Below are positions 1-64,000 of a stretch of DNA of 64,000 bases, one piece after another. Location of the stretch: contig ML996694.1 in NCBI GenBank assembly GCA_010356995.1, positions 2,819-66,818 of the forward strand, read 5' to 3'. Position 1 is the stretch's first letter; every line of letters begins with the position of its first letter. The position numbers were made by a program, and so were the translations under genes. Source of the DNA: Trichodelitschia bisporula. Lineage: Eukaryota; Ascomycota; Dothideomycetes; Phaeotrichales; Phaeotrichaceae. The notes beneath the pieces were generated by a model. It had not been told where the DNA came from. It saw only the letters and a program-made list of their open reading frames with translations, and made no database searches.

Positions 1-693
1 ATCGTCCGGCCCGAGCCTCTTTGACGCCATCCGCAGGGCTGCACAACTTTTGACGGAGGCGGCAATGCCGTCTTGAGTAAGGCGGTGATGGTGGAGCAAC
101 GGCTTTTGAGAAAGCTGCTAGCGAGGAGGGCGTATGGCACTGGCTGCACGCTCCGCTGCAGACTGAGGCTGAGTGCGGGCGTTGTGGTTCTCCTGTTGTT
201 GGTGAGGCGCTTTTGGCGCCATAAATGTGAATGAACAATTGTTTACTTTCTTCTCTCTCCCCCAACGGCCACCATCTTTCAGTGCTGCACAGCGGGCGGC
301 CCTTTGAGGTGGGCTTTGCGCGACCAGGGTGTTCTCCTCCCCACCTTCACACCCCTCGACAAACCTCCACGCCCGCGCATCGACACTTCTTAATTCTCTT
401 TCCGCCTGCAACCCACCTTTTTTCCCAACACGTTTAATTTCCCCACACTGCCTTCTGCTTCTATAGAATAAAAGCGGCCGTGTCCGTTTTCTCCTTGACT
501 CCCAAATCCATCAACCCCCTTCCCCCCCAACCGCGCTCCCTACCATCTGCAACAGAATGTGAGGGCCACCATCGCGTTATCCCATCTTCAAGAGCCCTCC
601 CGCACGCATCGTCGCACGGCGCACCTCGTCTGCCTAACCATCCCACCCGTCCAAAGATTGTACATCTCCCTGCACCTAACGAACCTCTCTAAC
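1..693. other. Intergenic or decayed DNA, no supported gene
   Basis: Short overlapping frames are present on both strands, but none resembles a protein family and none has a convincing start and splice pattern. The right-hand end is pyrimidine-rich, like a fungal 5' leader, and runs into the broken hydrolase at 694. Confidence 0.5.
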
Positions 694-1460
694 CCTACTA
701 GCGCCATCCACGTCCACCCCATCCGCACGGGCTACTGGAATGACATCAGCCGGCCCGAGTACTGGGGCTTCGGGAGTGCGTCTGCTCTCTAGTGCTCAGC
801 CCAGGCTAACCAAACCCAGAGGGCCAAGTCACGTCCTTCATCCTCATCACGTCCGACGACGAGCGCATCTACGGATGGCACATCCTGCCCCTGGACGTGT
901 ACGAGCGGTGCGCGGCACCACTGGCGGCGAACCCGGTGCGCGAACTGGGGAACTTCAACAAGATGCTAGCGTGTAAACTCATGATTGAAGATGCGGAGTT
1001 CAAGGCTATTGTCAACTGTACGCTCTCCAGCCTATCCATAGTCTCCTCTAACCCCCGCACAGCCCACATTGTATGTCTCCCCGTCTCCTCAATGTCCAAC
1101 TCCCTCGTCACTATTTCCCTTAATTCAAACTAACCTCCCCAGAACGCCAGCCACAACTCCCAAATGGGCTGCTCAGCGACTTACAAACTGCTCACCTCCC
1201 TCCCAAACACCTATGTCCTAACCCTGGCTTACCGCGGCTTCGTCCACAGCACTGGCTCCCCTCGGAAAGTGGCCTAATCACAGACGCCATCTCCCTGCTG
1301 ACCACGCTGCTCCTCCTTCCCCCGCACCATCCTTGTCCTCGGCCACTCGCTCGGCACGGCCGTCGCCGCTGCCGCTGCCGCCGCCGCCGCCGCCGCGCTG
1401 CACTTTGCCGATCCGCGCGCCGCGACAGGGTTGATGCCCAGGACTGCGGTGCGGGATCCG
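694..1460 (+). pseudogene. Broken ABHD12-like alpha/beta hydrolase
   Basis: Pieces of a serine hydrolase of the ABHD12/13 (Bem46-like) type can be followed in order. A segment reading ITSDDERIYGWHILPL is preceded by an apparent intron with GT-AG ends (about 773-816). A later segment reads LLTSLPNTYVLTLAYRGF and is followed by a TGSPSE-like stretch in another frame. The nucleophile elbow GHSLGTA appears in yet another frame at about 1340-1360, followed by a GCC-repeat alanine run. The HGNA-type oxyanion segment cannot be read in frame after the second apparent intron, and at least two frame changes separate the conserved blocks, so a functional product is unlikely. No C-terminal Asp/His part of the triad was found. 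The intact family acts on lipid esters; no substrate can be given for this copy. Confidence 0.6.
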
Positions 1461-3574
1461 GGGGTGGTAGATTTGTATCTAGATGCCCGCCTAGTGTTGG
1501 AATGCGGTGGCTGTGTTCAGCCTCACCCAGTTTCAGCCACAGGGCTCGAGTATAAGTAGACTCGGGGTCCCCACGTCTTTGACAATCAAGCAACTTGTTC
1601 ATGGGCAGACCTTCGGTCCAACTTGTGATGCATTGATGTTTCTTTGATCACACATCCCCTTTCAACAGAGGGTTAACCGTGCAGGGTACAATTGTATCAT
1701 GGCCGACGTCCCCATCGCGCTGGCGGTGATGAAGGCCTTCGAGATAGCAGCTTCGGGTGGAGGTGACATCACGTCAATCTAGCAGCCCTACGGTACCAGA
1801 AACACAGCCCGAGATCAAAGTAAACGAGTGAGCCCTAACCCAGCCTGGATATCTAGCCCGCGCCAAGGCCTTGCTCAATCACACCCCCCCTCTCATCCTG
1901 TAGATAAACCACGCTCCAAAGCAAAGAACCTCAATATCAACGCGCCTGTAGATCAAAACATGCTCCAAGCTGACCCAGTACTGCGCGATGAGGTCGTGCA
2001 AGATAAGGAAGAGCTGCGACATGATGAATGTCTCTGTCGCAGCGATCAGGCCCGCTCCATGAAATTTGAGATGAACCTCCCCCCTACATACCACCGATTC
2101 GCCATTTGCCCCGCACTCCGCACCACCCTTGCGCCTTGAAACAGCACCTACGCGCGCCGCACGGCGCCTGCGCTCCCAATATCTAGCGCCATGAATATGT
2201 ACTGCCCGTGTGGCACGTTGCGGTCGCCAGTCAACCTAACGCCCGGCAACTAGTCCTTGTGCATCCCGTCCATCCACCAGCGCGCCCGCCACGCCCACCT
2301 CGATGCCCCTCGCGAGCCACGTGGGCAGTCTGCACTCGGCCAGCGCGGCCTCCGGGGCGGAGAAGGGAGTTAAATGGGCGCATCGGGCCGCAGGAGCCCG
2401 ATGAACTCCTCGCCGCGGCCGTGGTAGTCGCCGGGCCCAGATGCCGCGGTACGGGCGGGATGGTGTGGAGGTCACGGCCTTTTCGGACAACGAGGCCCAG
2501 GTCGCGAACTCGAAGGTCAGGTTGCAGGGCAGCTTGGGGAGGAGGTCGAGGATTCGCAGCTTGTTACGCGGGATGCGGAAGGAGGCGGTGCTCATGTCGG
2601 GTTGGGCTTTGGGAGCGAGCATTAGCGCGGCGGGGCACTGGCTCTCGGATTAAAGGTCGGGCCGATACCCACCGAGTGAGTGGATTCGGTGGCTTGATTC
2701 AATTGCGTGGCTACGTCGGAACGAGGCTGATCGTCACTGGCTGTACAGAGAGCGCGTCCATCATAGCCTTGCTTCCGTGTGGTAACAATCAAGGCAAAGT
2801 GATGATCGGTTGGCTGGAAGCTTTGGATCCGAATTGTGCGTCGATATAGATTTTTTTTTGCGTGCGTCAGATCACCGACAGCCTATCTCGAGGGACACGC
2901 TGTCCCCAAAACCCAGAAGGAGGACCAGTGGGAACTCGCCGGGCTGACGGATCGCGCCTGTGCCTGTGCTTGCGCGAGCCCCACTTTCATCTGCCCCACT
3001 ACTCCAGACTGGACACCACCAGCGATGAGCATTGTTAGACGACGTTGAGTCGATTTAAGCACCTACGAACCCGCCCGGTGCTTTCCTTCTTTGAGGCTAG
3101 CGGTGCATAGCTTGAATGCCTCGGCATTGGGAGGATCGTGCGCGATCCGCTGGAGTTCAGGACCAAATGTTGGTATCTGCAACTGTGGATGGCAGCCAGA
3201 GTGGGCGAAAGCAAGATGGAGGGTAGGTGATGTAGGCAAGGCCTCGTCACAGGCAAAGTACAAGTCAGCTTTTGAAAAGGTTAGAAAAGGACAAAGAAGA
3301 CAGCAGCGTCTCGGAGCCCTCAGCAGTGTGTAAACAGGAGTCGCATATCGCCTTCCACTGCCCTGTCAATAACTGACCTTAGGCCTAGTACTGACCGTCA
3401 CTCCCTGCCCAACTCACACATGGGTCCCTTCCAGGATACAAGCGTACAAACGATGCCTTCCATACTCATGAGTGCCTTAACAGTACTTGCTTGGGGCCTT
3501 TGTGCCTTACGTCCCGTGTTCACATCAGCTAGTCTACCATAAATTAGTCACGATTCTAAAGCATATTGGGTTCT
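1461..3574. other. Gene-poor stretch with weak decayed frames
   Basis: No gene is supported. The best fragment is on the minus strand at 2236-2622. It starts with a natural-looking peptide (MSTASFRIPRNKLRILDLL) and seems to continue in a second frame (about 2361-2440) before a stop. I do not recognise the family and it may be another pseudogene. The rest of the stretch shows only random short frames. Confidence 0.45.
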
Positions 3575-3715
3575 TGTTAAAATGAAGTATGAACTTGACT
3601 GAGTTGCTTGACTGACTAGCAGTAGGAAGTGAGCTGACTATATACATCGCCGGGAGACGACCCCTGTCTCCTGGCTCCACTCCAGCCACCCCAGGTTGCC
3701 GCCACAAATTCAACA
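3575..3715 (-). repeat. Left 141-bp LTR of the copia fossil
   Basis: It begins TGTTAAAATGAAG and ends AATTCAACA. It matches the repeat at 6394-6534 over its full length with about 6 differences. Confidence 0.8.
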
Positions 3716-4433
3716 GTACTCATCCTACCTATCCCCTCGTCCAAAGGTAGTCGAGGATTTCCTCCTGCTCCTTCAGCCGTTCAGCGCGAAGCTCGTCACT
3801 ATCAACTGCTTTTGGGGTCGGGTGCGATTGGGTCAGGCACGCTTGCCTCTCTTTCGAGGACATGAGATATTTGATGATCGTGTCTAAGGCCACCATGGGC
3901 CACTTGGAGGCGAAATCAGACATGTCCTTTACCATTTTTTCGAGGTGTGATTATTCGAGTTGAGGTTAATGGATTGTGATGAATGACTTTAAACTTTGAC
4001 TGTGGCGTAGTATTTATATACCTGTGGTCGCAGGGACAGTTGGTTCAAGAGTCCCAAAGCGGACAGAGTGCACTCCAGAAGCCACATGCGTTGCGTTCGT
4101 CAGCATGGTGCGTAGTACTACAGTACCAGGCCGAATGTATGTTAGGGGTTCAAAGTCCACCCAGAAAAGTAATGATTCCTCTCCCGGTTCACTGGCCATG
4201 CCTCACAAAATGTCACAGTGCCAGCGAAGAGCGGTGCAAAAACCATAGATTGCTTCGAGACGATGATAAAGAGTTGGAGAAGTAATCTACAGGGATGGGT
4301 GTGCAAAAGCATAACCGCAGTGCGGGGGCTTGGCGCCAGTCACATGACTGCGCTCGTCCCCATACGTCACCTCGGTACTGTGCTGCCACCCAGGCCACAT
4401 CATGGCCAGAACCATGACAGACAGCGCCTACGA

Positions 4434-5175
4434 TCGAAGACGGAGAAACGGCCAAAGACTTCCGAGACCGCTTGACAACCTGGAAGGACAAGCAAGAGCA
4501 GGGCATTGCCATCGTTGAAAAGCGCTGTGGGCCAGATGCGGAGAAGCACATCGCATCTCTCTGTCAGTCCGACGACACCTTCCCCACGGTCGAAGACGTC
4601 TCCGCCACTCTTGAGCAGCACTACAAGCCCAGCGGGAGCGCCTACTTCAGGGACCTTGATCGCAAATATCAGGAACTGAGGCTGGCCGACTGCAAAGACG
4701 TCACCGATTTCGCGCAGCGGCTCGGTCACGCATACCACGAACTTGTTGCCCTTGACGCTTCTGTTGAACTGAGCGAACACTTCCTTGTCAACAAGTTCCT
4801 CAACGGCCTCGGCGAAGATTACGACAACTTCATCACAGCCTTCGAACAGAACCACTGCCTTCTCCCGCTGTGAAACGCGGGGAAAGTCATCACCACGGCA
4901 GCAGTGTCCTTCAGTACTGTCCGCAAGGCCGTTCAAGAAGAGGAGCACAAGAAGAAAGTGAGAAGGGAAGAGTCCACAGCATTTCTGTATAGGGCGAAGC
5001 CTCCAAAATCATCCATTCGAAGAAAGGAGTGCACCGATTGTGGGCGTTCAGGCCACACGACGGAAGAATGCTGGGAGACACACCCTGAGTTCAAGAAGGC
5101 GCATTACATCGAGAGGAAAAGGAACCTTCGTGTGGTATGGACGCCCAAAGTCGGTGCACTCCTTTCTTCGAATGG
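4434..5175 (+). mobile_element. Copia-type gag remnant, plus-strand arm
   Basis: The translation contains the UBN2-type gag pattern of fungal copia elements (DAEKHIASL, LNGLGEDYDNFI) followed by a zinc knuckle of the CX2CX4HX4C type (CTDCGRSGHTTEEC). It lacks the N-terminal part present in the opposing arm at 5091-5911. It is broken and forms one half of a large inverted repeat. Confidence 0.75.
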
Positions 5176-5911
5176 ATGATTTTGGAGGCTTCGCTCTGGA
5201 CAGAAATGCTGTGGAGTCTTCCCTTCTCACTTTCTCTTGTGCTCCTCTTCTTGGACGGCCTTGCGGACAGTACTGAAGGACACTGCTGCCGTGGTGATGA
5301 CTTTCTCCGCGTTTCGCAGCGGGAGAAGGCGGTGGTTCTGTTCGAAGGCTGTGATGAAGTTGTCGTAATCTTCGCCGAGGCCGTTGAGGAACTTGTTGAC
5401 AAGGAAGTGTTCGCTCAGTCTAACGGAAGCGTCAAGGGCAACAAGTTCTTGGTATGCGTGACCGAGCCGCTGCGCGAAATCGGTGACGTCTTTGCAGTCG
5501 GCCAGCCTCAGTTCTTGATATTTGCGATCAAGGTCCCTGAAATAGGCGCTCCCGCTGGGCTTGTAGTGCTGCTCAAGAGTGGCGAAGACGTCTTCGACCG
5601 TGGGGAAGGTGTCGTCGGACTGACAGAGATGCAATGTGCTTCTCCGCATCCGGCCCACAGTGCTTTTCAATGATGGCAACGGCCTGCTCTTGCTTGTCTT
5701 TCCAGGTTGTCAAGCGGTCTCGGAAGTCTTTGGCCGTTTCTCCGTCTTCGATCGTAGGCGCTGTCCGGTTTCGGGAGAGGAGGTCGTTGTATCTAGCAGC
5801 TTTGAGCGTCTGCTTCATCTCCTTCTCCCACTGAATCCAGTTGTCCGGATGCTCGAGCAGCTTGATGTCATCAAAGCTGACAATCATACTGCCGTGCGAT
5901 CCCGTAGTCAT
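5091..5911 (-). mobile_element. Copia-type gag remnant, minus-strand arm
   Basis: This is the more complete copy. It includes the N-terminal gag segment with the LLEHPDNWIQWEKEMKQTL pattern typical of copia gag, and it extends towards the zinc-knuckle region. It is closely similar to the 4434-5175 arm in inverted orientation, so transcripts across the junction could fold into a long hairpin. It is broken. Confidence 0.75.
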
Positions 5912-6158
5912 GGTGACGGGTTTGAGGGTGCGGAGAGGCGGTGAGGCAAGTGTGAAGAAAGGTGAAGAGAATTGATGAAGGAGGAAGAAGCATTCGGCTT
6001 GGAGGAGTTACCTCCGGTGAGGGAATTGGAGTAGAGAGGCAAGGGACAAGTAGAGGTGAGGATCTGACATCGAGTCCTGTATGACTCACACGGACAGATG
6101 AGAGATGGCGAACATCCACATCTAATTGTTTTGATGTGGTCCTGAAGCCTACGGAAAG

Positions 6159-6226
6159 AAAACTCCGCCAGCTGATGGTTGCGTGAGCAAAACTCCGCCA
6201 GCTGATGGTTGCCTGGGCAAAACTCC
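6159..6226. repeat. 30-bp tandem repeat, about 2.3 copies
   Basis: The unit starts AAAACTCCGCCAGCTGATGG and recurs at 6159, 6189 and, partially, 6219. It sits between the gag start and the right LTR, in the leader of the copia fossil. Confidence 0.75.
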
Positions 6227-6393
6227 ATCGCTTGAGACATTTTTGGATTGTTCTGCGTTGATCAAGGCGTGCAGTGGAAAGCTGTTAGGCCTGATTTGCC
6301 TTGAACCAATATTGTCAGAAGATCCGAGCATGTCAGTTTCATAGGATTTGCGTGGACACTTAGCTATTGCTGCGTAATTCCGGGCTCATAACC

Positions 6394-6534
6394 TGTTAAA
6401 ATGAAGTGTGAACATGACTGAGTTGGTTGATTGACTAGCAGTGGGAAGTGAGCTGACTATATACATCGCCGGGAGACGACCCCTGTCTCCTGGCTCCACT
6501 CCAGCCACCTCAGGTTGCCGCCACAAATTCAACA
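6394..6534 (-). repeat. Right 141-bp LTR of the copia fossil
   Basis: It has the same TG...CA ends and length as the repeat at 3575-3715. It is upstream of the minus-strand gag remnant, so it is the likely 5' LTR. Confidence 0.8.
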
Positions 6535-6973
6535 CTCACACACCAGGCCTACTTACCCGCAGTCCCTGACATCTTTGCTTCGTAGCTTTGCAATCCACGT
6601 CTTACTCACATCTTGATCGTGCATGCGTGACTGTTGACGGCGATAGGTGACGACCACGAGTGCCGGGTAACGACACTGACAACCGGGTAGTAATTGTAGA
6701 TGCTGGGCACCCGTAATACCCCCCCGCTAGGAGGGAGCCACCGAAAGAAAGTTGCTACTGTATGGAATGAGCCTTTGAAGTCAAAGATAACTCTTACCGC
6801 ATTTCTCGGAATCATGTGCTCAGAGTGTTACAGCCAAGTTGAAGACTTTGGCCTTTGAGGAAGACTGAAGAGAGCTAAGGGAATCCAAGTACTGAGACAA
6901 GGAAACCGAGTAAATAAAGCATTGGGGAACCATATCATGACTTCATTCTTCCAGCAGTGGCAGGCTGATTCGA
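6535..6973. other. Intergenic, 3' flank of the NCS1 permease gene
   Basis: No gene or repeat is supported here. The right end should hold the 3' untranslated region of the minus-strand permease gene. Confidence 0.5.
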
Positions 6974-8766
6974 TTAAACGCTCTCCTTCGACTCACGGTC
7001 CATCTTCGCTTTGACATCCTCAAAGTCCACCGCATCGACCACCTGGCCATCAATCACGCCCATGTTCCTGTACAAGTCCTCCACGCACTCACCGTCCAAA
7101 AAGCCGTCCGTCTTAGCCAGCTCTTCGAACTTGCTGGCCGCGCGCACGTTGTTGTTGTCGCCGGCCAGCCCGGCATACCCAGCGGGTACAATCCGCGGTG
7201 GAAACACGAAGCGCCCAAACACAGAATAAAATACAAATGCGCAACCAAAAGTTAGGACCCAACCAGTGTTGTACATGTGAATAGCGGCGATGGCGACAAG
7301 GTCCGGGCGGTAGGCGCCGATCAGGCCCGGGAGGCCAAATACCATGCCGCAAACCCAGCAGGCGGTCGGCACGATCTGCCAGCCCCTGATGCCATAATAC
7401 AATCCGCCGGGGCGAGGGTCGTACATGGAGGGGACATGGTAGTTGCCGCGGCGGACGACGAAGTAGTCGCAGATGACAATCGCACACAGCGGAGCCATGA
7501 AGATACCATAGCTGCCGAGGAATGTGAGAAAGCCGGCGGCGTCCTTGAGGAGCTGCCACGGGACAACTGCAATGCCGAGAATCGAGCAGATGACTTGGCC
7601 GCGTTTGATGGTCAAGAACTTTGGGAAGAGGCCGGTGACGTCGGAGCCAAACGGCATGCTGTTTGCACCAAAGTTGGTAGTGACCACGGACAGCCCAAAG
7701 CCAAAGGCGGCGAAGAAGCAGCCGGCGCGCGCGGCCGGATTCCAGAAGCGATCAAGGATGGCGCTGAGCAAATCCCACTGGTTCCAGTACGACTCGCCAA
7801 ACTTTGGCGTCACCGCGGCCGTTGCACCGCAGCCGAGGAAGAAGATGACCGTCTTGCTGATAAAAATGGACGCAACTTGTGGCCAGCCCGCATCGCGCGG
7901 CGAGCGAGTGTAACGGGTAAAGTCCGGCTGGTTGACGAGCAGCGGCGACAGCGTGCCCATCACCGAGTTGACGCCGTTGAGCATGGCCCAGCCGAGCGCA
8001 CCACCGGTGAGCGGCTTGCTGCCGAGTGTCTCCAGTGACAAGCCGCCGCCGTACGAGATGCACCAACCGAATGTCCCGAAGCAGGCAATGGGGACAATCA
8101 CCGAGGCCGTTGTAAACAGGTGGCGGATGCGCGTAGGGTGCACGAACTGGAAGGGAAACTGGATGAACCAGAAGAGGAAAAAGGCGAGGATCTCGCGCGA
8201 GCTCGTGCCGGTGCTCGCTGGGAGGTGGTTTGGGATGTTTTGCCAGTGGTGGCCGAAGATGCAGCGCAGACACACGCTGAGGAGCTTGCCGCCGAAGAAG
8301 GTCTGCACGCCGTACCAGATGATGGCGACGATGGCGCGCAGCGCAACAAAGAAGTAGGCGCCGTACATGCCGAAGATGCCACGCGCGAGGACGGGATATC
8401 CAATGTGGTATGTGGCGCCAGGGCGGCCCATGCCGAGTGCCACAAAGGATGCGATGACATTGGCGATGATGGCGGCGAGCAGCGCCTGCCACCACAGAAG
8501 GCCGACGGCGATCAGGGCAGCGCCGTTACCCCACTGGTTGCTGTTGAAGGCGTTGCTCCACCAGTACATAGACATGGATACCCTTTGCGGTCAGTCTTGC
8601 GTTTCTCTGCGCGGCAACAGACTTACCAAGTCCAGGTGCGGCGTTCCGGCGGACTCGGGGCCAGGTCGTGGTTGATCCATTGGGATGAGCCCGTCATCTC
8701 ATTGTCCGTCGCCAGCGCTCGCTTGAGTGAAGCCTTGGTCGGCAGCTTCAACCGTGCGGAAACCAT
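6974..8766 (-). CDS. NCS1 nucleobase/allantoin-type permease
   Basis: This is a plasma-membrane symporter of the nucleobase-cation-symport-1 family (fungal Fur type), which imports uracil, uridine, allantoin or related compounds with protons. The product is about 582 aa from two exons, 8627-8766 and 6974-8582, joined across a 44-nt intron with GTAAGT donor. The splice yields an N-terminus ending in PPERRTWTW and running straight into the first membrane helix. Family marks visible are WYGVQTFFGG, an NQPDFTRYT block and about a dozen hydrophobic helices, with a charged cytoplasmic tail. The start at 8766 is chosen because the conserved pre-TM1 motif SPPERRTW needs exon 1. Four GATAA motifs lie 185-341 bp upstream, which fits nitrogen control. 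The substrate cannot be fixed from sequence alone. Confidence 0.92.
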
Positions 8767-10314
8767 GATGTCAGATAGTATGGGGAAACGTGGATGAACG
8801 GCGGACTCGGGACAGAGACTCTATTTGAAGGTGCACACTGCAGTGGGAACTATAGAAAAGAATGCACCGGCAGCTGTACCAATGAGTTCCTCAACAACTG
8901 CAGCATTATCAGTTGACGCAGCAGCGAGATTGTCCTAGCGCACCGCGTTGGATAACGCATATATTCCCGGCCTAACGTCTTGGATAACATCAACGCCTCC
9001 GTGGTGCTGATAACCCAGTGCGCCCCGCCACTGGAGCAGCCATGATCGACGGCCAGACCACGGAGTGGACCCCGCTTCGCGGCATGTGCAAATAGACCAA
9101 GAGATAATGGAAAAGTGATTGTCGCTCCGCCCCTCCCGGCTCTGGCTGAGGGACGGGACATGACTTTTTTAATTAGCTCTTGAACCGACTGCTCGCAGCC
9201 ACGATACCGCAGGTAAGCTTTTGCCAACGCAAGGCTAAGCTGGTGCATCGTACTCGGACAATGGGCCGGCCTAGGCGGAGCTCGCGTGGTGAGGCTCACC
9301 GAAGTACTTGCCGATTGGTGGTGATATTTCCAGCATGGGGGGTTTGCACAGTGGAGATGATGTGGTTGGGTGAAATCTGGGGCCGGGGAAGTCTTTATCG
9401 TTGATAAGGCTGGGGCCCCGCTGACGTCAGACCTTAGCGCCTGATTGGGGACGAAGCGAGAAGATAGTCGGAACCAGTAGCCGACAGGACGCGATAAGCG
9501 GATCTTGAGTCCGAACACCAAGAACGCACTTCCGACGGGAATAAGCAGTGCGATCATATACCAATGCGGTGTGTGGCTGCTAAAGAATGCGCTTTATCTT
9601 TTTCGAGGGCCGCTGCGAATTGATCACAAATCGCCGCTTACGTCAATTGACGTGAACGAGGCGGTATCACAGCCTTGCGACTTGCCTGTCCCAGCGCGGG
9701 CGGAACCCAGTCAGTTTCCCTGCTGCCGTTGACAGAAATTTGCAGACTAGCGAGTAGCTCTAGCTAGGACAATCTGCTCTGGCGGCGGAATCCCTTGCTG
9801 ATATAGTGAAGCCAAGTTGCATGGGGCCCGCCGGTGCCATCGACTTCGAACACACAGTGTGGAGTGCCACCGGCGAACCCGGGTCCATATCAACTCACCG
9901 CGATTGTTTCTTCCTTGTGCAGTATGCTCCTGATCAGCTTAGGGTTAGGCTCAGGGTTCTTTGCGTACCGTAGCTGGCTTTTCTCATAATCTGACAAAAA
10001 GTGTATGCCCTGGCAGATGGCAGGCAGGTGCTAGTTGACATTGGTCCCTGTGGTCAATGCGGGGGAAGTGGGGCACGGTTGGGACTGAAAAGCATGCCGG
10101 TCAATGGTTTCTCACTAACAAATCTCAAGAATGTGAATAAATCAGACGCTTCATATTGACTTCTATCATCCTCAGCCGTATGAACCAGAAGGTTGGTCGA
10201 ACATCCTTTCAGTTCCACATGAGGAGGAAGTCTGAGACCCGTTGTCGAGTCCACTTTTCCCGCCATCAGGCTTTGAAAGCGGAGATTCTTTCCTTCAAAT
10301 TTTATCGGTTGTTT
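8767..10314. other. Long upstream region of the NCS1 gene, no gene seen
   Basis: Only short frames without family resemblance are present. The first 350 bp contain the GATA cluster described separately. Further GATA motifs occur near 9397 and 9490. The rest is unremarkable. Confidence 0.5.
8951..9107 (-). promoter_or_regulatory. GATA-factor motif cluster upstream of NCS1 permease
   Basis: GATAA occurs at 8951, 8983, 9009 and 9103, all within 350 bp of the permease start. Fungal GATA activators of the AreA/Nit2/Gat1 type bind paired GATA motifs to switch on use of secondary nitrogen sources. Binding is inferred. Confidence 0.5.
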
Positions 10315-11823
10315 CTAGGCGTGGTCGCCGACGTCGGTGTGTGTCTGCCATGTGTACGCGTATGGAAGCGGTAGCCCGAACTGCGAGATGACAGCGCGAA
10401 TTTCTCGAAACTCAGCGTCCTCCCGCTCGTGCTGCTCCTCGATACCCTCCTTCTTGATTTGCGGCTCCTCGGGACACTCTTGCTTGATTTGCGGCTCCTC
10501 AGAACTCTCCCGCTTGATTTGCTGTTTCTCAGAACTCTGCCGCTCGTATTGCTGTGAACGCTTCTTCTCAGCTTTCCTCTTCCTGTAGCGCCGCACCCGG
10601 GCTCTCTTCCGCTTACGCTGCTGCTCATTAGCTATGTCTTCAGCTCTCCGCTGCTTGTGCTGCTCCTCCAACTGCTCTCTCAGCCTCAACCTCAGTCACT
10701 CTGCGCGGTTCTGCTCAGCGACCTCCCCCCAGCCTCGATTTGGTTGCTGGTACCCAGTGTCCTGCAGATTCAACGTGGACTGGGGGCCTCTGGTCCTGGA
10801 AGCTTCTCCCGGTGTCGGAAACCCAGTTTTATGTCGCATACGGAAGCTTGGTTGCTGCTGCTCACTGTTCTGCGGCCTCGGCCTGATCTCGTGTCCTCCG
10901 AGTTTGAGAATTTGTCCGGGTTCCGGCGGTCCAATTGGCGCCCACTTCTCGCGCTCGCTGTCGGGCCAGTCCACGCCGTATTCGTCTTCAAACGCGTGAA
11001 CGAGCTCCTGAATACTGTGTGCCAACCTAGAGGTGCCCGCTGGCGCCTTCGCTAAGTTGAGCAAGTAAACCTCGTAACCTGGACGAAAGCTGGACCATAC
11101 ATTCGTGCTCTGCATGTTGCAGGTAAAGCCACCGCTATCGAGACCCTGCGGAGTGACGACGTTATGGTAGACGAGAATGGGCTGGCCGATAATGTTGATC
11201 GGCAACTCGGGAATGTACAGGACGGAGGTCAAATACAGTGTCCCCTCCCTGAATGCTTCCGTCTGGACCTTTAACTCCACCGTACCGATACCCGCGACGT
11301 GGACAGTTCCCTTAGGGCATTGGGCGGTGGAGTCTATCGGCTTGAAGTCGACGAACCATTGCCTTTGCGTGGCAACACTGAAACGTGTTAGAAAGTACTT
11401 TCATAAGAGGGACACATCGACGTACTGGACTTCGGAATCAGAGGCATACACCCAATCTGGATGGAGTCTCTTGTACAAGCACAAGCTCTGTGTAATGTCG
11501 TGCCGATTGGGCATGACGATACCAGGATCCCGCGCGAAAAAATGTGAATGGCGCATTGGGTGTGGGAATGTTGGATGACAAACGCCAGTAGAGGGCAAAG
11601 CGAAGGGATGAGGCGGTAGACAACTAGAAAAAATATTATGGTGTGAATGTGGAAGGAAATCGGGGAGGATGGGGAGGAGGGGAAAGATATCCAAGCGGCA
11701 AGAGTGTAGAGGCTCCTGTTTGGGTGGCCCCAGCGCATGGAGCTTGCCCATAAATACGGCAGGAACGATCCAAGGTGAGCAGTTGAGACACGGCAGGTAC
11801 ATGTTGCCAAGCATCATGGACAT
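10315..11823 (-). mobile_element. Fossil or retroelement-derived locus with retropepsin-like segment
   Basis: On the minus strand, a frame at 10696-11380 carries a segment typical of copia-type aspartic protease regions (LYLTSVLYIPELPINIIGQP). A further frame continues upstream to about 11823, and a basic repeat-rich frame lies at 10315-10689. The frames are interrupted at least once, and no reverse transcriptase or integrase is visible nearby. It may be a decayed Ty1/copia fragment or the remains of a gene once captured from one. It is treated here as a fossil. It lies in the gene-poor interruption of the nitrogen cluster. Confidence 0.45.
10443..10545 (-). repeat. 30-bp coding-type tandem repeat
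   Basis: The block CTTGATTTGC recurs at 10453, 10483 and 10513. On the minus strand the frame gives ten-residue repeats of the pattern EEPQIKxEs. Confidence 0.7.
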
Positions 11824-12006
11824 TCCGGCAAAGATGTTTTGGGACGAGAGGTGTACGTCACGTGAGCACCTCAGCCTTGCATACCTTCGCAGACTGGAAG
11901 TGACACTGCAGAGCTGTGTCTGACAGAAGTGTTGGTCTTGACATAATTCAAAGTCAAGCTTGGGGGCAGACCCAGGAAAATAGGGCGAAACGGCGGGGCC
12001 GTCGAT

Positions 12007-13395
12007 TCATATACTGATGCTAAGTAGAAACAGAAGACCGCCCAGAAACAGAACATCATGTATATCGTGCGACCGGGCTGGAAGTAAGCCATCACCTTGT
12101 TCTCGCGGCTTAGGGTCTCGACGGCCTTGGACCATTTGGCGAAATTGCTGGTCCACAAATGAATTGACCGCGCGGTCTTCACGTTCTCGCATGTGTTGTC
12201 GAAACTGCGGATCCTGAACTTCGCGGATCGCACGATCGTACTGTTCCTGCATCGCTTGCCGGACCACCGGATCGATGACGCCAAAAGAAAGGATCCCAAT
12301 TCAGTGACTCGCATGATTCTGCGGTTGACGGGTTGATAGGGTTTTTGTGTACGTCCAGGATCTGCATCTGGACAACAATCGTGTCCAACAGCACAAAAGC
12401 CTGTGCCCCCGGCGACCTGGAAGAATACCTGATGGGGGGGAAGGCCGCTCGGTCGAGGCCGAGGGTCTCTTCTTCGTGGTCCCAGATGGTGAGAGCGCTC
12501 GATCCGGAGTTATTCAGAAAGCCGACTCCGACTCTGTTCGAGCTCTCAGAGCCGCCGAATGAGGGGACAAGGCGGATTACACCTTGGAGCTGCCGCAATG
12601 TTAGCAAGTCTGCACAGGATACAGCAGGTAATGTGTTCCAAGAGTCATACCACATCGGGGTCCCAGCTCGCAGTTGGGGCGAGCGGGAGCATTGTCCCAA
12701 CCAGGTCCTGAGGCGTTCAGATTTGGCTGCGGAAGATGGCGTCGAGTGGACTAACCTCAACCCACAGGGGCTTTGAGATCCTTGCGGCGGACTCAAGGCT
12801 GGCCACCTTTCCGTCCAGGGCGCAAAGCACCCCGGACTCCCCCCCTTCTAGCCTTTCGACAATGCGAGCAAGGTGGCGTGCTGTGCCACCATGTCCGGAC
12901 GACTCATGAGACCCCGAAGCTTCTCGATCTTTTCCGCCGACGTTTCAGGCGGTTTCGGGCGCCCAGCATCAACCCAAGGAGTATCGGGGGGGATATCGGC
13001 GCCTGGGGGGATGCGGAACGAAACGATTTCCCCTGAAGGGGTGTAGACCGTGGACTACCCTCCTCCACCCATAGGGTCTTTCGCACCATTGCCGCTGACT
13101 CCGTTTTTGCGGCCTTGCCGTCCTGGGCGCATAGGACCCCGGACTCGCCCCTCTCCAGCATTTCTACGATGCACTGGAGATTCCGTCTTTGGGACTCCAT
13201 GCCTGGAGCCCTGATCAGACCCCGAAGTCGGATGATTGTCTCGGCGGTCGTTTCCGGTGGTGGTGGGCTGCCAGCATCGGGCCAAGGAATCTCTGGGGGA
13301 GCAGCGGCGCCTGGCGAGATGCGGAGCGTAACGATTTCCCCCGAAGGGGTGTAGACCGGGGAAATGGAGTGGCGCTTGACTATGGTGGCCTTCAA
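12007..13395 (-). pseudogene. Uncharacterised, partly duplicated multi-exon locus
   Basis: I do not recognise this family. Reading the minus strand, a frame starts at 13395 (MKATIVKRHS) and encodes a proline-rich segment followed by an ESGVLCAQDGK block. The same segment is repeated in the adjacent 308 bp (VYTPSGEIVSF, then ESGVLCALDGK), with a frame change inside the second copy. After it, exon-like pieces fit together with GT-AG introns: DLVGTMLPLAP, then a long piece beginning LQGVIRLVPSFGG and running to about 12330. A final frame ends at 12007 with an apparent hydrophobic tail (DVLFLGGLLFLLSISI), but I cannot join it without passing a stop. The locus is therefore either a decayed gene or has exons I have misread. 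There are no homology clues to function. Confidence 0.4.
12742..13357 (-). repeat. Tandem duplication of a 308-bp coding segment
   Basis: Positions 12742-13049 and 13050-13357 align from the GGTGTAGACC edge inwards, with many substitutions. Both copies encode the VYTPSGEIV start and the ESGVLCA block. 308 is not a multiple of three, so the duplication alters the frame. Confidence 0.65.
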
Positions 13396-13821
13396 CGTTC
13401 AATAAAGAGGACCGTGGGGACTGGGGACTAAGGCACAAACTAAAGCGAGTCAGCGAGTCGTCAGTAAAATGTTGGGACAATGGGGTGAAGAACGTCACGA
13501 ACCTCAGTATGGTGATCCGAAACTTAGGATTGCAAAGTTGAGAAGAGGAAGAGGGAGAGAGACGAAGGACCTAAGTACCCAGCTCCCTCAGAGATCCGGG
13601 AAGGAGCCCTGGGTGGCGACCCTGTGCCTTGCAGGAGCGCCCCCGAGTCTGGGAGAAAACATGACCAGACCCGTGACAAAGAATGCAGGTATGGGATGCA
13701 GTGATGATGGACCTGTTCTCAATACTGTTTGTGTGCTATTTATGTCAGAACTGCGAGTGTGTGTTTACGACCCCCTTCGGCGCAACTCACCGTGAAGGTT
13801 CCCCTTTCAACGCTTGTACTC

Positions 13822-14179
13822 GCAGGTGTCGTCCCCAGGAGGTCACCTTCTTGATGAATATCGGCTTCAGAGCAGTAGCCACCAGTGGGGTGAACCGCAC
13901 CGCCCGGCAAGTCGCCCCCTCGCCCGCACTGCTGACGAGACCGCCCGCCGTTGGTCTGGGAAGGCAGCAACTGGCTCGATAGATCGTTTCCTAGATGCTA
14001 GCAGGTGTCGTCCCCGGGAGGTCGCCTTCTTAATAAATATCGGCTTCAGAGTAGTAGCCACCAGTGTGGTAAACCGCACCGCCCGGCAAGTCGCCCCCTC
14101 GCCCGCCCTGCTGACGAGCCCGCCCGCCTTCGGTCTGGGAAGGCAGCAACTGGCTCGATACGTCGTTTCCCAGATGCTG
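13822..14179. repeat. Two tandem copies of a 179-bp unit
   Basis: Both copies start GCAGGTGTCGTCCCC (13822 and 14001) and end near GATGCT, with roughly 90 percent identity by eye. No open frame persists through both and no known element end is visible. It could be a young minisatellite or a duplicated non-coding segment. Confidence 0.8.
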
Positions 14180-14508
14180 ACGTTACCTTCCGGATGCCGG
14201 GATTGACTACCACCGGGAGTAGGACCCCTTGGGCCCTTGTGAGGCCTTTCCCCGTGACATCTACCAAGCTATGTCAACGGAGGTAACCTACTACGGTAGT
14301 GTACCCAGTTGCTAAACGCGGCACTCCCAAAACTCGGACCCGGCATAGGTTCAATCCCGACGATGATGCAAGATGCCTGACTCACTCCTCACTGTATACG
14401 CGTCTCCTCATTGTATACGCGTCTCCTCGGCCTGTATATGTGTATATAAAGCCCTGCTTGACTCCCCGTACATTTTTCCCACTGCAAGTATTGCGCCAAA
14501 GCTCCGCG

Positions 14509-14795
14509 ATGCTATTGAAAATGGACTCCGGCTCTCACTCCCAACATCATTCCCAAGAGGATTCCACTATGATGGTTATACTGACAATTGCTGACTGCTT
14601 TAGCAGGCCGCACAAGTCATAGAAGATCCGGAAGGCCCTGTCGGCACTTGGGAAGTTCGGGCACCCAATGGCCAGTTAACCTCAATCCTGTGTCAGCCTG
14701 GTCAAATGCCTTCGGAAGCCCAATGGAAAAAACTGGCGGATGCCTGCCAACCGCAACTTATCGATCGGACTATGAGAATTGAGCACCTGACGTAA
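14509..14795 (+). CDS. Possible small hypothetical protein
   Basis: A TATATAAA box lies about 65 bp upstream of an ATG at 14509. The 66-nt first frame (14509-14574) could join 14604-14795 across a 29-nt gap with GT...TAG ends, giving an 85-aa product with natural-looking composition (EDPEGPVGTWEVRAPNGQL). The intron would be unusually short for this genome, so the model is weak. No family is recognised. Confidence 0.25.
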
Positions 14796-15451
14796 CTTTT
14801 GGGAAATCCTGCGATGGGGCGCCAGTTCAAGAATATCTGCACTGTCATTCGGATACTTCAGGATGGTCGGCACGATGATAAGTTCGCCGTTCAGGATAGA
14901 GAACTGGTCCAAGACATCAACCAGGCGGTTCGTAGTGCGAAGCCACTTTGGACTGAGGTATGTTTCACTAGCACTCGGTTGCATCAAGTCTCACGTCGTA
15001 TGCTAGAGTATCTACCCGGGAGGATGTGAGGTAAAGTGGATCCATGCCGGCTTACCTTTCCGACACGGTGAAGAGAAGTAGGCATGCAAGAGGAAGGGGG
15101 TCTTCATACTCGATAATGTTGCCTTAAGCAATGCTGCCATTCGTAAGCTTGGCCAGTCTCTCATCTTCGAAGCAATGATGCGTCGCCTGCGATTTGCATG
15201 CCACGAGGTATCATTGTGCTGGAGCGGCTCTACGTTTACGAGCGAGCGGGGGTGAAGGTGGACGGTGATGGGGTTCAGGTTGCCAGCTCTAAGTGCAAGG
15301 CAGAGCTCTCGAATGGCGAGCTCTCTGATTCGGAGTAGAAGTACGCTCGTTGAAGTTCGGCAGCAGCGGCGCACGGTGTGAGCTTCGCGAGCTATCGCTA
15401 GTGTTCGTATTTGGTATACTAGTTTGAGTCACACAACGCTAGTTCTCATAT
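14796..15451. other. Gene-poor, 3' flank of the amidase gene
   Basis: Only short frames without family resemblance. The right-hand part should include the amidase 3' untranslated region. Confidence 0.45.
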
Positions 15452-17172
15452 CTATGGCTTTTCTATCCGCCAGTCGAACTTGCTCTCCCACGCGTGACCT
15501 GCCCGGAGCACCTTGCTATCCTGCCACAGGCCGCCCACAATCTGCATACCCACCGGGAGATACACGTCCTTCTTCGTCTCCGACGGCAGCCAGCCCACCG
15601 GAATCGTCATCGCCGGTTGCCCCGTTACGTCAAACATGGCCGTGTTCGATGTCAATCCGACGGTGGGCTGGATCGTCGCAATCGGCGTCGTTAGCGGGCC
15701 GTGCTCGCGCGCGACAAATGACGTCGTGGGCAGGACCAGAACGTCGTACGTCTCCAGTGCATTCTCGTACGCATCACGCACACGGCGTGTCAAGTTCTGC
15801 GCCTTGCAGTAGATGCCAGGGAAGTTGTCGATCAGGTAAAGGCCGTTGAGCATTGTGTTCTTCGTCGTCGGGAAGGCCTTGTCGAACTTCTCCTGCGTCC
15901 ACTGGTGCAGCGCCTTGTCGAGCTCCGTCAGACCGTAGCCGCGACGGCCGAAGACCTTCCCGAGCAAGTTTGAGCTACCGGCGATGCGTTGCTGGATGGT
16001 CCACACAGCCGTGCCGAGCAGGTGGTCCGGGATCGACACGTCCTCAACAGTGGCGCCAAGCTCCTTGAACCGCATCGCCGCTGCCAGCACGGCCGCCTTC
16101 ATGCCAGGGTCGACAATTGCCTGCGTGAACCCTTCTGTAAGAATGCCTACCTTGAAACCGGTGAGGTCCGTTGCCGACGACAGCTTCAGGTCTGCGGCAA
16201 AGGTGGTTGTGCCATGCTTCGGAGCGCCGAGGGACCGGTCGTCGATACCGTCGTAGCCGCTAATGGCGTCGAGGCAGAGTGCTGCATCCATGACCGTCTT
16301 CGTCAGCGGCCCAGCATGGTCGTCAACAGGGTCGTTGCTGGCAATGCCGGTGTACGGCACGAGGCCGTGGGTGGGTTTGAGTCCGACGCATCCGCACAGC
16401 GCGGCGGGGACACGAATGCTGCCGCCCTGGTCGGCGCCGATACAAATGTCTACAAATCCACCACCCACCAGCGCGGCGCCGCCAGATGTGCTGCCGCCGG
16501 CATTGAAGCCCTTGGCGTGCGGGTTCTCGATGGTGCCGTAGGCGCTGCTCATAGAGCTTGTCGACTGGCACATGTTCTCGCAGTTGGAGGTGCCCACGAT
16601 CTCGGCGCCAGCCTCAAGCGCCCAGGTCACCACCGTCGCATCGCTGCTAGGCACCCACGGCTCGATGATGTCTGTCCCCAAAGTTTGAGGCACGCCGGCT
16701 ACTGTGATGCAATCTTTGAGGCACACCGTCTTGCCCGTCAATGGGCCGTTGATAGACGCGTCTTTAATGGAGAAAGTATGTGCCCAAGCAGTACCAAGGA
16801 CCTGATCTTCGGGCGGCACTCTCCGCACATTGTTACGCGGGAAGCGCTCGAGGTCTGTAGGCGGGTGGTAATCGGGCAATGCCTCGATCATGGCGGCGCA
16901 ATCATGGCACTAGAAGGTTAGCGGAACAAGACGCGAGGCAAGACGGGAGGAGCAACTCACAGCAGCCAGTAGCTTGGTGTAGTCGGCCTCATCTTCGGGA
17001 GAGACCTTCACGCCCACCTTCGACGAGGCGATGCTGATATGGTCGGTGGTGACAGGATTGGATCTGTAAGACGTGAGCGGAGTCTCGTACGGAGGTGAAA
17101 AGGGCCGGCGGGACGCGCGGGGAGCGGAGTGCGGGGTGCTCACTCGGAGATGCTTGTGAAAAGGACCGACAT
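15452..17172 (-). CDS. Amidase-signature family hydrolase
   Basis: This Ser-cisSer-Lys hydrolase cleaves a carbon-nitrogen amide bond to release ammonia or an amine. The product is about 529 aa from three exons: 17144-17172, 16961-17063 and 15452-16909. The introns are 80 and 51 nt. Catalytic residues are visible: Lys109 in VCLKDCITVAG, cis-Ser186 in AGGSTSGGAAL and Ser208 in GADQGGSIRVPAA. The length is normal for fungal amidases. The first two exons supply about 44 residues that resemble the usual N-terminal helix (EDEADYTKLLAA), which supports the start at 17172. It is transcribed divergently from the PuuE-type gene at 17536 with a shared GATA-containing 363-bp promoter. The context suggests it acts on a linear ureide or amide formed by ring opening. 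The exact substrate is unknown. Confidence 0.92.
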
Positions 17173-17286
17173 TTTTGTGGAACTTTCTCTTGACGACTTC
17201 AAACCGCGAACTTTGTTCAACAAGTAATGTGCACCGTCCCTCCCAGCATATATCACCATCGACTGACTCACCATGTGGGATGTCAC

Positions 17287-17346
17287 TTATCTCGCCGCCT
17301 GCCGCCTTCCTCCCTCCCCGCTGCATTGCGGCAAGATAGGCTATCG
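17287..17346. promoter_or_regulatory. GATA motifs in the amidase/PuuE divergent promoter
   Basis: TTATCT (17287), AGATAG (17334) and CTATCG (17341) lie within 60 bp between two divergent genes. This pattern suits a fungal nitrogen-regulatory GATA factor. It is inference only. Confidence 0.45.
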
Positions 17347-17535
17347 CATGGCAATTATTCCCGTCAGCGCACCCGTCGGGAGTTCACCACATGTCCGATC
17401 ATCGGAAGCTGAGCAGACGATGCATTTAAGCTGAGCTGGTAAGCGCCATAGCTCTCATCCCATAGCAGACTTCCTCTCGTCTTCACATCCATCTTCATCT
17501 CATCTCGTCGTCGCCCAACCACCTCATCCCCCACC

Positions 17536-18558
17536 ATGTCCACCCCCTACAACCTGGGCACCGACGCCCTCAAAGTGGCTCCCTTCAAGTGGGACGATCA
17601 CTACGACTTCCCTCGCAACCTCGTCGGCTTCGGCGAAAAGTCGCTCAACCCGCAGTGGCCCAATGGCGCGAAAATCGCCGTCTCGTTCGTCATCAACTAC
17701 GAGGAGGGCGCCGAGCACACCGTCCTCAACGGCGACGTCCACTCGGAGACACACCTCTGGGAGGCGCCCGGCGGCACTCCGCACGTTCAGGAGCGCGCAG
17801 TCAACATCGAGTCCGAGTACGACTACGGCGCCCGCGCCGGCGTGTGGCGCCTCTTCCGCCTGTTCAACAAGCACAACTTCAAGTACACATTGTACGCCGT
17901 CGGTCAGGCGCTCGAGGGCAACCCCGCAGTGGCACGGCATTCGGTCGAGAACGGGCACGACATTGCGTCCCACGCGTACCGCTGGATCGACTATCACAAC
18001 ATGCCGGCGGAGCAAGAGAAGGAGTACATTCGCAAGGCCCTGACGTCGATCAAGGAGACGAGCGGCGTCTACCCCAAAGGCTGGTACTACGGCCGGCTCT
18101 CGCCTCGCTCGCACGCGCTGGTGTGGGACGTGTACAAGGAGATGGGCGTGCCTCTGCTGTGGGAGTCGGACTCGTACGCCGACGACGTGCCATACTGGGT
18201 CGACGTGCCGGCTGAGAAGGACTCGCCAAACCCCGAGGGCATGCTCATGATCCCGTACTCGTACGACTGCAACGACTACAAGTTCAACGTGGCCACTGGC
18301 TTTGGCGCGCCGCACGATTTCTACGATCATGTCAAGGGCGCCTTTGACGTGCTGTACGAGGAGGGCTCTGAAGGCTCGCCAAAGATGATGACCATCGGCC
18401 TGCATTGCCGCTGCATCGGCAAGCCGGCGCGCTTTGCGGCGCTCAAGAAGTTTGTTGAGTACATTGCGGCCAAGGAGGGTGTGTGGGTGGCGACGCGCAC
18501 GCAGATTGCGGAGCACTTCCGTGAGAAGTTCCCGTACAAGAAGGGCCAACTCGCGTAG
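17536..18558 (+). CDS. PuuE-type allantoinase-like amidohydrolase
   Basis: This single-exon protein of 340 aa belongs to the polysaccharide-deacetylase fold, in the PuuE branch. That branch holds metal-independent allantoinase and related cyclic-amide hydrolases rather than chitin deacetylases. Family blocks seen are INYEEGAE (residues 53-60), EYDYGARAGVWRLFRLF, GHDIASHAYRWIDY, a SDSYADDVPYW stretch and GLHCRCIGKPARF near the C-terminus. The NodB metal triad of true deacetylases is replaced, as in PuuE. There is no signal peptide, so the enzyme is cytosolic. A long pyrimidine-rich leader precedes the ATG. It shares a promoter with the amidase, which suggests that ring opening here is followed by amidase cleavage there. 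It could open allantoin, a hydantoin or a pyrimidine-derived ring. Confidence 0.88.
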   Translation: MSTPYNLGTDALKVAPFKWDDHYDFPRNLVGFGEKSLNPQWPNGAKIAVSFVINYEEGAEHTVLNGDVHSETHLWEAPGGTPHVQERAVNIESEYDYGARAGVWRLFRLFNKHNFKYTLYAVGQALEGNPAVARHSVENGHDIASHAYRWIDYHNMPAEQEKEYIRKALTSIKETSGVYPKGWYYGRLSPRSHALVWDVYKEMGVPLLWESDSYADDVPYWVDVPAEKDSPNPEGMLMIPYSYDCNDYKFNVATGFGAPHDFYDHVKGAFDVLYEEGSEGSPKMMTIGLHCRCIGKPARFAALKKFVEYIAAKEGVWVATRTQIAEHFREKFPYKKGQLA

Positions 18559-19429
18559 ATTCGTAGCCTCGTGATGAATTATGATGTTTCTTGCCCATTG
18601 CTTATGGTGATGTGCGCCCTCGCCCCGTGTGGAATGTCTCCCAAAGCCCTGGCTGTTTCCCACAAATATCGGAGCATCAAATGACGTCCATCGGCACCTC
18701 CTCCGAGCCGTCATCTCTCAACGCTTGCCATATCTTGCTCTCATCCGGCCTTCGACTTCCCGTTCCCCTCTTCACTTGCTGCGCCGGACCGACCAGAAGC
18801 CAGTCAAAATGGATTTCCCCTTTCGTGAGTGCTCGAGCACCGGCACCTGCCAGGTCGGAATCTGCGGCCAGCAATCGGACCGAGTTGCTGATTCGCAGAC
18901 GCCAGACCCTGTTCATTTGCACCGAACCTTCGCTTGCCCGACCTCTATCGGGCCGCTGACACGTTCCCAGTTGCCCGATTCTAAGCCGACCACATGCCAA
19001 CTGGCCACGACCCCGGCGAATCAAACAACTTTGGACATCGCATGGAGCCAGCTCTCAAATATGCAATGACAGGAATGTTTTTTTTGGAGTATGAAAGAGT
19101 CTGTTTAGGGCAGCGCATGCCAGTTCCAGAATCATGCAATTTTAGCAATTGTTTGGTTCCGCCAATGAGCGAATTGCAAAACATCGCATAGAAGGAGAGA
19201 GTGATCGCGGCTGCCCGCTCAAGAGGCATCGCACCCATCTCCTCTCATCTCCATTGAACAGGCTCCATTGCAAAAATGCTGTCCAAGTTTCAAAGTCATA
19301 ACCCGCTGTAGCAGCCCACTGTCGCTTTCGCCTCCTTTCCAAACCCATTACCAAGCTCCATCGCTCAGTAGGTTCCGTGTGAAAGCCCATGAAGCGATGT
19401 GTGTCTAACAGCCGCATAGCACCTCCATC
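18559..19429. other. Intergenic, no supported gene
   Basis: No family resemblance on either strand. An ATG with a GTGAGT donor shortly after it occurs near 18808, but no partner exon could be fixed. Confidence 0.4.
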
Positions 19430-19686
19430 ATGTCCGGCAACAAGAATCATCAGAACGAGACCTCCAATACCCAAAATCCACCACAAACGAACCGAAGTCC
19501 AACAAGGCCTTCGACTACAACTACGGCGTGCCAGACTTCACGACAGAGGAAATGAAGTGGCTGAAAGACAACTGGAAGGGTGAATTCAACTTTCTCATTG
19601 CGTATGGCCTGAAAATGCAAAATCACGAGGACCGCGCGGAGGGTCGGCGTATTTGCCGGATCATGATGGACCCGGACGACGACTGA
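19430..19686 (+). CDS. Possible small protein, frame interrupted
   Basis: An ATG at 19430 opens a short hydrophilic frame (MSGNKNHQNETSNTQN). An overlapping frame then gives a protein-like stretch, FDYNYGVPDFTTEEMKWLKD, ending in an acidic tail at TGA 19686. The two differ by one frame and there is no room for an intron, so this is either a decayed gene or a gene whose true first exon lies upstream (a TAG acceptor with a CTAAC branch precedes the second frame). No family is recognised. The charged, aromatic-rich composition is not random. Confidence 0.35.
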
Positions 19687-20222
19687 TCTCGATACCATAG
19701 TCGGTCACCGAGACACCTGTGCACCTGTCGTGGGGTCCTTGGGACCTGCCGGTTGCGGGTGCACTGAATGACGTTTAATGAGAGCCATTTGCTTTTGGCG
19801 TTTGCTGCACATCTGAGCTGAGTTTCTACTGTATCTTAATGCAAGCAATGAAAATTCTAGACTGCTGAATACGAGGCAAATGACTCTCTGTGATCCATGT
19901 TGCCTCATGACTGAATTTATTCCCTTCTAGTACATATTTCATCAAGTCTTCTGTTCTTGATACGGGAAGCCGACATTCGAGAGCCTCTGACCTTCATCAT
20001 ACGGTATGCTCAAGCAAGCCAGCAACGATGATGCCTCATCCTGAGCGTATCCCCATCTACAGTAACCTAGCTCCCGTGCAAAATGCCGGAATCACAATCA
20101 ACCGGAGCTCGGAAAAGTCAGATGAGGTACAGTAAATCATGAGGGCCGTTCAAATGAACAAGCCTCTGTATCATAGAGCAGTACAGGTACCAATGACAGC
20201 AGGTATGCCATTCATACAATCA

Positions 20223-21119
20223 TTACTCATTCAATCCCAAAATGTCCCGCACCCGCGCCGTCTTCTTCAGCTCCCGAAAAGCCGGCGGCCGCGGTGTCTC
20301 CCACCCGTCAAAGCAGGCGCCGTATGTGATACCACCGCCACGCCAAACCGGACGCAGTTTCCGAATGTCAACCGTCTCCCGCGCCTCGTTCACAACATCC
20401 TCTCGCACGTGGAACATGACCGCCTCAACCAGCACCACCGTCGCCGTCCGCACCGTCGGGTCCGCCGCCGAGTATATGGGCGTGGTGCTGTGCACCTTAC
20501 ACTCGATACTAAAAGCCGACTCCGCAGCATACGGCGGCCGGATCTTAGTACTCGGCACCGGATGCAAGCCCGCCAGCGCCCACTCTTCGACATGCGGCGG
20601 GGTGTTAACGGACGTAAAGTTGGCCGCCTCGAGGAACCAGTCACTGATGATACTGATGCACATCTCCCTCGTCTCAAGCACATTCGTCAAGCTGTCGTTC
20701 GCGTCCTGACCGACAAAGCTCACACTGTACAGCGGCGGATCCGTGCTCACAGGCTGGAAGTACGAAAACGGCGCGACGTTGCCGATGCCAGTCGCAGACA
20801 TGGTGCTCACGAGCGCGATGGGCCGCGGCACCACAGAGCTGATGATGAGCTTGTAGTTCTGATTCATCGTGCGGTCGGGCGCATGCGGGTCGATGGCGAG
20901 GCGCTTGTGTGCCTCCCATTCGCGCGACGAGGCTCCGTCGCCAGGCTGCCACGTCGGGTTTGGTGTTTTGGTGACCTTCCACTCGAGGCTGTGGTCGTAG
21001 GCCGGGCGCGCGGCTTCGACGGCGGGGAAGTCGACGTGTGGGTTGCGCTGGACGAGGGCTTCTTTGTCGAAGGCTTCTTCCGGGGCGTTGAGCGCTTCGG
21101 GCGCTGCGTGAGGGGCCAT
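20223..21119 (-). CDS. Flavin-reductase-like FMN-binding split-barrel protein
   Basis: The 298-aa product has the flavin reductase-like domain (PF01613 type), which binds FMN and can supply reduced flavin or act as an oxidoreductase. The core begins near residue 88 with KLIISSVVPRPIALVST, followed by NVAPFSYFQPVSTDPPL and SFVGQDANDSLTNV, and ends in a conserved ITYGACFDGW region. About 80 N-terminal residues precede the domain, as in many fungal members. The start at 21119 was preferred to an upstream in-frame ATG at 21263 because it leaves room for the divergent promoter. It is head-to-head with the second NCS1 permease. It may partner the FMN monooxygenase at 41961-43463 or act in the local ring-degradation pathway. 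Both are inferences. Confidence 0.87.
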   Translation of the reverse strand: MAPHAAPEALNAPEEAFDKEALVQRNPHVDFPAVEAARPAYDHSLEWKVTKTPNPTWQPGDGASSREWEAHKRLAIDPHAPDRTMNQNYKLIISSVVPRPIALVSTMSATGIGNVAPFSYFQPVSTDPPLYSVSFVGQDANDSLTNVLETREMCISIISDWFLEAANFTSVNTPPHVEEWALAGLHPVPSTKIRPPYAAESAFSIECKVHSTTPIYSAADPTVRTATVVLVEAVMFHVREDVVNEARETVDIRKLRPVWRGGGITYGACFDGWETPRPPAFRELKKTARVRDILGLNE

Positions 21120-21199
21120 GGCGTGCGAGTGGGCCCGACCATCACACTGGGTTCTGGGCCCTGATATCGTGGGCGTAGAGGGGCCGAAAATGAGCCCGT

Positions 21200-21356
21200 G
21201 ATAAAAAATAAGGCCGCGATAAGGCGCAAGGCCGGCGACGGATGTGCTTCCGATGGACGGCATCCGTGCCGCGTAGCGTGCCGACCGCCCCTGCCGATCT
21301 CCACTTCGGGCTGGGTCCGGTTCCGCTAGCGCCTAGCCTCGCATCGTAGGTTATCT
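21200..21356. promoter_or_regulatory. GATA motifs in the flavin reductase/NCS1 divergent promoter
   Basis: TGATAA at 21199, CGATAA at 21217 and TTATCT at 21351 lie in the 480-bp region between the divergent starts at 21119 and 21600. Co-regulation by a nitrogen GATA factor is inferred. Confidence 0.45.
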
Positions 21357-21599
21357 CGCTATCATGGCTGATTATTGAGCGATACAGATGATTGAGGCGA
21401 TTGAGCAATGCAGGCGATTGCGACTGATGCTGCGGCGGCATTCGGAACCGTATCCTGTCGTGCTTATGGCTCTGGAAAAGTCAAACAGCATGAAGATGCA
21501 TCTATATATCGGGGCCAGGGAGACCCAGAGTGACGGAACAGCAAGCGGCAGCGGCATCCATCTTCTCCACTCTATTGGCTTCTTAGCCTTCCCGCAACC

Positions 21600-23330
21600 A
21601 TGGTTTCATTCCCCAAGGTCACTGTTCCCCGCACCTTCACCGCGTGGCAGGTCAAGGAAGAGGGCCAGGATGAGAAGTCCTTCAACCGCTGGGCGAATCG
21701 CGATCTGATCCCCAGTCCGCCTGAGGAGCGCAACTACACTGTCCGGGGCTACTTTGGCTTCTGGTATGACCCCACTTCAAAGGTCTTTGTCGTTCAAACT
21801 AACAAGACAGGGTCGCCGCCGCTGTCAACATCTCCGGCTGGACGCTCGGCTCGAGCAACCTCGCCAATGGCCTCAGCGCCGGCGAGGCCATCGGGATGGT
21901 GTTCATCGGCTCTGTGCTCGCCGGTCTCATCTCCTTCGTGTCAGGCGAGCCAGGCGTCAAGTACCACGTCGGCTTCCCGATGATGTCGCGCGTCGGCTTC
22001 GGCATGTACGGGTCGTACTTCGTCATCATGCTCAAGTGCTTCGTCAACTTCATCTACTTCGGCATCCAGGCGTACTGGGGTGGCCTCGCCGTCAAGGTCA
22101 TCCTGAGCGCCATCTTCCCGTCCTTCCAGCACATGAAGAACACGCTGCCCGAGGGCGCGGACATCACGACCAACCAGCTTATCGGCTTCATCATCTACAT
22201 CCTCATCTTCACGCCGCTTATGCTGGTGCACCCGCGCAAGCTGCACAAGTACCTCTGGGGCGCCTTCGGTGCCGTCCTGGCGACCATGGTGGGCCTCTTC
22301 ATCTGGGCTGTCGCCTCGAACCACGGCGCCGCGGCGCCGGGCCCGAACCTGCTCATCCCCAAGGCGACGCGCCAGTTCCGCATGCTCCAGTGCGTCAGCT
22401 CCGTTGCCGGCGCTTGGACAGGCAGCGCCATCAGACAATCGGACTGGACGCGGTACGCCAAAACGAAGCGTGCACCCGTGATGAACCAGCTGTTCACCGT
22501 GCCCATCGCGCTCACTGTCGTTGCGACTCTCGGCGTCTTCGCCACCAGCGCCGTCAAGGACATGTATGGCAAAACCATCTGGCAGCCCATCACGCTCCTC
22601 GAGTTTCTGTTGGCCCACAACTACAACGCTGCCACCCGCGCGGGGTGCTTCTTCGCGGGCCTAGGTTTCTTCCTCAGCCAGATCTCCGTCAACCTGGTGC
22701 AGAACTCCGTGGCGGCGGGCATGGATCTCGCGTCGCTGGCGCCCAAGTGGATCGACGTGACGCGGGGCAGTCTCATCATGTGCTTCGTCGGCTACCTGAT
22801 CAATCCGTGGCGCTTCGTCAACGCGCCAGGCACGTTCATCACGGTGCTCAACTCCTTCGGCATGTTCATCTCGCCGCTCGCCGCCATCAACGCCGTCGAC
22901 TTCTGGATCATCCGCAAGCGGAACTGGAAGGTACCGGATCTGTATGTCGGCAACAAGAACTCCATCTACTGGTATCATGCTGGCCTGAACTGGCGGGCCT
23001 TCCTCGCCTGGACCATGGGCATCTGGCCTTCTTTCCGTAAGTCCCTTCTCCACGCCCCGAACGTCGCTAACCTCATCAGCCGGCTTCTTTGTCGCAACTG
23101 GGGCCGCGAAGCTGCCCATCGTGTGGATCCGCATGTTCCAAGTCAGTTGGTTCATCGGCTTCCTGGGTGGTGGTGCCATCTACCTGGCCGTATGCTTAAT
23201 CTCGCCGCCGCCGGGCAAACCCTATGTCAGCGAGTTGTTCGGTAACGAGCATGTGGACGTAATTGATGGTCGGTCGGACGGCTCATCGGTGGTGGATGTG
23301 GTGGAGACGAGCGCGAAGCTGAAGGTGTAA
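21600..23330 (+). CDS. NCS1-family permease, second paralogue
   Basis: The product is about 546 aa from three exons: 21600-21763, 21811-23036 and 23080-23330. The introns are 47 and 43 nt with GTATGA and GTAAGT donors. It shares the NCS1 layout: an SPPEERNYT motif before the first helix, FIYFGIQAYWGG, a long hydrophilic loop, an SDWTRYAK block and about 12 membrane helices. It is clearly distinct from the permease at 6974-8766, so the two are not a recent duplication and may import different substrates. It lies between the flavin-reductase-like gene and the alpha/beta hydrolase gene and is transcribed with the latter. The likely cargo is a nucleobase, allantoin, hydantoin or a thiamine-like heterocycle. 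Confidence 0.92.
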
Positions 23331-23351
23331 TGGAGGAGATGGTTATGCATC

Positions 23352-23450
23352 GGATAGACTGTGTCATATGATTGTTTCAAGCGCGCGCTGCAGATAAGAC
23401 GTTTAGTCCGGCTTTCCGAGGCGTCGGAAGCCATTCCGAGCGCTGGATAA
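23352..23450 (+). promoter_or_regulatory. GATA motifs upstream of the alpha/beta hydrolase
   Basis: GGATAG (23352), AGATAA (23392) and GGATAA (23445) fall in the 176-bp gap between the permease stop and the hydrolase start. Confidence 0.45.
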
Positions 23451-23506
23451 AAGCTGCTTTGAATCCTGCTTTGAGCTTTAGTCAATTCAGTGCGCCCTCA
23501 GCCATC

Positions 23507-24355
23507 ATGTCCGTCACGATCAGGAAAGCGTACGTCGACACGCCTCATGGCCAGCTCCACTACCGATATGCCGCACCAGTCCTCGCCGCCGATGCGAAAC
23601 CCAAAGAAACGCTGCTCTTCCTCCACAAGTCTGCCTCCTCCAGCGTAAGCTACGAACTCTTGATGGGCATGTACGCCGCCAAAGGGCACCCCTGCTACGC
23701 GCCCGACTACCCTGGCTTCGGACGCAGCTTCGACCCCGACGCCGAAGCCATCGCGTTGATCGAGAAAGACGGCACAGCCTGGTTCGCGAAGCTCGTCCTC
23801 AATGCAGTCCGCAGCCTCGGCGTTCAGACAGCGCACATCATTGGGCACCACTCCGGCACGGCCCTCGCTCTCGAGCTAGCAGCTACAGTCCCCGAGTTCA
23901 CCAAAAGCATCGCGCTGGTCGGGCCAGCGGTCATGAGCGAGGAGGAGCGAGCGGCCATGAAGGAAGTATACTTCGCGCCGTTCAATGAGCCGCGTCCGGA
24001 CGGTGGGCATCTGCTCAAGACGTGGGAATATCTTGCTCATATGGGAGTTGGGGAGGACATCGGGATGTGGCAGCGGGAGGCGCTAGACCATCTCCGCGCG
24101 TGGCGGGGCCGGACGCTGATTTACGGCGCGGTGTGGGCACAGGAGTGCGAGGCATTGTACATGAAGATTGAGTGCCCGATACTGTTGATGTGTGCGAGGG
24201 ACGATGTGCTGTGGAAATACTTTGGGCATGTCAAGTCGCTGCGGCCTGAGATTCCGGCAGTGGAGGTTGGGGGGGCAAACTTTGAGCTTGATCGGGATGC
24301 GGGGGGGATCGAGAAGGCGTGGACGTCATTTATGGAGACTTTATCTGGAGTATGA
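23507..24355 (+). CDS. Alpha/beta-hydrolase fold protein with His at the nucleophile position
   Basis: The single-exon product of 282 aa has the order of a RutD/MhpC-like alpha/beta hydrolase. It has an oxyanion-type LLFLHKSASSS, a DYPGFGRS loop, the nucleophile elbow IIGHHSGTALALELA, a helical cap and ILLMCARDDVLW before strand 7. The elbow reads G-H-H-S-G, so the residue at the usual Ser/Cys/Asp position is His. This variant also occurs in a subset of bacterial and fungal proteins with a GHHTG signature. The start at 23507 (MSVTIRKAYVDTPHGQLHYR) fits the first family strand; an upstream in-frame ATG at 23372 would only add a tail. It may hydrolyse or simply bind a small acid or carbamate formed in the cluster pathway. 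Catalysis is uncertain. Confidence 0.88.
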   Translation: MSVTIRKAYVDTPHGQLHYRYAAPVLAADAKPKETLLFLHKSASSSVSYELLMGMYAAKGHPCYAPDYPGFGRSFDPDAEAIALIEKDGTAWFAKLVLNAVRSLGVQTAHIIGHHSGTALALELAATVPEFTKSIALVGPAVMSEEERAAMKEVYFAPFNEPRPDGGHLLKTWEYLAHMGVGEDIGMWQREALDHLRAWRGRTLIYGAVWAQECEALYMKIECPILLMCARDDVLWKYFGHVKSLRPEIPAVEVGGANFELDRDAGGIEKAWTSFMETLSGV

Positions 24356-24602
24356 GAGCGGAAGGAGGACGAGATGTTAGCAATTGAGGTGTTGAAGCTC
24401 TCGGCTTTCAAGTCTTTGTACTGGGCTTGGCATGTTGGTCGCCTTCCCCTCACAAAGAACCCCCCCCGTTCCTTGGCACCGACCTCCACCAAATGCTACG
24501 CGGTCCATCCCCTCAGTCCATTTAACACTCTACCTACATCTCTACCCCAACATCTTTCACTATCTTTCCACTCTTTCTTGTTTACACGCTTCGCTCAGCA
24601 CA

Positions 24603-25920
24603 ATGAACGGGTCGGTCCCCCAGATCCCCGGTGTCAAAGCGGAAGAGAGGCTCGCCCGAGATTTTCGCCGCGAGGTGGCCAACTTGCTCAACCGGAACAA
24701 CGTGGGCTTCCCCGGCGCGCAGCCCGTGAGCTTTGCGCGGCATCATCTCGACGAGCTCTGCCGGAGGGAGTAAGTTCACTCTACTCTATTATATATGAAC
24801 TATTTCATAGATGCACCCTCGTACTTGAGCTGACTGTCAGCTACTTCCTCTGCGAAAAGACCGACGGCATCCGTTGCCTGCTGTACTGCACGCAGGACCA
24901 GAGAAACCAGGAGATCCATTACCTCATTGACCGCAAGAACGATTATTATTTCCTGCAGGGCGCCTCTCCCCCCAAGTGTATGTCCTCTCTCCGTCAGCGA
25001 CGCGCCGCTAACTTCTAGTTCTACACTTCCCGCACCATGAAGACCCGAGCTTCCAACGCTTCCACACGGAGACACTTCTCGATGGCGAGCTCGTACTTGA
25101 TTTCGTCAAGGGTGCGCCCAAGCCCGTGCTGCGCTACCTCGTCTTCGACTGCCTCCTCTTCGATGGGGAGATCCTGATGCAAAAGCCGCTGGATAAACGC
25201 CTTGCCCGCTTCCGCGAGTTCATCCACCGTCCGCTCAGGACAATGCTGCACAAGTTCCCCGAAGAGAGGCAGCATCAGCTCTTCGAGGTCGTGTTCAAGG
25301 AGATGGACAAGCCGTACGCACTTGAGAACATGTTTAACATTAAGCTGCCCAGTCTGCCGCATGGCAATGACGGTCTGGTCTTCACCTGCAAGGACACACC
25401 CTACGTCTTTGGCACCGACGAGCACATCCTCAAGTGGAAGCCGGCCCACGAAAACTCCATCGACTTCAAGCTCCGGCTCGGCACATTCCCCATCCTCCAG
25501 GATGAAGAAGGCCCGTACGAGGACTTCGAGGCGATGCCGGACTTCACGCTCCTTGTCTACCACGGCGACAACCGATACGAACCCTTTGCGCCCCTGTACA
25601 TCACCGACGAGGACTGGCAAATCATGAAGCGACTTGGTCAAGTGCTAGATGGGCGCATCATTGAGTGCTATCGCGATGAAGAGGGCCGCTGGCAGTTTAA
25701 GAAAGAGCACGATGGCTCCCCGCGCTTCCGCGATGATAAGCTCGAGGCCAATCACATCTCGACCGTGAACAAGGTCCTGCAGAGCATCTCCGACGCTGTT
25801 TCGCAGGAGGACCTCATCGCTGCGGCGCCGGCCATCATGCGTGCGTGGAAGGCGCGTCATCCGGAGGAGGAAGAGGCGAAGCGGCGCCATGCGCAGGCGC
25901 GGCCGCCAAACGGGCACTAG
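24603..25920 (+). CDS. CEG1: mRNA capping enzyme, guanylyltransferase subunit
   Basis: This nuclear enzyme transfers GMP from GTP to the 5' end of nascent RNA polymerase II transcripts, the second step of cap formation. The product is about 401 aa from three exons: 24603-24769, 24841-24977 and 25019-25920. Nucleotidyltransferase motifs are in order: motif I EKTDGIR with the GMP-accepting Lys62, motif III LLDGELV, motif IV DGLVFTCK and motif V LKWKP, followed by an OB-fold C-terminal domain. The splice across the first intron restores the Asp before YFLCEKTDG, which supports the model. The length is normal for fungal capping enzymes without a fused triphosphatase. It is convergent with the squalene epoxidase gene (167 bp apart). 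Confidence 0.95.
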
Positions 25921-26086
25921 GCAATGGTTTTCGGGCGGCGTACGGGCAGATGGGGTACAGGCGCAACGGACAGGATACCCAATATGGTGTGGTTATGTGT
26001 CATTACATTACTTGCTGGCGTAACCAGAACTAATACAAGGCTTACGGCTCACTCCTTTTGAGCAAAAATCAAACGCCAGTGATCGG

Positions 26087-27604
26087 TTACCTTCTGAGTT
26101 CTGCGAATATGTACGGGAGGATGACGACGCATGCTGTGAAGAAGATGCGTAGGCCGTCGAAGATGAGGACGAAGGGCCATAGCAGCGGGTTGAAGGTGGT
26201 GACATGCAGCCAGATGCCGTACATGGCGACGGAGAAGAAGTGGTACACGAGGGTGAGTGGGCTCCGCGTGATGCCGGCAAGTAGGCCGACGGGTCCATCG
26301 ATACAGCTACCGCCGAGCTGGAAGTAGCGGAAGCATCCACGCTGGAGAGCGCGCAGGCTTGCGTCTGGAAGGGTGGGAATTAGTTCGCTGCCTCCCTCAC
26401 GGCCGGGACACTTACCATCAGCAGCAAACAAACTATACAGCGCCTGCGCCAAAATATTGATGACCGCAGTGATATCCTTCCGCTGCCAATGAAACCTAGC
26501 CATTTGCCTAATCACCCCCTTCGTATCGTCCAACTTCGGTACGTGCGCCGGGCTCAGCAACTCCGCCACAAGCACAACATCGTTGAACGCAACCGTCATG
26601 CCACCGCCGGTAAGAGGGTGGCGCATATTTAGCGCGTCACCGAGTATAATAACCCCTGGTGCCTTGTTCGTCGTCGGCGGGAGCCAGGAATTGGGCATAG
26701 AACGCAGCGGGCCCTCCAGCGCCGCCGCGAACGACGGGCGCACGCACTCGGGCAGGCTCGGGAGCACCACGTTGCGCAGATGGTTCTTGACACCGCCCGC
26801 CTTGACGGATGCGCTAGGTAGGTTTTCGGGTATGTCGATGAGGGCGCGCGTCTCGTGCGTGCCGATCTGGTAGAGCAGGACTGGGGGGCCGTCGGTGAGG
26901 AGTACGTGTCCGTGGTAGGGGCGCGGAAGTACGGCGTCGCGCAGCTCGATGCCGTAGAATTTGGATTTGACGATGGGGGTGAGGGTGATGTAGTCTTTGC
27001 GGAACTTGGAGGCGTAGCCGTCGGCGATGGCGGTGAGATGCCCGAAGTACTGGCCTGCTTAGCCGGATCGGTGAGAGCAGAGGGATGGACTCACATATTC
27101 CTTCTCGCCCTTGGTTTTGCACTCCACGCCTAGAACCTGGCCTGTTTCGTCATCCTTGATCAGGTCGACGGCCGTTGTCTCCACCACCGTGACATTCTTT
27201 GCGCGCATGGCCGCTGCTCGGAGCTTCCCAATGAAGCGGCCATGATGGAACGAGCGGCCCTCAGGCCTCTTGCCATTAGGCCCGACAGGGTACGGAATCT
27301 CAACCGCCTCGCCGTGGTATATAACCTCGTAGCCGTGGACAGGAATCGCATCAATGTCGTCCAGACAGTCGCGCAACCCCAGATTTTCAAGCGCCGTAAC
27401 ACCGCCCGGCTGCAGCAGCTCGCCAACAATGCGATCCGGCTCCTTGAGGCTCTTCTCGAGCAGAATGACGCTGCGGCCTTGGTTGGACAGCGCGACGGCC
27501 AGGGCGCAGCCCGCGATGCCAGCGCCGATGATCACGACTTCGGCATCGTGCTGGAGGCGGCGGCGCTCCTCGCGGTCGTCGATGGGGGATGGGGCGAGAG
27601 GCAT
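26087..27604 (-). CDS. ERG1: Squalene epoxidase (squalene monooxygenase)
   Basis: This FAD enzyme of the endoplasmic reticulum and lipid droplets converts squalene to 2,3-oxidosqualene in ergosterol synthesis and is the target of allylamine antifungals. The product is about 473 aa from exons 27095-27604, 26416-27049 and 26087-26364. The introns are 45 and 51 nt. The second intron is open in frame, but splicing it restores the family LFAADDASLRALQRGCF segment. Visible motifs are the FAD-binding VVIIGAGIAGCALAVAL, ADGYASKFRK and GDALNMRHPLTGGGM, and a hydrophobic C-terminal membrane region. It lacks the longer N-terminal extension of the S. cerevisiae enzyme. A sterol-regulatory-element-like site lies 213 bp upstream of the start. 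Confidence 0.95.
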
Positions 27605-28366
27605 TGGAGGTTAGGGAGGAGGGGAAGGGCGCGTCAGAGACGGTGAGGAAGGGAGAGCTGTTGGGACATGTTGCTTTCTTGTTGACCGTGAATTTGTCCT
27701 TTGAACCCATCATTCGACATTATTCGCCGAAAGGGGCTTGGTGCGCAGGCACATGTCTGGCGTGGCTTGGGCCAGGGGAAATTTCAGCCACGCGCGCAGG
27801 GGCGCAAGCCACGAGGGTGGGGTGACATTTGTGACCCCTCTCGATGGACGACATCACGATCGCAACTCCGGCTTCATTCTTCATCTTCAGCCTCCGCTTT
27901 TGATTCCCGTACCCTTTGCTCTTACTAGTTTGCTTCTCTTCAGCCCAGACAAGCTGTGGTAACTTTGCCAATGGTCAGAGATTAAGCTGCATCCTTGTCC
28001 TTCATCAAAATCCCCTCGCCGGGTTGAGATACCCAAATCGGGTTGATGCTTCATGGCTCCTTTGCTTCAGTAACATAACAGCGAGCATCGGCTGCCGCTT
28101 TGCCGCCTTCAACTGAGCATCCCCGGGTACTTCAAATAGCCCTACAGAAATCGATTGCAAGCATCTTTCTCACTCTTATAATGCGTTCGAGCTCCAACAT
28201 CAGTGCGTGGGGCTCGCACGGCCTCGGCATCTCCAACGTCCACGTCCATCGGATTGGTGATGTACGGTGATAGTACACAGAAACCAGTGCTCTTCTAGCT
28301 TTTACAAAAGGCAGCCATGAATCTCTTCTACTACTGTCCAGGTGCCCTTGAACATCGATTTCAATC
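27605..28366. other. Divergent intergenic region between ERG1 and a barrel protein
   Basis: The 760-bp region should hold both promoters. Apart from the SRE-like site at 27817 I see no gene, repeat or strong palindrome. Confidence 0.5.
27817..27826 (-). promoter_or_regulatory. SRE-like element upstream of ERG1
   Basis: The minus strand reads GTCACCCCAC, one base different from the classical SREBP site ATCACCCCAC. It lies 213 bp upstream of the squalene epoxidase start, in the expected promoter. In basidiomycete yeasts Sre1 activates sterol genes under low oxygen or low sterol. Binding here is inferred. Confidence 0.5.
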
Positions 28367-29122
28367 ATGCCGGCCTTCAACCTCCATCTCATCGCTCTCA
28401 AGCGAGAGCAGTCGGTCCCCGCGTTTTTGGCGCATATCCGCAGCGAGTCCATCAACCCTCTCGTCCAAGCTCGCCCCTTGAGGTGGATCATCCTACCGAC
28501 GAAGCGGTCGCAGCATCTTCTCGCTCACAACATCCACTGGGATGTACTCCTCATCTTGCCGGACGGCGACGCCCTTTCATCGACAACAAAGACCTACACC
28601 GACCATATCTGGAGCGCCAGTGTCAAGTTCCCCGCAGCCCTTTCTGACGGTTACGCCAAATTCAACAGCACTCTCCTCAATGCCCCAGCTCCCCAGATCC
28701 CGCCGCTCTCCGGAAAATACCCCGTGGCCAACGAGCTCGCGGACTTCCATTCAAAGCTCCCAGATCGCTACCGCTCTCACCCCGTCTCAATGCTAAACTT
28801 CCTGGCCTTCCACCCCAACAAGCGCGAGCAGTACAGCGCCTACGGCACGGCGTTCCGCGACAAGATCTCGCCCAAGTACGAGACTCACACCAAGCTCATG
28901 GGCCACATCGCGGGCGACCAGGCGCGGGCGGAAGGCTGGGATGAGATGCTCCTGGTGCACCAGCCGAGCTTGCGCCATTTTGCGACGATGGCGGATGACG
29001 ATGAGTACCATGAAATCAATCAAACGTACCGTTTGGGTGCGCTCAAGGACACGTTTATTCTGTGTGTGGTGGAGGTTGATGATGACGGTGAGCCGGTGGC
29101 TCAGCGGGGTTCTAAGCTTTGA
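28367..29122 (+). CDS. Dimeric alpha/beta-barrel (DUF1330-like) protein
   Basis: The single-exon product of 251 aa appears to contain two ferredoxin-like halves. The N-terminal part (residues 1-95) has a LHLIALKREQSVPAFLAHI start. The C-terminal part (about 140-240) has VSMLNFLAFHPNKREQYSAY and HFATMADDDEYHEINQTYR, which resembles DUF1330/EthD-type barrels that bind small organic molecules. No catalytic residue can be named. There is no signal peptide or membrane segment. Divergent from ERG1. Function unknown. Confidence 0.8.
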   Translation: MPAFNLHLIALKREQSVPAFLAHIRSESINPLVQARPLRWIILPTKRSQHLLAHNIHWDVLLILPDGDALSSTTKTYTDHIWSASVKFPAALSDGYAKFNSTLLNAPAPQIPPLSGKYPVANELADFHSKLPDRYRSHPVSMLNFLAFHPNKREQYSAYGTAFRDKISPKYETHTKLMGHIAGDQARAEGWDEMLLVHQPSLRHFATMADDDEYHEINQTYRLGALKDTFILCVVEVDDDGEPVAQRGSKL

Positions 29123-30225
29123 GCTGAACGTGGTATCGCCGAGGGCTGGCGCGCTGGGCTTCGGTTGTCGTTCCATGTCTTTGTTGGCCGTCTGTGGACC
29201 GCCCCGTCATGTCGACTGCCTAGTAACTTCATTGGAGCTCTCCGTGAACACATTGCTGTATTCTGTACAATGAATTCTCCAAGTCCGACTGGATTTGAGA
29301 GCTGACAGCCTTCGTTCGTCATATCAAATGTTCCCGTGCAAGTATACTATCATCATGCACCCCTTCGAAACCGGACTGACAAACGCCCGCTTACTCGAGT
29401 TCACAGCAACGCCATCGCACTTACCATGAAGTGGTCATCAGCTCCATCCCCATTTTACAAAGGCTCCTGACCAAAACATCATGGAGCTTCCAGACTTGAA
29501 ACTGCGGAAGCAAACCCTGAGCTTTCATTTAGGGAGGAACTCTCGGGCCCATTGGCAGGCATAAACACTGACCTCAACATCTATTCTTCCCCCTCACCTC
29601 TCAACTTCACTCCGACATCACTCAAGTTCATCACTCAACTCCACCATCAGCCATTGTCAACACACCACTCAAATGACTGCTCGTCGTCGTGCTTGAGCAC
29701 CCCCTTCCAGTCACACCGAACACAGCGTCCTACTTTTGACGAGGCACCTCAGACTCGACGGAGTCCCCCGGTACCTCGAATCGACGCTCGACTATGGCAT
29801 ACAGTACAAAGCCGGACATATCTAGGACAGCAGAGGCCTCACTGACAGTGACTGATCAGGAGACAGACAGACGAGATACGTCCTGCAACCGAAATTGAAA
29901 CCCCTGAGGAGTCTAGTTCTAACGGAGGACTACCAGGTGGCAAATCATCGGCTAAGGGAAACAACCAGTGCGGGATACTGGCCCATCTTTTTCTCAACTT
30001 CGCGAACTACAACTCGATGGAATCACCCAGCTTCCAGACGAGCTCATCGACATGTTGGCTACAAAGCTTCCGCTTCTGGGAGAAGGTCTTGCCTCCGCAC
30101 CACGACTTCCGAACTCAAGCGCGCAACATGGTTGCAGTCCACTCAGCTTCATGAACGACGTCTCCGTTCACTTTTCTCACGCGCGCAGGTTTGACATGAT
30201 TTTCTCCGGAGTGGTTGAAAGACGG
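29123..30225. other. Gene-poor stretch, possible decayed exons
   Basis: Frames on the plus strand at about 29895-30200 have protein-like pieces (QLDGITQLPDELIDMLATKL), but they do not join into a gene and no family could be assigned. They may be the N-terminal part of the HNH-like pseudogene that follows. Confidence 0.4.
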
Positions 30226-30545
30226 CAAAGTCTGTCAAGGGTCATCGCAACGGCCTGTTGCTTCGAACTTGCGTCGAGCAAGCGATGGATGGTCGTGCAA
30301 TCGTCATTGTGCCCAACCTTCCCGATGACCCCAGCGAATAGCAAGTCATGCAATGGGAGGCGCAGCACCCAAAGAGTTACCGGTGGCGAGTTCTCGACGC
30401 AGCTGCTAAGTCGCTTAGAGCGTTTGATCCGGGCATCCATCCACAAGGGCAGCTCTGGCTGTGGGACCACTTCAACTCTTTCCTCGGGACCGATCCACCG
30501 CCCAGGCCGTCCCATGAGCGCGAGCTCTCTATCCTTTGGAGGTTC
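30226..30545 (+). pseudogene. Fragment resembling C-terminal half of a fungal HNH-nuclease-like protein
   Basis: Plus-strand frames give NGLLLRTCVEQAMDGRAIVIVP, here read as the block after the HNH motif in many fungal HNH-domain proteins (NGLLL... then an IVP ending), and then a tail around LWLWDHFNSFLGTDPPPRP. The two are in different frames with a stop between them, so the gene is broken. Assignment to the HNH family is by pattern only. Confidence 0.35.
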
Positions 30546-30904
30546 ATTCTCCTATCACTCGGTTCGTTCTCACTCTCGTGTCTTCTCTTATCTTCTTCTT
30601 AACACGTTGCTGCTTCATCATTCTCGGGGCCTGAATGTTACGTACCACCCAGCAATTGCTTGCGAGAACATAACAAGCCACCGGGTGCAACCGTCGTAAC
30701 GATTCAGGACCTCGTCTTTCCTAGGCGGTGCCTTCCAGCCGCAGCTCTACGTGGCCACAGCGCCGGACCCGACTACGGTGTTTGCGGCAAGGACAAAATC
30801 AGCCCTTATGGGCATTCTGCCAGCAACACGACCGTAACTGTTAGAGATTTTTTCGAGTAACAGCCGTCAGTAATGTGACACGTCAGTTTGGGGGCGGCTT
30901 TTGG

Positions 30905-31240
30905 AATCCGAAGTCAGCGATGGACACCTCCTCGCCATCTCCACTGACCACTCCGCGGCAACTTTAACTGTACGGCAGACTGCACCCGCCCTTGGGGCCA
31001 GAAATTTTGGAAGGGGTAGACTTACGATAGGGGAGCAATCCAAGTTCAAGAAGGAACTTGTAACGTTCTATGGTGCTGCCTCGAAGCCCGTAGAAAAGAA
31101 GGCAAAGCCCCTTTTCCACGACGCCGCCACGGGCGAGTACCTGGATGGAGTCAATATCAGGGCCGCGCATCTAGTCCCATAACGGACTGGCCCAGACATG
31201 TTGATCGCGCTGTTTGGAGAGAGCGCGAAGGACGAGATGA
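30905..31240 (+). pseudogene. Fragment resembling N-terminal half of an HNH-nuclease-like protein
   Basis: A frame ending at 31182 reads FKKELVTFYGAASKPV and then GVNIRAAHLVP. The AAH-VP pattern is the zinc-site block of fungal HNH endonuclease-like proteins. The expected continuation (GPDMLIALFGE) lies in another frame just after a stop. It may be a separate decayed copy of the same family as 30226-30545, since the order of the halves is reversed. Confidence 0.4.
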
Positions 31241-31283
31241 TGTCGGTATTTATTTTTTTTCTCTTCTTTTTCTATTCCCCGGA

Positions 31284-31305
31284 GGTGGCGGAGCGTCTCG
31301 AGATA
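31284..31305. repeat. Dispersed 22-bp repeat, copy 1
   Basis: Reads GGTGGCGGAGCGTCTCGAGA plus TA, and matches 41811-41832 with one difference. Both copies follow a T-rich stretch (TCTTTT...CTAT), so the shared repeat is probably longer, perhaps 50-60 bp. The nearby integrase remnant suggests a retroelement end, but this is unproven. Confidence 0.5.
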
Positions 31306-31328
31306 TAAAAAGATATCCAGAAGAGATA

Positions 31329-31760
31329 ATGGAGGCTAAAATTTACTATAGGCCCGAAACGGCCTTCTGGTTCGCATCCCGATGGCCACCCGGTATTGGG
31401 AAAACATCACAGTGGACTTTGTTATTGAGCTGCCAGCTTGCAAGCGCTATAGGGACCTACCGGAATATAATGGTGCTTGTAGATCGGCTTTCAAAGCAGG
31501 TACGGTACTTTGACATGCCAAAGATCGATGTACAATCCACGGTGGAGGCGTTTTGAGATGCTTGTGGAAAGATGAAGGCTTCCCAAAGTCGATCATATCC
31601 GACCGTGGTTCTCAGTTCGTCAGTACGTTCTGGAAGAGACTTTACGACCGCTTAGGGACGGCACTAAAGCTCAGTACCGCGCATCATCCGGAAACAGACG
31701 GGCAACCGGAGCGCGGCGATAGCGTCCTAAACTTCTATCTACGCATCGCGACGACCAGAC
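31329..31760 (+). mobile_element. Fossil Ty3/gypsy integrase fragment
   Basis: Two adjoining frames carry the chromovirus-type integrase core. The first has MVLVDRLSKQVRYF. The second has FPKSIISDRGSQFVSTFWK and LKLSTAHHPETDGQPER, matching the central and C-terminal parts of the catalytic core. The piece is broken and much shorter than an element; no reverse transcriptase or LTR pair was seen around it. It ends against a patatin fragment. Confidence 0.8.
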
Positions 31761-31761
31761 A

Positions 31762-31905
31762 AGACCCAAACCATGTGACTACTTCGATCTAATCGGCGGC
31801 ACCAGCACCGGCGGCATCATCGCCGTGCTCCTCGGACGACTCCAGCTAGACGTCCGGAAATGCATCAAAATCTACACAAAACTAGCCGACCAATTTTCAA
31901 GCGCG
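31762..31905 (+). pseudogene. Patatin-like phospholipase fragment
   Basis: A frame reads DYFDLIGGTSTGGIIAVLLG and then KCIKIYTKLADQ. The G-T-S-T-G motif holds the catalytic Ser of patatin-like lipid acyl hydrolases, which in fungi are often the effector domain of NLR-like proteins. Neither the upstream glycine-rich oxyanion segment nor the downstream Asp-Gly is visible. The fragment abuts the integrase remnant directly and is not a functional gene. Confidence 0.7.
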
Positions 31906-32199
31906 ACTGTTCTACAACTGGGCTCAGGACAATTGGCTAGACTGGCTACCACTGGTGGTGTCCCTGTGGGCGACTTCGGCGCAAGGCTTGGGCATGCGCC
32001 TGACGCGAACTTCCCACTTGAGAACGAGTTCAACGGATATTGTACGAACAAATTTGTCCAGATGTCTCAAACTCACTGCATTAGTGTGGTACAACAACCG
32101 TGGTCATCGATTTAGAAAAACAGGCAGGTCTGATGAGAAGTGACATTGAGATGTGGGAAAAGCTACTCGGTCAAGCCCCATCTCAGCACTCTTATTGCA
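31906..32199. other. Intergenic, no gene seen
   Basis: Low-information sequence downstream of the patatin fragment, running into the 3' end of the minus-strand Old Yellow Enzyme gene. Confidence 0.5.
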
Positions 32200-33545
32200 T
32201 CAAGCACTAACACCCACCACCTCTTCCTCCTCCCACGCCGCATAGTCCGTATATCCCCTCTCCCTATCCGGGAACGGTCCATAGAAGCGATCCCGCTCAT
32301 ACATCCGCAGCGGCAAGCCCTCCCGCAGCCGCCGCGGCAAGTCCGGATTGCTAATGAACCACCGTCCGAACACAAAGGCGTCATACTTCCCCTCCTCCAA
32401 CACACCCCAAACGTTCTTCTCGTTCCATCCTCCACCGCTGATGAATGGTATTGACTCGCCGAAGATGTTGCGGAAGTGCGAGAGGTCTACCGAGTCCAGG
32501 CCCCACGAGGCGAGGAACGAATCCTTCTCGGCAGTGCTGAAGACTTGCTCGTAACGCTGCGATATGGGTTAGGCTAAAGGACCATGCGTGTCGGAATGGC
32601 ACTCACAGGCTCAATGAAGGAGACGTAAGACAGGTGCGGCTGCCGCGCCTTAAGCTCCCGACACAAGTGCGTCCACGTCTCCATCCGCTGTGCGCCTCTA
32701 GCCTGATTGAACAAACCAAACGGACTCAGTCTCAACGCCGTCTTCTCCGGCCCAACGGCCTTCGCCAGTTCATCCATCAGCTCGAGGACAAACTTGCACC
32801 GCTTCTCTGGGCTCCCTCCGTAGTCGTCCGTCCGCACATTGCAGTTCGAGCTGAGGAACTGCTCGGGGAGATATCTGCATCATCAGTCCCCCTCCACATC
32901 CCGAGTTAGCCGCAAAACATACCCATTCCCGCCATGCACCTCCACCCCATCAAACCCACACTCCTCCACCGCCGCCCGCGCCGCATCACAGTACTCCTGA
33001 ATCGTATCCCGTATATCCCCCACCGTCATCTCCTTCGGCGGATAATCCACCATCTTCAGCATCTCCGTACTCCCCGGCCGCGGGTACGAATACTCCTCCT
33101 CCGGATCCTCCCATACCACCGCACTGGGGCCTACGGCAGGCACCCCCGTGATCGGCTCCAGCGTCGTACGACCGGAGTGCCAGAGCTGCGCGTAGATGTA
33201 CCCGCCTTTGGCATGCACCCGGTCCACAACCTTCTTCCATCCGCTTACATGCTCAGGCAGCCACAAACCAGTCGTGCCCGGCATGCCGCCGCCGCGCAAA
33301 CTCGGCGGAATGCCTTCGGTGATGATCAACCCGCCTGGCGTCGTCCGCTGCTCGTAGTATTCGGCGACGAGGTCGTCGGGATACCATTCGCGGTTCGGCG
33401 CATCAGAAGTTCCTTCGCTCACCGGAACCCCGCGATTGCGCGTTAGCGGCGCGAGGATCACGCGATGCTTCAGTTCGAGGGTTCCATTCCCGATTTTGAG
33501 CGGCGTGAAGAGGAGCGAGGACGTGCGGTCTGCGGGAGAAGCCAT
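32200..33545 (-). CDS. Old Yellow Enzyme family NADH:flavin oxidoreductase
   Basis: This FMN-dependent ene-reductase reduces activated carbon-carbon double bonds of enones or enals with NAD(P)H. The product is about 415 aa from exons 32923-33545, 32607-32874 and 32200-32556. The introns are 48 and 50 nt. The fold is clear: LFTPLKIGNGTLELKHRVI, APLTR, the substrate-binding HGGNGYLPEQF across intron 1, RTDDYGGSPEKR, and a C-terminal FGRWFISNPDLPRRL phosphate-binding segment. The start at 33545 (MASPADRTS) was preferred to an in-frame ATG at 33647. It is the left edge of a possible catabolic cluster with a Zn2Cys6 regulator and three further redox or transport genes. Confidence 0.93.
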
Positions 33546-34043
33546 TGCGAGAGTGAAGACGGTGAAAAGGCGGGAGAGACGCGAAGGAGGGGCACGCTTA
33601 GGGTTTGTAAATACCCCTCCATCGCGGGGTTGCGCGAATACGCCCAAAAAGTTTCCTGCAGATGTCGTGGCGCCCTTTGTCCGCAGATGCGCCCTATCGG
33701 GGCGGCGGCGATTTCTTTTCGTGCCCCGCGGCCGATAAGTCCTCAGCCTCGTGCACGCGCCCGCTGCGTCGGGATGGCTTCCGTCGGATGGTGCTAGCGA
33801 GGCTGGGCGCTTTATCTAAGCGGTGATCGGCGCGGACTGCGCCCCGCGTAGCGAATGCCGATTGCGGGAGGCGGGCGCGGGGTTCGTGCCGGGTCAATTA
33901 CGTAGGAGACAAGTAGAATTCACATGCCAATATGCGTGGCGCCGGCGCGCAGTGGGATGCGTCACTGCGATGTCTCTCGCCAGGACTTGCGGGAAGGGAT
34001 GCGGCAAAGAAAGCGGTTTAGCAGAATCATGAATTGATTTCAG
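33546..34043. other. Upstream region of the Old Yellow Enzyme gene
   Basis: No gene seen. It contains a CTTCCG/GTCGGA pair (33778-33788) that resembles the half sites found in two other promoters of the cluster. Confidence 0.4.
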
Positions 34044-36333
34044 TTAGGCTATCATCGGCACATTCCACAAATCAAAATCCTGCATCCCATCCGCCGAGCC
34101 AAACGGCATCCCCTCATCGTAGGTCTGCACACCGAACTCTGCCTCCTCCATCCCCGTTAACCCGTCCCTCACGCCGCGCGGCATCGTCGCCGCCATCAAA
34201 CTCGCCGCCATCGTGGGGACCAGTACATCGCCATCATCCTCATCCAGCACGATGGGTTCACCTGCCATATCGGCGACCATGCGCGAGACCTCCTTGCCGC
34301 CCTCTTCTGACTGGTCAAGGGAGCCGATAAGCGCGGTGTCCATGCTCCGGATAGCCCGCCGCGGCTCATAGGCATGCGTCTCAATAGATTCAAACACGGA
34401 TTGCTTAATCGCCTCGTACATATCCCTATACCGCTTAGCCCCAGGCCAGCGCTCAGTAATGATATATAGCACGATAGAGCAAGCATTCATATCGTTGCTC
34501 GTCGTAATGCTAAACACTTCCTGCGGCGCGGACCAGGTGCAGTACACCAGTGTTAAGCCAGCGAGGAACACAGAATGCAGCGCCATGAGCGAGAACCCGA
34601 CGCTGATGCTCTGGTGCAGCTTCTTGTACGTCTGGCACACGCCGCCGCAGGCCTCGGCGCACTTTTTGATCAGGCGGTGGTGCGCTGTGGGGGCGGACAG
34701 GACGGGGTGTAGCAGGAAGCGGAGGCATTTGTAGTAGTAGACCATCTGTGCGGCGGTTAGTTTCTCGACACGATAGGGAAATTGGCGGGCTTACGTAGTA
34801 CCCGTATCCATCGATGACCCGCGTGTCGGTTGTGGCGGACGGCTTATCCGCACTGTGCTGCCGCGCATCGCTCGGAATCCGCTCCTTCCACTCCTCCAGC
34901 TGCCGCAGGAAGGGCTCGACTTCGGCTTCGACGTTGGATCCGAGGGGCGGGCGGTCGACGCGGTAGATGGACTGCTGGATCGCGGACTCGATGCGCCGCA
35001 GCCGGCAGATGTGGATGAAGCAGCTCAGGCTCGTGGAGGTGGCGGAGGGACCGTTGGTGGAGGATGTGGCGGCGGCCGTGGCGGCGGCTTCGAGAACGAG
35101 CGCGTCTTGCGTGGATTCGTCTACGTCCAGCGGGAGCTCGGCGTCGATGTCCCGGTCGGACACAGCGAAGGGTCGCCCGAGCACGATGGAGACTTGCCGG
35201 TCGAGGCAGTAGCATGTCCAGAAGATGCGTTTGCGCATCTCGCTCTCGAGCAAGGAATACTTCTTGGGCGCGGCGCGGTGCATGCCGAGATCGATGCACA
35301 ACCTCATGGACAGGCCTATGTACGTGTACGCCCCTGGCCCCTTGGGCGAGCGGAGGGAGTAGATAGCGAGCAGAATGAGGACTTGCACGGAGCGCACATC
35401 GTTGCAGGCTAAGATGCTGTCTAGATACTGCATCCCCGCGAGATGGTGCTGCTCAGAGTAGAACAACCCGGTCTCGCCCGTGGTTTCGAGGAAGCGCCCG
35501 CCGCAGGAGTAGACATGGTGCAGGACGCCCTTTTCGTAGGAATCGGACAGGGAGGAGCGGCGCGCGTGGAGCGAACGCAGGTACGCGGAGTGGATGATCG
35601 GCCAGCGGGTCGATATGTGCTTCAGGTAGGACCGCAGCAGCGTGTCGGCGACGTCTTGCGGGATGGACGCCGTGTCGACGTACACGTCCTCGTCGGCGTC
35701 GGAAAGCGATTTAGGGGTGAGATGTTCCTCGGGCCGCAGGCCGCGCCCGAAGGCTTCCTGGTCCTTGAGCAGGCTGCTCACCATCCGGGACATGCTGATG
35801 CTGGACGACGCGCCGATGAACCCGCCGCTCGCCTCTAGGGACAAGTCGCGCAGTATGCCTTCAAGCGGGTTGGCCACCCGTGCATGTACATCGACACTCC
35901 TCGCAGGCCACCCCCCCTCAGTCCCGGGACTACTCACACTCTCCCCACTCCTCGCGCGTTTCGCCGGCCTCCTCCCCTCCCCATTCTCACTCTCCTCACT
36001 AAGCGCCTGCTCATTCATCTGTCTCCATCTCTCATTCCCCTCCGTCACAATCCCCTCCTTCTCCAAAATGCTCTCCAACTCCGCGACCCTCTCCTCCGTA
36101 GCCTTGAGATACGGATCCGTGCGTGACATGCGCGCCGGCTTGATGTATTTGCATTCCGCGTCGAAGGATGTGCAGTTCGAGCAGCTGGGGCGCAGGCCGT
36201 CGCATTTTTGCTTGCGGGTTTTGCACCGCCGGCAGGCGAGGGCGACGCGGGCTCGCCGGGGCTTGTCGCCGGTAGTACTGGTGGTGGTGGTGGTGGTGGA
36301 GGCGGGGGGGGAGATGGGTTTAGCCATTGTCAT
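34044..36333 (-). CDS. Zn2Cys6 fungal transcription factor
   Basis: This nuclear DNA-binding regulator is about 746 aa from exons 34795-36333 and 34044-34745, with a 49-nt intron. Residues 34-61 form the binuclear zinc cluster CX2CX6CX6CX2CX6C (ACRRCKTRKQKC then PSCSNC). It is preceded by a Thr-rich stretch and followed by a coiled-coil-like linker (KATEERVAELESILEKEG). The middle region (about 215-440) has the fungal-specific transcription factor domain, with ILLAIYSLRSPKGPGAYTYIG and RKRIFWTCYCLDRQ. The acidic C-terminus (LDEDDGDVLVP) may activate transcription. It lies inside the oxidoreductase cluster, and such factors often control their neighbours. The dimer site is expected to be of the CGG-N-CCG type. 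Confidence 0.93.
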
Positions 36334-36750
36334 TGCGGTGATGGGGGGATGATGGAGGGGGAGGGGGGGAATGGGGCGGGGGAGTGTGTGTGAGGTTCAT
36401 ATCTGCTTGTATCCTAGCGGTATCGCCCATTTCTTTAGAGGCCTTACGAATTGGTGCAGTATGCAGGTCGCTTCGGCGAGTTGTGGTAAGTCGAGTCGAG
36501 GAGGCGAGAGATAAGGAGTGGAGTCGTCATCGGGAATTGATATCCGGGGATGCACGTGTTCTGGAGTAGAACGCCGCTGGTGAGATTTCGCCGCACTGCC
36601 GCAAAGCTGACACTCGTCCTTGACGTCTCGTTGACATCGCTCGCTTACTCGCCACACGATATCGTTCGCATCACTAGTCGTCGTGACAGCAATTGCATCA
36701 TCTCATCCCATCTCTACTCGTTAACCGTGCCCGATAACCATCTACAGCAT
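36334..36750. other. Intergenic between regulator start and AtuA-like 3' end
   Basis: No gene seen. It should hold the regulator promoter and the 3' end of the neighbouring transcript. Confidence 0.5.
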
Positions 36751-38635
36751 CTACAACGTCCCCTTCTCCCAAAACGCCACCGGCACATCAACCTCCTTGC
36801 ACCGCAAATACTCCGCAATAAACTTGCCCAGCACATCATACGTAGCATTCGCCGTAACCCCACGATCCAAATGGTCATGAATGAGGAAATGTACCGCCCA
36901 CAAATTGGGAAACTCCATCCGGTCGATCCTCTGCCCTCTGTACTCCTCCTCCATCAGCGCCTTGAACTTCTCCGTGCTCAACAGGCTCTGTAGCCACGGC
37001 CATTCCTCCGCATCCCTCGCAATGAAGCCAACATTGCAATTCGATCCCTTATCGCCGGCCCGCGCATACACCACCCGCCCCAGCGGCGCCCGCAACGTGG
37101 GCCCGAAACTAGCCAAATCGGCGGGGTTGCTCGCCTCGTAGCTAGGCTGGGTCGCGGGGTGCACGATGGTGTCAGTGGGGGGCCGCACCGTGACATCCCC
37201 CATCTCCGGTTTCGAAAAATGGACCGTCTGTGTGGGTTGCGGGATCAAGGTGGGGAAGTACTCAGTAAACTGCAGGTCAGACGTTAGCTCCACTTCCTTA
37301 TCAAAACGCCACAAAACTTACCGGTTTAGGCACCGCTGTGCGCAGATCCGTGTGGAATGTCGCGGCGGGATAGGTGTGCATGTTCATGTCCAGCGCCGGG
37401 CGGACGAAGTTCGCGTCCGAGAGATCCTCCGCGTGCCTGGCTTGCGCAAACAACCGCACGTCCACCGTCGCGAGGTTCTGGTTCCGCGGGTTGGGCAGCA
37501 CGCCGCCGTATGCCGTCACCGTGAAGAGGCTGAACTTGGCCAGGCGCTTCTCGCCCAGCGTGTGCCGCAGCTGCGCCTCCAGAAGCTTGACCTTGTCCTC
37601 GATGTCCAGCCCGACCATAGCCCAGTGGATCTCAGCCTGATACCCACCAAACGCCGTAAGACCCATCTTAGTCGTGCCCGGCGGCGGCCTGCCCGTAACG
37701 CCAGACAACCGCACTCGGTTCGGCGCCAGTTCGGTGAAGGTCGCCTTGTCGATAACGGCCGTGACGTCGCAGTTGAGATAGTACATCCCCTGGATCTCAT
37801 ACAGCAACTGCTCCTTGCACGTGTTGACTGAAACCAGACCGCCGGTCCCCTCGGGCTTGGTAATGACGACGCCGCCGTCCTTTGAGATCTCGGCAATGGG
37901 GTAGCCGTAGTCGTTGATCTGGTCCCAGGGGATGGACTTCCACCCGGTGAAGTTGCCCCCCGTAACGTACACCGAGCACTCGATCAGATGTCCCGCAATC
38001 AGGGACTGCGCCAGCTGGTCGTAATCCGTTCGCTGCCAGCCATGCCACCACGCCGCCGCGCCGATGATGGGCGACGCATCGGCGACGCGCCCGCAGATGA
38101 CGATGTCGGCGCCCGCTCCGAGCGCCGCCGCAATACCCATCCCACCGAGGTAGCACTGCGCGAACACCGGCTCAAACGGCCAATCCGCCAGGTTCTGCCC
38201 CGTGGAGATATGCACAAACTTCCCGGGATTAGCTTGCAACTCGCCCTTCACCTTCTCCAGCAGCGCATCGCCCTCAACCCACGCAACCACCAGATCGAGT
38301 CCCTTCTCCTTCACCATATCCACCACCACATCGTACAGATCCTTCGTGGCCACCGCGCCGGCATTGACGGCCACCTTGATGCCTTTGCGCGCAATGTCGC
38401 CCAGCGCCGGCTCCAGCGCTTCGAGGAACGATTCTTCGTACCCGATGCTCGCGCCCTGGGAGGCGTTGTAGGCGCGGGTTGGCATGTTGAGCTCGCTCAT
38501 CCAGTCGCCGACGAGCACGTCGACGGGCTCGGCCATGGCAGCCGCTGCGGCCATGGCGGTGCGTTTGTCGCAGGGTGAGCCACTGATATTCATGATCCGC
38601 ACTGGGCGGTCGCGGGAGGGGGTAGAGATGGCCAT
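36751..38635 (-). CDS. AtuA-like (DUF1446) acyclic terpene utilisation family protein
   Basis: The product is about 610 aa from exons 37322-38635 and 36751-37269, with a 52-nt intron. The N-terminal part (about 12-440) is the DUF1446/AtuA domain, with RIMNISGSPCDKRTAM, GGMGIAAALGAGADIVICGRVADAS in a Gly/Ala-rich loop, and a DINDYGYP-type block. The C-terminal part (about 490-605) is the small AtuA-associated domain, with RVVYARAGDKGSNCNVG. In Pseudomonas, AtuA belongs to citronellol/geraniol degradation; its exact reaction is not settled. It is head-to-head with a medium-chain reductase, 474 bp apart. The cluster context supports a role in breaking down a branched or terpenoid acid, but other acids are possible. 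Confidence 0.9.
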
Positions 38636-39109
38636 GGTGGATGATTTGAGAGGGTGAGAGGGTGAAAACGCTTGCCAGAACCAAGCAGACGCAGTGGATC
38701 AAATATGAGCTCCATCTTTCGTTAACTGTGATTTTAGGACTGTGATTGCAGCCGCATCGATGTCCCGTCGAAGAATGCGATACCGAAAATCCAATGCGAT
38801 ACCGATCCGTGCGCGGCTCGGCAGCCTTGCCACCTGCCGTCGGAAGGACTTCCGAAGACATCATTCCCACTTGGGCAAAGGTTCGCTCTGCAACCCGCCG
38901 GAATGAAGGCTCTTCGTTCTCGAATGCCTTGCGTCACCTAAGCTCCGACGAGGCTGCTCCCGCCCGTCGGGTTGCCTGCCACCGGTTCGAGCGCACATCG
39001 AGATTCAGTATGTACATCGCTGCGATCCCGTTTTGCGTGTCAAACTCCCATATATCATCGATTAATTCTATCCATCTTCATCAAGTGCCAAAAGAGATCA
39101 CTCACAATC
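38636..39109. other. Divergent promoter region of AtuA-like and reductase genes
   Basis: No gene seen. It holds the palindrome at 38840-38855 and a GC-rich inverted repeat (CCGAC at 38944 and GTCGG at 38966). Confidence 0.5.
38840..38855. promoter_or_regulatory. Perfect palindrome TCGGAAG-GA-CTTCCGA
   Basis: Inverted 7-bp halves are separated by 2 bp, giving CGG-N8-CCG, the layout recognised by Zn2Cys6 dimers. It sits in the shared promoter of two cluster genes. TCGGAAG recurs at 43684 in another cluster promoter. Confidence 0.5.
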
Positions 39110-40386
39110 ATGTCCACCATGTCGACTTATCCTCCTCGCCCGCAGCTGGACCGCAAAAGCGCAAAGAACCTCCGCATCCAAATCCGGAAAGTCATCAGCC
39201 TTTTCCGCACAAAATCCCAGCGCCGCCTATCATCCCCAAAAGTGTGGCTTGGAGATGAGAAACTCCCCACAGTCGTCGAAATCACATGCTCCACCCCAGA
39301 CATCCCAACATCCCAAACCGCCCTCGTCGTCGCACGCAAAGGCGAGTACGAATTGCGCTCCAACCATGACATGCCCAAGCTCGAGTCCGACGACGAAGTC
39401 ATCATCCGCACCCACGCCGTCGGCCTCAACCCCATAGACTGGAAATCTGTCTCTTACAACTTCTGCTTGCCCTCCTTCCCTCATGTTCGTCCCTTCCCCC
39501 TCCAACCTCTCATTTGACCCCTAACCTTTCGCAGATAACCGGCCGCGAAATGGCTGGCGTCGTCGAACGTGTAGGCACCAACGTCACACACCTCCAGCCC
39601 GGCGACCCCGTCTGGACAAGCACCTACTACCGCGATCCCCGCGCCGGCTGTTTCCAGGAGTACGTCACCGTGCCGCAACACACCGTGCACCCAATCCCGC
39701 GCGGGCTATCTTTCGAAGAGGCCTCGTGCCTTGGCGTCGGCGCTCTGACCGCCGCTATGACGCTGTGGAAGTGGCTCGATGTACCGGTGTCTGACGCCGC
39801 GGCTTCAGAGGTTAGGGGAGAGGGGGAGGGGGAGTGGATCTTCATCTGGGGCGGCAGTACCGTCACCGGCCAGTTCGCGACGCAAATCGCGAAGCTGGGT
39901 GGCTTGCGCGTGATCACCGTGTGTAGTGGTCGGACAGCCGAATTGTCCCGCGCGCTCGGGGCCGACCACGTCGTTGTGCGGGACGGGCGGGCTGAGGCCG
40001 ACATCCTCGCCGAAGTAGAGCGTGTGACAGCGGGGGGTGTAACGCGGATGCTCGATCTCGTCGGGCCGAAGACAGCGGCGGCGTGTGTTCGGCTTTGTAT
40101 GAGCGAGAGTCAGAAGGGCAGGAGGGTGGTGTTTGCGCCGCTGGCGATGATCGGGAAGGAGGAGGTGCTGGAGTGGGTGGAGGTAGTTACGGTGGAGATG
40201 AAGCGGTTTGTGTTGAATGTTGAGTGCGGAGAGTATGGGCGGCGGTTGAATGACTTGTTTGAGGCGAGCGAGTTGAAGTTGCCTGAGCTGGAGGTTTTGC
40301 GGGGCGGGCTGAGTGTGGTAGAGCAAGGACTGGAGATGTTGAAACTGGGGAATATGGGAGGGAAGAAACTTGTGGTGGCCATGTAA
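39110..40386 (+). CDS. Medium-chain dehydrogenase/reductase, quinone-reductase type
   Basis: This NADPH-dependent reductase is about 408 aa from exons 39110-39484 and 39535-40386, with a 50-nt intron. It resembles the fungal zinc-free MDR group (trans-enoyl reductase or toxin-cluster type). It has VGLNPIDWKS, then GREMAGVVERVGTNVTHLQPGD after the splice, the nucleotide-binding WGGSTVTGQFATQIAKLGG and LDLVGPK. An N-terminal extension of about 60 residues, rich in Arg/Lys, precedes the GroES-like domain and could be disordered or a targeting segment. No structural zinc cysteine cluster is visible. It probably reduces an enone, quinone or enoyl-thioester in the same pathway as the neighbouring Old Yellow Enzyme. 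Confidence 0.9.
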
Positions 40387-41960
40387 TGTTCGACTCGGTT
40401 TTGGTGCATGGAGTTCGGGGTATAGACTGTTTTTGGATGTCAAAATGTAGATAGGAACACTGAAGCATCACGCCGCCGGTCACATACCTGACACTTTGTG
40501 TACGGATGTAGACTCAGGCTAGCAGAATACGCCTTCGCCCAGCGAGTAACAGGAGGATGTGCTCAAGGTACGTGCAAAGGCAACGAGTGTATCGTGAATG
40601 TATTGTGAATGACAAGAACAGATGAGAGAGGCGATCTTGTCCGCGTCTTCCAGGGTTCCTTCCATTATCTCCCCAGCCACTTCCCCGGTTCCGAATACTC
40701 CTTCCAAGAGTATGAGTGCTCCTTCACTGTGATTACATGCGGGACTTCAAGGGAAGACGGAGCAATGTGACCGTACCCCGCTCAGTACGAGGCTGGAGCG
40801 ACGGGCAACGGGATCTTGCTCTCAGTATTTAAGCCACGTCCACAATGAAAACTTTCCAATCCATCCTGCTCATCATCAATCAACTGAAATCGGCCACACC
40901 CCCCTTCATCCATCAATCATCAATCAATCAATCAGCCACTCAAGTATGGATCCTCTGCTGATGGAAGCTCTGGCTATCCGTTAGTTGTCCAACTAGTTCA
41001 CGATCCATCAGCTGACACGTCGGCCTCTCAGCAGGTTCAAAGGCCCCGAGCGGCTCACGCAAGAGCAACTTCCCGTCAGCAAGGGCAAATCCGAGCCCCA
41101 GCACCATGGCAGCAACCGCGGCGGAACAGCGGTCCCAACAGACGACTCTGTAGGGCCGACCGCAACGACAATATGCACTCGATCATCCACCTCGCGACCA
41201 CATTCGCGACCAGTGTCAAGTATGCCTCTTCTCAGATCCTGCTGGCGAACTTCATCCTGCATATCGACGTGCATGCGGCTGAATGCCTGAGGGGCCGAGA
41301 TGCATCAAGCCTTTTCGCGGGCCTGGTATCATCGATGCACCACCATACGTGGACCCGAAACGTAGATAATGGAATCGGCAACAGTCAAAGCTTTGACGGC
41401 ACCCCTCACCTTTGTGGATCAGCAGTGTCCCAGTATCCTACTGGTTATCCAGCACGGGCTGGACATTTCTATCACGTTGGCAAGGTACGGCCGAAGTATG
41501 TTGAATCCATTCTTGACGGGGGGAGTCCCCATCTTTCTGGCAGGGCAATATCATCTGCTCGAAGAACTGGAGACAACACCATCGACAAACAAAATTTATG
41601 CAACGCCATCGGACGACTCAGAGGAAAATAGACACAAGCTCACGACTGTGAGCCACCGCGGACAAGAGTCGTACGGGGTAGCGCCAATGTGATTCAGGGT
41701 AGCCAGGGTCGATCGGTCATGATATGTTGACTGCTTTCTTCGGTGAAAATGTTGCGGGCGAGCTTATGACGGCACGTGTCTTATTCTTTTCTTTGTCTAT
41801 ACTCTCAGGCGGTGGGGGAGCGTCTCGAGATAAAAGGCTCACAGGCCATCCGCGTTGACGACAACTATTCAGATTGGGGCGTACAACGTGAAATCCCGGA
41901 ATGCTGCACGACACCGATGGCAAGTTATGAAAATATCAATTCATCTGTCGGAGTATCATA
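40387..41960. other. Gene-poor insertion inside the second cluster
   Basis: Frames at about 40945-41690 include a possible small spliced gene starting MDPLLMEALAI with a GTTAGT donor, and a frame with TFVDQQCPSILLVIQHGLD, but reading frames conflict and no family is recognised. The dispersed 22-bp repeat lies at 41811. This stretch separates the reductase from the monooxygenase gene and looks like decayed inserted DNA. Confidence 0.4.
41811..41832. repeat. Dispersed 22-bp repeat, copy 2
   Basis: Matches 31284-31305 with one difference, again after a T-rich stretch. Confidence 0.5.
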
Positions 41961-43463
41961 CTATGTAGACCCATTCAGAACCGGCACCTCGACGCCGTTC
42001 TTCTTCCCCTCCTTCTCCGCCTGCTCCTTCTTCCACGCCTCAATCGTGTCACCCTCAAACCCGCTCCCATACACAAACTTGTGCCCGTAGTGATCATCCC
42101 GCAGCTTCGCCTGTCCCTTGACACCATACAAGTTCTCCCGCAGCGACCCACCCGGCACCTCATAATCATCGCTCACCAGCCCACGCTTCAACAGCTCCGG
42201 CCGCAGCAAATACACCACATCCTCAAACGTCCCCGGGCTCGTCACATACGCAATATTGAACCCATCGACATCAGCCTCGTCGATCCACTGCTCAAACACA
42301 TCGGCCACCATCTCCGGCGTCCCGACGGGCGCAGGGTGGAATCCGCCCAAAGCCATGGTCTGCCCGAGCCGGCGCGGCGTCCAGGGTTCCTTGTTCCCAG
42401 TCGCCTTGTTGAAGTTCTCGAGGAAGGTGTGCGTTGCGTCATCGCCTGGCTTGTCCGTCAGGTGCAGGACTTCGTCGAGGGGGAAGCGGGAAAGGTCGAT
42501 GCCTGTGAAGCCTGAGAACTGTGCCAAGCCGCCGATGGGGTCGGCGTTCTCGAGCGCCCGCTCGTACTTGGCCTGCGCCTCTTCCATCGTCGCGCCGAGG
42601 ATGGGGGTGATGCCCACGAAGAACTTGATGGACTGTGAGTCGCGGCCTTGCGCAGCGGCGTCGGCGCGGATCTGCGCCACGGAGCCCGCGGTCTGAGAAG
42701 GGACGAGTCCGCCGATGTAAATGGCTTCCGCGTGCTTGGAGCCGAAGGCACGGCCGGCCTTGGAGGTCCCGGCCTGGAAAATGACGGGGGTGCGCTGGGG
42801 CGAAGGATGGGTTTGGTGCGGCGAGCTGGCCTTGAGGTACTTCCCCTGATGATCGATCTTCTTAACCTTGCTCGGCTCGTACGCAACGCGGCGCTCGCGA
42901 TCAAACACCACGGCATCGTCCGCCCACGAACTCTCCCAGAACTTGTACACCAGGTCCATGTACTCGTGCGCCACGGCGTAGCGCTCGTCGTGCGGGACTA
43001 CATCGTCGGCGCCCAGCGCTTTGGCGGCGGCTTTGCTCCAGCTGGTGACTACGTTCCAGGCAACGCGCCCGTTGGTCAGGTGGTCGAGGGAGGTGAAGGT
43101 GCGGGCCAGGATGTAGGGCGTGAGGTAGGAGGTGCTGCCTGTGACGCCGAAGCCAAGGGTTTTGGTCACGGCGGCCATGGCGGGGATTATGACCATGGGA
43201 TCGAGGGAGGCGGAATGCGAGCCGGCGCGGAGGATGGCGTCGGTGTTTCCGCCGTAGACGTCGAAGAGGGAGTAGGAGTCGGCGAAGAATATGAAGTTAA
43301 TTTTGCCTTTTTCGGCGAGCTTTGCGAGGTTGAGCCAGTACTCGAGGCGGTCTTTGCCGGTGGTTTTGTCGTCGGGGTCGCGCCATTGCCCTGGGGACAT
43401 GTGGGAGCCTGTGCAGGCGTTTTCGAAGAAGTTGAGGGAGATTTTCTTCTTGGGGGTGACCAT
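41961..43463 (-). CDS. Luciferase-like FMN-dependent monooxygenase (NtaA/SnaA/DszA family)
   Basis: This single-exon protein of 500 aa belongs to the bacterial-luciferase-like TIM-barrel monooxygenases of the nitrilotriacetate/pristinamycin/dibenzothiophene-sulfone type. These use reduced FMN from a separate flavin reductase and O2. Family blocks are INFIFFADSYSLFD, LGFGVTGSTSYLTPY, a SLDHLTNGRVAWNVVTS stretch and the FQAGTSKAGRAF flavin-site segment. The start at 43463 (MVTPKKKISLNFF) fits the first beta strand; an in-frame upstream ATG at 43631 would add an unlikely leader. The gene is divergent from an MFS transporter (443 bp). Possible reactions are Baeyer-Villiger oxidation, desulfonation or N-dealkylation. 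A candidate flavin reductase is at 20223-21119. Confidence 0.93.
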   Translation of the reverse strand: MVTPKKKISLNFFENACTGSHMSPGQWRDPDDKTTGKDRLEYWLNLAKLAEKGKINFIFFADSYSLFDVYGGNTDAILRAGSHSASLDPMVIIPAMAAVTKTLGFGVTGSTSYLTPYILARTFTSLDHLTNGRVAWNVVTSWSKAAAKALGADDVVPHDERYAVAHEYMDLVYKFWESSWADDAVVFDRERRVAYEPSKVKKIDHQGKYLKASSPHQTHPSPQRTPVIFQAGTSKAGRAFGSKHAEAIYIGGLVPSQTAGSVAQIRADAAAQGRDSQSIKFFVGITPILGATMEEAQAKYERALENADPIGGLAQFSGFTGIDLSRFPLDEVLHLTDKPGDDATHTFLENFNKATGNKEPWTPRRLGQTMALGGFHPAPVGTPEMVADVFEQWIDEADVDGFNIAYVTSPGTFEDVVYLLRPELLKRGLVSDDYEVPGGSLRENLYGVKGQAKLRDDHYGHKFVYGSGFEGDTIEAWKKEQAEKEGKKNGVEVPVLNGST

Positions 43464-43906
43464 GGTTGCGGTTTGAGGGGTTGAGGAACTGAGGGGGGGG
43501 TTTCTGGGGGTGATGATGCGGATGCTGGTGAAGTGCTCCAGAGGAAATGGTTTATGTACTCCATCCTCGCGACAGGATCCGCAATTCGGGTTGCGATTGT
43601 TGAACGTCGGGCGGATTGTTGAATGCGGCACGATACCATCGCGTGGTGTTGTGAAGCCGTCGCGTAGTCCCCAGCCGTCGGCATCGGAAGTAGAAACCGA
43701 AGCGGGCCGTGCTCCCGACGAGGCTGCGACGGATGGGGCAATTGGGGCTTTATTCCCGGATCGGCGGGGCTAACGGCATCAACTAACGGGACAGCCACCG
43801 ACGCCAGCGACTAGCGTAATCGTGCGTGTGTTCAGCCTAGCAAAAGGTTCGCGACTCCCACCTCCAACCCGATGTCTACACTTTTGCGTCGGGTACACAG
43901 AAAATC
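43464..43906. promoter_or_regulatory. Divergent promoter of monooxygenase and MFS transporter
   Basis: No gene seen. It contains TCGGAAG at 43684 followed by an inverted CCGA at about 43697 (CGG-N9-CCG), and the block CCCGACGAGGCTGC at 43713, which resembles CTCCGACGAGGCTGC at 38941 in the AtuA/reductase promoter. Shared sites suggest a shared regulator. Confidence 0.4.
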
Positions 43907-45633
43907 ATGGCGAAGGAATTGAAGGACCAGCAGGATTTGTCCAACGCCTTTCGCTTCTCGCGATTGGTGATTATCCTCAGTGCCCTCGCCTTTACGCTGT
44001 TTGTTTCGTTTATCGACCAGACGAGTGTGTCGACGGCGTTGCCGGCGATTGCGAAGAGTTTGGATGCGTTTGAGACGATTTCGTGGGCGGGGACGAGTTT
44101 CCTGGTTGCGAATACTGCGTTCCAGCTCATCAATGGGCGGATGAGCGATATTTTTGGGCGGCGGAATTGCCTGCTGTGAGTTCTGCATTCTGATTTTTGG
44201 CATTCGTTAATGGATCAGTGTGTGTATGACGACTTTGGCCGTCGGCGACCTCCTCTGCGGCTTCGCCAAAACGCCCGCCCAGCTGTACGTCTTTCGCGGT
44301 ATCGCCGGTATCGGAGCCGGCGGGATCAACAGCCTCGTCATGATCATCTTCACCGACATGACCACCCTCCAACAACGCGGCAAATACCAAGGTCTCCTCG
44401 AGACCAACATCGCCCTCGGCAACGGCGTCGGCCCGCTCATCGGCGGCGCCTTCTCACAGTCCGCCGCCACGTGGCGGTGGGCGTTTTGGTTAATCGTGCC
44501 GGTGACGGCGGTGGCGGGGGTTACTATTTTCTTGACGCTGCCGAAGACGAGGGTTGAGGGGAGTGTGGTTGAGAAGTTGGGCAGGGTGGATTATGGGGGG
44601 ATGTTGTTGAGTCTTGCGGCGGTTATATTCCTTCTGGTAAGACATGACGTTGAAGGGGGGAGTTGGGCTAACTTGCAAGATCCCTATTTCCAGCGGCGGA
44701 AGCACATGGTCCTGGTCCTCGCCACTCATCATATCGTTTCTCGTCATCGGCAGCCTCCTCGGCATATCCTTCATCCTCTACGAATGGAAGTTCGCCCAGT
44801 ACCCAGTCATGCCCCTGCGCGTCTTCGAGCGCCCCTCCGCCAAAATCATGTTCACGCACAACTTCCTCACCGGCATCGTCTACTACTCGGATCTCTACTT
44901 CCTCCCCCTCTACTTCCAAGTCGTCCTGGGTCACTCCCCGCTCCTCTCCGGTATCCTCATCCTCCCCCTCATTCTCGGTTTCTCAGCGAGTAGCGCCCTG
45001 GGCGGCGTTATGCTGTCCAGGTTGAATCGCTGCAATCCGATTATTTGGGCGGGATATGTGATGTGGACAGCCGGCGCGGGGGCGCATATGGCGTTTGGGA
45101 AGGACTCGAGTGTGGGGTTGCTGGTTGGGTGTTTGCTTGTTGAGGGCATAGGCATGGGGTGGGCTTTTCAGCCCGTCATGATCGCTTTGCTCGCCAACAC
45201 GCGGAAGGAGGACCGAGCCGTCGTCACTGGATTGCGCAATTTCCTGCGGACGATTGGCGGCGCGGTGGGGCTGGCGGTGTGCACGGCGACGATTAATAAT
45301 GTGCTGAGGGCGAATTTGCCGGAGGGCGTGAGTGGGAAGAGTGCGATGCAGCTTATTCATACGCTGGATGGTGGGAAGGAGAGTGAGATGGTGAGGGTGG
45401 CGTATATGAAGGGTGTCAAGATTGTTTTCTATTTGGCGTGTCCTATTATCGCTGTTTGTCTCATCAGCAGCCTGGCGCTCACGGATGTGACGCTTACGAC
45501 GGCTTATGACAAGCCGGCGGAGGCGGGGGTTGTGCAGGATAAAGGGGAGACGTCTGTGGAAGCCGAGGAGAAGAAGTCGGTGGATGTGGAGGATGAGAAA
45601 GTTCCGGTGGATGTGGAGAAGGCGGGGAGGTAG
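43907..45633 (+). CDS. MFS transporter, 14-TM DHA2 type
   Basis: This proton-driven plasma-membrane transporter is about 546 aa from exons 43907-44175, 44219-44636 and 44680-45633. The introns are 43 nt each. The drug:H+ antiporter-2 marks are seen: FIDQTSVSTALPAI in helix 1, WAGTSFLVANTAFQL, NGRMSDIFGRRNCLL at the conserved loop 2-3 (split by intron 1), and RGIAGIGAGGINSLV. For intron 2, the upstream AAG acceptor at 44679 was chosen because it keeps the IPISSGGSTWSWSS helix in frame. The acidic tail (VEAEEKKSVDVEDEK) is cytoplasmic. It probably exports or imports the substrate of the neighbouring monooxygenase. Confidence 0.92.
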
Positions 45634-46657
45634 GAGGACATTGTACATTAGGAGATCGTTTGGGTATCAGAAGGCGGCATCGGCGGGTTTTGAATGTTTA
45701 TAGATGGTTAGAGGCGCATCATTGCTTAGTTAGCTACGGAAAATAGAAGCTTCATTCTACGCATACAACACATGGTAAATCATGCAATCGCAGACTCTCT
45801 CTCAGGATAGTCACCTTGGGAGGAAAGATCTCGCCCTAGACTTGAGAGGGCATTATGTACCGATGGTCAGTGTCAGCCATTGCTGTTCGGGCCGAAGGAT
45901 GACGCGAAATACTTCAATCGCCGGCGTCCTGTGTCTCGGATGCCGGCAGCGGGAACTATCATCGGGCCCTTCCGCGGTGCCTTGAGTGCGGGGAGAAAGC
46001 TCGCAAACTGTCGACATCAAATGTCAATTTCAGGACATTTGTTCCCCCAGCAACGGATGTATTGTTTGAGTCAGGGCAAAGGAGGGGAGATGTACTTGAG
46101 TTCTGGACATTGTTCTGGTACACTAGATCAGATGAGAGGCTGCATGGTGAAGCTTCCGAGTCTGAGCAAGGTGGTGAAGATGAGGGAGATCAGAAGGGCA
46201 GATACGATGATGATGAGTGAGGGATCATTTTGATGTGGGAGTGTAAGTGAACAAGGAGAAGTTCACATCTATGCACCAAATTGTTGCCATTGGTACTGCT
46301 GACAATATGTCGAGTGCTCACGGTTCCCAGGCGTCGATTGACATGAAGTTGTTTTCAACTGACACCTCAGGCATCCATCCATAAACGCCAAGGCGGCGAG
46401 AGCAACGCGTCGTTCCCTCTTTTGCGCGTCAACTCCCATTTACAGGTTTAGGAACTGTAATCCGCTCTCCACCAAGCTCCCCACCTTCAACACCACTCCT
46501 CACCAACTCGCCCATCAAACATCAGCGCTTCTTTACAGATCCTCAAGAAGAGTTCAACGCCCATCTGGTACACGCCGACGTTGCCTCCCCAAAACATTGG
46601 GGTTCTCACCACTTGCTCCCCGCCAAAGGCGCATTACCTGCGACATCAACCTCGCAT
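45634..46657. other. Intergenic between the transporter and PDS5
   Basis: No gene is supported. The last 300 bp are pyrimidine-rich and should hold the PDS5 leader. Confidence 0.5.
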
Positions 46658-49600
46658 ATGCCTGCGGAAACGCGCACGCGCCAGAGCGGCGCCGTTGAGA
46701 TGATGGAAGAGGAGGAGGAATCGGTTGCCACGCTCCAGTTCAGCGAGGCCATCGCCTGGCGGGCTGGACGTCCCATTGCCGTCGCGACTCTGCTGCAGCG
46801 CCTCGACAGCCTCACCCGCGAGCTGCAGAGCTACGAGCAGGACGGCGTCGACCGCGACTCTCTGCTAGGAGTGGCTAAGGACCTCGCCAGCCCTAGCTTG
46901 CTCTCCCACAAGGATCGCGGTGTTCGCGCTTACGCGGCCTGCTGCTTGGTGGATATCTTCCGCCTTTGCGCGCCCGATGCGCCGTACACTGCTACTCAGC
47001 TCCGGGTTCGTGCGACGCTTGAATTGGTGGGCCTCACTGACTTTTGTAGGACATATTCACGCTCTTCGTATCCACTATATTCCCTGCCCTCTCTGACCCC
47101 TCGAACCCCTACAATGGCCAGCACCTGTTTGTCCTCCGGTCGCTTGCCGAGGTTAAGTCGATTGTGCTCCTGACGGACATCCCGTCGTCCGGCAATCTCA
47201 TCGAGAACCTGTTCACTGCCTGCTTCGACGTCCTGTCAGGCCCATCCAAGGCGGACTCCGGGGAAGAGCTGAGCAAAAATGTTGAGCACCACATGACGGC
47301 CGTCCTCGCGACTCTCGTCGACGAGTCCCAGAGCCTCCCCGATGGGGTCATCTACACTATCCTGGCCCAGTTCTTGCGTGCCGATCCGTCGGTGTCATTG
47401 ACGGCGCAAAAGGGCAAGAAGCCGCTGCCGCAGATAGACCCGACGCAAACGACGCTGCTCATCAAAGAAGCACCGCCGGCGTACAACATGGCGAAGAACA
47501 TTTGCAACTCGTGTCCCGACAAGATGTCGCGCTACGTCACGCGCTACTTCAGCTCGGTTATGCTCGATGCCGCGTCTTTTGTGGACGGCAGGCGCAAGGG
47601 CCGGCGCGGCGAAGACGACGAAGACGAGGAACCTGAAACGTCAGAGGATGATCTGCAGAAGAGCAGCAAGGCGCATGGCATGTTGCGCGAGCTGTGGCGG
47701 TCGACACCCTCCGTTCTCCAGGACATTGTGCCGCAGCTGGAAGCCGAGCTTTCTGCCGAGCACCTCAACATCCGCATTATGGCCGTCGAGACGGTTGGCG
47801 ACATGATTGCCGGCATCGGTCATGCGGGCCCGCCGCACCCCACTCCCCTCAATCCCGCTGCGTATCCGTCACAGAGCCTCGGCGGGTCCGACAAACCCCA
47901 GGTCTACAATTTCTTGACCACGCCGAGCTCCCCCGTTTCGTTCATCTCCCGGTACCATCAGACCTACCAGGCCTTTGTCCAGCGCCGCAAAGACAAATCG
48001 CCCCTGGTTCGCGCCGCGTGGTGTACGGCGGTTGGACGTATTGTGCAGACATCGGCTGGCGGCGTCGGCCTCGATCCAGACGAGGAGCAGACCTTGCTCA
48101 AGTACTTCGCCGAGGCCTTGGTTGATGGCGATGAGAAGGTGCGGCTCAGCGCTGTCAAGGCTATCGAGCGGTTCGACTTCAACGGCATCCTGCAGAAGCT
48201 CGGCAGCAACGGCGGCATCGGGGAGCCGCACTCTGTACTGTCGAATCTCGCAGACCGCGTCAAGGACCGCAAGCACCACGTCCGCACTGAGGCGATTCGT
48301 CTGCTCGGCAATGTGTGGGGTGTGGCTGCAGGTGCGATTGCCGAGGGCAGCGAGCGCGTGCGGACGCTGTTGGGCCAGATTCCCTCTAGGATCCTTGACA
48401 CTTACTACATCAATGACGCCGAAATCAACGCGCTGGTGGACCACGTGCTGCACGAATCTTTGATCCCGCTCGGGTACCCGCCGATTAAGAAACCGGCGAA
48501 CGGGGCGGCCAAAGGAGACGAGATCAATGCCGACAAAATCCGCACTGAGCGCATTCTTGTCATGGTACGCGATCTCGACCAGCGCGCGAGCGTCGTGCTC
48601 TTTGCTATGCAGGCTAAGCAGAATGCGAACGCCAACTACATGAACATCTTCCTCCAGAAGTGCGAGCTCTACAACGGCGGTGTCGTGGACAGCGGCGAAG
48701 AAGAGATCGTGGCACACCTCGGCAAACTCATTCATCACTTTACAAAGACGCTTCCGGAACCGTCGCGTGCGGCCGAGGACCTCTGGAAGTTTGCCAAAAT
48801 GCACGATCGCCGCAGCTATCAGCTCATCCGCTTCTGTACAGCCGTCGACAGCGACTACCGCAAGGTTCAGAAGGCTATCAAGGAGCTGACTAGGCGCGTA
48901 GAAGAGACCGCTGGGGGGACAGCGACGTTTGTCCAGACGATTTTGATCTTGGTGTACCGCTGCAGCGTGCTGTTTTACAACCGTAGCCACATCCCGGCTA
49001 TCATCGAGTACTCGCGCACCGATGAACAGGGCCTTGGCAAGACGGCGCACAGCGTGCTCAAGGAGATTTCAAAGTCCAAGTCTGAGGTCTTTAAGGCACA
49101 CATCCAGGATCTGTGCAAGTCGTTGGCGGCCGAGGCCCCGAGCGCCAAAAAGCCCGCCACTCCAGGGGCGCTCTCCGATCTCAAGGCGTGCGCGTCATTT
49201 GCACAGCGCTTCCCTGCCGACACGCCCAAGGATCGCAAGTTCCTGCAGGCTATGCTTGCCTACATTGAGCATGGGTCGCCGCCCAAGGCTGCAAAGTACG
49301 CCGTGCGCATCGTCCTCACTGCAGCGGACCGCAAGGAAATGTACGCCAAGGATGTGTACTCCCTCTGCATGGACAACTTCGAGTACGGCGCTGGCAACTA
49401 CCTGGCGCGGCTGGCGGCGCTCAGCCAATTGATGCTGCTGGCTTCGCCCCTTTTGAACCCGTCTGAGTGCGACAGCGTCATTGATGTTGCCATCGAAAAG
49501 GTGCTGACAAACCCTGATGCCTCGCCCGCCGCAGAGGATGCGGACCCCGAGTGGACGGACGAACCAGATGAGCACTGCGAAGCCAAAATGTGGGCGCTCA

Positions 49601-51201
49601 AGCTGTCAGCCAACCGCCTCCGCTCGTTCCAGGAGAAGGACCCCATCGACGAGGCCTCGCGCCCCGTATTCCGTTTCCTCAACACCCTCGTCCAAAAGGG
49701 CGGCAACCTCCCGCGCCTGCCCGAGGCCCCCAAGGCGCACGGCTCTCGTCTCCGTCTGCTCGCCGCACAGCTCCTGCTCAAAATCTGTCGCGAAGAGCGC
49801 TTCAACCACCGCCTCAGCCCCACCGCGTTCAATAACCTAGCCACCGTGACCATGGACACAAACGAGCACGTCCGCGCCGGTTTCGTCAACAAGCTGATGA
49901 AGTACCTGGGGCAGGGCAAGCTCGCAAAGCGCTTCTACACGCCGCTCTTCCTCCTCGCGCACGAGCCGCGCGCGTTCCTCCAGAGCAGCGCGTTGACGTG
50001 GCTCAAGAGCCGCTCTCTTGCGTTCGCTGCGGCGAAGGACACGACTATGGAGGCGCTGTTCCCGCGTTTGTTGAGCCTGCTCGCACATCATCCTGACTGG
50101 GATGTTATTGCTGAGAACCAGACGGATGAGGAGGAGCGCACGGCGGAGCTGATTGCGACGATGCGCGAGTTTGTGCAGTATATTGTGTTTTACCTTAAGT
50201 GTGTGGCCAGCGCGAATAACCTCAGCCTTGTCTTCCATGTCGCGCAGAAGGTCAAATCTGTGCAGGACGCTATCAATCCCGCGCTCAGCGACAGGTTGTA
50301 TTTGCTCTCGGAGCTGGCGCAGGAGGTCATTCGGAGGTACGAGGAGATTCTCGGGTGGAGCATGCAGGCCTGGCCCGGGAAGGTGTCCATGCCTGGCGGG
50401 ATTTTCCAGGCGCTGCGCGACCACGACAGGGCGCAGGAGGTCGCGACGCGCCAGTATGTGCCGAGCGAGTTGGTGGACCAGCTGGATGAGTTGGTCAGGG
50501 CTACGCTGAGGCCTAAGAAGGTTCGTTACTGGCCCTTTCTCGTATCTGCGGCCTTTGAACTAACGGAGGAAAAGCGCAAGCTTGACGCTTCAGATCGGTC
50601 TGCGAAGAAGCGCAAGACGACGACTACGCCGGCGCGGGTTAAGGCACAGCCGTCGGCGAGGAAGCCGAAGAGGGTGCGCACGCCGAAGCCGAAGAAGCGC
50701 AGGGAGGGGGATGAGCCGTCGAGTGAGCCAAGGAGGAGTGTGAGGGCGAAGGGGAGGAAGAGTTATGTTGAGATTAGTGATGAGGAGTCTGTGACTGCTG
50801 AGGGCGAAGACGAGAGCGACGAGAGCGAGGCGCAGTCGGATGCTGAGTCCGGGGCCGCTAACTCCGACGGGGACGAGGAGATATCCGAGGCCGAAGAGCC
50901 GGAGGAGCCAGCCGAGCCTGTGGTCGAGAAAAAGACCAAGCCGATACCCAAGTCAACCAAGAAACCCGCCCCGCCGCCCGCAGCCGACGACTCGGATACA
51001 TCGGACCTGTCCGAGCCGGTCGACTCGGATGAGGAGAGTCCCGAGCCTGTGTCCAGCCCTATCCAGAAGCGTGGTGCGGCTAAGGCGCGGAGTGGCTCAG
51101 CGGCGAAGGGGAAGAATGGGATAAAGACGGTGCCGGTGCTCTCTAGTTCGCCGGTTGCGACGACGCCGGCGAGGGCAACGAGGCGGTCGGCACGCGGGTG
51201 A
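46658..51201 (+). CDS. PDS5: Sister-chromatid cohesion protein Pds5
   Basis: This HEAT-repeat regulator of cohesin binds Scc1 with Wapl and Eco1 and controls cohesion maintenance and release. The product is about 1499 aa from exons 46658-47005 and 47050-51201, with a 44-nt intron. The diagnostic N-terminal block reads LLSHKDRGVRAYAACCLVD followed by IFRLCAPDAPYT, and the splice continues straight into DIFTLFVSTIFPALSDP. HEAT-like repeats run to about residue 1250. A basic AT-hook-like stretch (RKPKRVRTPKPKKR) lies near 1318, followed by an acidic, Ser-rich tail to the end. The tail is longer than in budding yeast Pds5 (about 1277 aa). The ATG at 46658 is the first in frame. Confidence 0.93.
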
Positions 51202-51202
51202 G

Positions 51203-51240
51203 GGTGGTGATGAGGGTGACGGTGGTGATGAGGGTGACGG
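51203..51240. repeat. 18-bp tandem repeat, two copies
   Basis: GGTGGTGATGAGGGTGAC is repeated just after the PDS5 stop, in its 3' untranslated region. Confidence 0.7.
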
Positions 51241-51660
51241 GAGGTTCTGTGAGCAGCGTTTGCTTGGGATACCCTTGCTGTGCTTTCGGGGGGGTTGCGG
51301 GAGTTTAGTTTTCGGGCGGGTGTGTGATGGATAGTGGTCATGGTCGGAAGCATGTCATGGGTTATGGCTTCATGTATGCTACTGGAAAGGAAAATGGGAT
51401 GCAGGACTGTATGTAAGCTTTTTACGTATGGAGTTATCTTCAACCTTAATAGGGGTGTGCATTTTGCCAACCAGGGGGAATACCTAGTAGTTGTATTCCT
51501 CCGACCGTTCCCTCAGGTCGCTTGCTAGCAACAGGGATATCATCCTCGGCCTTTCGCCAACCATACCATACGGTACAATGATCCCTAACCCACGGCATGC
51601 ATCCCATCCGACCCCACCTCACCCCACGTTCTCCCCATCACCACCTCCACCACCATCGCA
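51241..51660. other. Intergenic, PDS5 3' flank and DAO promoter
   Basis: No gene seen. The last 100 bp before the DAO start are very C-rich. Confidence 0.5.
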
Positions 51661-52931
51661 ATGTCCACCCCCCGAAAGCGTCACGTCCTAATCATAGGGT
51701 ACTCCATCCGCCCCCCCCCCCCCCCCCCCCCCCCCCCCCCACCCCCCCCCCCCCCCCCCCCCACCTACCACACGCTCTAACCTCCCAAGCGCCGGCGTAA
51801 CAGGCCTGCAAACCGCCCTCGCCCTCCTCGACGCCGGCTACACCGTGCACATCATGGCAGACCACTTCCATTATGACAAAAACAAGCCTGCAGACTACGC
51901 TTCTCCACGGTACGTCCCTTGAATCGCTAGTTAAACCACGCCCCACCCGCCCGCTAATCCCCGCAGCGCCGGCGCCCACTGGCGCTCCCACGCCGCCCCC
52001 ACCGACACCGAGCAGCAAGCCTGGGACAAAGCGACCTACGCGCGCTGGCTAGCCATGTTGGAGGACGACGGGCCAGCGTCCGGCCTCGGGGTACGTGCCC
52101 CGCCTCCCCTACTAACCCCTACTAACCCCGCTCACGCCCCAGCTCGTCTCATCGCACTTCTACACGCCCTCCCCCTCCCCCCCCTGGTACGCCCCGCACG
52201 TGCAGTCCTTCCATCTCCTCCCGCCACGCACCACGCCCGACGGCCAGACCCTGCACGGGCACGCTTACACATCTGTGATCCTCAACGTACCCGTCTATCT
52301 CAAGGCGTTGGATGACCGTGTCACTGCCCGCGGCGCGCGCTTCATGCGCGGTGGGACGCCTGGCTTGGGCACCGTGCGGGCCCACTTCGCGGCGCTGTAT
52401 GGACCAAATGCGCCGGTGCTGGCGGCGGTGGTTAATGCGACGGGGATAGGGGCGCGGGGGTTTGTGCCTGATCACGCGGTGTATCCGCTAAGGGGGCAGA
52501 CGGTGATTGTGCGGGGGAGTGCGGAGCGGATTACGACGGTGGATACGCCGGGCGTGCTTACGGATTTGTTGTATATACTACCGCGGCCGGGGGCGGGGGT
52601 TACGGTGTTGGGGGGGACGAAGGGGAGGGATTGGGATGGGAGCGTGGATGGGGAGACGACGAGGGAGATTTTGGAGCGGGCGGCGGAGTGGGCGCCGGAG
52701 TTGGGGGGGGTGGAGGGGATGGAGGTTTTGGAGGTGCAGGTTGGACTCAGGCCGGCGAGGGAGGGGGGGGCGAGGGTGGAGGTGGAGTGGTTGAGGGAGG
52801 ACTTGGTTATTCATGCGTATGGGCATGCGGGGGCAGGGTATCAGAACTCGGTTGGGTCGGCGGACAAGGTGGTTAGGTTGTTGGGGGAGGCACTTGAGAA
52901 GATGGAGCGGGATAGAGAACTGGATGACTAG
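51661..52931 (+). CDS. D-amino-acid oxidase
   Basis: This FAD flavoenzyme oxidises D-amino acids to imino acids with release of H2O2. The product is about 356 aa from exons 51661-51698, 51790-51909, 51967-52090 and 52143-52931. The dinucleotide motif is restored only by splicing intron 1 (HVLIIGAGVTGLQTALALL, residues 8-26). Other marks are AGAHWRSHA, YPLRGQTVIVRG, LLYILPRPGAGVTVLGG and the C-terminal HAYGHAGAGYQNSVGSA flavin-binding signature. The enzyme is usually peroxisomal, but the C-terminus (RDRELDD) is not a PTS1 tripeptide, so the location is open. Intron 1 contains a long C tract. The gene is convergent with an acetyltransferase gene, with only 18 bp between the stop codons. Confidence 0.93.
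51711..51762. repeat. Near-homopolymeric C tract in DAO intron 1
   Basis: Thirty C, one A and twenty-one C lie between the GT donor (51699) and the AG acceptor (51789). The G-rich opposite strand could form quadruplexes and the C strand an i-motif. The exact length in the genome may differ, because such runs are error-prone in sequencing. Confidence 0.85.
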
Positions 52932-52949
52932 GTTTAAAGCGAGGGCTGG

Positions 52950-53839
52950 CTACCACCCTTGGTCGTCGTCGTCGTATTCCATTCCTCTCTCCTCCAGTCT
53001 TTTTGCCTGCTCTGCCATGGCTTGCTCTGCGCCGAAGGTTTGGTCTGAAGGCTGGTTTGCTGGGTGGGAGGGGTCCATTGTTGTTTCGATTTTGCGGAGG
53101 AGGCGCGCGGGGTTGCCGGCTGCGACCCAGAAGTCGGGCACGTCCTGATAGTATGAGCTTCATCGGCTTTCAAGCCCATCTTCGCGCGTGATACGAGACG
53201 CCGTACCTTAGTAACCACACTCCCCGCCCCAACAACGCACCCACGGCCCAGCTTCACGCCCGGTAATATAGTCACATTCCCCCCAATCCAAGAATCCTCC
53301 CCAACATGAATCTCCTTCCCCAGTTCCGGCCCCTGCGTCCCGTTCCGCAAAACGGGGTCCAGCGGATGCGTCGCGGCGAAGAAACTGACGTTTGGACCGA
53401 GTAGTGTACGTGCTCCGATGGTGACGAGACAGGTGTCCAAGACCGTGCAATTGAAGTTTATGAATACCCCGGTCCCGACACGGAGGTTTGTTCCGTGGTC
53501 GATGTGTACGGGGGCGTGGATCCAGGGGTCGGATTCGAATAGGGCTTCGTCGAGTTCGGGGGTGGGCGCGGGCGGTGGGAGCGGTGTCGTGTCATTGACG
53601 ATGCTAGGCGTGTTAACGGCGAATGGCGTGTGATGTGTGATTCGGGATGCGATATGTGGAATGGCTTACTCCCGCCAGAGCGCGACGCGCTCCCGACGCG
53701 TTACGTCCCCCGCGCTGTTGAAGCGCTCGCAGGCGAGTTCGCAGCGCCGTCGGGCGGCGACGAGTTCGGGGGTGAAGGCGTGGTAGAGGTCGCCGCGGAG
53801 CATGCGGGCTTTGTTTTCGGAGATGAAGGGGGTGGCCAT
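52950..53839 (-). CDS. Maltose/galactoside O-acetyltransferase-type left-handed beta-helix protein
   Basis: This acetyl-CoA-dependent sugar O-acetyltransferase is about 253 aa from exons 53670-53839, 53207-53603 and 52950-53144. The introns are 66 and 62 nt. The N-terminal maltose-acetyltransferase domain is seen (ENKARMLRGDLYHAFTPEL, then RERVALWR across the first intron). It is followed by hexapeptide repeats: VFINFNCTVLDTCLVTIG, FAATHPLDPVLRNG, HVGEDSWIGGNVTILPG and GCVVGAGSVVTK, then DVPDFWVAAGNPARLLRKI. The catalytic His is in the FAATHPLD block. The C-terminal tail is charged and probably flexible. It shares a 215-bp head-to-head promoter with TTI1. The natural acceptor in fungi is not known. 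Confidence 0.92.
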
Positions 53840-54054
53840 AGTGATGAGAAATGGGGGGATTGAGTAGTGCGGAGAAGTGCGGAGGTGGGGAAGTGGGGTT
53901 GGTGTCGTGATGGCGGCGTGCGGCGGCAGATGGAGCGCGACTGTTTGGAGCTAGCGGTTTATGGACTGGGGCCTGTCGATGACCATGGCCTTTGATATTC
54001 CACTTTCGGACTTCATATGCCATGATACGACAGCGTCAACCCCCGCCGTCCGCT
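53840..54054. promoter_or_regulatory. 215-bp bidirectional promoter
   Basis: It lies between the divergent starts of the acetyltransferase gene (53839) and TTI1 (54055). I see no TATA box or recognised factor site. Confidence 0.45.
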
Positions 54055-57000
54055 ATGGAAGCTAGAAATCGGGCTTTTCAGTTCGTATGTTTTGCTCCGC
54101 GGCGTCAATTCTGCTAGCTAACACTCCGCAGCTCAAGCCGCCCTGCGTGCAACTCAGCCAGGCTGCGCTGCGCTTAATGGGCGGCACAGGATCAACCTCA
54201 GCCGTCACCAACGCTCTCCAACACGTCTCCACGGCCCTCAGCACCGTCGGTACGGACCCGAACATCCTCGACGCCAAACTCGCGGACTACGTCTTCTTCC
54301 CGCTCTCCCACGTCCTCAAGCAACTCGAAAAACTCCCGGTTCGCGCAAAGGAACTAACGCTGGAATGCATCCTCGCCCTCCTCCAGACGGCATGGAAGGC
54401 CGACATGCCCCCCGAACTAGGCTGCCAGCTCCTGATTCTGCTCTCGTTCCTCGCGGACCCGGGACCGGGGAAACCGCTGACTTCGTCTGAGGAACTCCAA
54501 GCGTTGACGTTCACGTGTATGGACGCCGTCTTCACCGCCCTATCCAGCAGCCCGAAATCCCGCGCCGCGCTCACCGCATCACCCAACCTCCCCCACCTAG
54601 GCAAATCCGTCTCGGTCCTCCTCGACGGCGCCGTCGATGGCGTCTCGCCCGCAATCCAACTCGCCGCCCTCTCCGCGCTGCACTCCTTCGCCACCGCCGT
54701 CCTCGACCCCGAAGCCCTCGCCCTCTCCTTCCTCCCGGGTATCATGTCCGCCCTAACCAAGATCCTAACCCAAGCCGCCAACGCGCGGCGCTCGATCCGC
54801 GTCCTCGCGTCCGCGCTCGACGTACTCACGGTCCTACTCCCGACCGTGCTCTCGGAAGCAGCGACCGCCAATCTCCCCGAAAAAGCAACAGCCACACGCC
54901 TCGACCGCGCCTGGCTCCGGGCTACATCCGCACAAGTCAACCTCGCGCTCGGCAACGTCGTCAAGCTCCGTCAGCACGACCGGGACACCGTACGATCCGC
55001 CCTATCCCGGCTCTGCCTCACCATAATCCAACAATGCCGCGCCTCACTCTCCGCCTCCATCCCCATGGTGCTCGAAACGCTAGTCACGCTCGCAGCCACC
55101 GACACAGATACGCAGCGCGCGCTAAGTGATTTACTAGGAGCTGACTACACGCTGGCGGAAATCCTCCGCGAGTTGCTGCGCGGGTGGATCGTGGCCCTGC
55201 CCCGCGTTATGCAGTCTACGGACGACGCGTCAAGGCATAGACGGATCCACCAACTCGAGCTCGCGCACCGGCTGCTCAGCGCGCAGGCCGTCGATCTTAC
55301 CCCTGTCGACGGCGTCCTGGCTGCGAATCTGAGGGACAGTGTGGTTAACGCCATACACCTCGGCAAAGGGGCCGGCGGTGTGGTTGAGTACCCCGACACC
55401 GGGCCGGGGATAATGGACGTCAGCACATCTGACGCCGTGACCTTTGCGCCCGTCCTCGCGCCACGGCCCGCGCAAGTCGCCACGCTGGACGAACTATCGC
55501 ACTTCCTAACGCATCTCAGCGCGGCAGATACGGGGCTGGCGGTGACGCGGGAGCTCATCCCCTCCCTCCCCATCAGCGCGGGTGAGGCGCAACTCGCATC
55601 CTTCTGGCTCAGCCTCACCATCTTACGCAAGTCATGCGAGTCCGCGCTCGCGGTGACGGACATGCTCGCGCTAGACGCGGGGTCTGACGATAGGGCTGAT
55701 CTGCTGGAGCAGATGTACTCGTTCTCGCTGGGCGTGCTTACGGCCCCGTCGGATGAGCTCGAGGGGCTGGATTGGCGCCTGCAGGCGCTATCCCTCGAAA
55801 CACTCGCGCTCCAAGCCAGTCAACAGGGGCAGGCGTTCCGCGCGGAGCTGATCGACGCGCTGTACCCCGTCCTGCACATCATGGGCGCGCCGCACCCGGC
55901 CCTGCGTGCGCACGCCGTGTCCACGCTCAACATTCTCGCTCGGTCCTGCGGGTACGCCAGCGCCGCGGAGCTGGTGATTGGGAATGTGGATTATTTGGTT
56001 AATGCGGTGGGGCTGCGGTTGAATATGTTCGATCTCACGCCTCAAGCGCCTAGGGTGTTGCTTATGATGGTTAGATTAGCGGGGCCGGGCGTGGTGAGGT
56101 ACCTTGGGGATGTCGTGGAGAGTGTGTTTGCGGCTTTGGAGGCGTTTCATGGGTATAAGGGACTGGTGGAGGGGTTGTTTGGGGCGCTGAGGGGGATTGT
56201 GGAGGTTGGGGTGAGGGAGCCGGCGCTTGCTATCACCGAAGGGGGAGAGGGAGCCCAGGACCAAGAGGGGGGATCAAAGCAAGAAGGTGGGCCGGCGAGC
56301 ATGGCGGTTGTTGCGGAGCGGTTTTGGGCTATAAGGCAAAGGAGGGAGGAGAGGGAGGCAAGGGTTGAGAACGTGGGACCATTTCCACAGCGCCCGTGGA
56401 AGGAGGAAAAGGAGCAGGATGCCATGGATACCGACGACCGCGACCTCAACGACATCAACAACGACGACGACGAAGCCACCTCCCCTCCCCCCCCTACCCC
56501 GGACGACGTCGAAACCCCCCCACCAGCCCCCCTCACCTTCGACATCCTCCTCCGCATCGCATCCCTAACCCAGCACTACCTCCCCTCCTCCTCCGCTCCC
56601 CTGCGCACCTCCCTCCTCTCACTCCTCACCACCGCCCTCCCCGCCCTCGCGAAACACGAAAACACGCTCCTCCCCGCGATTCACACCCTCTGGCCCGTTG
56701 TCCTGGCGCGCCTGGACGACGGGGAGGCGTATGTGGTTGCGGGGGCCATGGATGTTGTTGGCTTGATGTGCGTCCACGCTGGGGACTTCATGAGAAGCCG
56801 CATCGAAGAAAGCTGGGGGTTTATGAAGTCCTGCGTCCTGAAGCGGACGCGAATAGGCGTGCCGGGAGCTGGAGCCAGCACCACAGTCACGACATCAAGC
56901 GGATACACGTCAACACCTACCGCCCTCCTCACGGCATCCTTCACCACGCTCCTCACGCGGATAGCACGCTACGTCCCCGTCTCCGACATGCTCTTCGACG

Positions 57001-57248
57001 ACATCGTGGACCTCCTCGCTCCTACGCTTTCGCACAACCCCGACGCACGTGCCGCACTGGAAGCACGCAACGCGGACGCGGTCTGGCTGGCCGAACGCCA
57101 GTTCGCCATTTACAGGGAGAAGGAGAAGGCTCTTCTCGGTTCCCGTCTGGAAAGCGGAGCGGGAAGTGGTGGGGCGGTAGTGTCAAGCGGGTATCCGCAG
57201 CGGAAAGCTCTTGGCAAACAGGGGCTGCGGTTTGTGGGTGTGGTTTGA
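54055..57248 (+). CDS. TTI1: TELO2-interacting protein 1 (Tti1)
   Basis: This HEAT-repeat subunit of the Tel2-Tti1-Tti2 chaperone adaptor stabilises PIKK kinases such as TOR, ATM/Tel1 and ATR/Mec1. The product is about 1048 aa from exons 54055-54084 and 54132-57248. Exon 1 (MEARNRAFQF) is short; its GTATGT donor and the GCTAAC branch before the acceptor are both good matches, so the start is well supported. Typical N-terminal segments follow (LKPPCVQLSQAALRL, YVFFPLSHVLKQL). The rest is alpha-helical repeats with an acidic, low-complexity insertion around residues 760-800. A SIN1-type TORC2 gene lies 4 kb away, though no functional link follows from that distance. Confidence 0.88.
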
Positions 57249-57878
57249 TGCGGGGCTGCCAGTCGCTTTGCGGCGGGGGAAATGTGTGAGGCGAGGCGTG
57301 GGTTTGGGTGTTGGTTTGGGTGCGGGCGGGACGAGGCGACGGTTTGAACGGGCGGAATGTGGTTTGAGGCGGCTCGTATGCGCGTTTGTCGTCATCTCCC
57401 CGACTTTACCGCCTCATATTGTCTGAGTGTCGTTTGGCAGACGGAGTGAGACAGCAAACAGGCGCTTCCTTACCCTTGTGGGCGCCTTGGATTGCGACGG
57501 GGTCTGAGATGGGGTTTAAAGCGGTGCGGGAGGGATGGGGGACGGAGAGGGCGGTATTGATACAGTCGCTATCTCTCTCCCTCGCGCGGTTGCGGTGTTT
57601 CTCCTCGGGTGTTAATCTGTCCGCTCACGGAAGCATTGCATTTGCGGGGGCGCTGAAAACGGGTCTGCTTTGTCTAGTTCGTTCTTGGAGTCCTTTGTTG
57701 CGAGTCCTTCGCTCGGGAGCGCATATCGACGACACTCTTCCTCCTACCACACGACACCTGATTTCTTATACCTCACCAGCCGAAAGACTTTATACGCTCC
57801 GACGGCCAACCAGCACCCCTCACCAACCACCCAGAACACCTCATACCTTCACAACCCCTCGTCTCACCACTCCGCAAA
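57249..57878. other. Intergenic, leader of a small gene
   Basis: No gene seen. The right half (about 57720-57878) is CA/CT-rich, like a long fungal 5' leader. Confidence 0.45.
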
Positions 57879-58094
57879 ATGTGCTACCACCTCTACACCC
57901 ACTTCCTCGCCTGCCCGCACACACCCGCCTGCGTCGCGCTGCACACACATCAGTGCCTGAAAGTCGAGAACCCGATGCTTGTCCTTTTCTGTCCGCACTA
58001 CGTCACACAACGAGTCACGAAGAGGGAACCTTGTCCGGGGGCGGAGGGGACAGCCAGTGGAGGAATCGAGGGGGATATGTGGGGGAGTGGGTAG
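57879..58094 (+). CDS. Small Cys/His-rich protein
   Basis: The single frame of 71 aa starts MCYHLYTHFLACPHTPACVA. The first half has Cys at 2, 12, 18 and 26 with five or more His residues, and FCPHYV follows. Small fungal proteins starting MCxx...C.H and expected to bind zinc are common, and this resembles them, but I cannot name a family. The second half is Gly-rich and less protein-like, so the true end or a further exon is uncertain. The C/T-rich leader upstream supports real transcription. Confidence 0.45.
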   Translation: MCYHLYTHFLACPHTPACVALHTHQCLKVENPMLVLFCPHYVTQRVTKREPCPGAEGTASGGIEGDMWGSG

Positions 58095-58277
58095 GAAGCT
58101 GAAGGGGAAGGGAGAGAGGATGGGGGCAGGTGGACGGAGTTATGGAACATGGAAGCGGTGGTGGAGCATGGAGGTCGTGTCGGGTGTAGTTGTTGATGAC
58201 ATGCTTGCCTAGATTTACAAGAACCCTCATCGGGCATTATTCAGCCTCCCCCCTTCCCATCACCGTGACCCCCCAGG

Positions 58278-59081
58278 CTACCGTATAAACGGAATCCCTA
58301 CCCTCGTCCCCGCCCTATACCCCTCATACTCCTCAAAAAACTGCCCAAGCGCCCTCTCCTCCCCCTTAATCCTGCTATTAAAAAACCGCCACAGCACCAC
58401 GGTGTACAACACCAGACACCCCGCATTCCCACACACAACCTGCGTGCCCAGCGCCCACCAAAAGAACCCGAAGTAGGACGGGTGCCGCAGGATGCTGTAC
58501 ACGCCGTGCGTGACGAGCGCGTGGCCTTCGCGCCGCCGTGTTTGGACGCGGTGGTTGAAGTTTGGGCCTGCGGTTGCTATTGCTGCTGTGCGTAGGGTCT
58601 GGCCCAGCAGCACGAGGCCGAAGCCGAGTGTGATGACGGGGGCGGGCCAGCGCTGCCAGCTGGGATAGAAGATGCCGGTGAGGATGCACTCGATCATGGC
58701 GGCTGTGTGGGCGGCGGCGTAGGCGAGCCCGTTGGATGTCAGGAGGAAGGCGTCGATTTTGGCCATTTTCGGGCTCCAGCGGGCGTGGGCGTGGTATTCG
58801 AGGAAGTGGAATATGCAGAGGCAGGAGAGGAAGAAGGGGGGGCGCCAGAGGGGGGAGGTTGTAAGGGTTGCGGTTAGGAGGGCGGTGAGAGCGGAGGTTC
58901 CGAGGAGAGTGCCGAGGGCGAAGGAAAGAACGGAGGCCTTTGAGAGAGAATGGGAGCCATCGGGGAGGATGATTCGGAGGGGATTTGGTTGTTCGGGACG
59001 CCAGTGTTCGTGGTGTGACTGGGAGGGGGAGGTGGGCGGTGAGGGTGAGGGAGAGGCGGATGTTGATGGTGAGGTTGACAT
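58278..59081 (-). CDS. STE14: Protein-S-isoprenylcysteine O-methyltransferase
   Basis: This multi-spanning endoplasmic reticulum enzyme methylates the C-terminal prenylcysteine of Ras, Rho and mating-pheromone proteins. The single-exon product of 267 aa has a Ser/Pro-rich N-terminus, then paired hydrophobic helices (about residues 50-90), FHFLEYHAHARW, GPNFNHRVQTRRREGHALV, the catalytic signature THGVYSILRHPSYFGFF, and a C-terminal IKGEERALGQFFEEYEGYR with the conserved acidic pair. The order and length fit the ICMT/Ste14 family. In basidiomycetes the enzyme is needed for lipopeptide pheromone maturation. The exact start is uncertain because the N-terminal 40 residues are low-complexity. Confidence 0.93.
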   Translation of the reverse strand: MSTSPSTSASPSPSPPTSPSQSHHEHWRPEQPNPLRIILPDGSHSLSKASVLSFALGTLLGTSALTALLTATLTTSPLWRPPFFLSCLCIFHFLEYHAHARWSPKMAKIDAFLLTSNGLAYAAAHTAAMIECILTGIFYPSWQRWPAPVITLGFGLVLLGQTLRTAAIATAGPNFNHRVQTRRREGHALVTHGVYSILRHPSYFGFFWWALGTQVVCGNAGCLVLYTVVLWRFFNSRIKGEERALGQFFEEYEGYRAGTRVGIPFIR

Positions 59082-59831
59082 CGCAGCGTGCGTCTGCGTG
59101 GTTCAATGGCGGGGAAGGGATGCTGAAGCGGTGTGCATGACAGCGTGGTATGTGTTCGTGATGGCGATCGGTCGCGATGTTCTTTGACGTGGAGTTGCGG
59201 ATGCAAGAGGCAGGTCGGTGGGGCAGAGCCGCAAACGGCGACGCGACGCGCATGAGTCTTGGCGCCGGGTGCTCCCGATCGGGGGTGCGGTCGGGCCGAG
59301 TGGAACGAGGGCCGGCAGTTTGGCAGTGCCGGGTAGATGCAAGACAAGGGAGGTTGTGTGTCCGAGGAAGAGCAGCGGAACATCGCACGGCAGCTACAGA
59401 GTGGATTCGGTACAGAGGCACACAAAGGACCTCGGTTTGACCTGCGAGGCGAACGCGGGAGGTCTAGCGGACCAGTGAAGCTGGAGCCATATCCTAGGCC
59501 AAAATCATACTACAGGACCACCAAGACATCGATTCTCGAAGCTGATAACGCTCGGGACGATGACTTGAGATGATGGAGAAGGGGGGTGGAGAGGAGTCGG
59601 AGCCGTTGTGAAATCGTCAGGCTAGTTGGGACTGACTGCTGTGCACGAGAGGACATGGAGGAATCGCAACAATATTCAGCATCTCGTTGAAACACGCAAC
59701 AGCGCAAAAATTACACGATACCTTGCGCCAGTCGCAAGACCAATTCCAACCCTTTGATTCCTTCTATTGGTATAACCATGACCTGAAACCAGAGCACCTC
59801 GCCAGCTATGCAAACATCCCATTAACACCTC
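59082..59831. other. Intergenic, ICMT promoter and PRCC-like 3' flank
   Basis: No gene is supported. Short frames here lack family resemblance. Confidence 0.5.
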
Positions 59832-60902
59832 TCACCATCCATATCTTGCCCCAGCCTCGCGCTGATTCCTCTTCCCCTGTGCAAAATGCTCCTCCAAAGC
59901 CTCCTTCTGCGCCGTGGCCTGGTTGAGTAGCTGTTTGAGGCTGTGTTTGCCCGGGGCGATGGTGCGGACGGGGTTGTGCACGGCAGTCTCGCCCCGCGCC
60001 CGCAGCTCCTCGTTCGCCTCGTACTCGGCATCTGTGTTGAATTTGCCGATGTTGACCCCGGACAGATCGAGACCGCCGGCTTTGCCTGCCTTCCGCCCAA
60101 ATATGCGCTTCATTTCGGCTTGGGAGAGGTTGAGATCGCTGACTTCGAGCCCCGAGGGTGCAGCTTTTTGTGCGGGCTGCTCCGGCCACGACGTTTCTTC
60201 CTGGTACTCATTTGCATTATCCTCCTCCGGTTCCAGCAGGACGGGCTTGTATGCTTCGGTTGGCGCCGCCTTCGTCTCCACTATCTCCTCTGTTGTTATC
60301 GAAAAGAGAGACACCTTTGGTTTGGTGGGTTTGGCCGGCAGTGCTTGCGAAGGCGCGGTCGATGCCGATGCATTTGATGCCTTTGACGCCTCGGCAGCAG
60401 CGGCGCTGCTTGGATGTGGTCGCTTCTTCTGAGCTCTCCTCGCGACCGAAAGTGGCTTGAAGACGGTGGCCTTGCCGACGATCTTGACGCTGTCTCCTGG
60501 ATTCATTGGCTCCACCTTTGCTGTCGCTGCTCCGGTAGCTGTTGTACTAGCCTCTTCTGCAGTGTGATCACTCGCGGGTGCCTCTCTGCTAAACGCAGGA
60601 GCAGCACCTGTCTTAAGATTCACACCCGTGCCCATCCCCTTCAGTGCCCGCTTTGGCGCAGGCAAAAAGGCATTGATGTTGAGCGCGCCACCTGTGCGCG
60701 GCTTCTTCGCCGGAGGCGCATCTTTGTCTATGTCGTCCGTGGAGCTCGCGAGCGAGGATAGGTTGACGCGAACTTTGTGGGTTGAAGGATCGATGAGCTT
60801 GCGGGCGGCGGGCTTTGCGGGTTCGGGAGGCGCGGGCTTTTGGACGGGAGTTTCGTTGTCAGAGTCCTCTGAGTCGGAGTAGGCTACCAGAAGGCTATTC
60901 AT
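59832..60902 (-). CDS. PRCC-like nuclear protein
   Basis: The single-exon product of 356 aa matches the pattern of the PRCC (mitotic-checkpoint regulator, MAD2B-interacting) family. It has a start MNSLLVAYSDSEDSD, a long Ala/Pro/Lys-rich disordered middle and a conserved C-terminal part with AEMKRIFGRKAGK, then GKHSLKQLLNQATAQKEALE and a basic end KRNQREAGARYGW. Human PRCC associates with splicing factors and MAD2B; the fungal role is not established. Basic patches (AKKPR, RRAQKKRP) suggest nuclear entry. The start at 60902 was preferred to an in-frame ATG at 61019 because it begins with the family motif. It is head-to-head with the SIN1 gene. Confidence 0.82.
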   Translation of the reverse strand: MNSLLVAYSDSEDSDNETPVQKPAPPEPAKPAARKLIDPSTHKVRVNLSSLASSTDDIDKDAPPAKKPRTGGALNINAFLPAPKRALKGMGTGVNLKTGAAPAFSREAPASDHTAEEASTTATGAATAKVEPMNPGDSVKIVGKATVFKPLSVARRAQKKRPHPSSAAAAEASKASNASASTAPSQALPAKPTKPKVSLFSITTEEIVETKAAPTEAYKPVLLEPEEDNANEYQEETSWPEQPAQKAAPSGLEVSDLNLSQAEMKRIFGRKAGKAGGLDLSGVNIGKFNTDAEYEANEELRARGETAVHNPVRTIAPGKHSLKQLLNQATAQKEALEEHFAQGKRNQREAGARYGW

Positions 60903-61217
60903 GGTGAAATGAGGGAGACGCGTAAGTTGGATGGTGGTTTTGGAGGAGTTGGATAAATGATGCTCTGGAAGTGGCAAGCCGCGTCGCAGAATCCAGGCCC
61001 AGTGACCCGCTCCCCGCACCCGCGACTTTCGGCCAACAACCCTCAGCGGCTGCTCGCTGAGACGTAAGGCCCGACATCACCACCTCTCGAAATGCCTCAA
61101 CTGCACCATTAACCTAGGTTAGCCTGCAGCATAACTCCGTTCTTTATCCCAGCAGCGGGCCTGTTACTTCCTGCGGTTACCTTTGTCGCAGGAGTTGTTA
61201 TCTGCCATGAACTCATC
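60903..61217. promoter_or_regulatory. 315-bp head-to-head promoter of PRCC-like and SIN1 genes
   Basis: No gene seen. It must serve both divergent genes. No recognised regulatory motif was found. Confidence 0.4.
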
Positions 61218-63763
61218 ATGTCTCTCTTAGAACGAGAGGAGTACGTTTGGCCTCCAGTTGCATGTCTCGTCTAACTGTCCCCAGCTTCGTCCTCTACCAC
61301 CTTAGAACTTCCTACCTCTCGATGATCAAAGATGGCGTCGGAGACCGCCTTATTCATGTTGACGCTTCGGTCCTGAACGATCCAGCGTTCCGAGCAGCCG
61401 GCTGGTTCGCCAACCCATCCGATATCCGCCGTACTTACTCCCCGCCCATCCCCACTGCCGTCACTGCAGAGTATTTCCAAGCACCCCGAAATGTGAACCT
61501 CGTCGACCCCGGGTTTGGCGATGATGAAGAGGAGGGCGGCATGATCACCGGTGCCGGGCCCAGCGCCGACACAGTTGGTCCCGGGATGCAGACGCGCAGG
61601 AAGCGTCGTAAGGAGACACAACCGGAAGAAGAGGATAGCAGCGATCTCAGTGAAGAAAGCGATGAGGAGGGCGAAGGAACTCAGAGGTAGGCAGTTTCTG
61701 CCACTCGCAATCCCAGCTTACCCCGCAGGCCTGGGAACCAGATCAAGTTCCAGAAAATGCCTCTCCGTACGCGCGCTGGCTCGTCACCCATCCGCAGCAG
61801 CAATCTCCTTGATGGGCCCTCGGTGTTGGTCACATCTCCCTCGCACCCAGCCGATGGCAGCCGGTTGAGGCGGGGCTCTCTTGGTGCGGTAGAAGTCGTC
61901 AAGGAGCGTGCCCGTCGTGACACCACGACTAGCAGTGAAATGTCGTCGGAGAACGAGCTGGACCCCTCTGTCTTCCAGCGGAAGCAGGTAAATCCCCTTC
62001 GAGCAGCCAAGGCCGGTCGCTTGCTTGCGGAGCGCATCCAGGAGGATGACCGTGAAGACTTGCACGATATGGATCCGGGCGAGGAATCCGACAGCACTCT
62101 GTCCTCAGGCTTTGACGGCTCAGAAGACAGCGAGTCGATTCTGGACGCTGTCGACTCCGGCCCACTCACGTCACTACCGTCGCGCCCCTCTGGGGAGACG
62201 GCAATGGCCAAGTTGACGACTTCGTCGCCCAAAAGGTCAAGGCAGGGTCCCTCCGTGCTTCAAGCACTGCCCCCACCTCGGCCCATCAGCGTCATGGCAC
62301 CAGTCAGCGCCTTGACTTTGGCTTTGAAAGCCAAGGATAAGAAGCCGGATGTCCCCTTCGAGAGGTTTGCCATTCTGAGTGGAAAAGGCGACCCCAATCC
62401 CATCTACATCAAGGTCTTCGCCCCATTTGCAAAGCCCACTCGATCCTATGAAGTTCTGCTGCGCCGGTCGCCCGACTCAGGCGGTGCAGTCTCAGTCGCC
62501 GAAGCCATTGGTTTGGCACTATGGCGGTATTTCGAGGAAAAAATCGAGCCTCCGATTCCCAACGATAAGTTCAACGTCAACCGATGGAACTTCCGCATGG
62601 TCGAAGACGACGAAGTGGATTACGACTTTCCAGCTCTCAGTCGCGTCCGCCCGATGGCCGACTTCACTTCCAACAACAACAACCCTCGGCTGCGAGGCCG
62701 CTCGCGGGACAAGCCGTGGGACGAGTTTGCGTTGGTCGAAGCCAATGATAGCGAGTTCCGCGACAACCAAACTGCTACTCCGCAATACGCCGGAGACACG
62801 ACTGCGGTAAGACGCGTCTCTTCACCTCCTCCAACGCTATCGAAAACTCCCGTGCCACAGGCACCCGCGTCCGTTGCCTCCGTCGTGCCCGTCTTGCCCA
62901 GGAATCCCATCATTGGCCCCACATTCTCGGTAGCTGCATTCCGTAGCCCAGCTGCACCACTCCTCGATGCGCCTGTTGCTCCCGTATCCCATGCGACTCC
63001 CCGCATGGGGCCGCCGAAAACTCTCACTGTCCACTTCACGGACAATAACTTTGTCTCTATAAAGACTCAAGTCGAAGTCACTACCGACACGTATATTGCC
63101 GAGGTGTTTGACCAGGTCTGCAAGCGTCTCAAAGTGGATATGGCCGCCCACGTACTCAAAGTTTCAAATTCCGCAACTGTTGCGCCTTCAGACCGCACGG
63201 TTGAAGCGCTAGGCGACCGCTCGGAGCTGGACCTCGTGCGGCGGAGGTTTATCGGAGACGGCAATTTCGGTCTGAGCGGTTCGCCGGGCAGCAGCAGCCC
63301 GAATGCGCCTCTGCTCATCGCTCCTGGTGGGACGCCAAAGAAAGGCAAGAAAGTCGGCACTCACCCGCTCGCTCAAAGGAATGACGCCCTCATGCTTTTC
63401 GGGAGCAACTCGACATATAAGCGCTACTACGTGGTGCAAAAGAAGCAGATGTCTTTCTCGTCTTCGACGGCAAAGATCATGGCTCTGGAGGGCGAGTATA
63501 TGCACGTCATGCCAACGTCGTCTGAGCACCATCCGACCGCGACCAAGTTCTTCGAGACGCCGGGCAAGGTCATGACGGTTCACTTCAGCAGTGTTATTGG
63601 CACCAAAGTCTCTCGACGTCATCCGCGCATGTTCCGGGTAGTTGTCTATCGGGAGCGCGAGCAGAAACGCTACGACTTTGAGACGCAGACTTCGGATGAA
63701 GCTCAGGAAATCGTCAGTGAGATCAAAAAGGGTGTCGCGCGGTTCCATGAGGGCGCGGCTTAG
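61218..63763 (+). CDS. SIN1/Avo1-type TORC2 subunit
   Basis: This scaffold subunit of TOR complex 2 recruits AGC-kinase substrates and membranes. The product is about 819 aa from exons 61218-61240, 61285-61686 and 61729-63763. The introns are 44 and 42 nt. The tiny first exon (MSLLERED across the splice) continues into FVLYHLRTSYLSMIKDGVGD. After exon 2 the family block FQKMPLRTRAGSSPI follows. The CRIM domain is at about 350-470 (DVPFERFAILSGKG, GLALWRYFEEKIEPPI, ALVEAND). A Ras-binding-like domain lies at about 570-645 and a PH domain at about 703-815 (YKRYYVVQKKQMSF). Between them is a Ser/Pro-rich linker. The domain order is the complete SIN1 layout. Confidence 0.94.
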
Positions 63764-64000
63764 GCGTGGGATGGGTCTGGGAGGGAATGAGGGCGTTTCG
63801 GATGAAATAAGGATGGCCGGATGGGATTCTTTCGCGGGCAGGCGGGGCGTAGGATACTGCTTCCTGATATAAAATGCAATGTTTGCGCTTCCACGCCATA
63901 CTGGCTTGTCCCTGACGTGCTCTGATCTCTTTGTGCCCATCCCGCCCCCATACCGTAGGGCTGACACTCGGACCGGTCCGCCGGACTAACGTTTATCCCG
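63764..64000. other. 3' flank of the SIN1 gene
   Basis: No gene start is visible before the end of the window. Confidence 0.5.

What the first reader, a model, noticed from the sequence alone, without database searches (positions are those of the whole stretch)
6974..24355. Candidate nitrogen-heterocycle degradation cluster with GATA-rich promoters
Six genes lie together: two NCS1 permeases, an amidase, a PuuE-type cyclic-amide hydrolase, a flavin-reductase-like FMN protein and an alpha/beta hydrolase. Every gene or divergent pair has three or four GATA motifs in its promoter (8951-9107, 17287-17346, 21200-21356, 23352-23450). The set parallels the roles in the bacterial Rut pathway and in allantoin use, yet does not match either. 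It may open a ring such as barbiturate, hydantoin or uracil and release ammonia.
Basis: partly seen in the sequence, partly recalled or inferred. Interest (0 to 1): 0.78.

Follow-up and report, generated by a model that had tools for sequence, protein, structure and literature searches.

The report
Fungal cyclic-amide nitrogen-scavenging gene cluster
A group of fungal genes near a contig end looks like a kit for importing a small nitrogen-containing ring, cutting it open and stripping off ammonia; its core enzyme pair seems to recur in other moulds, but the ring it eats is not known.

Summary
All six genes are present at the stated coordinates, and the GATA counts are right. HGATAR sites in the four promoters exceed dinucleotide shuffles (12 vs 4.2 expected, P about 0.0005); ten other upstream regions of the window hold 6 in 4.5 kb. 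The genes are not contiguous: 6.7 kb with retroelement remains separates the first permease. By proxy, the core is conserved: the amidase and PuuE-like genes carry consecutive locus tags in Helicocarpus griseus and Fonsecaea erecta, and the amidase and alpha/beta-fold gene share contig lengths in Eremomyces and Cladophialophora. The PuuE-like protein sits in its own fungal clade and has PuuE-type (metal-free) motifs. Uricase, classical allantoinase, allantoicase and Urc4 families hit elsewhere in the genome, so allantoin and uracil are poor substrate guesses. The 'alpha/beta hydrolase' has His at the nucleophile position and usually Asn for the catalytic His. Best reading: a GATA-controlled cluster that imports a small cyclic imide or ureide, opens it and releases ammonia. 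It works like HxnM/HxnN but is built from other subfamilies. Substrate unknown.

The parts
6974..8766 (-). NCS1-A, Fur-type NCS1 permease (exons 8627-8766 and 6974-8582), 582 aa
   Evidence: PF02133, 319 bits; TIGR00800 355.1, cut-off 353.1; Mhp1 Trp117, Gln121, Trp220, Asn318 positions = W136, Q140, W245, N354
8767..9766 (-). Upstream 1 kb of NCS1-A with 9 HGATAR sites
15452..17172 (-). AMID, amidase-signature enzyme (exons 17144-17172, 16961-17063, 15452-16909), 529 aa, with K109, GGSTSGG from 182 and GGS 206-208
   Evidence: PF01425, 280.5 bits; PRK07235, 457 bits, cut-off 545
17173..17535 (.). Shared divergent AMID/PuuE-like promoter, 3 HGATAR sites within 55 bp
17536..18558 (+). PuuE-like NodB-fold protein, 340 aa, intronless; proposed ring opener
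   Evidence: (TIGR03212 357.6 bits, cut-off 424.6)
20223..21119 (-). Flavin_Reduct (FMN split-barrel) protein, 298 aa
   Evidence: PF01613, 84.8 bits; best solved relative 3bpk, 99 bits
21120..21599 (.). Divergent FMN/NCS1-B promoter, 4 HGATAR and 9 GATA
21600..23330 (+). NCS1-B permease (exons 21600-21763, 21811-23036, 23080-23330), 546 aa; 31% identical to NCS1-A; pocket Y137, Q141, F244, N353
   Evidence: (PF02133, 270.6 bits)
23331..23506 (+). ABH promoter region, 3 GATA but only 1 HGATAR
23507..24355 (+). ABH, alpha/beta-hydrolase-fold protein with His115 at the nucleophile position and Asn258 for the usual His, 282 aa

Best explanation
A GATA-factor (AreA-type) controlled nitrogen-scavenging cluster of a filamentous ascomycete. 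Two NCS1 permeases import a small planar ring with amide nitrogen. The PuuE-like enzyme hydrolyses the ring C-N bond without metal. The amidase then removes the freed amide (or carbamoyl) nitrogen as ammonia. The FMN protein and the alpha/beta-fold protein would modify the ring or the opened product. The ring is more likely a cyclic imide, hydantoin or related ureide than allantoin or uracil. Shown: gene families, GATA enrichment, pocket and motif residues; by locus-tag proxy, linkage of the core pair in two other ascomycetes. Inferred: co-regulation, metal independence, order of steps, substrate, role of the last two proteins.
For: GATA enrichment in the cluster promoters taken together. Amidase and PuuE-like genes are divergent neighbours here and carry consecutive locus tags on contigs of equal length in Helicocarpus griseus (AJ79_02015/02016) and Fonsecaea erecta (AYL99_11305/11306). 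The PuuE-like protein falls in a clade with those sequences, apart from the common fungal paralogue clade, and keeps the aligned NYEEG and SH-YRW stretches of the solved PuuE. The NCS1-A pocket matches all four Mhp1 positions and NCS1-B two of four. Uricase, allantoinase, allantoicase and Urc4 families hit elsewhere. Two Marinobacterium loci carry amidase + NCS1 + NodB-fold genes of other subfamilies.
Against: Linkage in relatives is inferred from locus tags and contig lengths, not read from DNA. Of 7 species that I matched by name between the PuuE-like and amidase listings, 2 share a contig length; Aureobasidium pullulans, the only other one with cluster-like rows, does not (its amidase rows are on short contigs, 37,723 and 12,114). 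Of the 5 top-18 PuuE-like hits with locus tags, the other three species do not appear among the 120 listed amidase hits. NCS1-A is separated by 6.7 kb. Linkage of the FMN protein and the permeases was not tested. I saw no regulator gene in 6974-24355. No expression or metabolite data.
Confidence: 0.55

Rival explanations
1. A second, redundant allantoin (purine) assimilation module: the PuuE-like protein is simply an allantoinase and the permeases are allantoin carriers.
For: Best solved relatives are PuuE-type proteins (3s6o, 1z7a, 3cl6) at 301-308 bits. The A. nidulans NCS1 protein FurE takes up uric acid, allantoin and uracil (start of abstract of PMC10788122).
Against: A classical allantoinase (447 bits, cut-off 358), an allantoicase and a uricase hit elsewhere; TIGR03212 score below the equivalog cut-off; an amidase is not a known allantoin step (established knowledge).
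Confidence: 0.2
2. A detoxification cluster: the enzymes open and inactivate a plant, microbial or fungicide cyclic amide; nitrogen release is a by-product.
For: Near a contig end (the window starts at C8:2819); patchy named distribution in the listed hits; further along the window an OYE, quinone-reductase-like, AtuA, NtaA-type monooxygenase and DHA2 exporter genes.
Against: The GATA-rich promoters point to nitrogen control; the further group is separated by mRNA-capping-enzyme and squalene-epoxidase genes, and its AtuA/QOR and NtaA/MFS promoters have no HGATAR, though the OYE promoter has 3 (P 0.077).
Confidence: 0.15
3. No functional six-gene cluster: nitrogen-regulated genes in a variable region, with only the amidase/PuuE-like pair functionally linked.
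Against: Pooled GATA enrichment; ABH shares contig length with the amidase in Eremomyces and Cladophialophora carrionii, 2 of 5 species matched by name.
Confidence: 0.25
4. Horizontal transfer of an ascomycete cluster into a basidiomycete (Trichosporonales) genome. (The rivals here are not mutually exclusive.)
For: The named hits that I recognised in the three listings of 120 are ascomycetes.
Against: Two unlinked host genes also sit closest to chains recalled as Aspergillus, Coccidioides and Magnaporthe, well above those recalled as Cryptococcus, which makes the host itself an ascomycete.
Confidence: 0.06

Closest known systems
Aspergillus nidulans hxnM/hxnN end of the nicotinate pathway (PMC9304392, PMC8478523; abstract starts and passages seen)
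   Same: NodB-fold enzyme opens a cyclic imide at C-N, then an amidase releases the nitrogen; hxnM and hxnN adjacent in A. nidulans; GATA factor AreA control reported.
   Different: The paper reports HxnM closest to HpPgdA (3qbu) and HxnN closest to FAAH1; here PuuE structures score 301-308 bits versus 45 for 3qbu, and the amidase is closest to 3a1k. Direct comparison with HxnM/HxnN sequences was not made.
PuuE allantoinase (3cl6)
   Same: Alignment over residues 23-335, NYEEG and SHxYRW stretches.
   Different: Paired with an amidase; below the TIGR03212 cut-off; the host already has a classical allantoinase.
Bacterial Rut pathway
   Same: Roles: permease, flavin-reductase-like protein, alpha/beta-fold protein.
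   Different: The proteins tested do not reach the RutA or RutD cut-offs and the FMN protein matches no NCBIfam model.
Marinobacterium amidase + NCS1 + NodB loci (L068, L069)
   Same: Same three roles; in L068 within about 4.2 kb.
   Different: Different subfamilies: L068 amidase nearest PRK06102 (524 bits, cut-off 559), NodB protein only 93 bits to TIGR03212. L069 seen by tblastn only.

Membership tests
PuuE allantoinase | TIGR03212 equivalog score at or above 424.6 | tested here: not met
   357.6 bits over the full model
PuuE allantoinase | PuuE-type sequence at the NodB metal-site motifs | tested here: met
   Aligns with 3cl6 at NYEEG and SHxYRW. That PuuE is not metal-dependent is from PMC10967932, triad substitutions from PMC8092297 (passages)
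PuuE allantoinase | Hydrolyses allantoin | not testable with these tools
   Needs enzyme assay; classical allantoinase present elsewhere
hxn nicotinate cluster | HxnM-type (HpPgdA-like) imidase | tested here: not met
   3qbu 45 bits versus 301-308 for PuuE structures; a second, more distant NodB-fold gene lies at C9:914046; no direct comparison with HxnM
hxn nicotinate cluster | hxnS, hxnR, hxnX, hxnV, hxnW linked | not tested
   Not recognised among the ORFs scanned in the window; an OYE, the broad family of HxnT, lies at 32.2-33.5 kb; genome not searched
Rut pathway | RutA, RutD, RutF family members | tested here: not met
   RutA 60.7 (cut-off 498.3) for the window's luciferase-like protein, RutD 31.6 (238.5), FMN protein no model; rest of the genome not searched
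Rut pathway | RutB | not tested
   No RutB search was run
NCS1 transporters | TIGR00800 / PF02133 | tested here: met
   NCS1-A 355.1 (cut-off 353.1); NCS1-B 313.7, below that cut-off, but 270.6 to PF02133 (cut-off 23.5)
Catalytic alpha/beta hydrolases | Nucleophile Ser/Cys/Asp at the elbow and catalytic His | tested here: not met
   GHH[S/T/A]G elbow in 115 of 120 rows (own protein included; 5 not matched by the pattern); G-x-N-F at the His place in 98 of 120, 17 not matched, 5 with another residue (one of them His); His115 in 25 of 25 aligned rows
Nitrogen (AreA/GATA) regulon | Clustered HGATAR upstream | tested here: met
   Pooled P about 0.0005; ABH alone not significant, FMN/NCS1-B borderline
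Nitrogen (AreA/GATA) regulon | Ammonium repression | not testable with these tools
   No expression data

The most novel reading that the evidence does not exclude
An undescribed fungal catabolic pathway for a cyclic imide or ureide, patchily kept among filamentous ascomycetes, in which a metal-free PuuE-type enzyme has been recruited away from allantoin as ring opener and paired with an amidase, together with an alpha/beta-fold protein whose nucleophile is replaced by histidine and which therefore may not be a hydrolase.
Probability: 0.4. Interest if true: 0.62.

Novelty: new variant of a known kind. Interest (0 to 1): 0.45.

Why it matters
If right, it adds a second fungal route, besides nicotinate, in which a NodB-fold enzyme opens a nitrogen ring and an amidase harvests the nitrogen. 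It would also suggest that many fungal proteins deposited as 'chitin deacetylase 1' are really small-ring openers, and it gives a short, testable list of substrates.

Tried and rejected
HxnM/HxnN type: rejected on closest structures (against passages of PMC9304392), not by direct comparison. Rut membership: rejected for the proteins tested. Allantoin or uracil as the main substrate: disfavoured. Horizontal transfer into a basidiomycete: my early reading, dropped. 5.8S rDNA for host identity: no exact match in the assembly. Bacterial amidase loci as a direct guide: 80 loci, 24-43% identical in the best segment; a PuuE-like/NodB match in 3 of the 80. Fold search of ABH: 1821 hits at E 0.001 or better, the 50 listed being assorted alpha/beta hydrolases, no specific function. 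The PuuE-like model (pLDDT 78) was not searched further. Rfam: nothing in the window at gathering scores.

Literature: searches. I saw listings (titles and abstract starts; one search listed 12 of 466, 8 of 124, 5 of 15) and found no description of this cluster in them. I read passages, not whole texts, of seven papers: PMC8478523, PMC9304392, PMC3084791, PMC10967932, PMC8092297, PMC9379551, PMC10788122.

Recalled, from no call: organism labels of PDB chains (Aspergillus fumigatus, Coccidioides, Magnaporthe, Cryptococcus neoformans), Mhp1 residues Trp117 and Trp220 (Gln121 and Asn318 were seen), the HGATAR consensus, Urc4 as the name of DUF1688, and the phylum of the named fungi.
Full report
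The six genes exist. The coordinates 6974-24355 are right. They are not one tight block: 6.7 kb between the first permease and the amidase contains tandem and direct repeats and a retroelement Pol_BBD match. The window begins 2.8 kb from a contig end.

The GATA observation holds. Over the upstream or intergenic regions the pooled HGATAR count is 12 in 1520 bp against 4.2 in dinucleotide shuffles (P about 0.0005). Ten other upstream regions of the same window have 6 in 4527 bp (two overlap by 239 bp), and the 1.7 kb between the convergent PuuE-like and FMN genes has 1. Against the reading: the ABH promoter is not enriched on its own, FMN/NCS1-B is borderline (P 0.062), the old-yellow-enzyme promoter at 33.5 kb, outside the cluster, has 3 (P 0.077), and the region upstream of the Zn2Cys6 regulator is rich in plain GATA words (8, P 0.003) though not in HGATAR (1).

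The host. Part of an acetyl-CoA synthetase on contig 1 and of a trehalose-phosphate synthase on contig 5 match best the chains 7kdn/7kq6/7kcp (750-729 bits) and 5hvm/6jbi (680-656 bits); 5ifi (522) and 8fhw (529, in two stretches) are far lower. From memory the former are Aspergillus, Coccidioides and Magnaporthe chains and the latter Cryptococcus neoformans; the tool shows no organisms. The named hits that I recognised for three cluster proteins are ascomycetes (120 listed of 5305, 176 and 2356). I take the host to be a filamentous ascomycete; two markers are few.

Conserved linkage. In Helicocarpus griseus the amidase is AJ79_02015 and the PuuE-like protein AJ79_02016, both with contig length 257,991. 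In Fonsecaea erecta they are AYL99_11305 and AYL99_11306, both 1,165,522. In Eremomyces bilateralis and Cladophialophora carrionii the amidase and ABH share contig lengths 1,929,489 and 201,398. Against: of 7 species matched by name between the PuuE-like and amidase lists, the other 5 differ (Aureobasidium pullulans, Coleophoma cylindrospora, Aspergillus nanangensis, Thozetella, Apiospora arundinis); of these only A. pullulans has cluster-like rows, its amidase rows being on short contigs. Of the five top-18 PuuE-like hits with locus tags, Rhinocladiella, Hymenoscyphus and Thermoascus do not appear in the 120 listed amidase hits. Between the amidase and ABH lists 2 of 5 species share a contig length (not C. 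cylindrospora, Xylariaceae sp. FL0016, Thozetella). Between the PuuE-like and ABH lists none of 11 species does; of these only Halenospora varia has a row of cluster-like identity (78% over 71%, too short for the tree). The listings show one name per cluster and are capped, so absence is weak evidence. FMN and permease linkage was not tested.

The PuuE-like protein. It aligns over residues 23-335 with solved PuuE-type proteins (301-308 bits) and only weakly with HpPgdA 3qbu (45 bits), the structure reported closest to HxnM (PMC9304392 passages). It falls short of NCBI's PuuE equivalog cut-off (357.6 of 424.6). A tree of 109 rows (12 of the 121 sequences, window one included, dropped for being under 300 residues) puts it in an 18-row group (support 93/91, fork drawn open) with the Helicocarpus and Fonsecaea sequences, apart from a 52-row group of fungal paralogues (94/92), several of them deposited as chitin deacetylase 1. 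17 of the 18 rows were the ones I had labelled beforehand by rank; with the eighteenth outside the label, the label needs two changes on the tree. It is the only close PuuE relative found in the genome; the second hit, on contig 9, scores 43 bits.

What it probably is not. The genome has hits to classical allantoinase at 447 bits, allantoicase, uricase and DUF1688, recalled as Urc4 of the URC uracil route (two of its three matched pieces cross a stop in the six-frame search, so its intactness was not shown). So neither allantoin nor uracil seems to need this cluster.

Transport. NCS1-A has the residues aligned with all four Mhp1 substrate positions (W136, Q140, W245, N354); NCS1-B keeps the Gln and Asn but has Tyr and Phe for the two Trp. 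PMC9379551 (passage) notes that the second aromatic position is Phe or Trp across NCS1. That fits small planar amide rings for NCS1-A and perhaps a changed preference for NCS1-B.

The sixth protein is odd. In the 120 listed rows (own protein included) the elbow reads G-H-H-S/T/A-G in 115; five are not matched by the pattern. This puts His115 where the nucleophile sits: the model (pLDDT 91) has a strand ending at 114 and a helix starting at 116. The usual catalytic His is Asn in 98 of 120; 17 were not matched and 5 had other residues, one of them His. It has the fold but not the standard machinery, so 'hydrolase' is unproven.

How it works like known systems. HxnM opens a cyclic imide and HxnN removes the amide in A. 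nidulans nicotinate breakdown (PMC9304392 passages). PMC8478523 (passages) reports no hxn clusters in Basidiomycota but HxnM paralogues in all dikarya investigated. Two Marinobacterium genomes carry amidase, NCS1 and NodB-fold genes in one locus, in L068 within about 4.2 kb; among 80 distant bacterial amidase loci, 3 had a PuuE-like/NodB match. The role set recurs from different subfamilies; that is analogy, not membership.

Verdict: a real, GATA-rich, partly conserved nitrogen-catabolic gene group with unknown ring. The core pair is fairly well supported, the six-gene unit moderately, the substrate not at all.

Noticed in passing
window 32200-45633: A second catabolic-looking group: old yellow enzyme, Zn2Cys6 regulator (ORF 34510-36333), AtuA protein, quinone-reductase-like protein, NtaA/DmoA-type FMN monooxygenase (ORF 41961-43631, 460 bits) and DHA2 exporter. 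The FMN protein at 20223 is nearest to NTA monooxygenase component B among solved chains, so a partnership 20 kb apart is conceivable.
   Followed up: partly
window 3575-6534: Direct repeats of 141 nt (96%) about 2.8 kb apart enclose a large near-perfect inverted repeat (arms within 4420-5063 and 5125-5765) of gag-like sequence with a zinc-knuckle-like motif; looks like LTR-element remains.
   Followed up: no
window 13819-14176: Tandem duplication of 179 nt, 92% identical, within the debris between permease and amidase.
   Followed up: no
ABH family, 23507-24355 and hits P0121-P0240: A fungal alpha/beta-fold family (176 hits at E 1e-10, 120 listed) with His in place of the nucleophile and mostly Asn in place of the catalytic His.
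   Followed up: partly
L082:10163-19880: Alphaproteobacterial locus with two amidase genes, alpha/beta-fold protein, luciferase-like monooxygenase and a PuuE-like NodB protein (132 bits to TIGR03212): a similar role set in a bacterium.
   Followed up: partly
G000 C4:1157036-1190610: DUF1688 (Urc4) matches lie about 31 kb from another NCS1 permease match.
   Followed up: no
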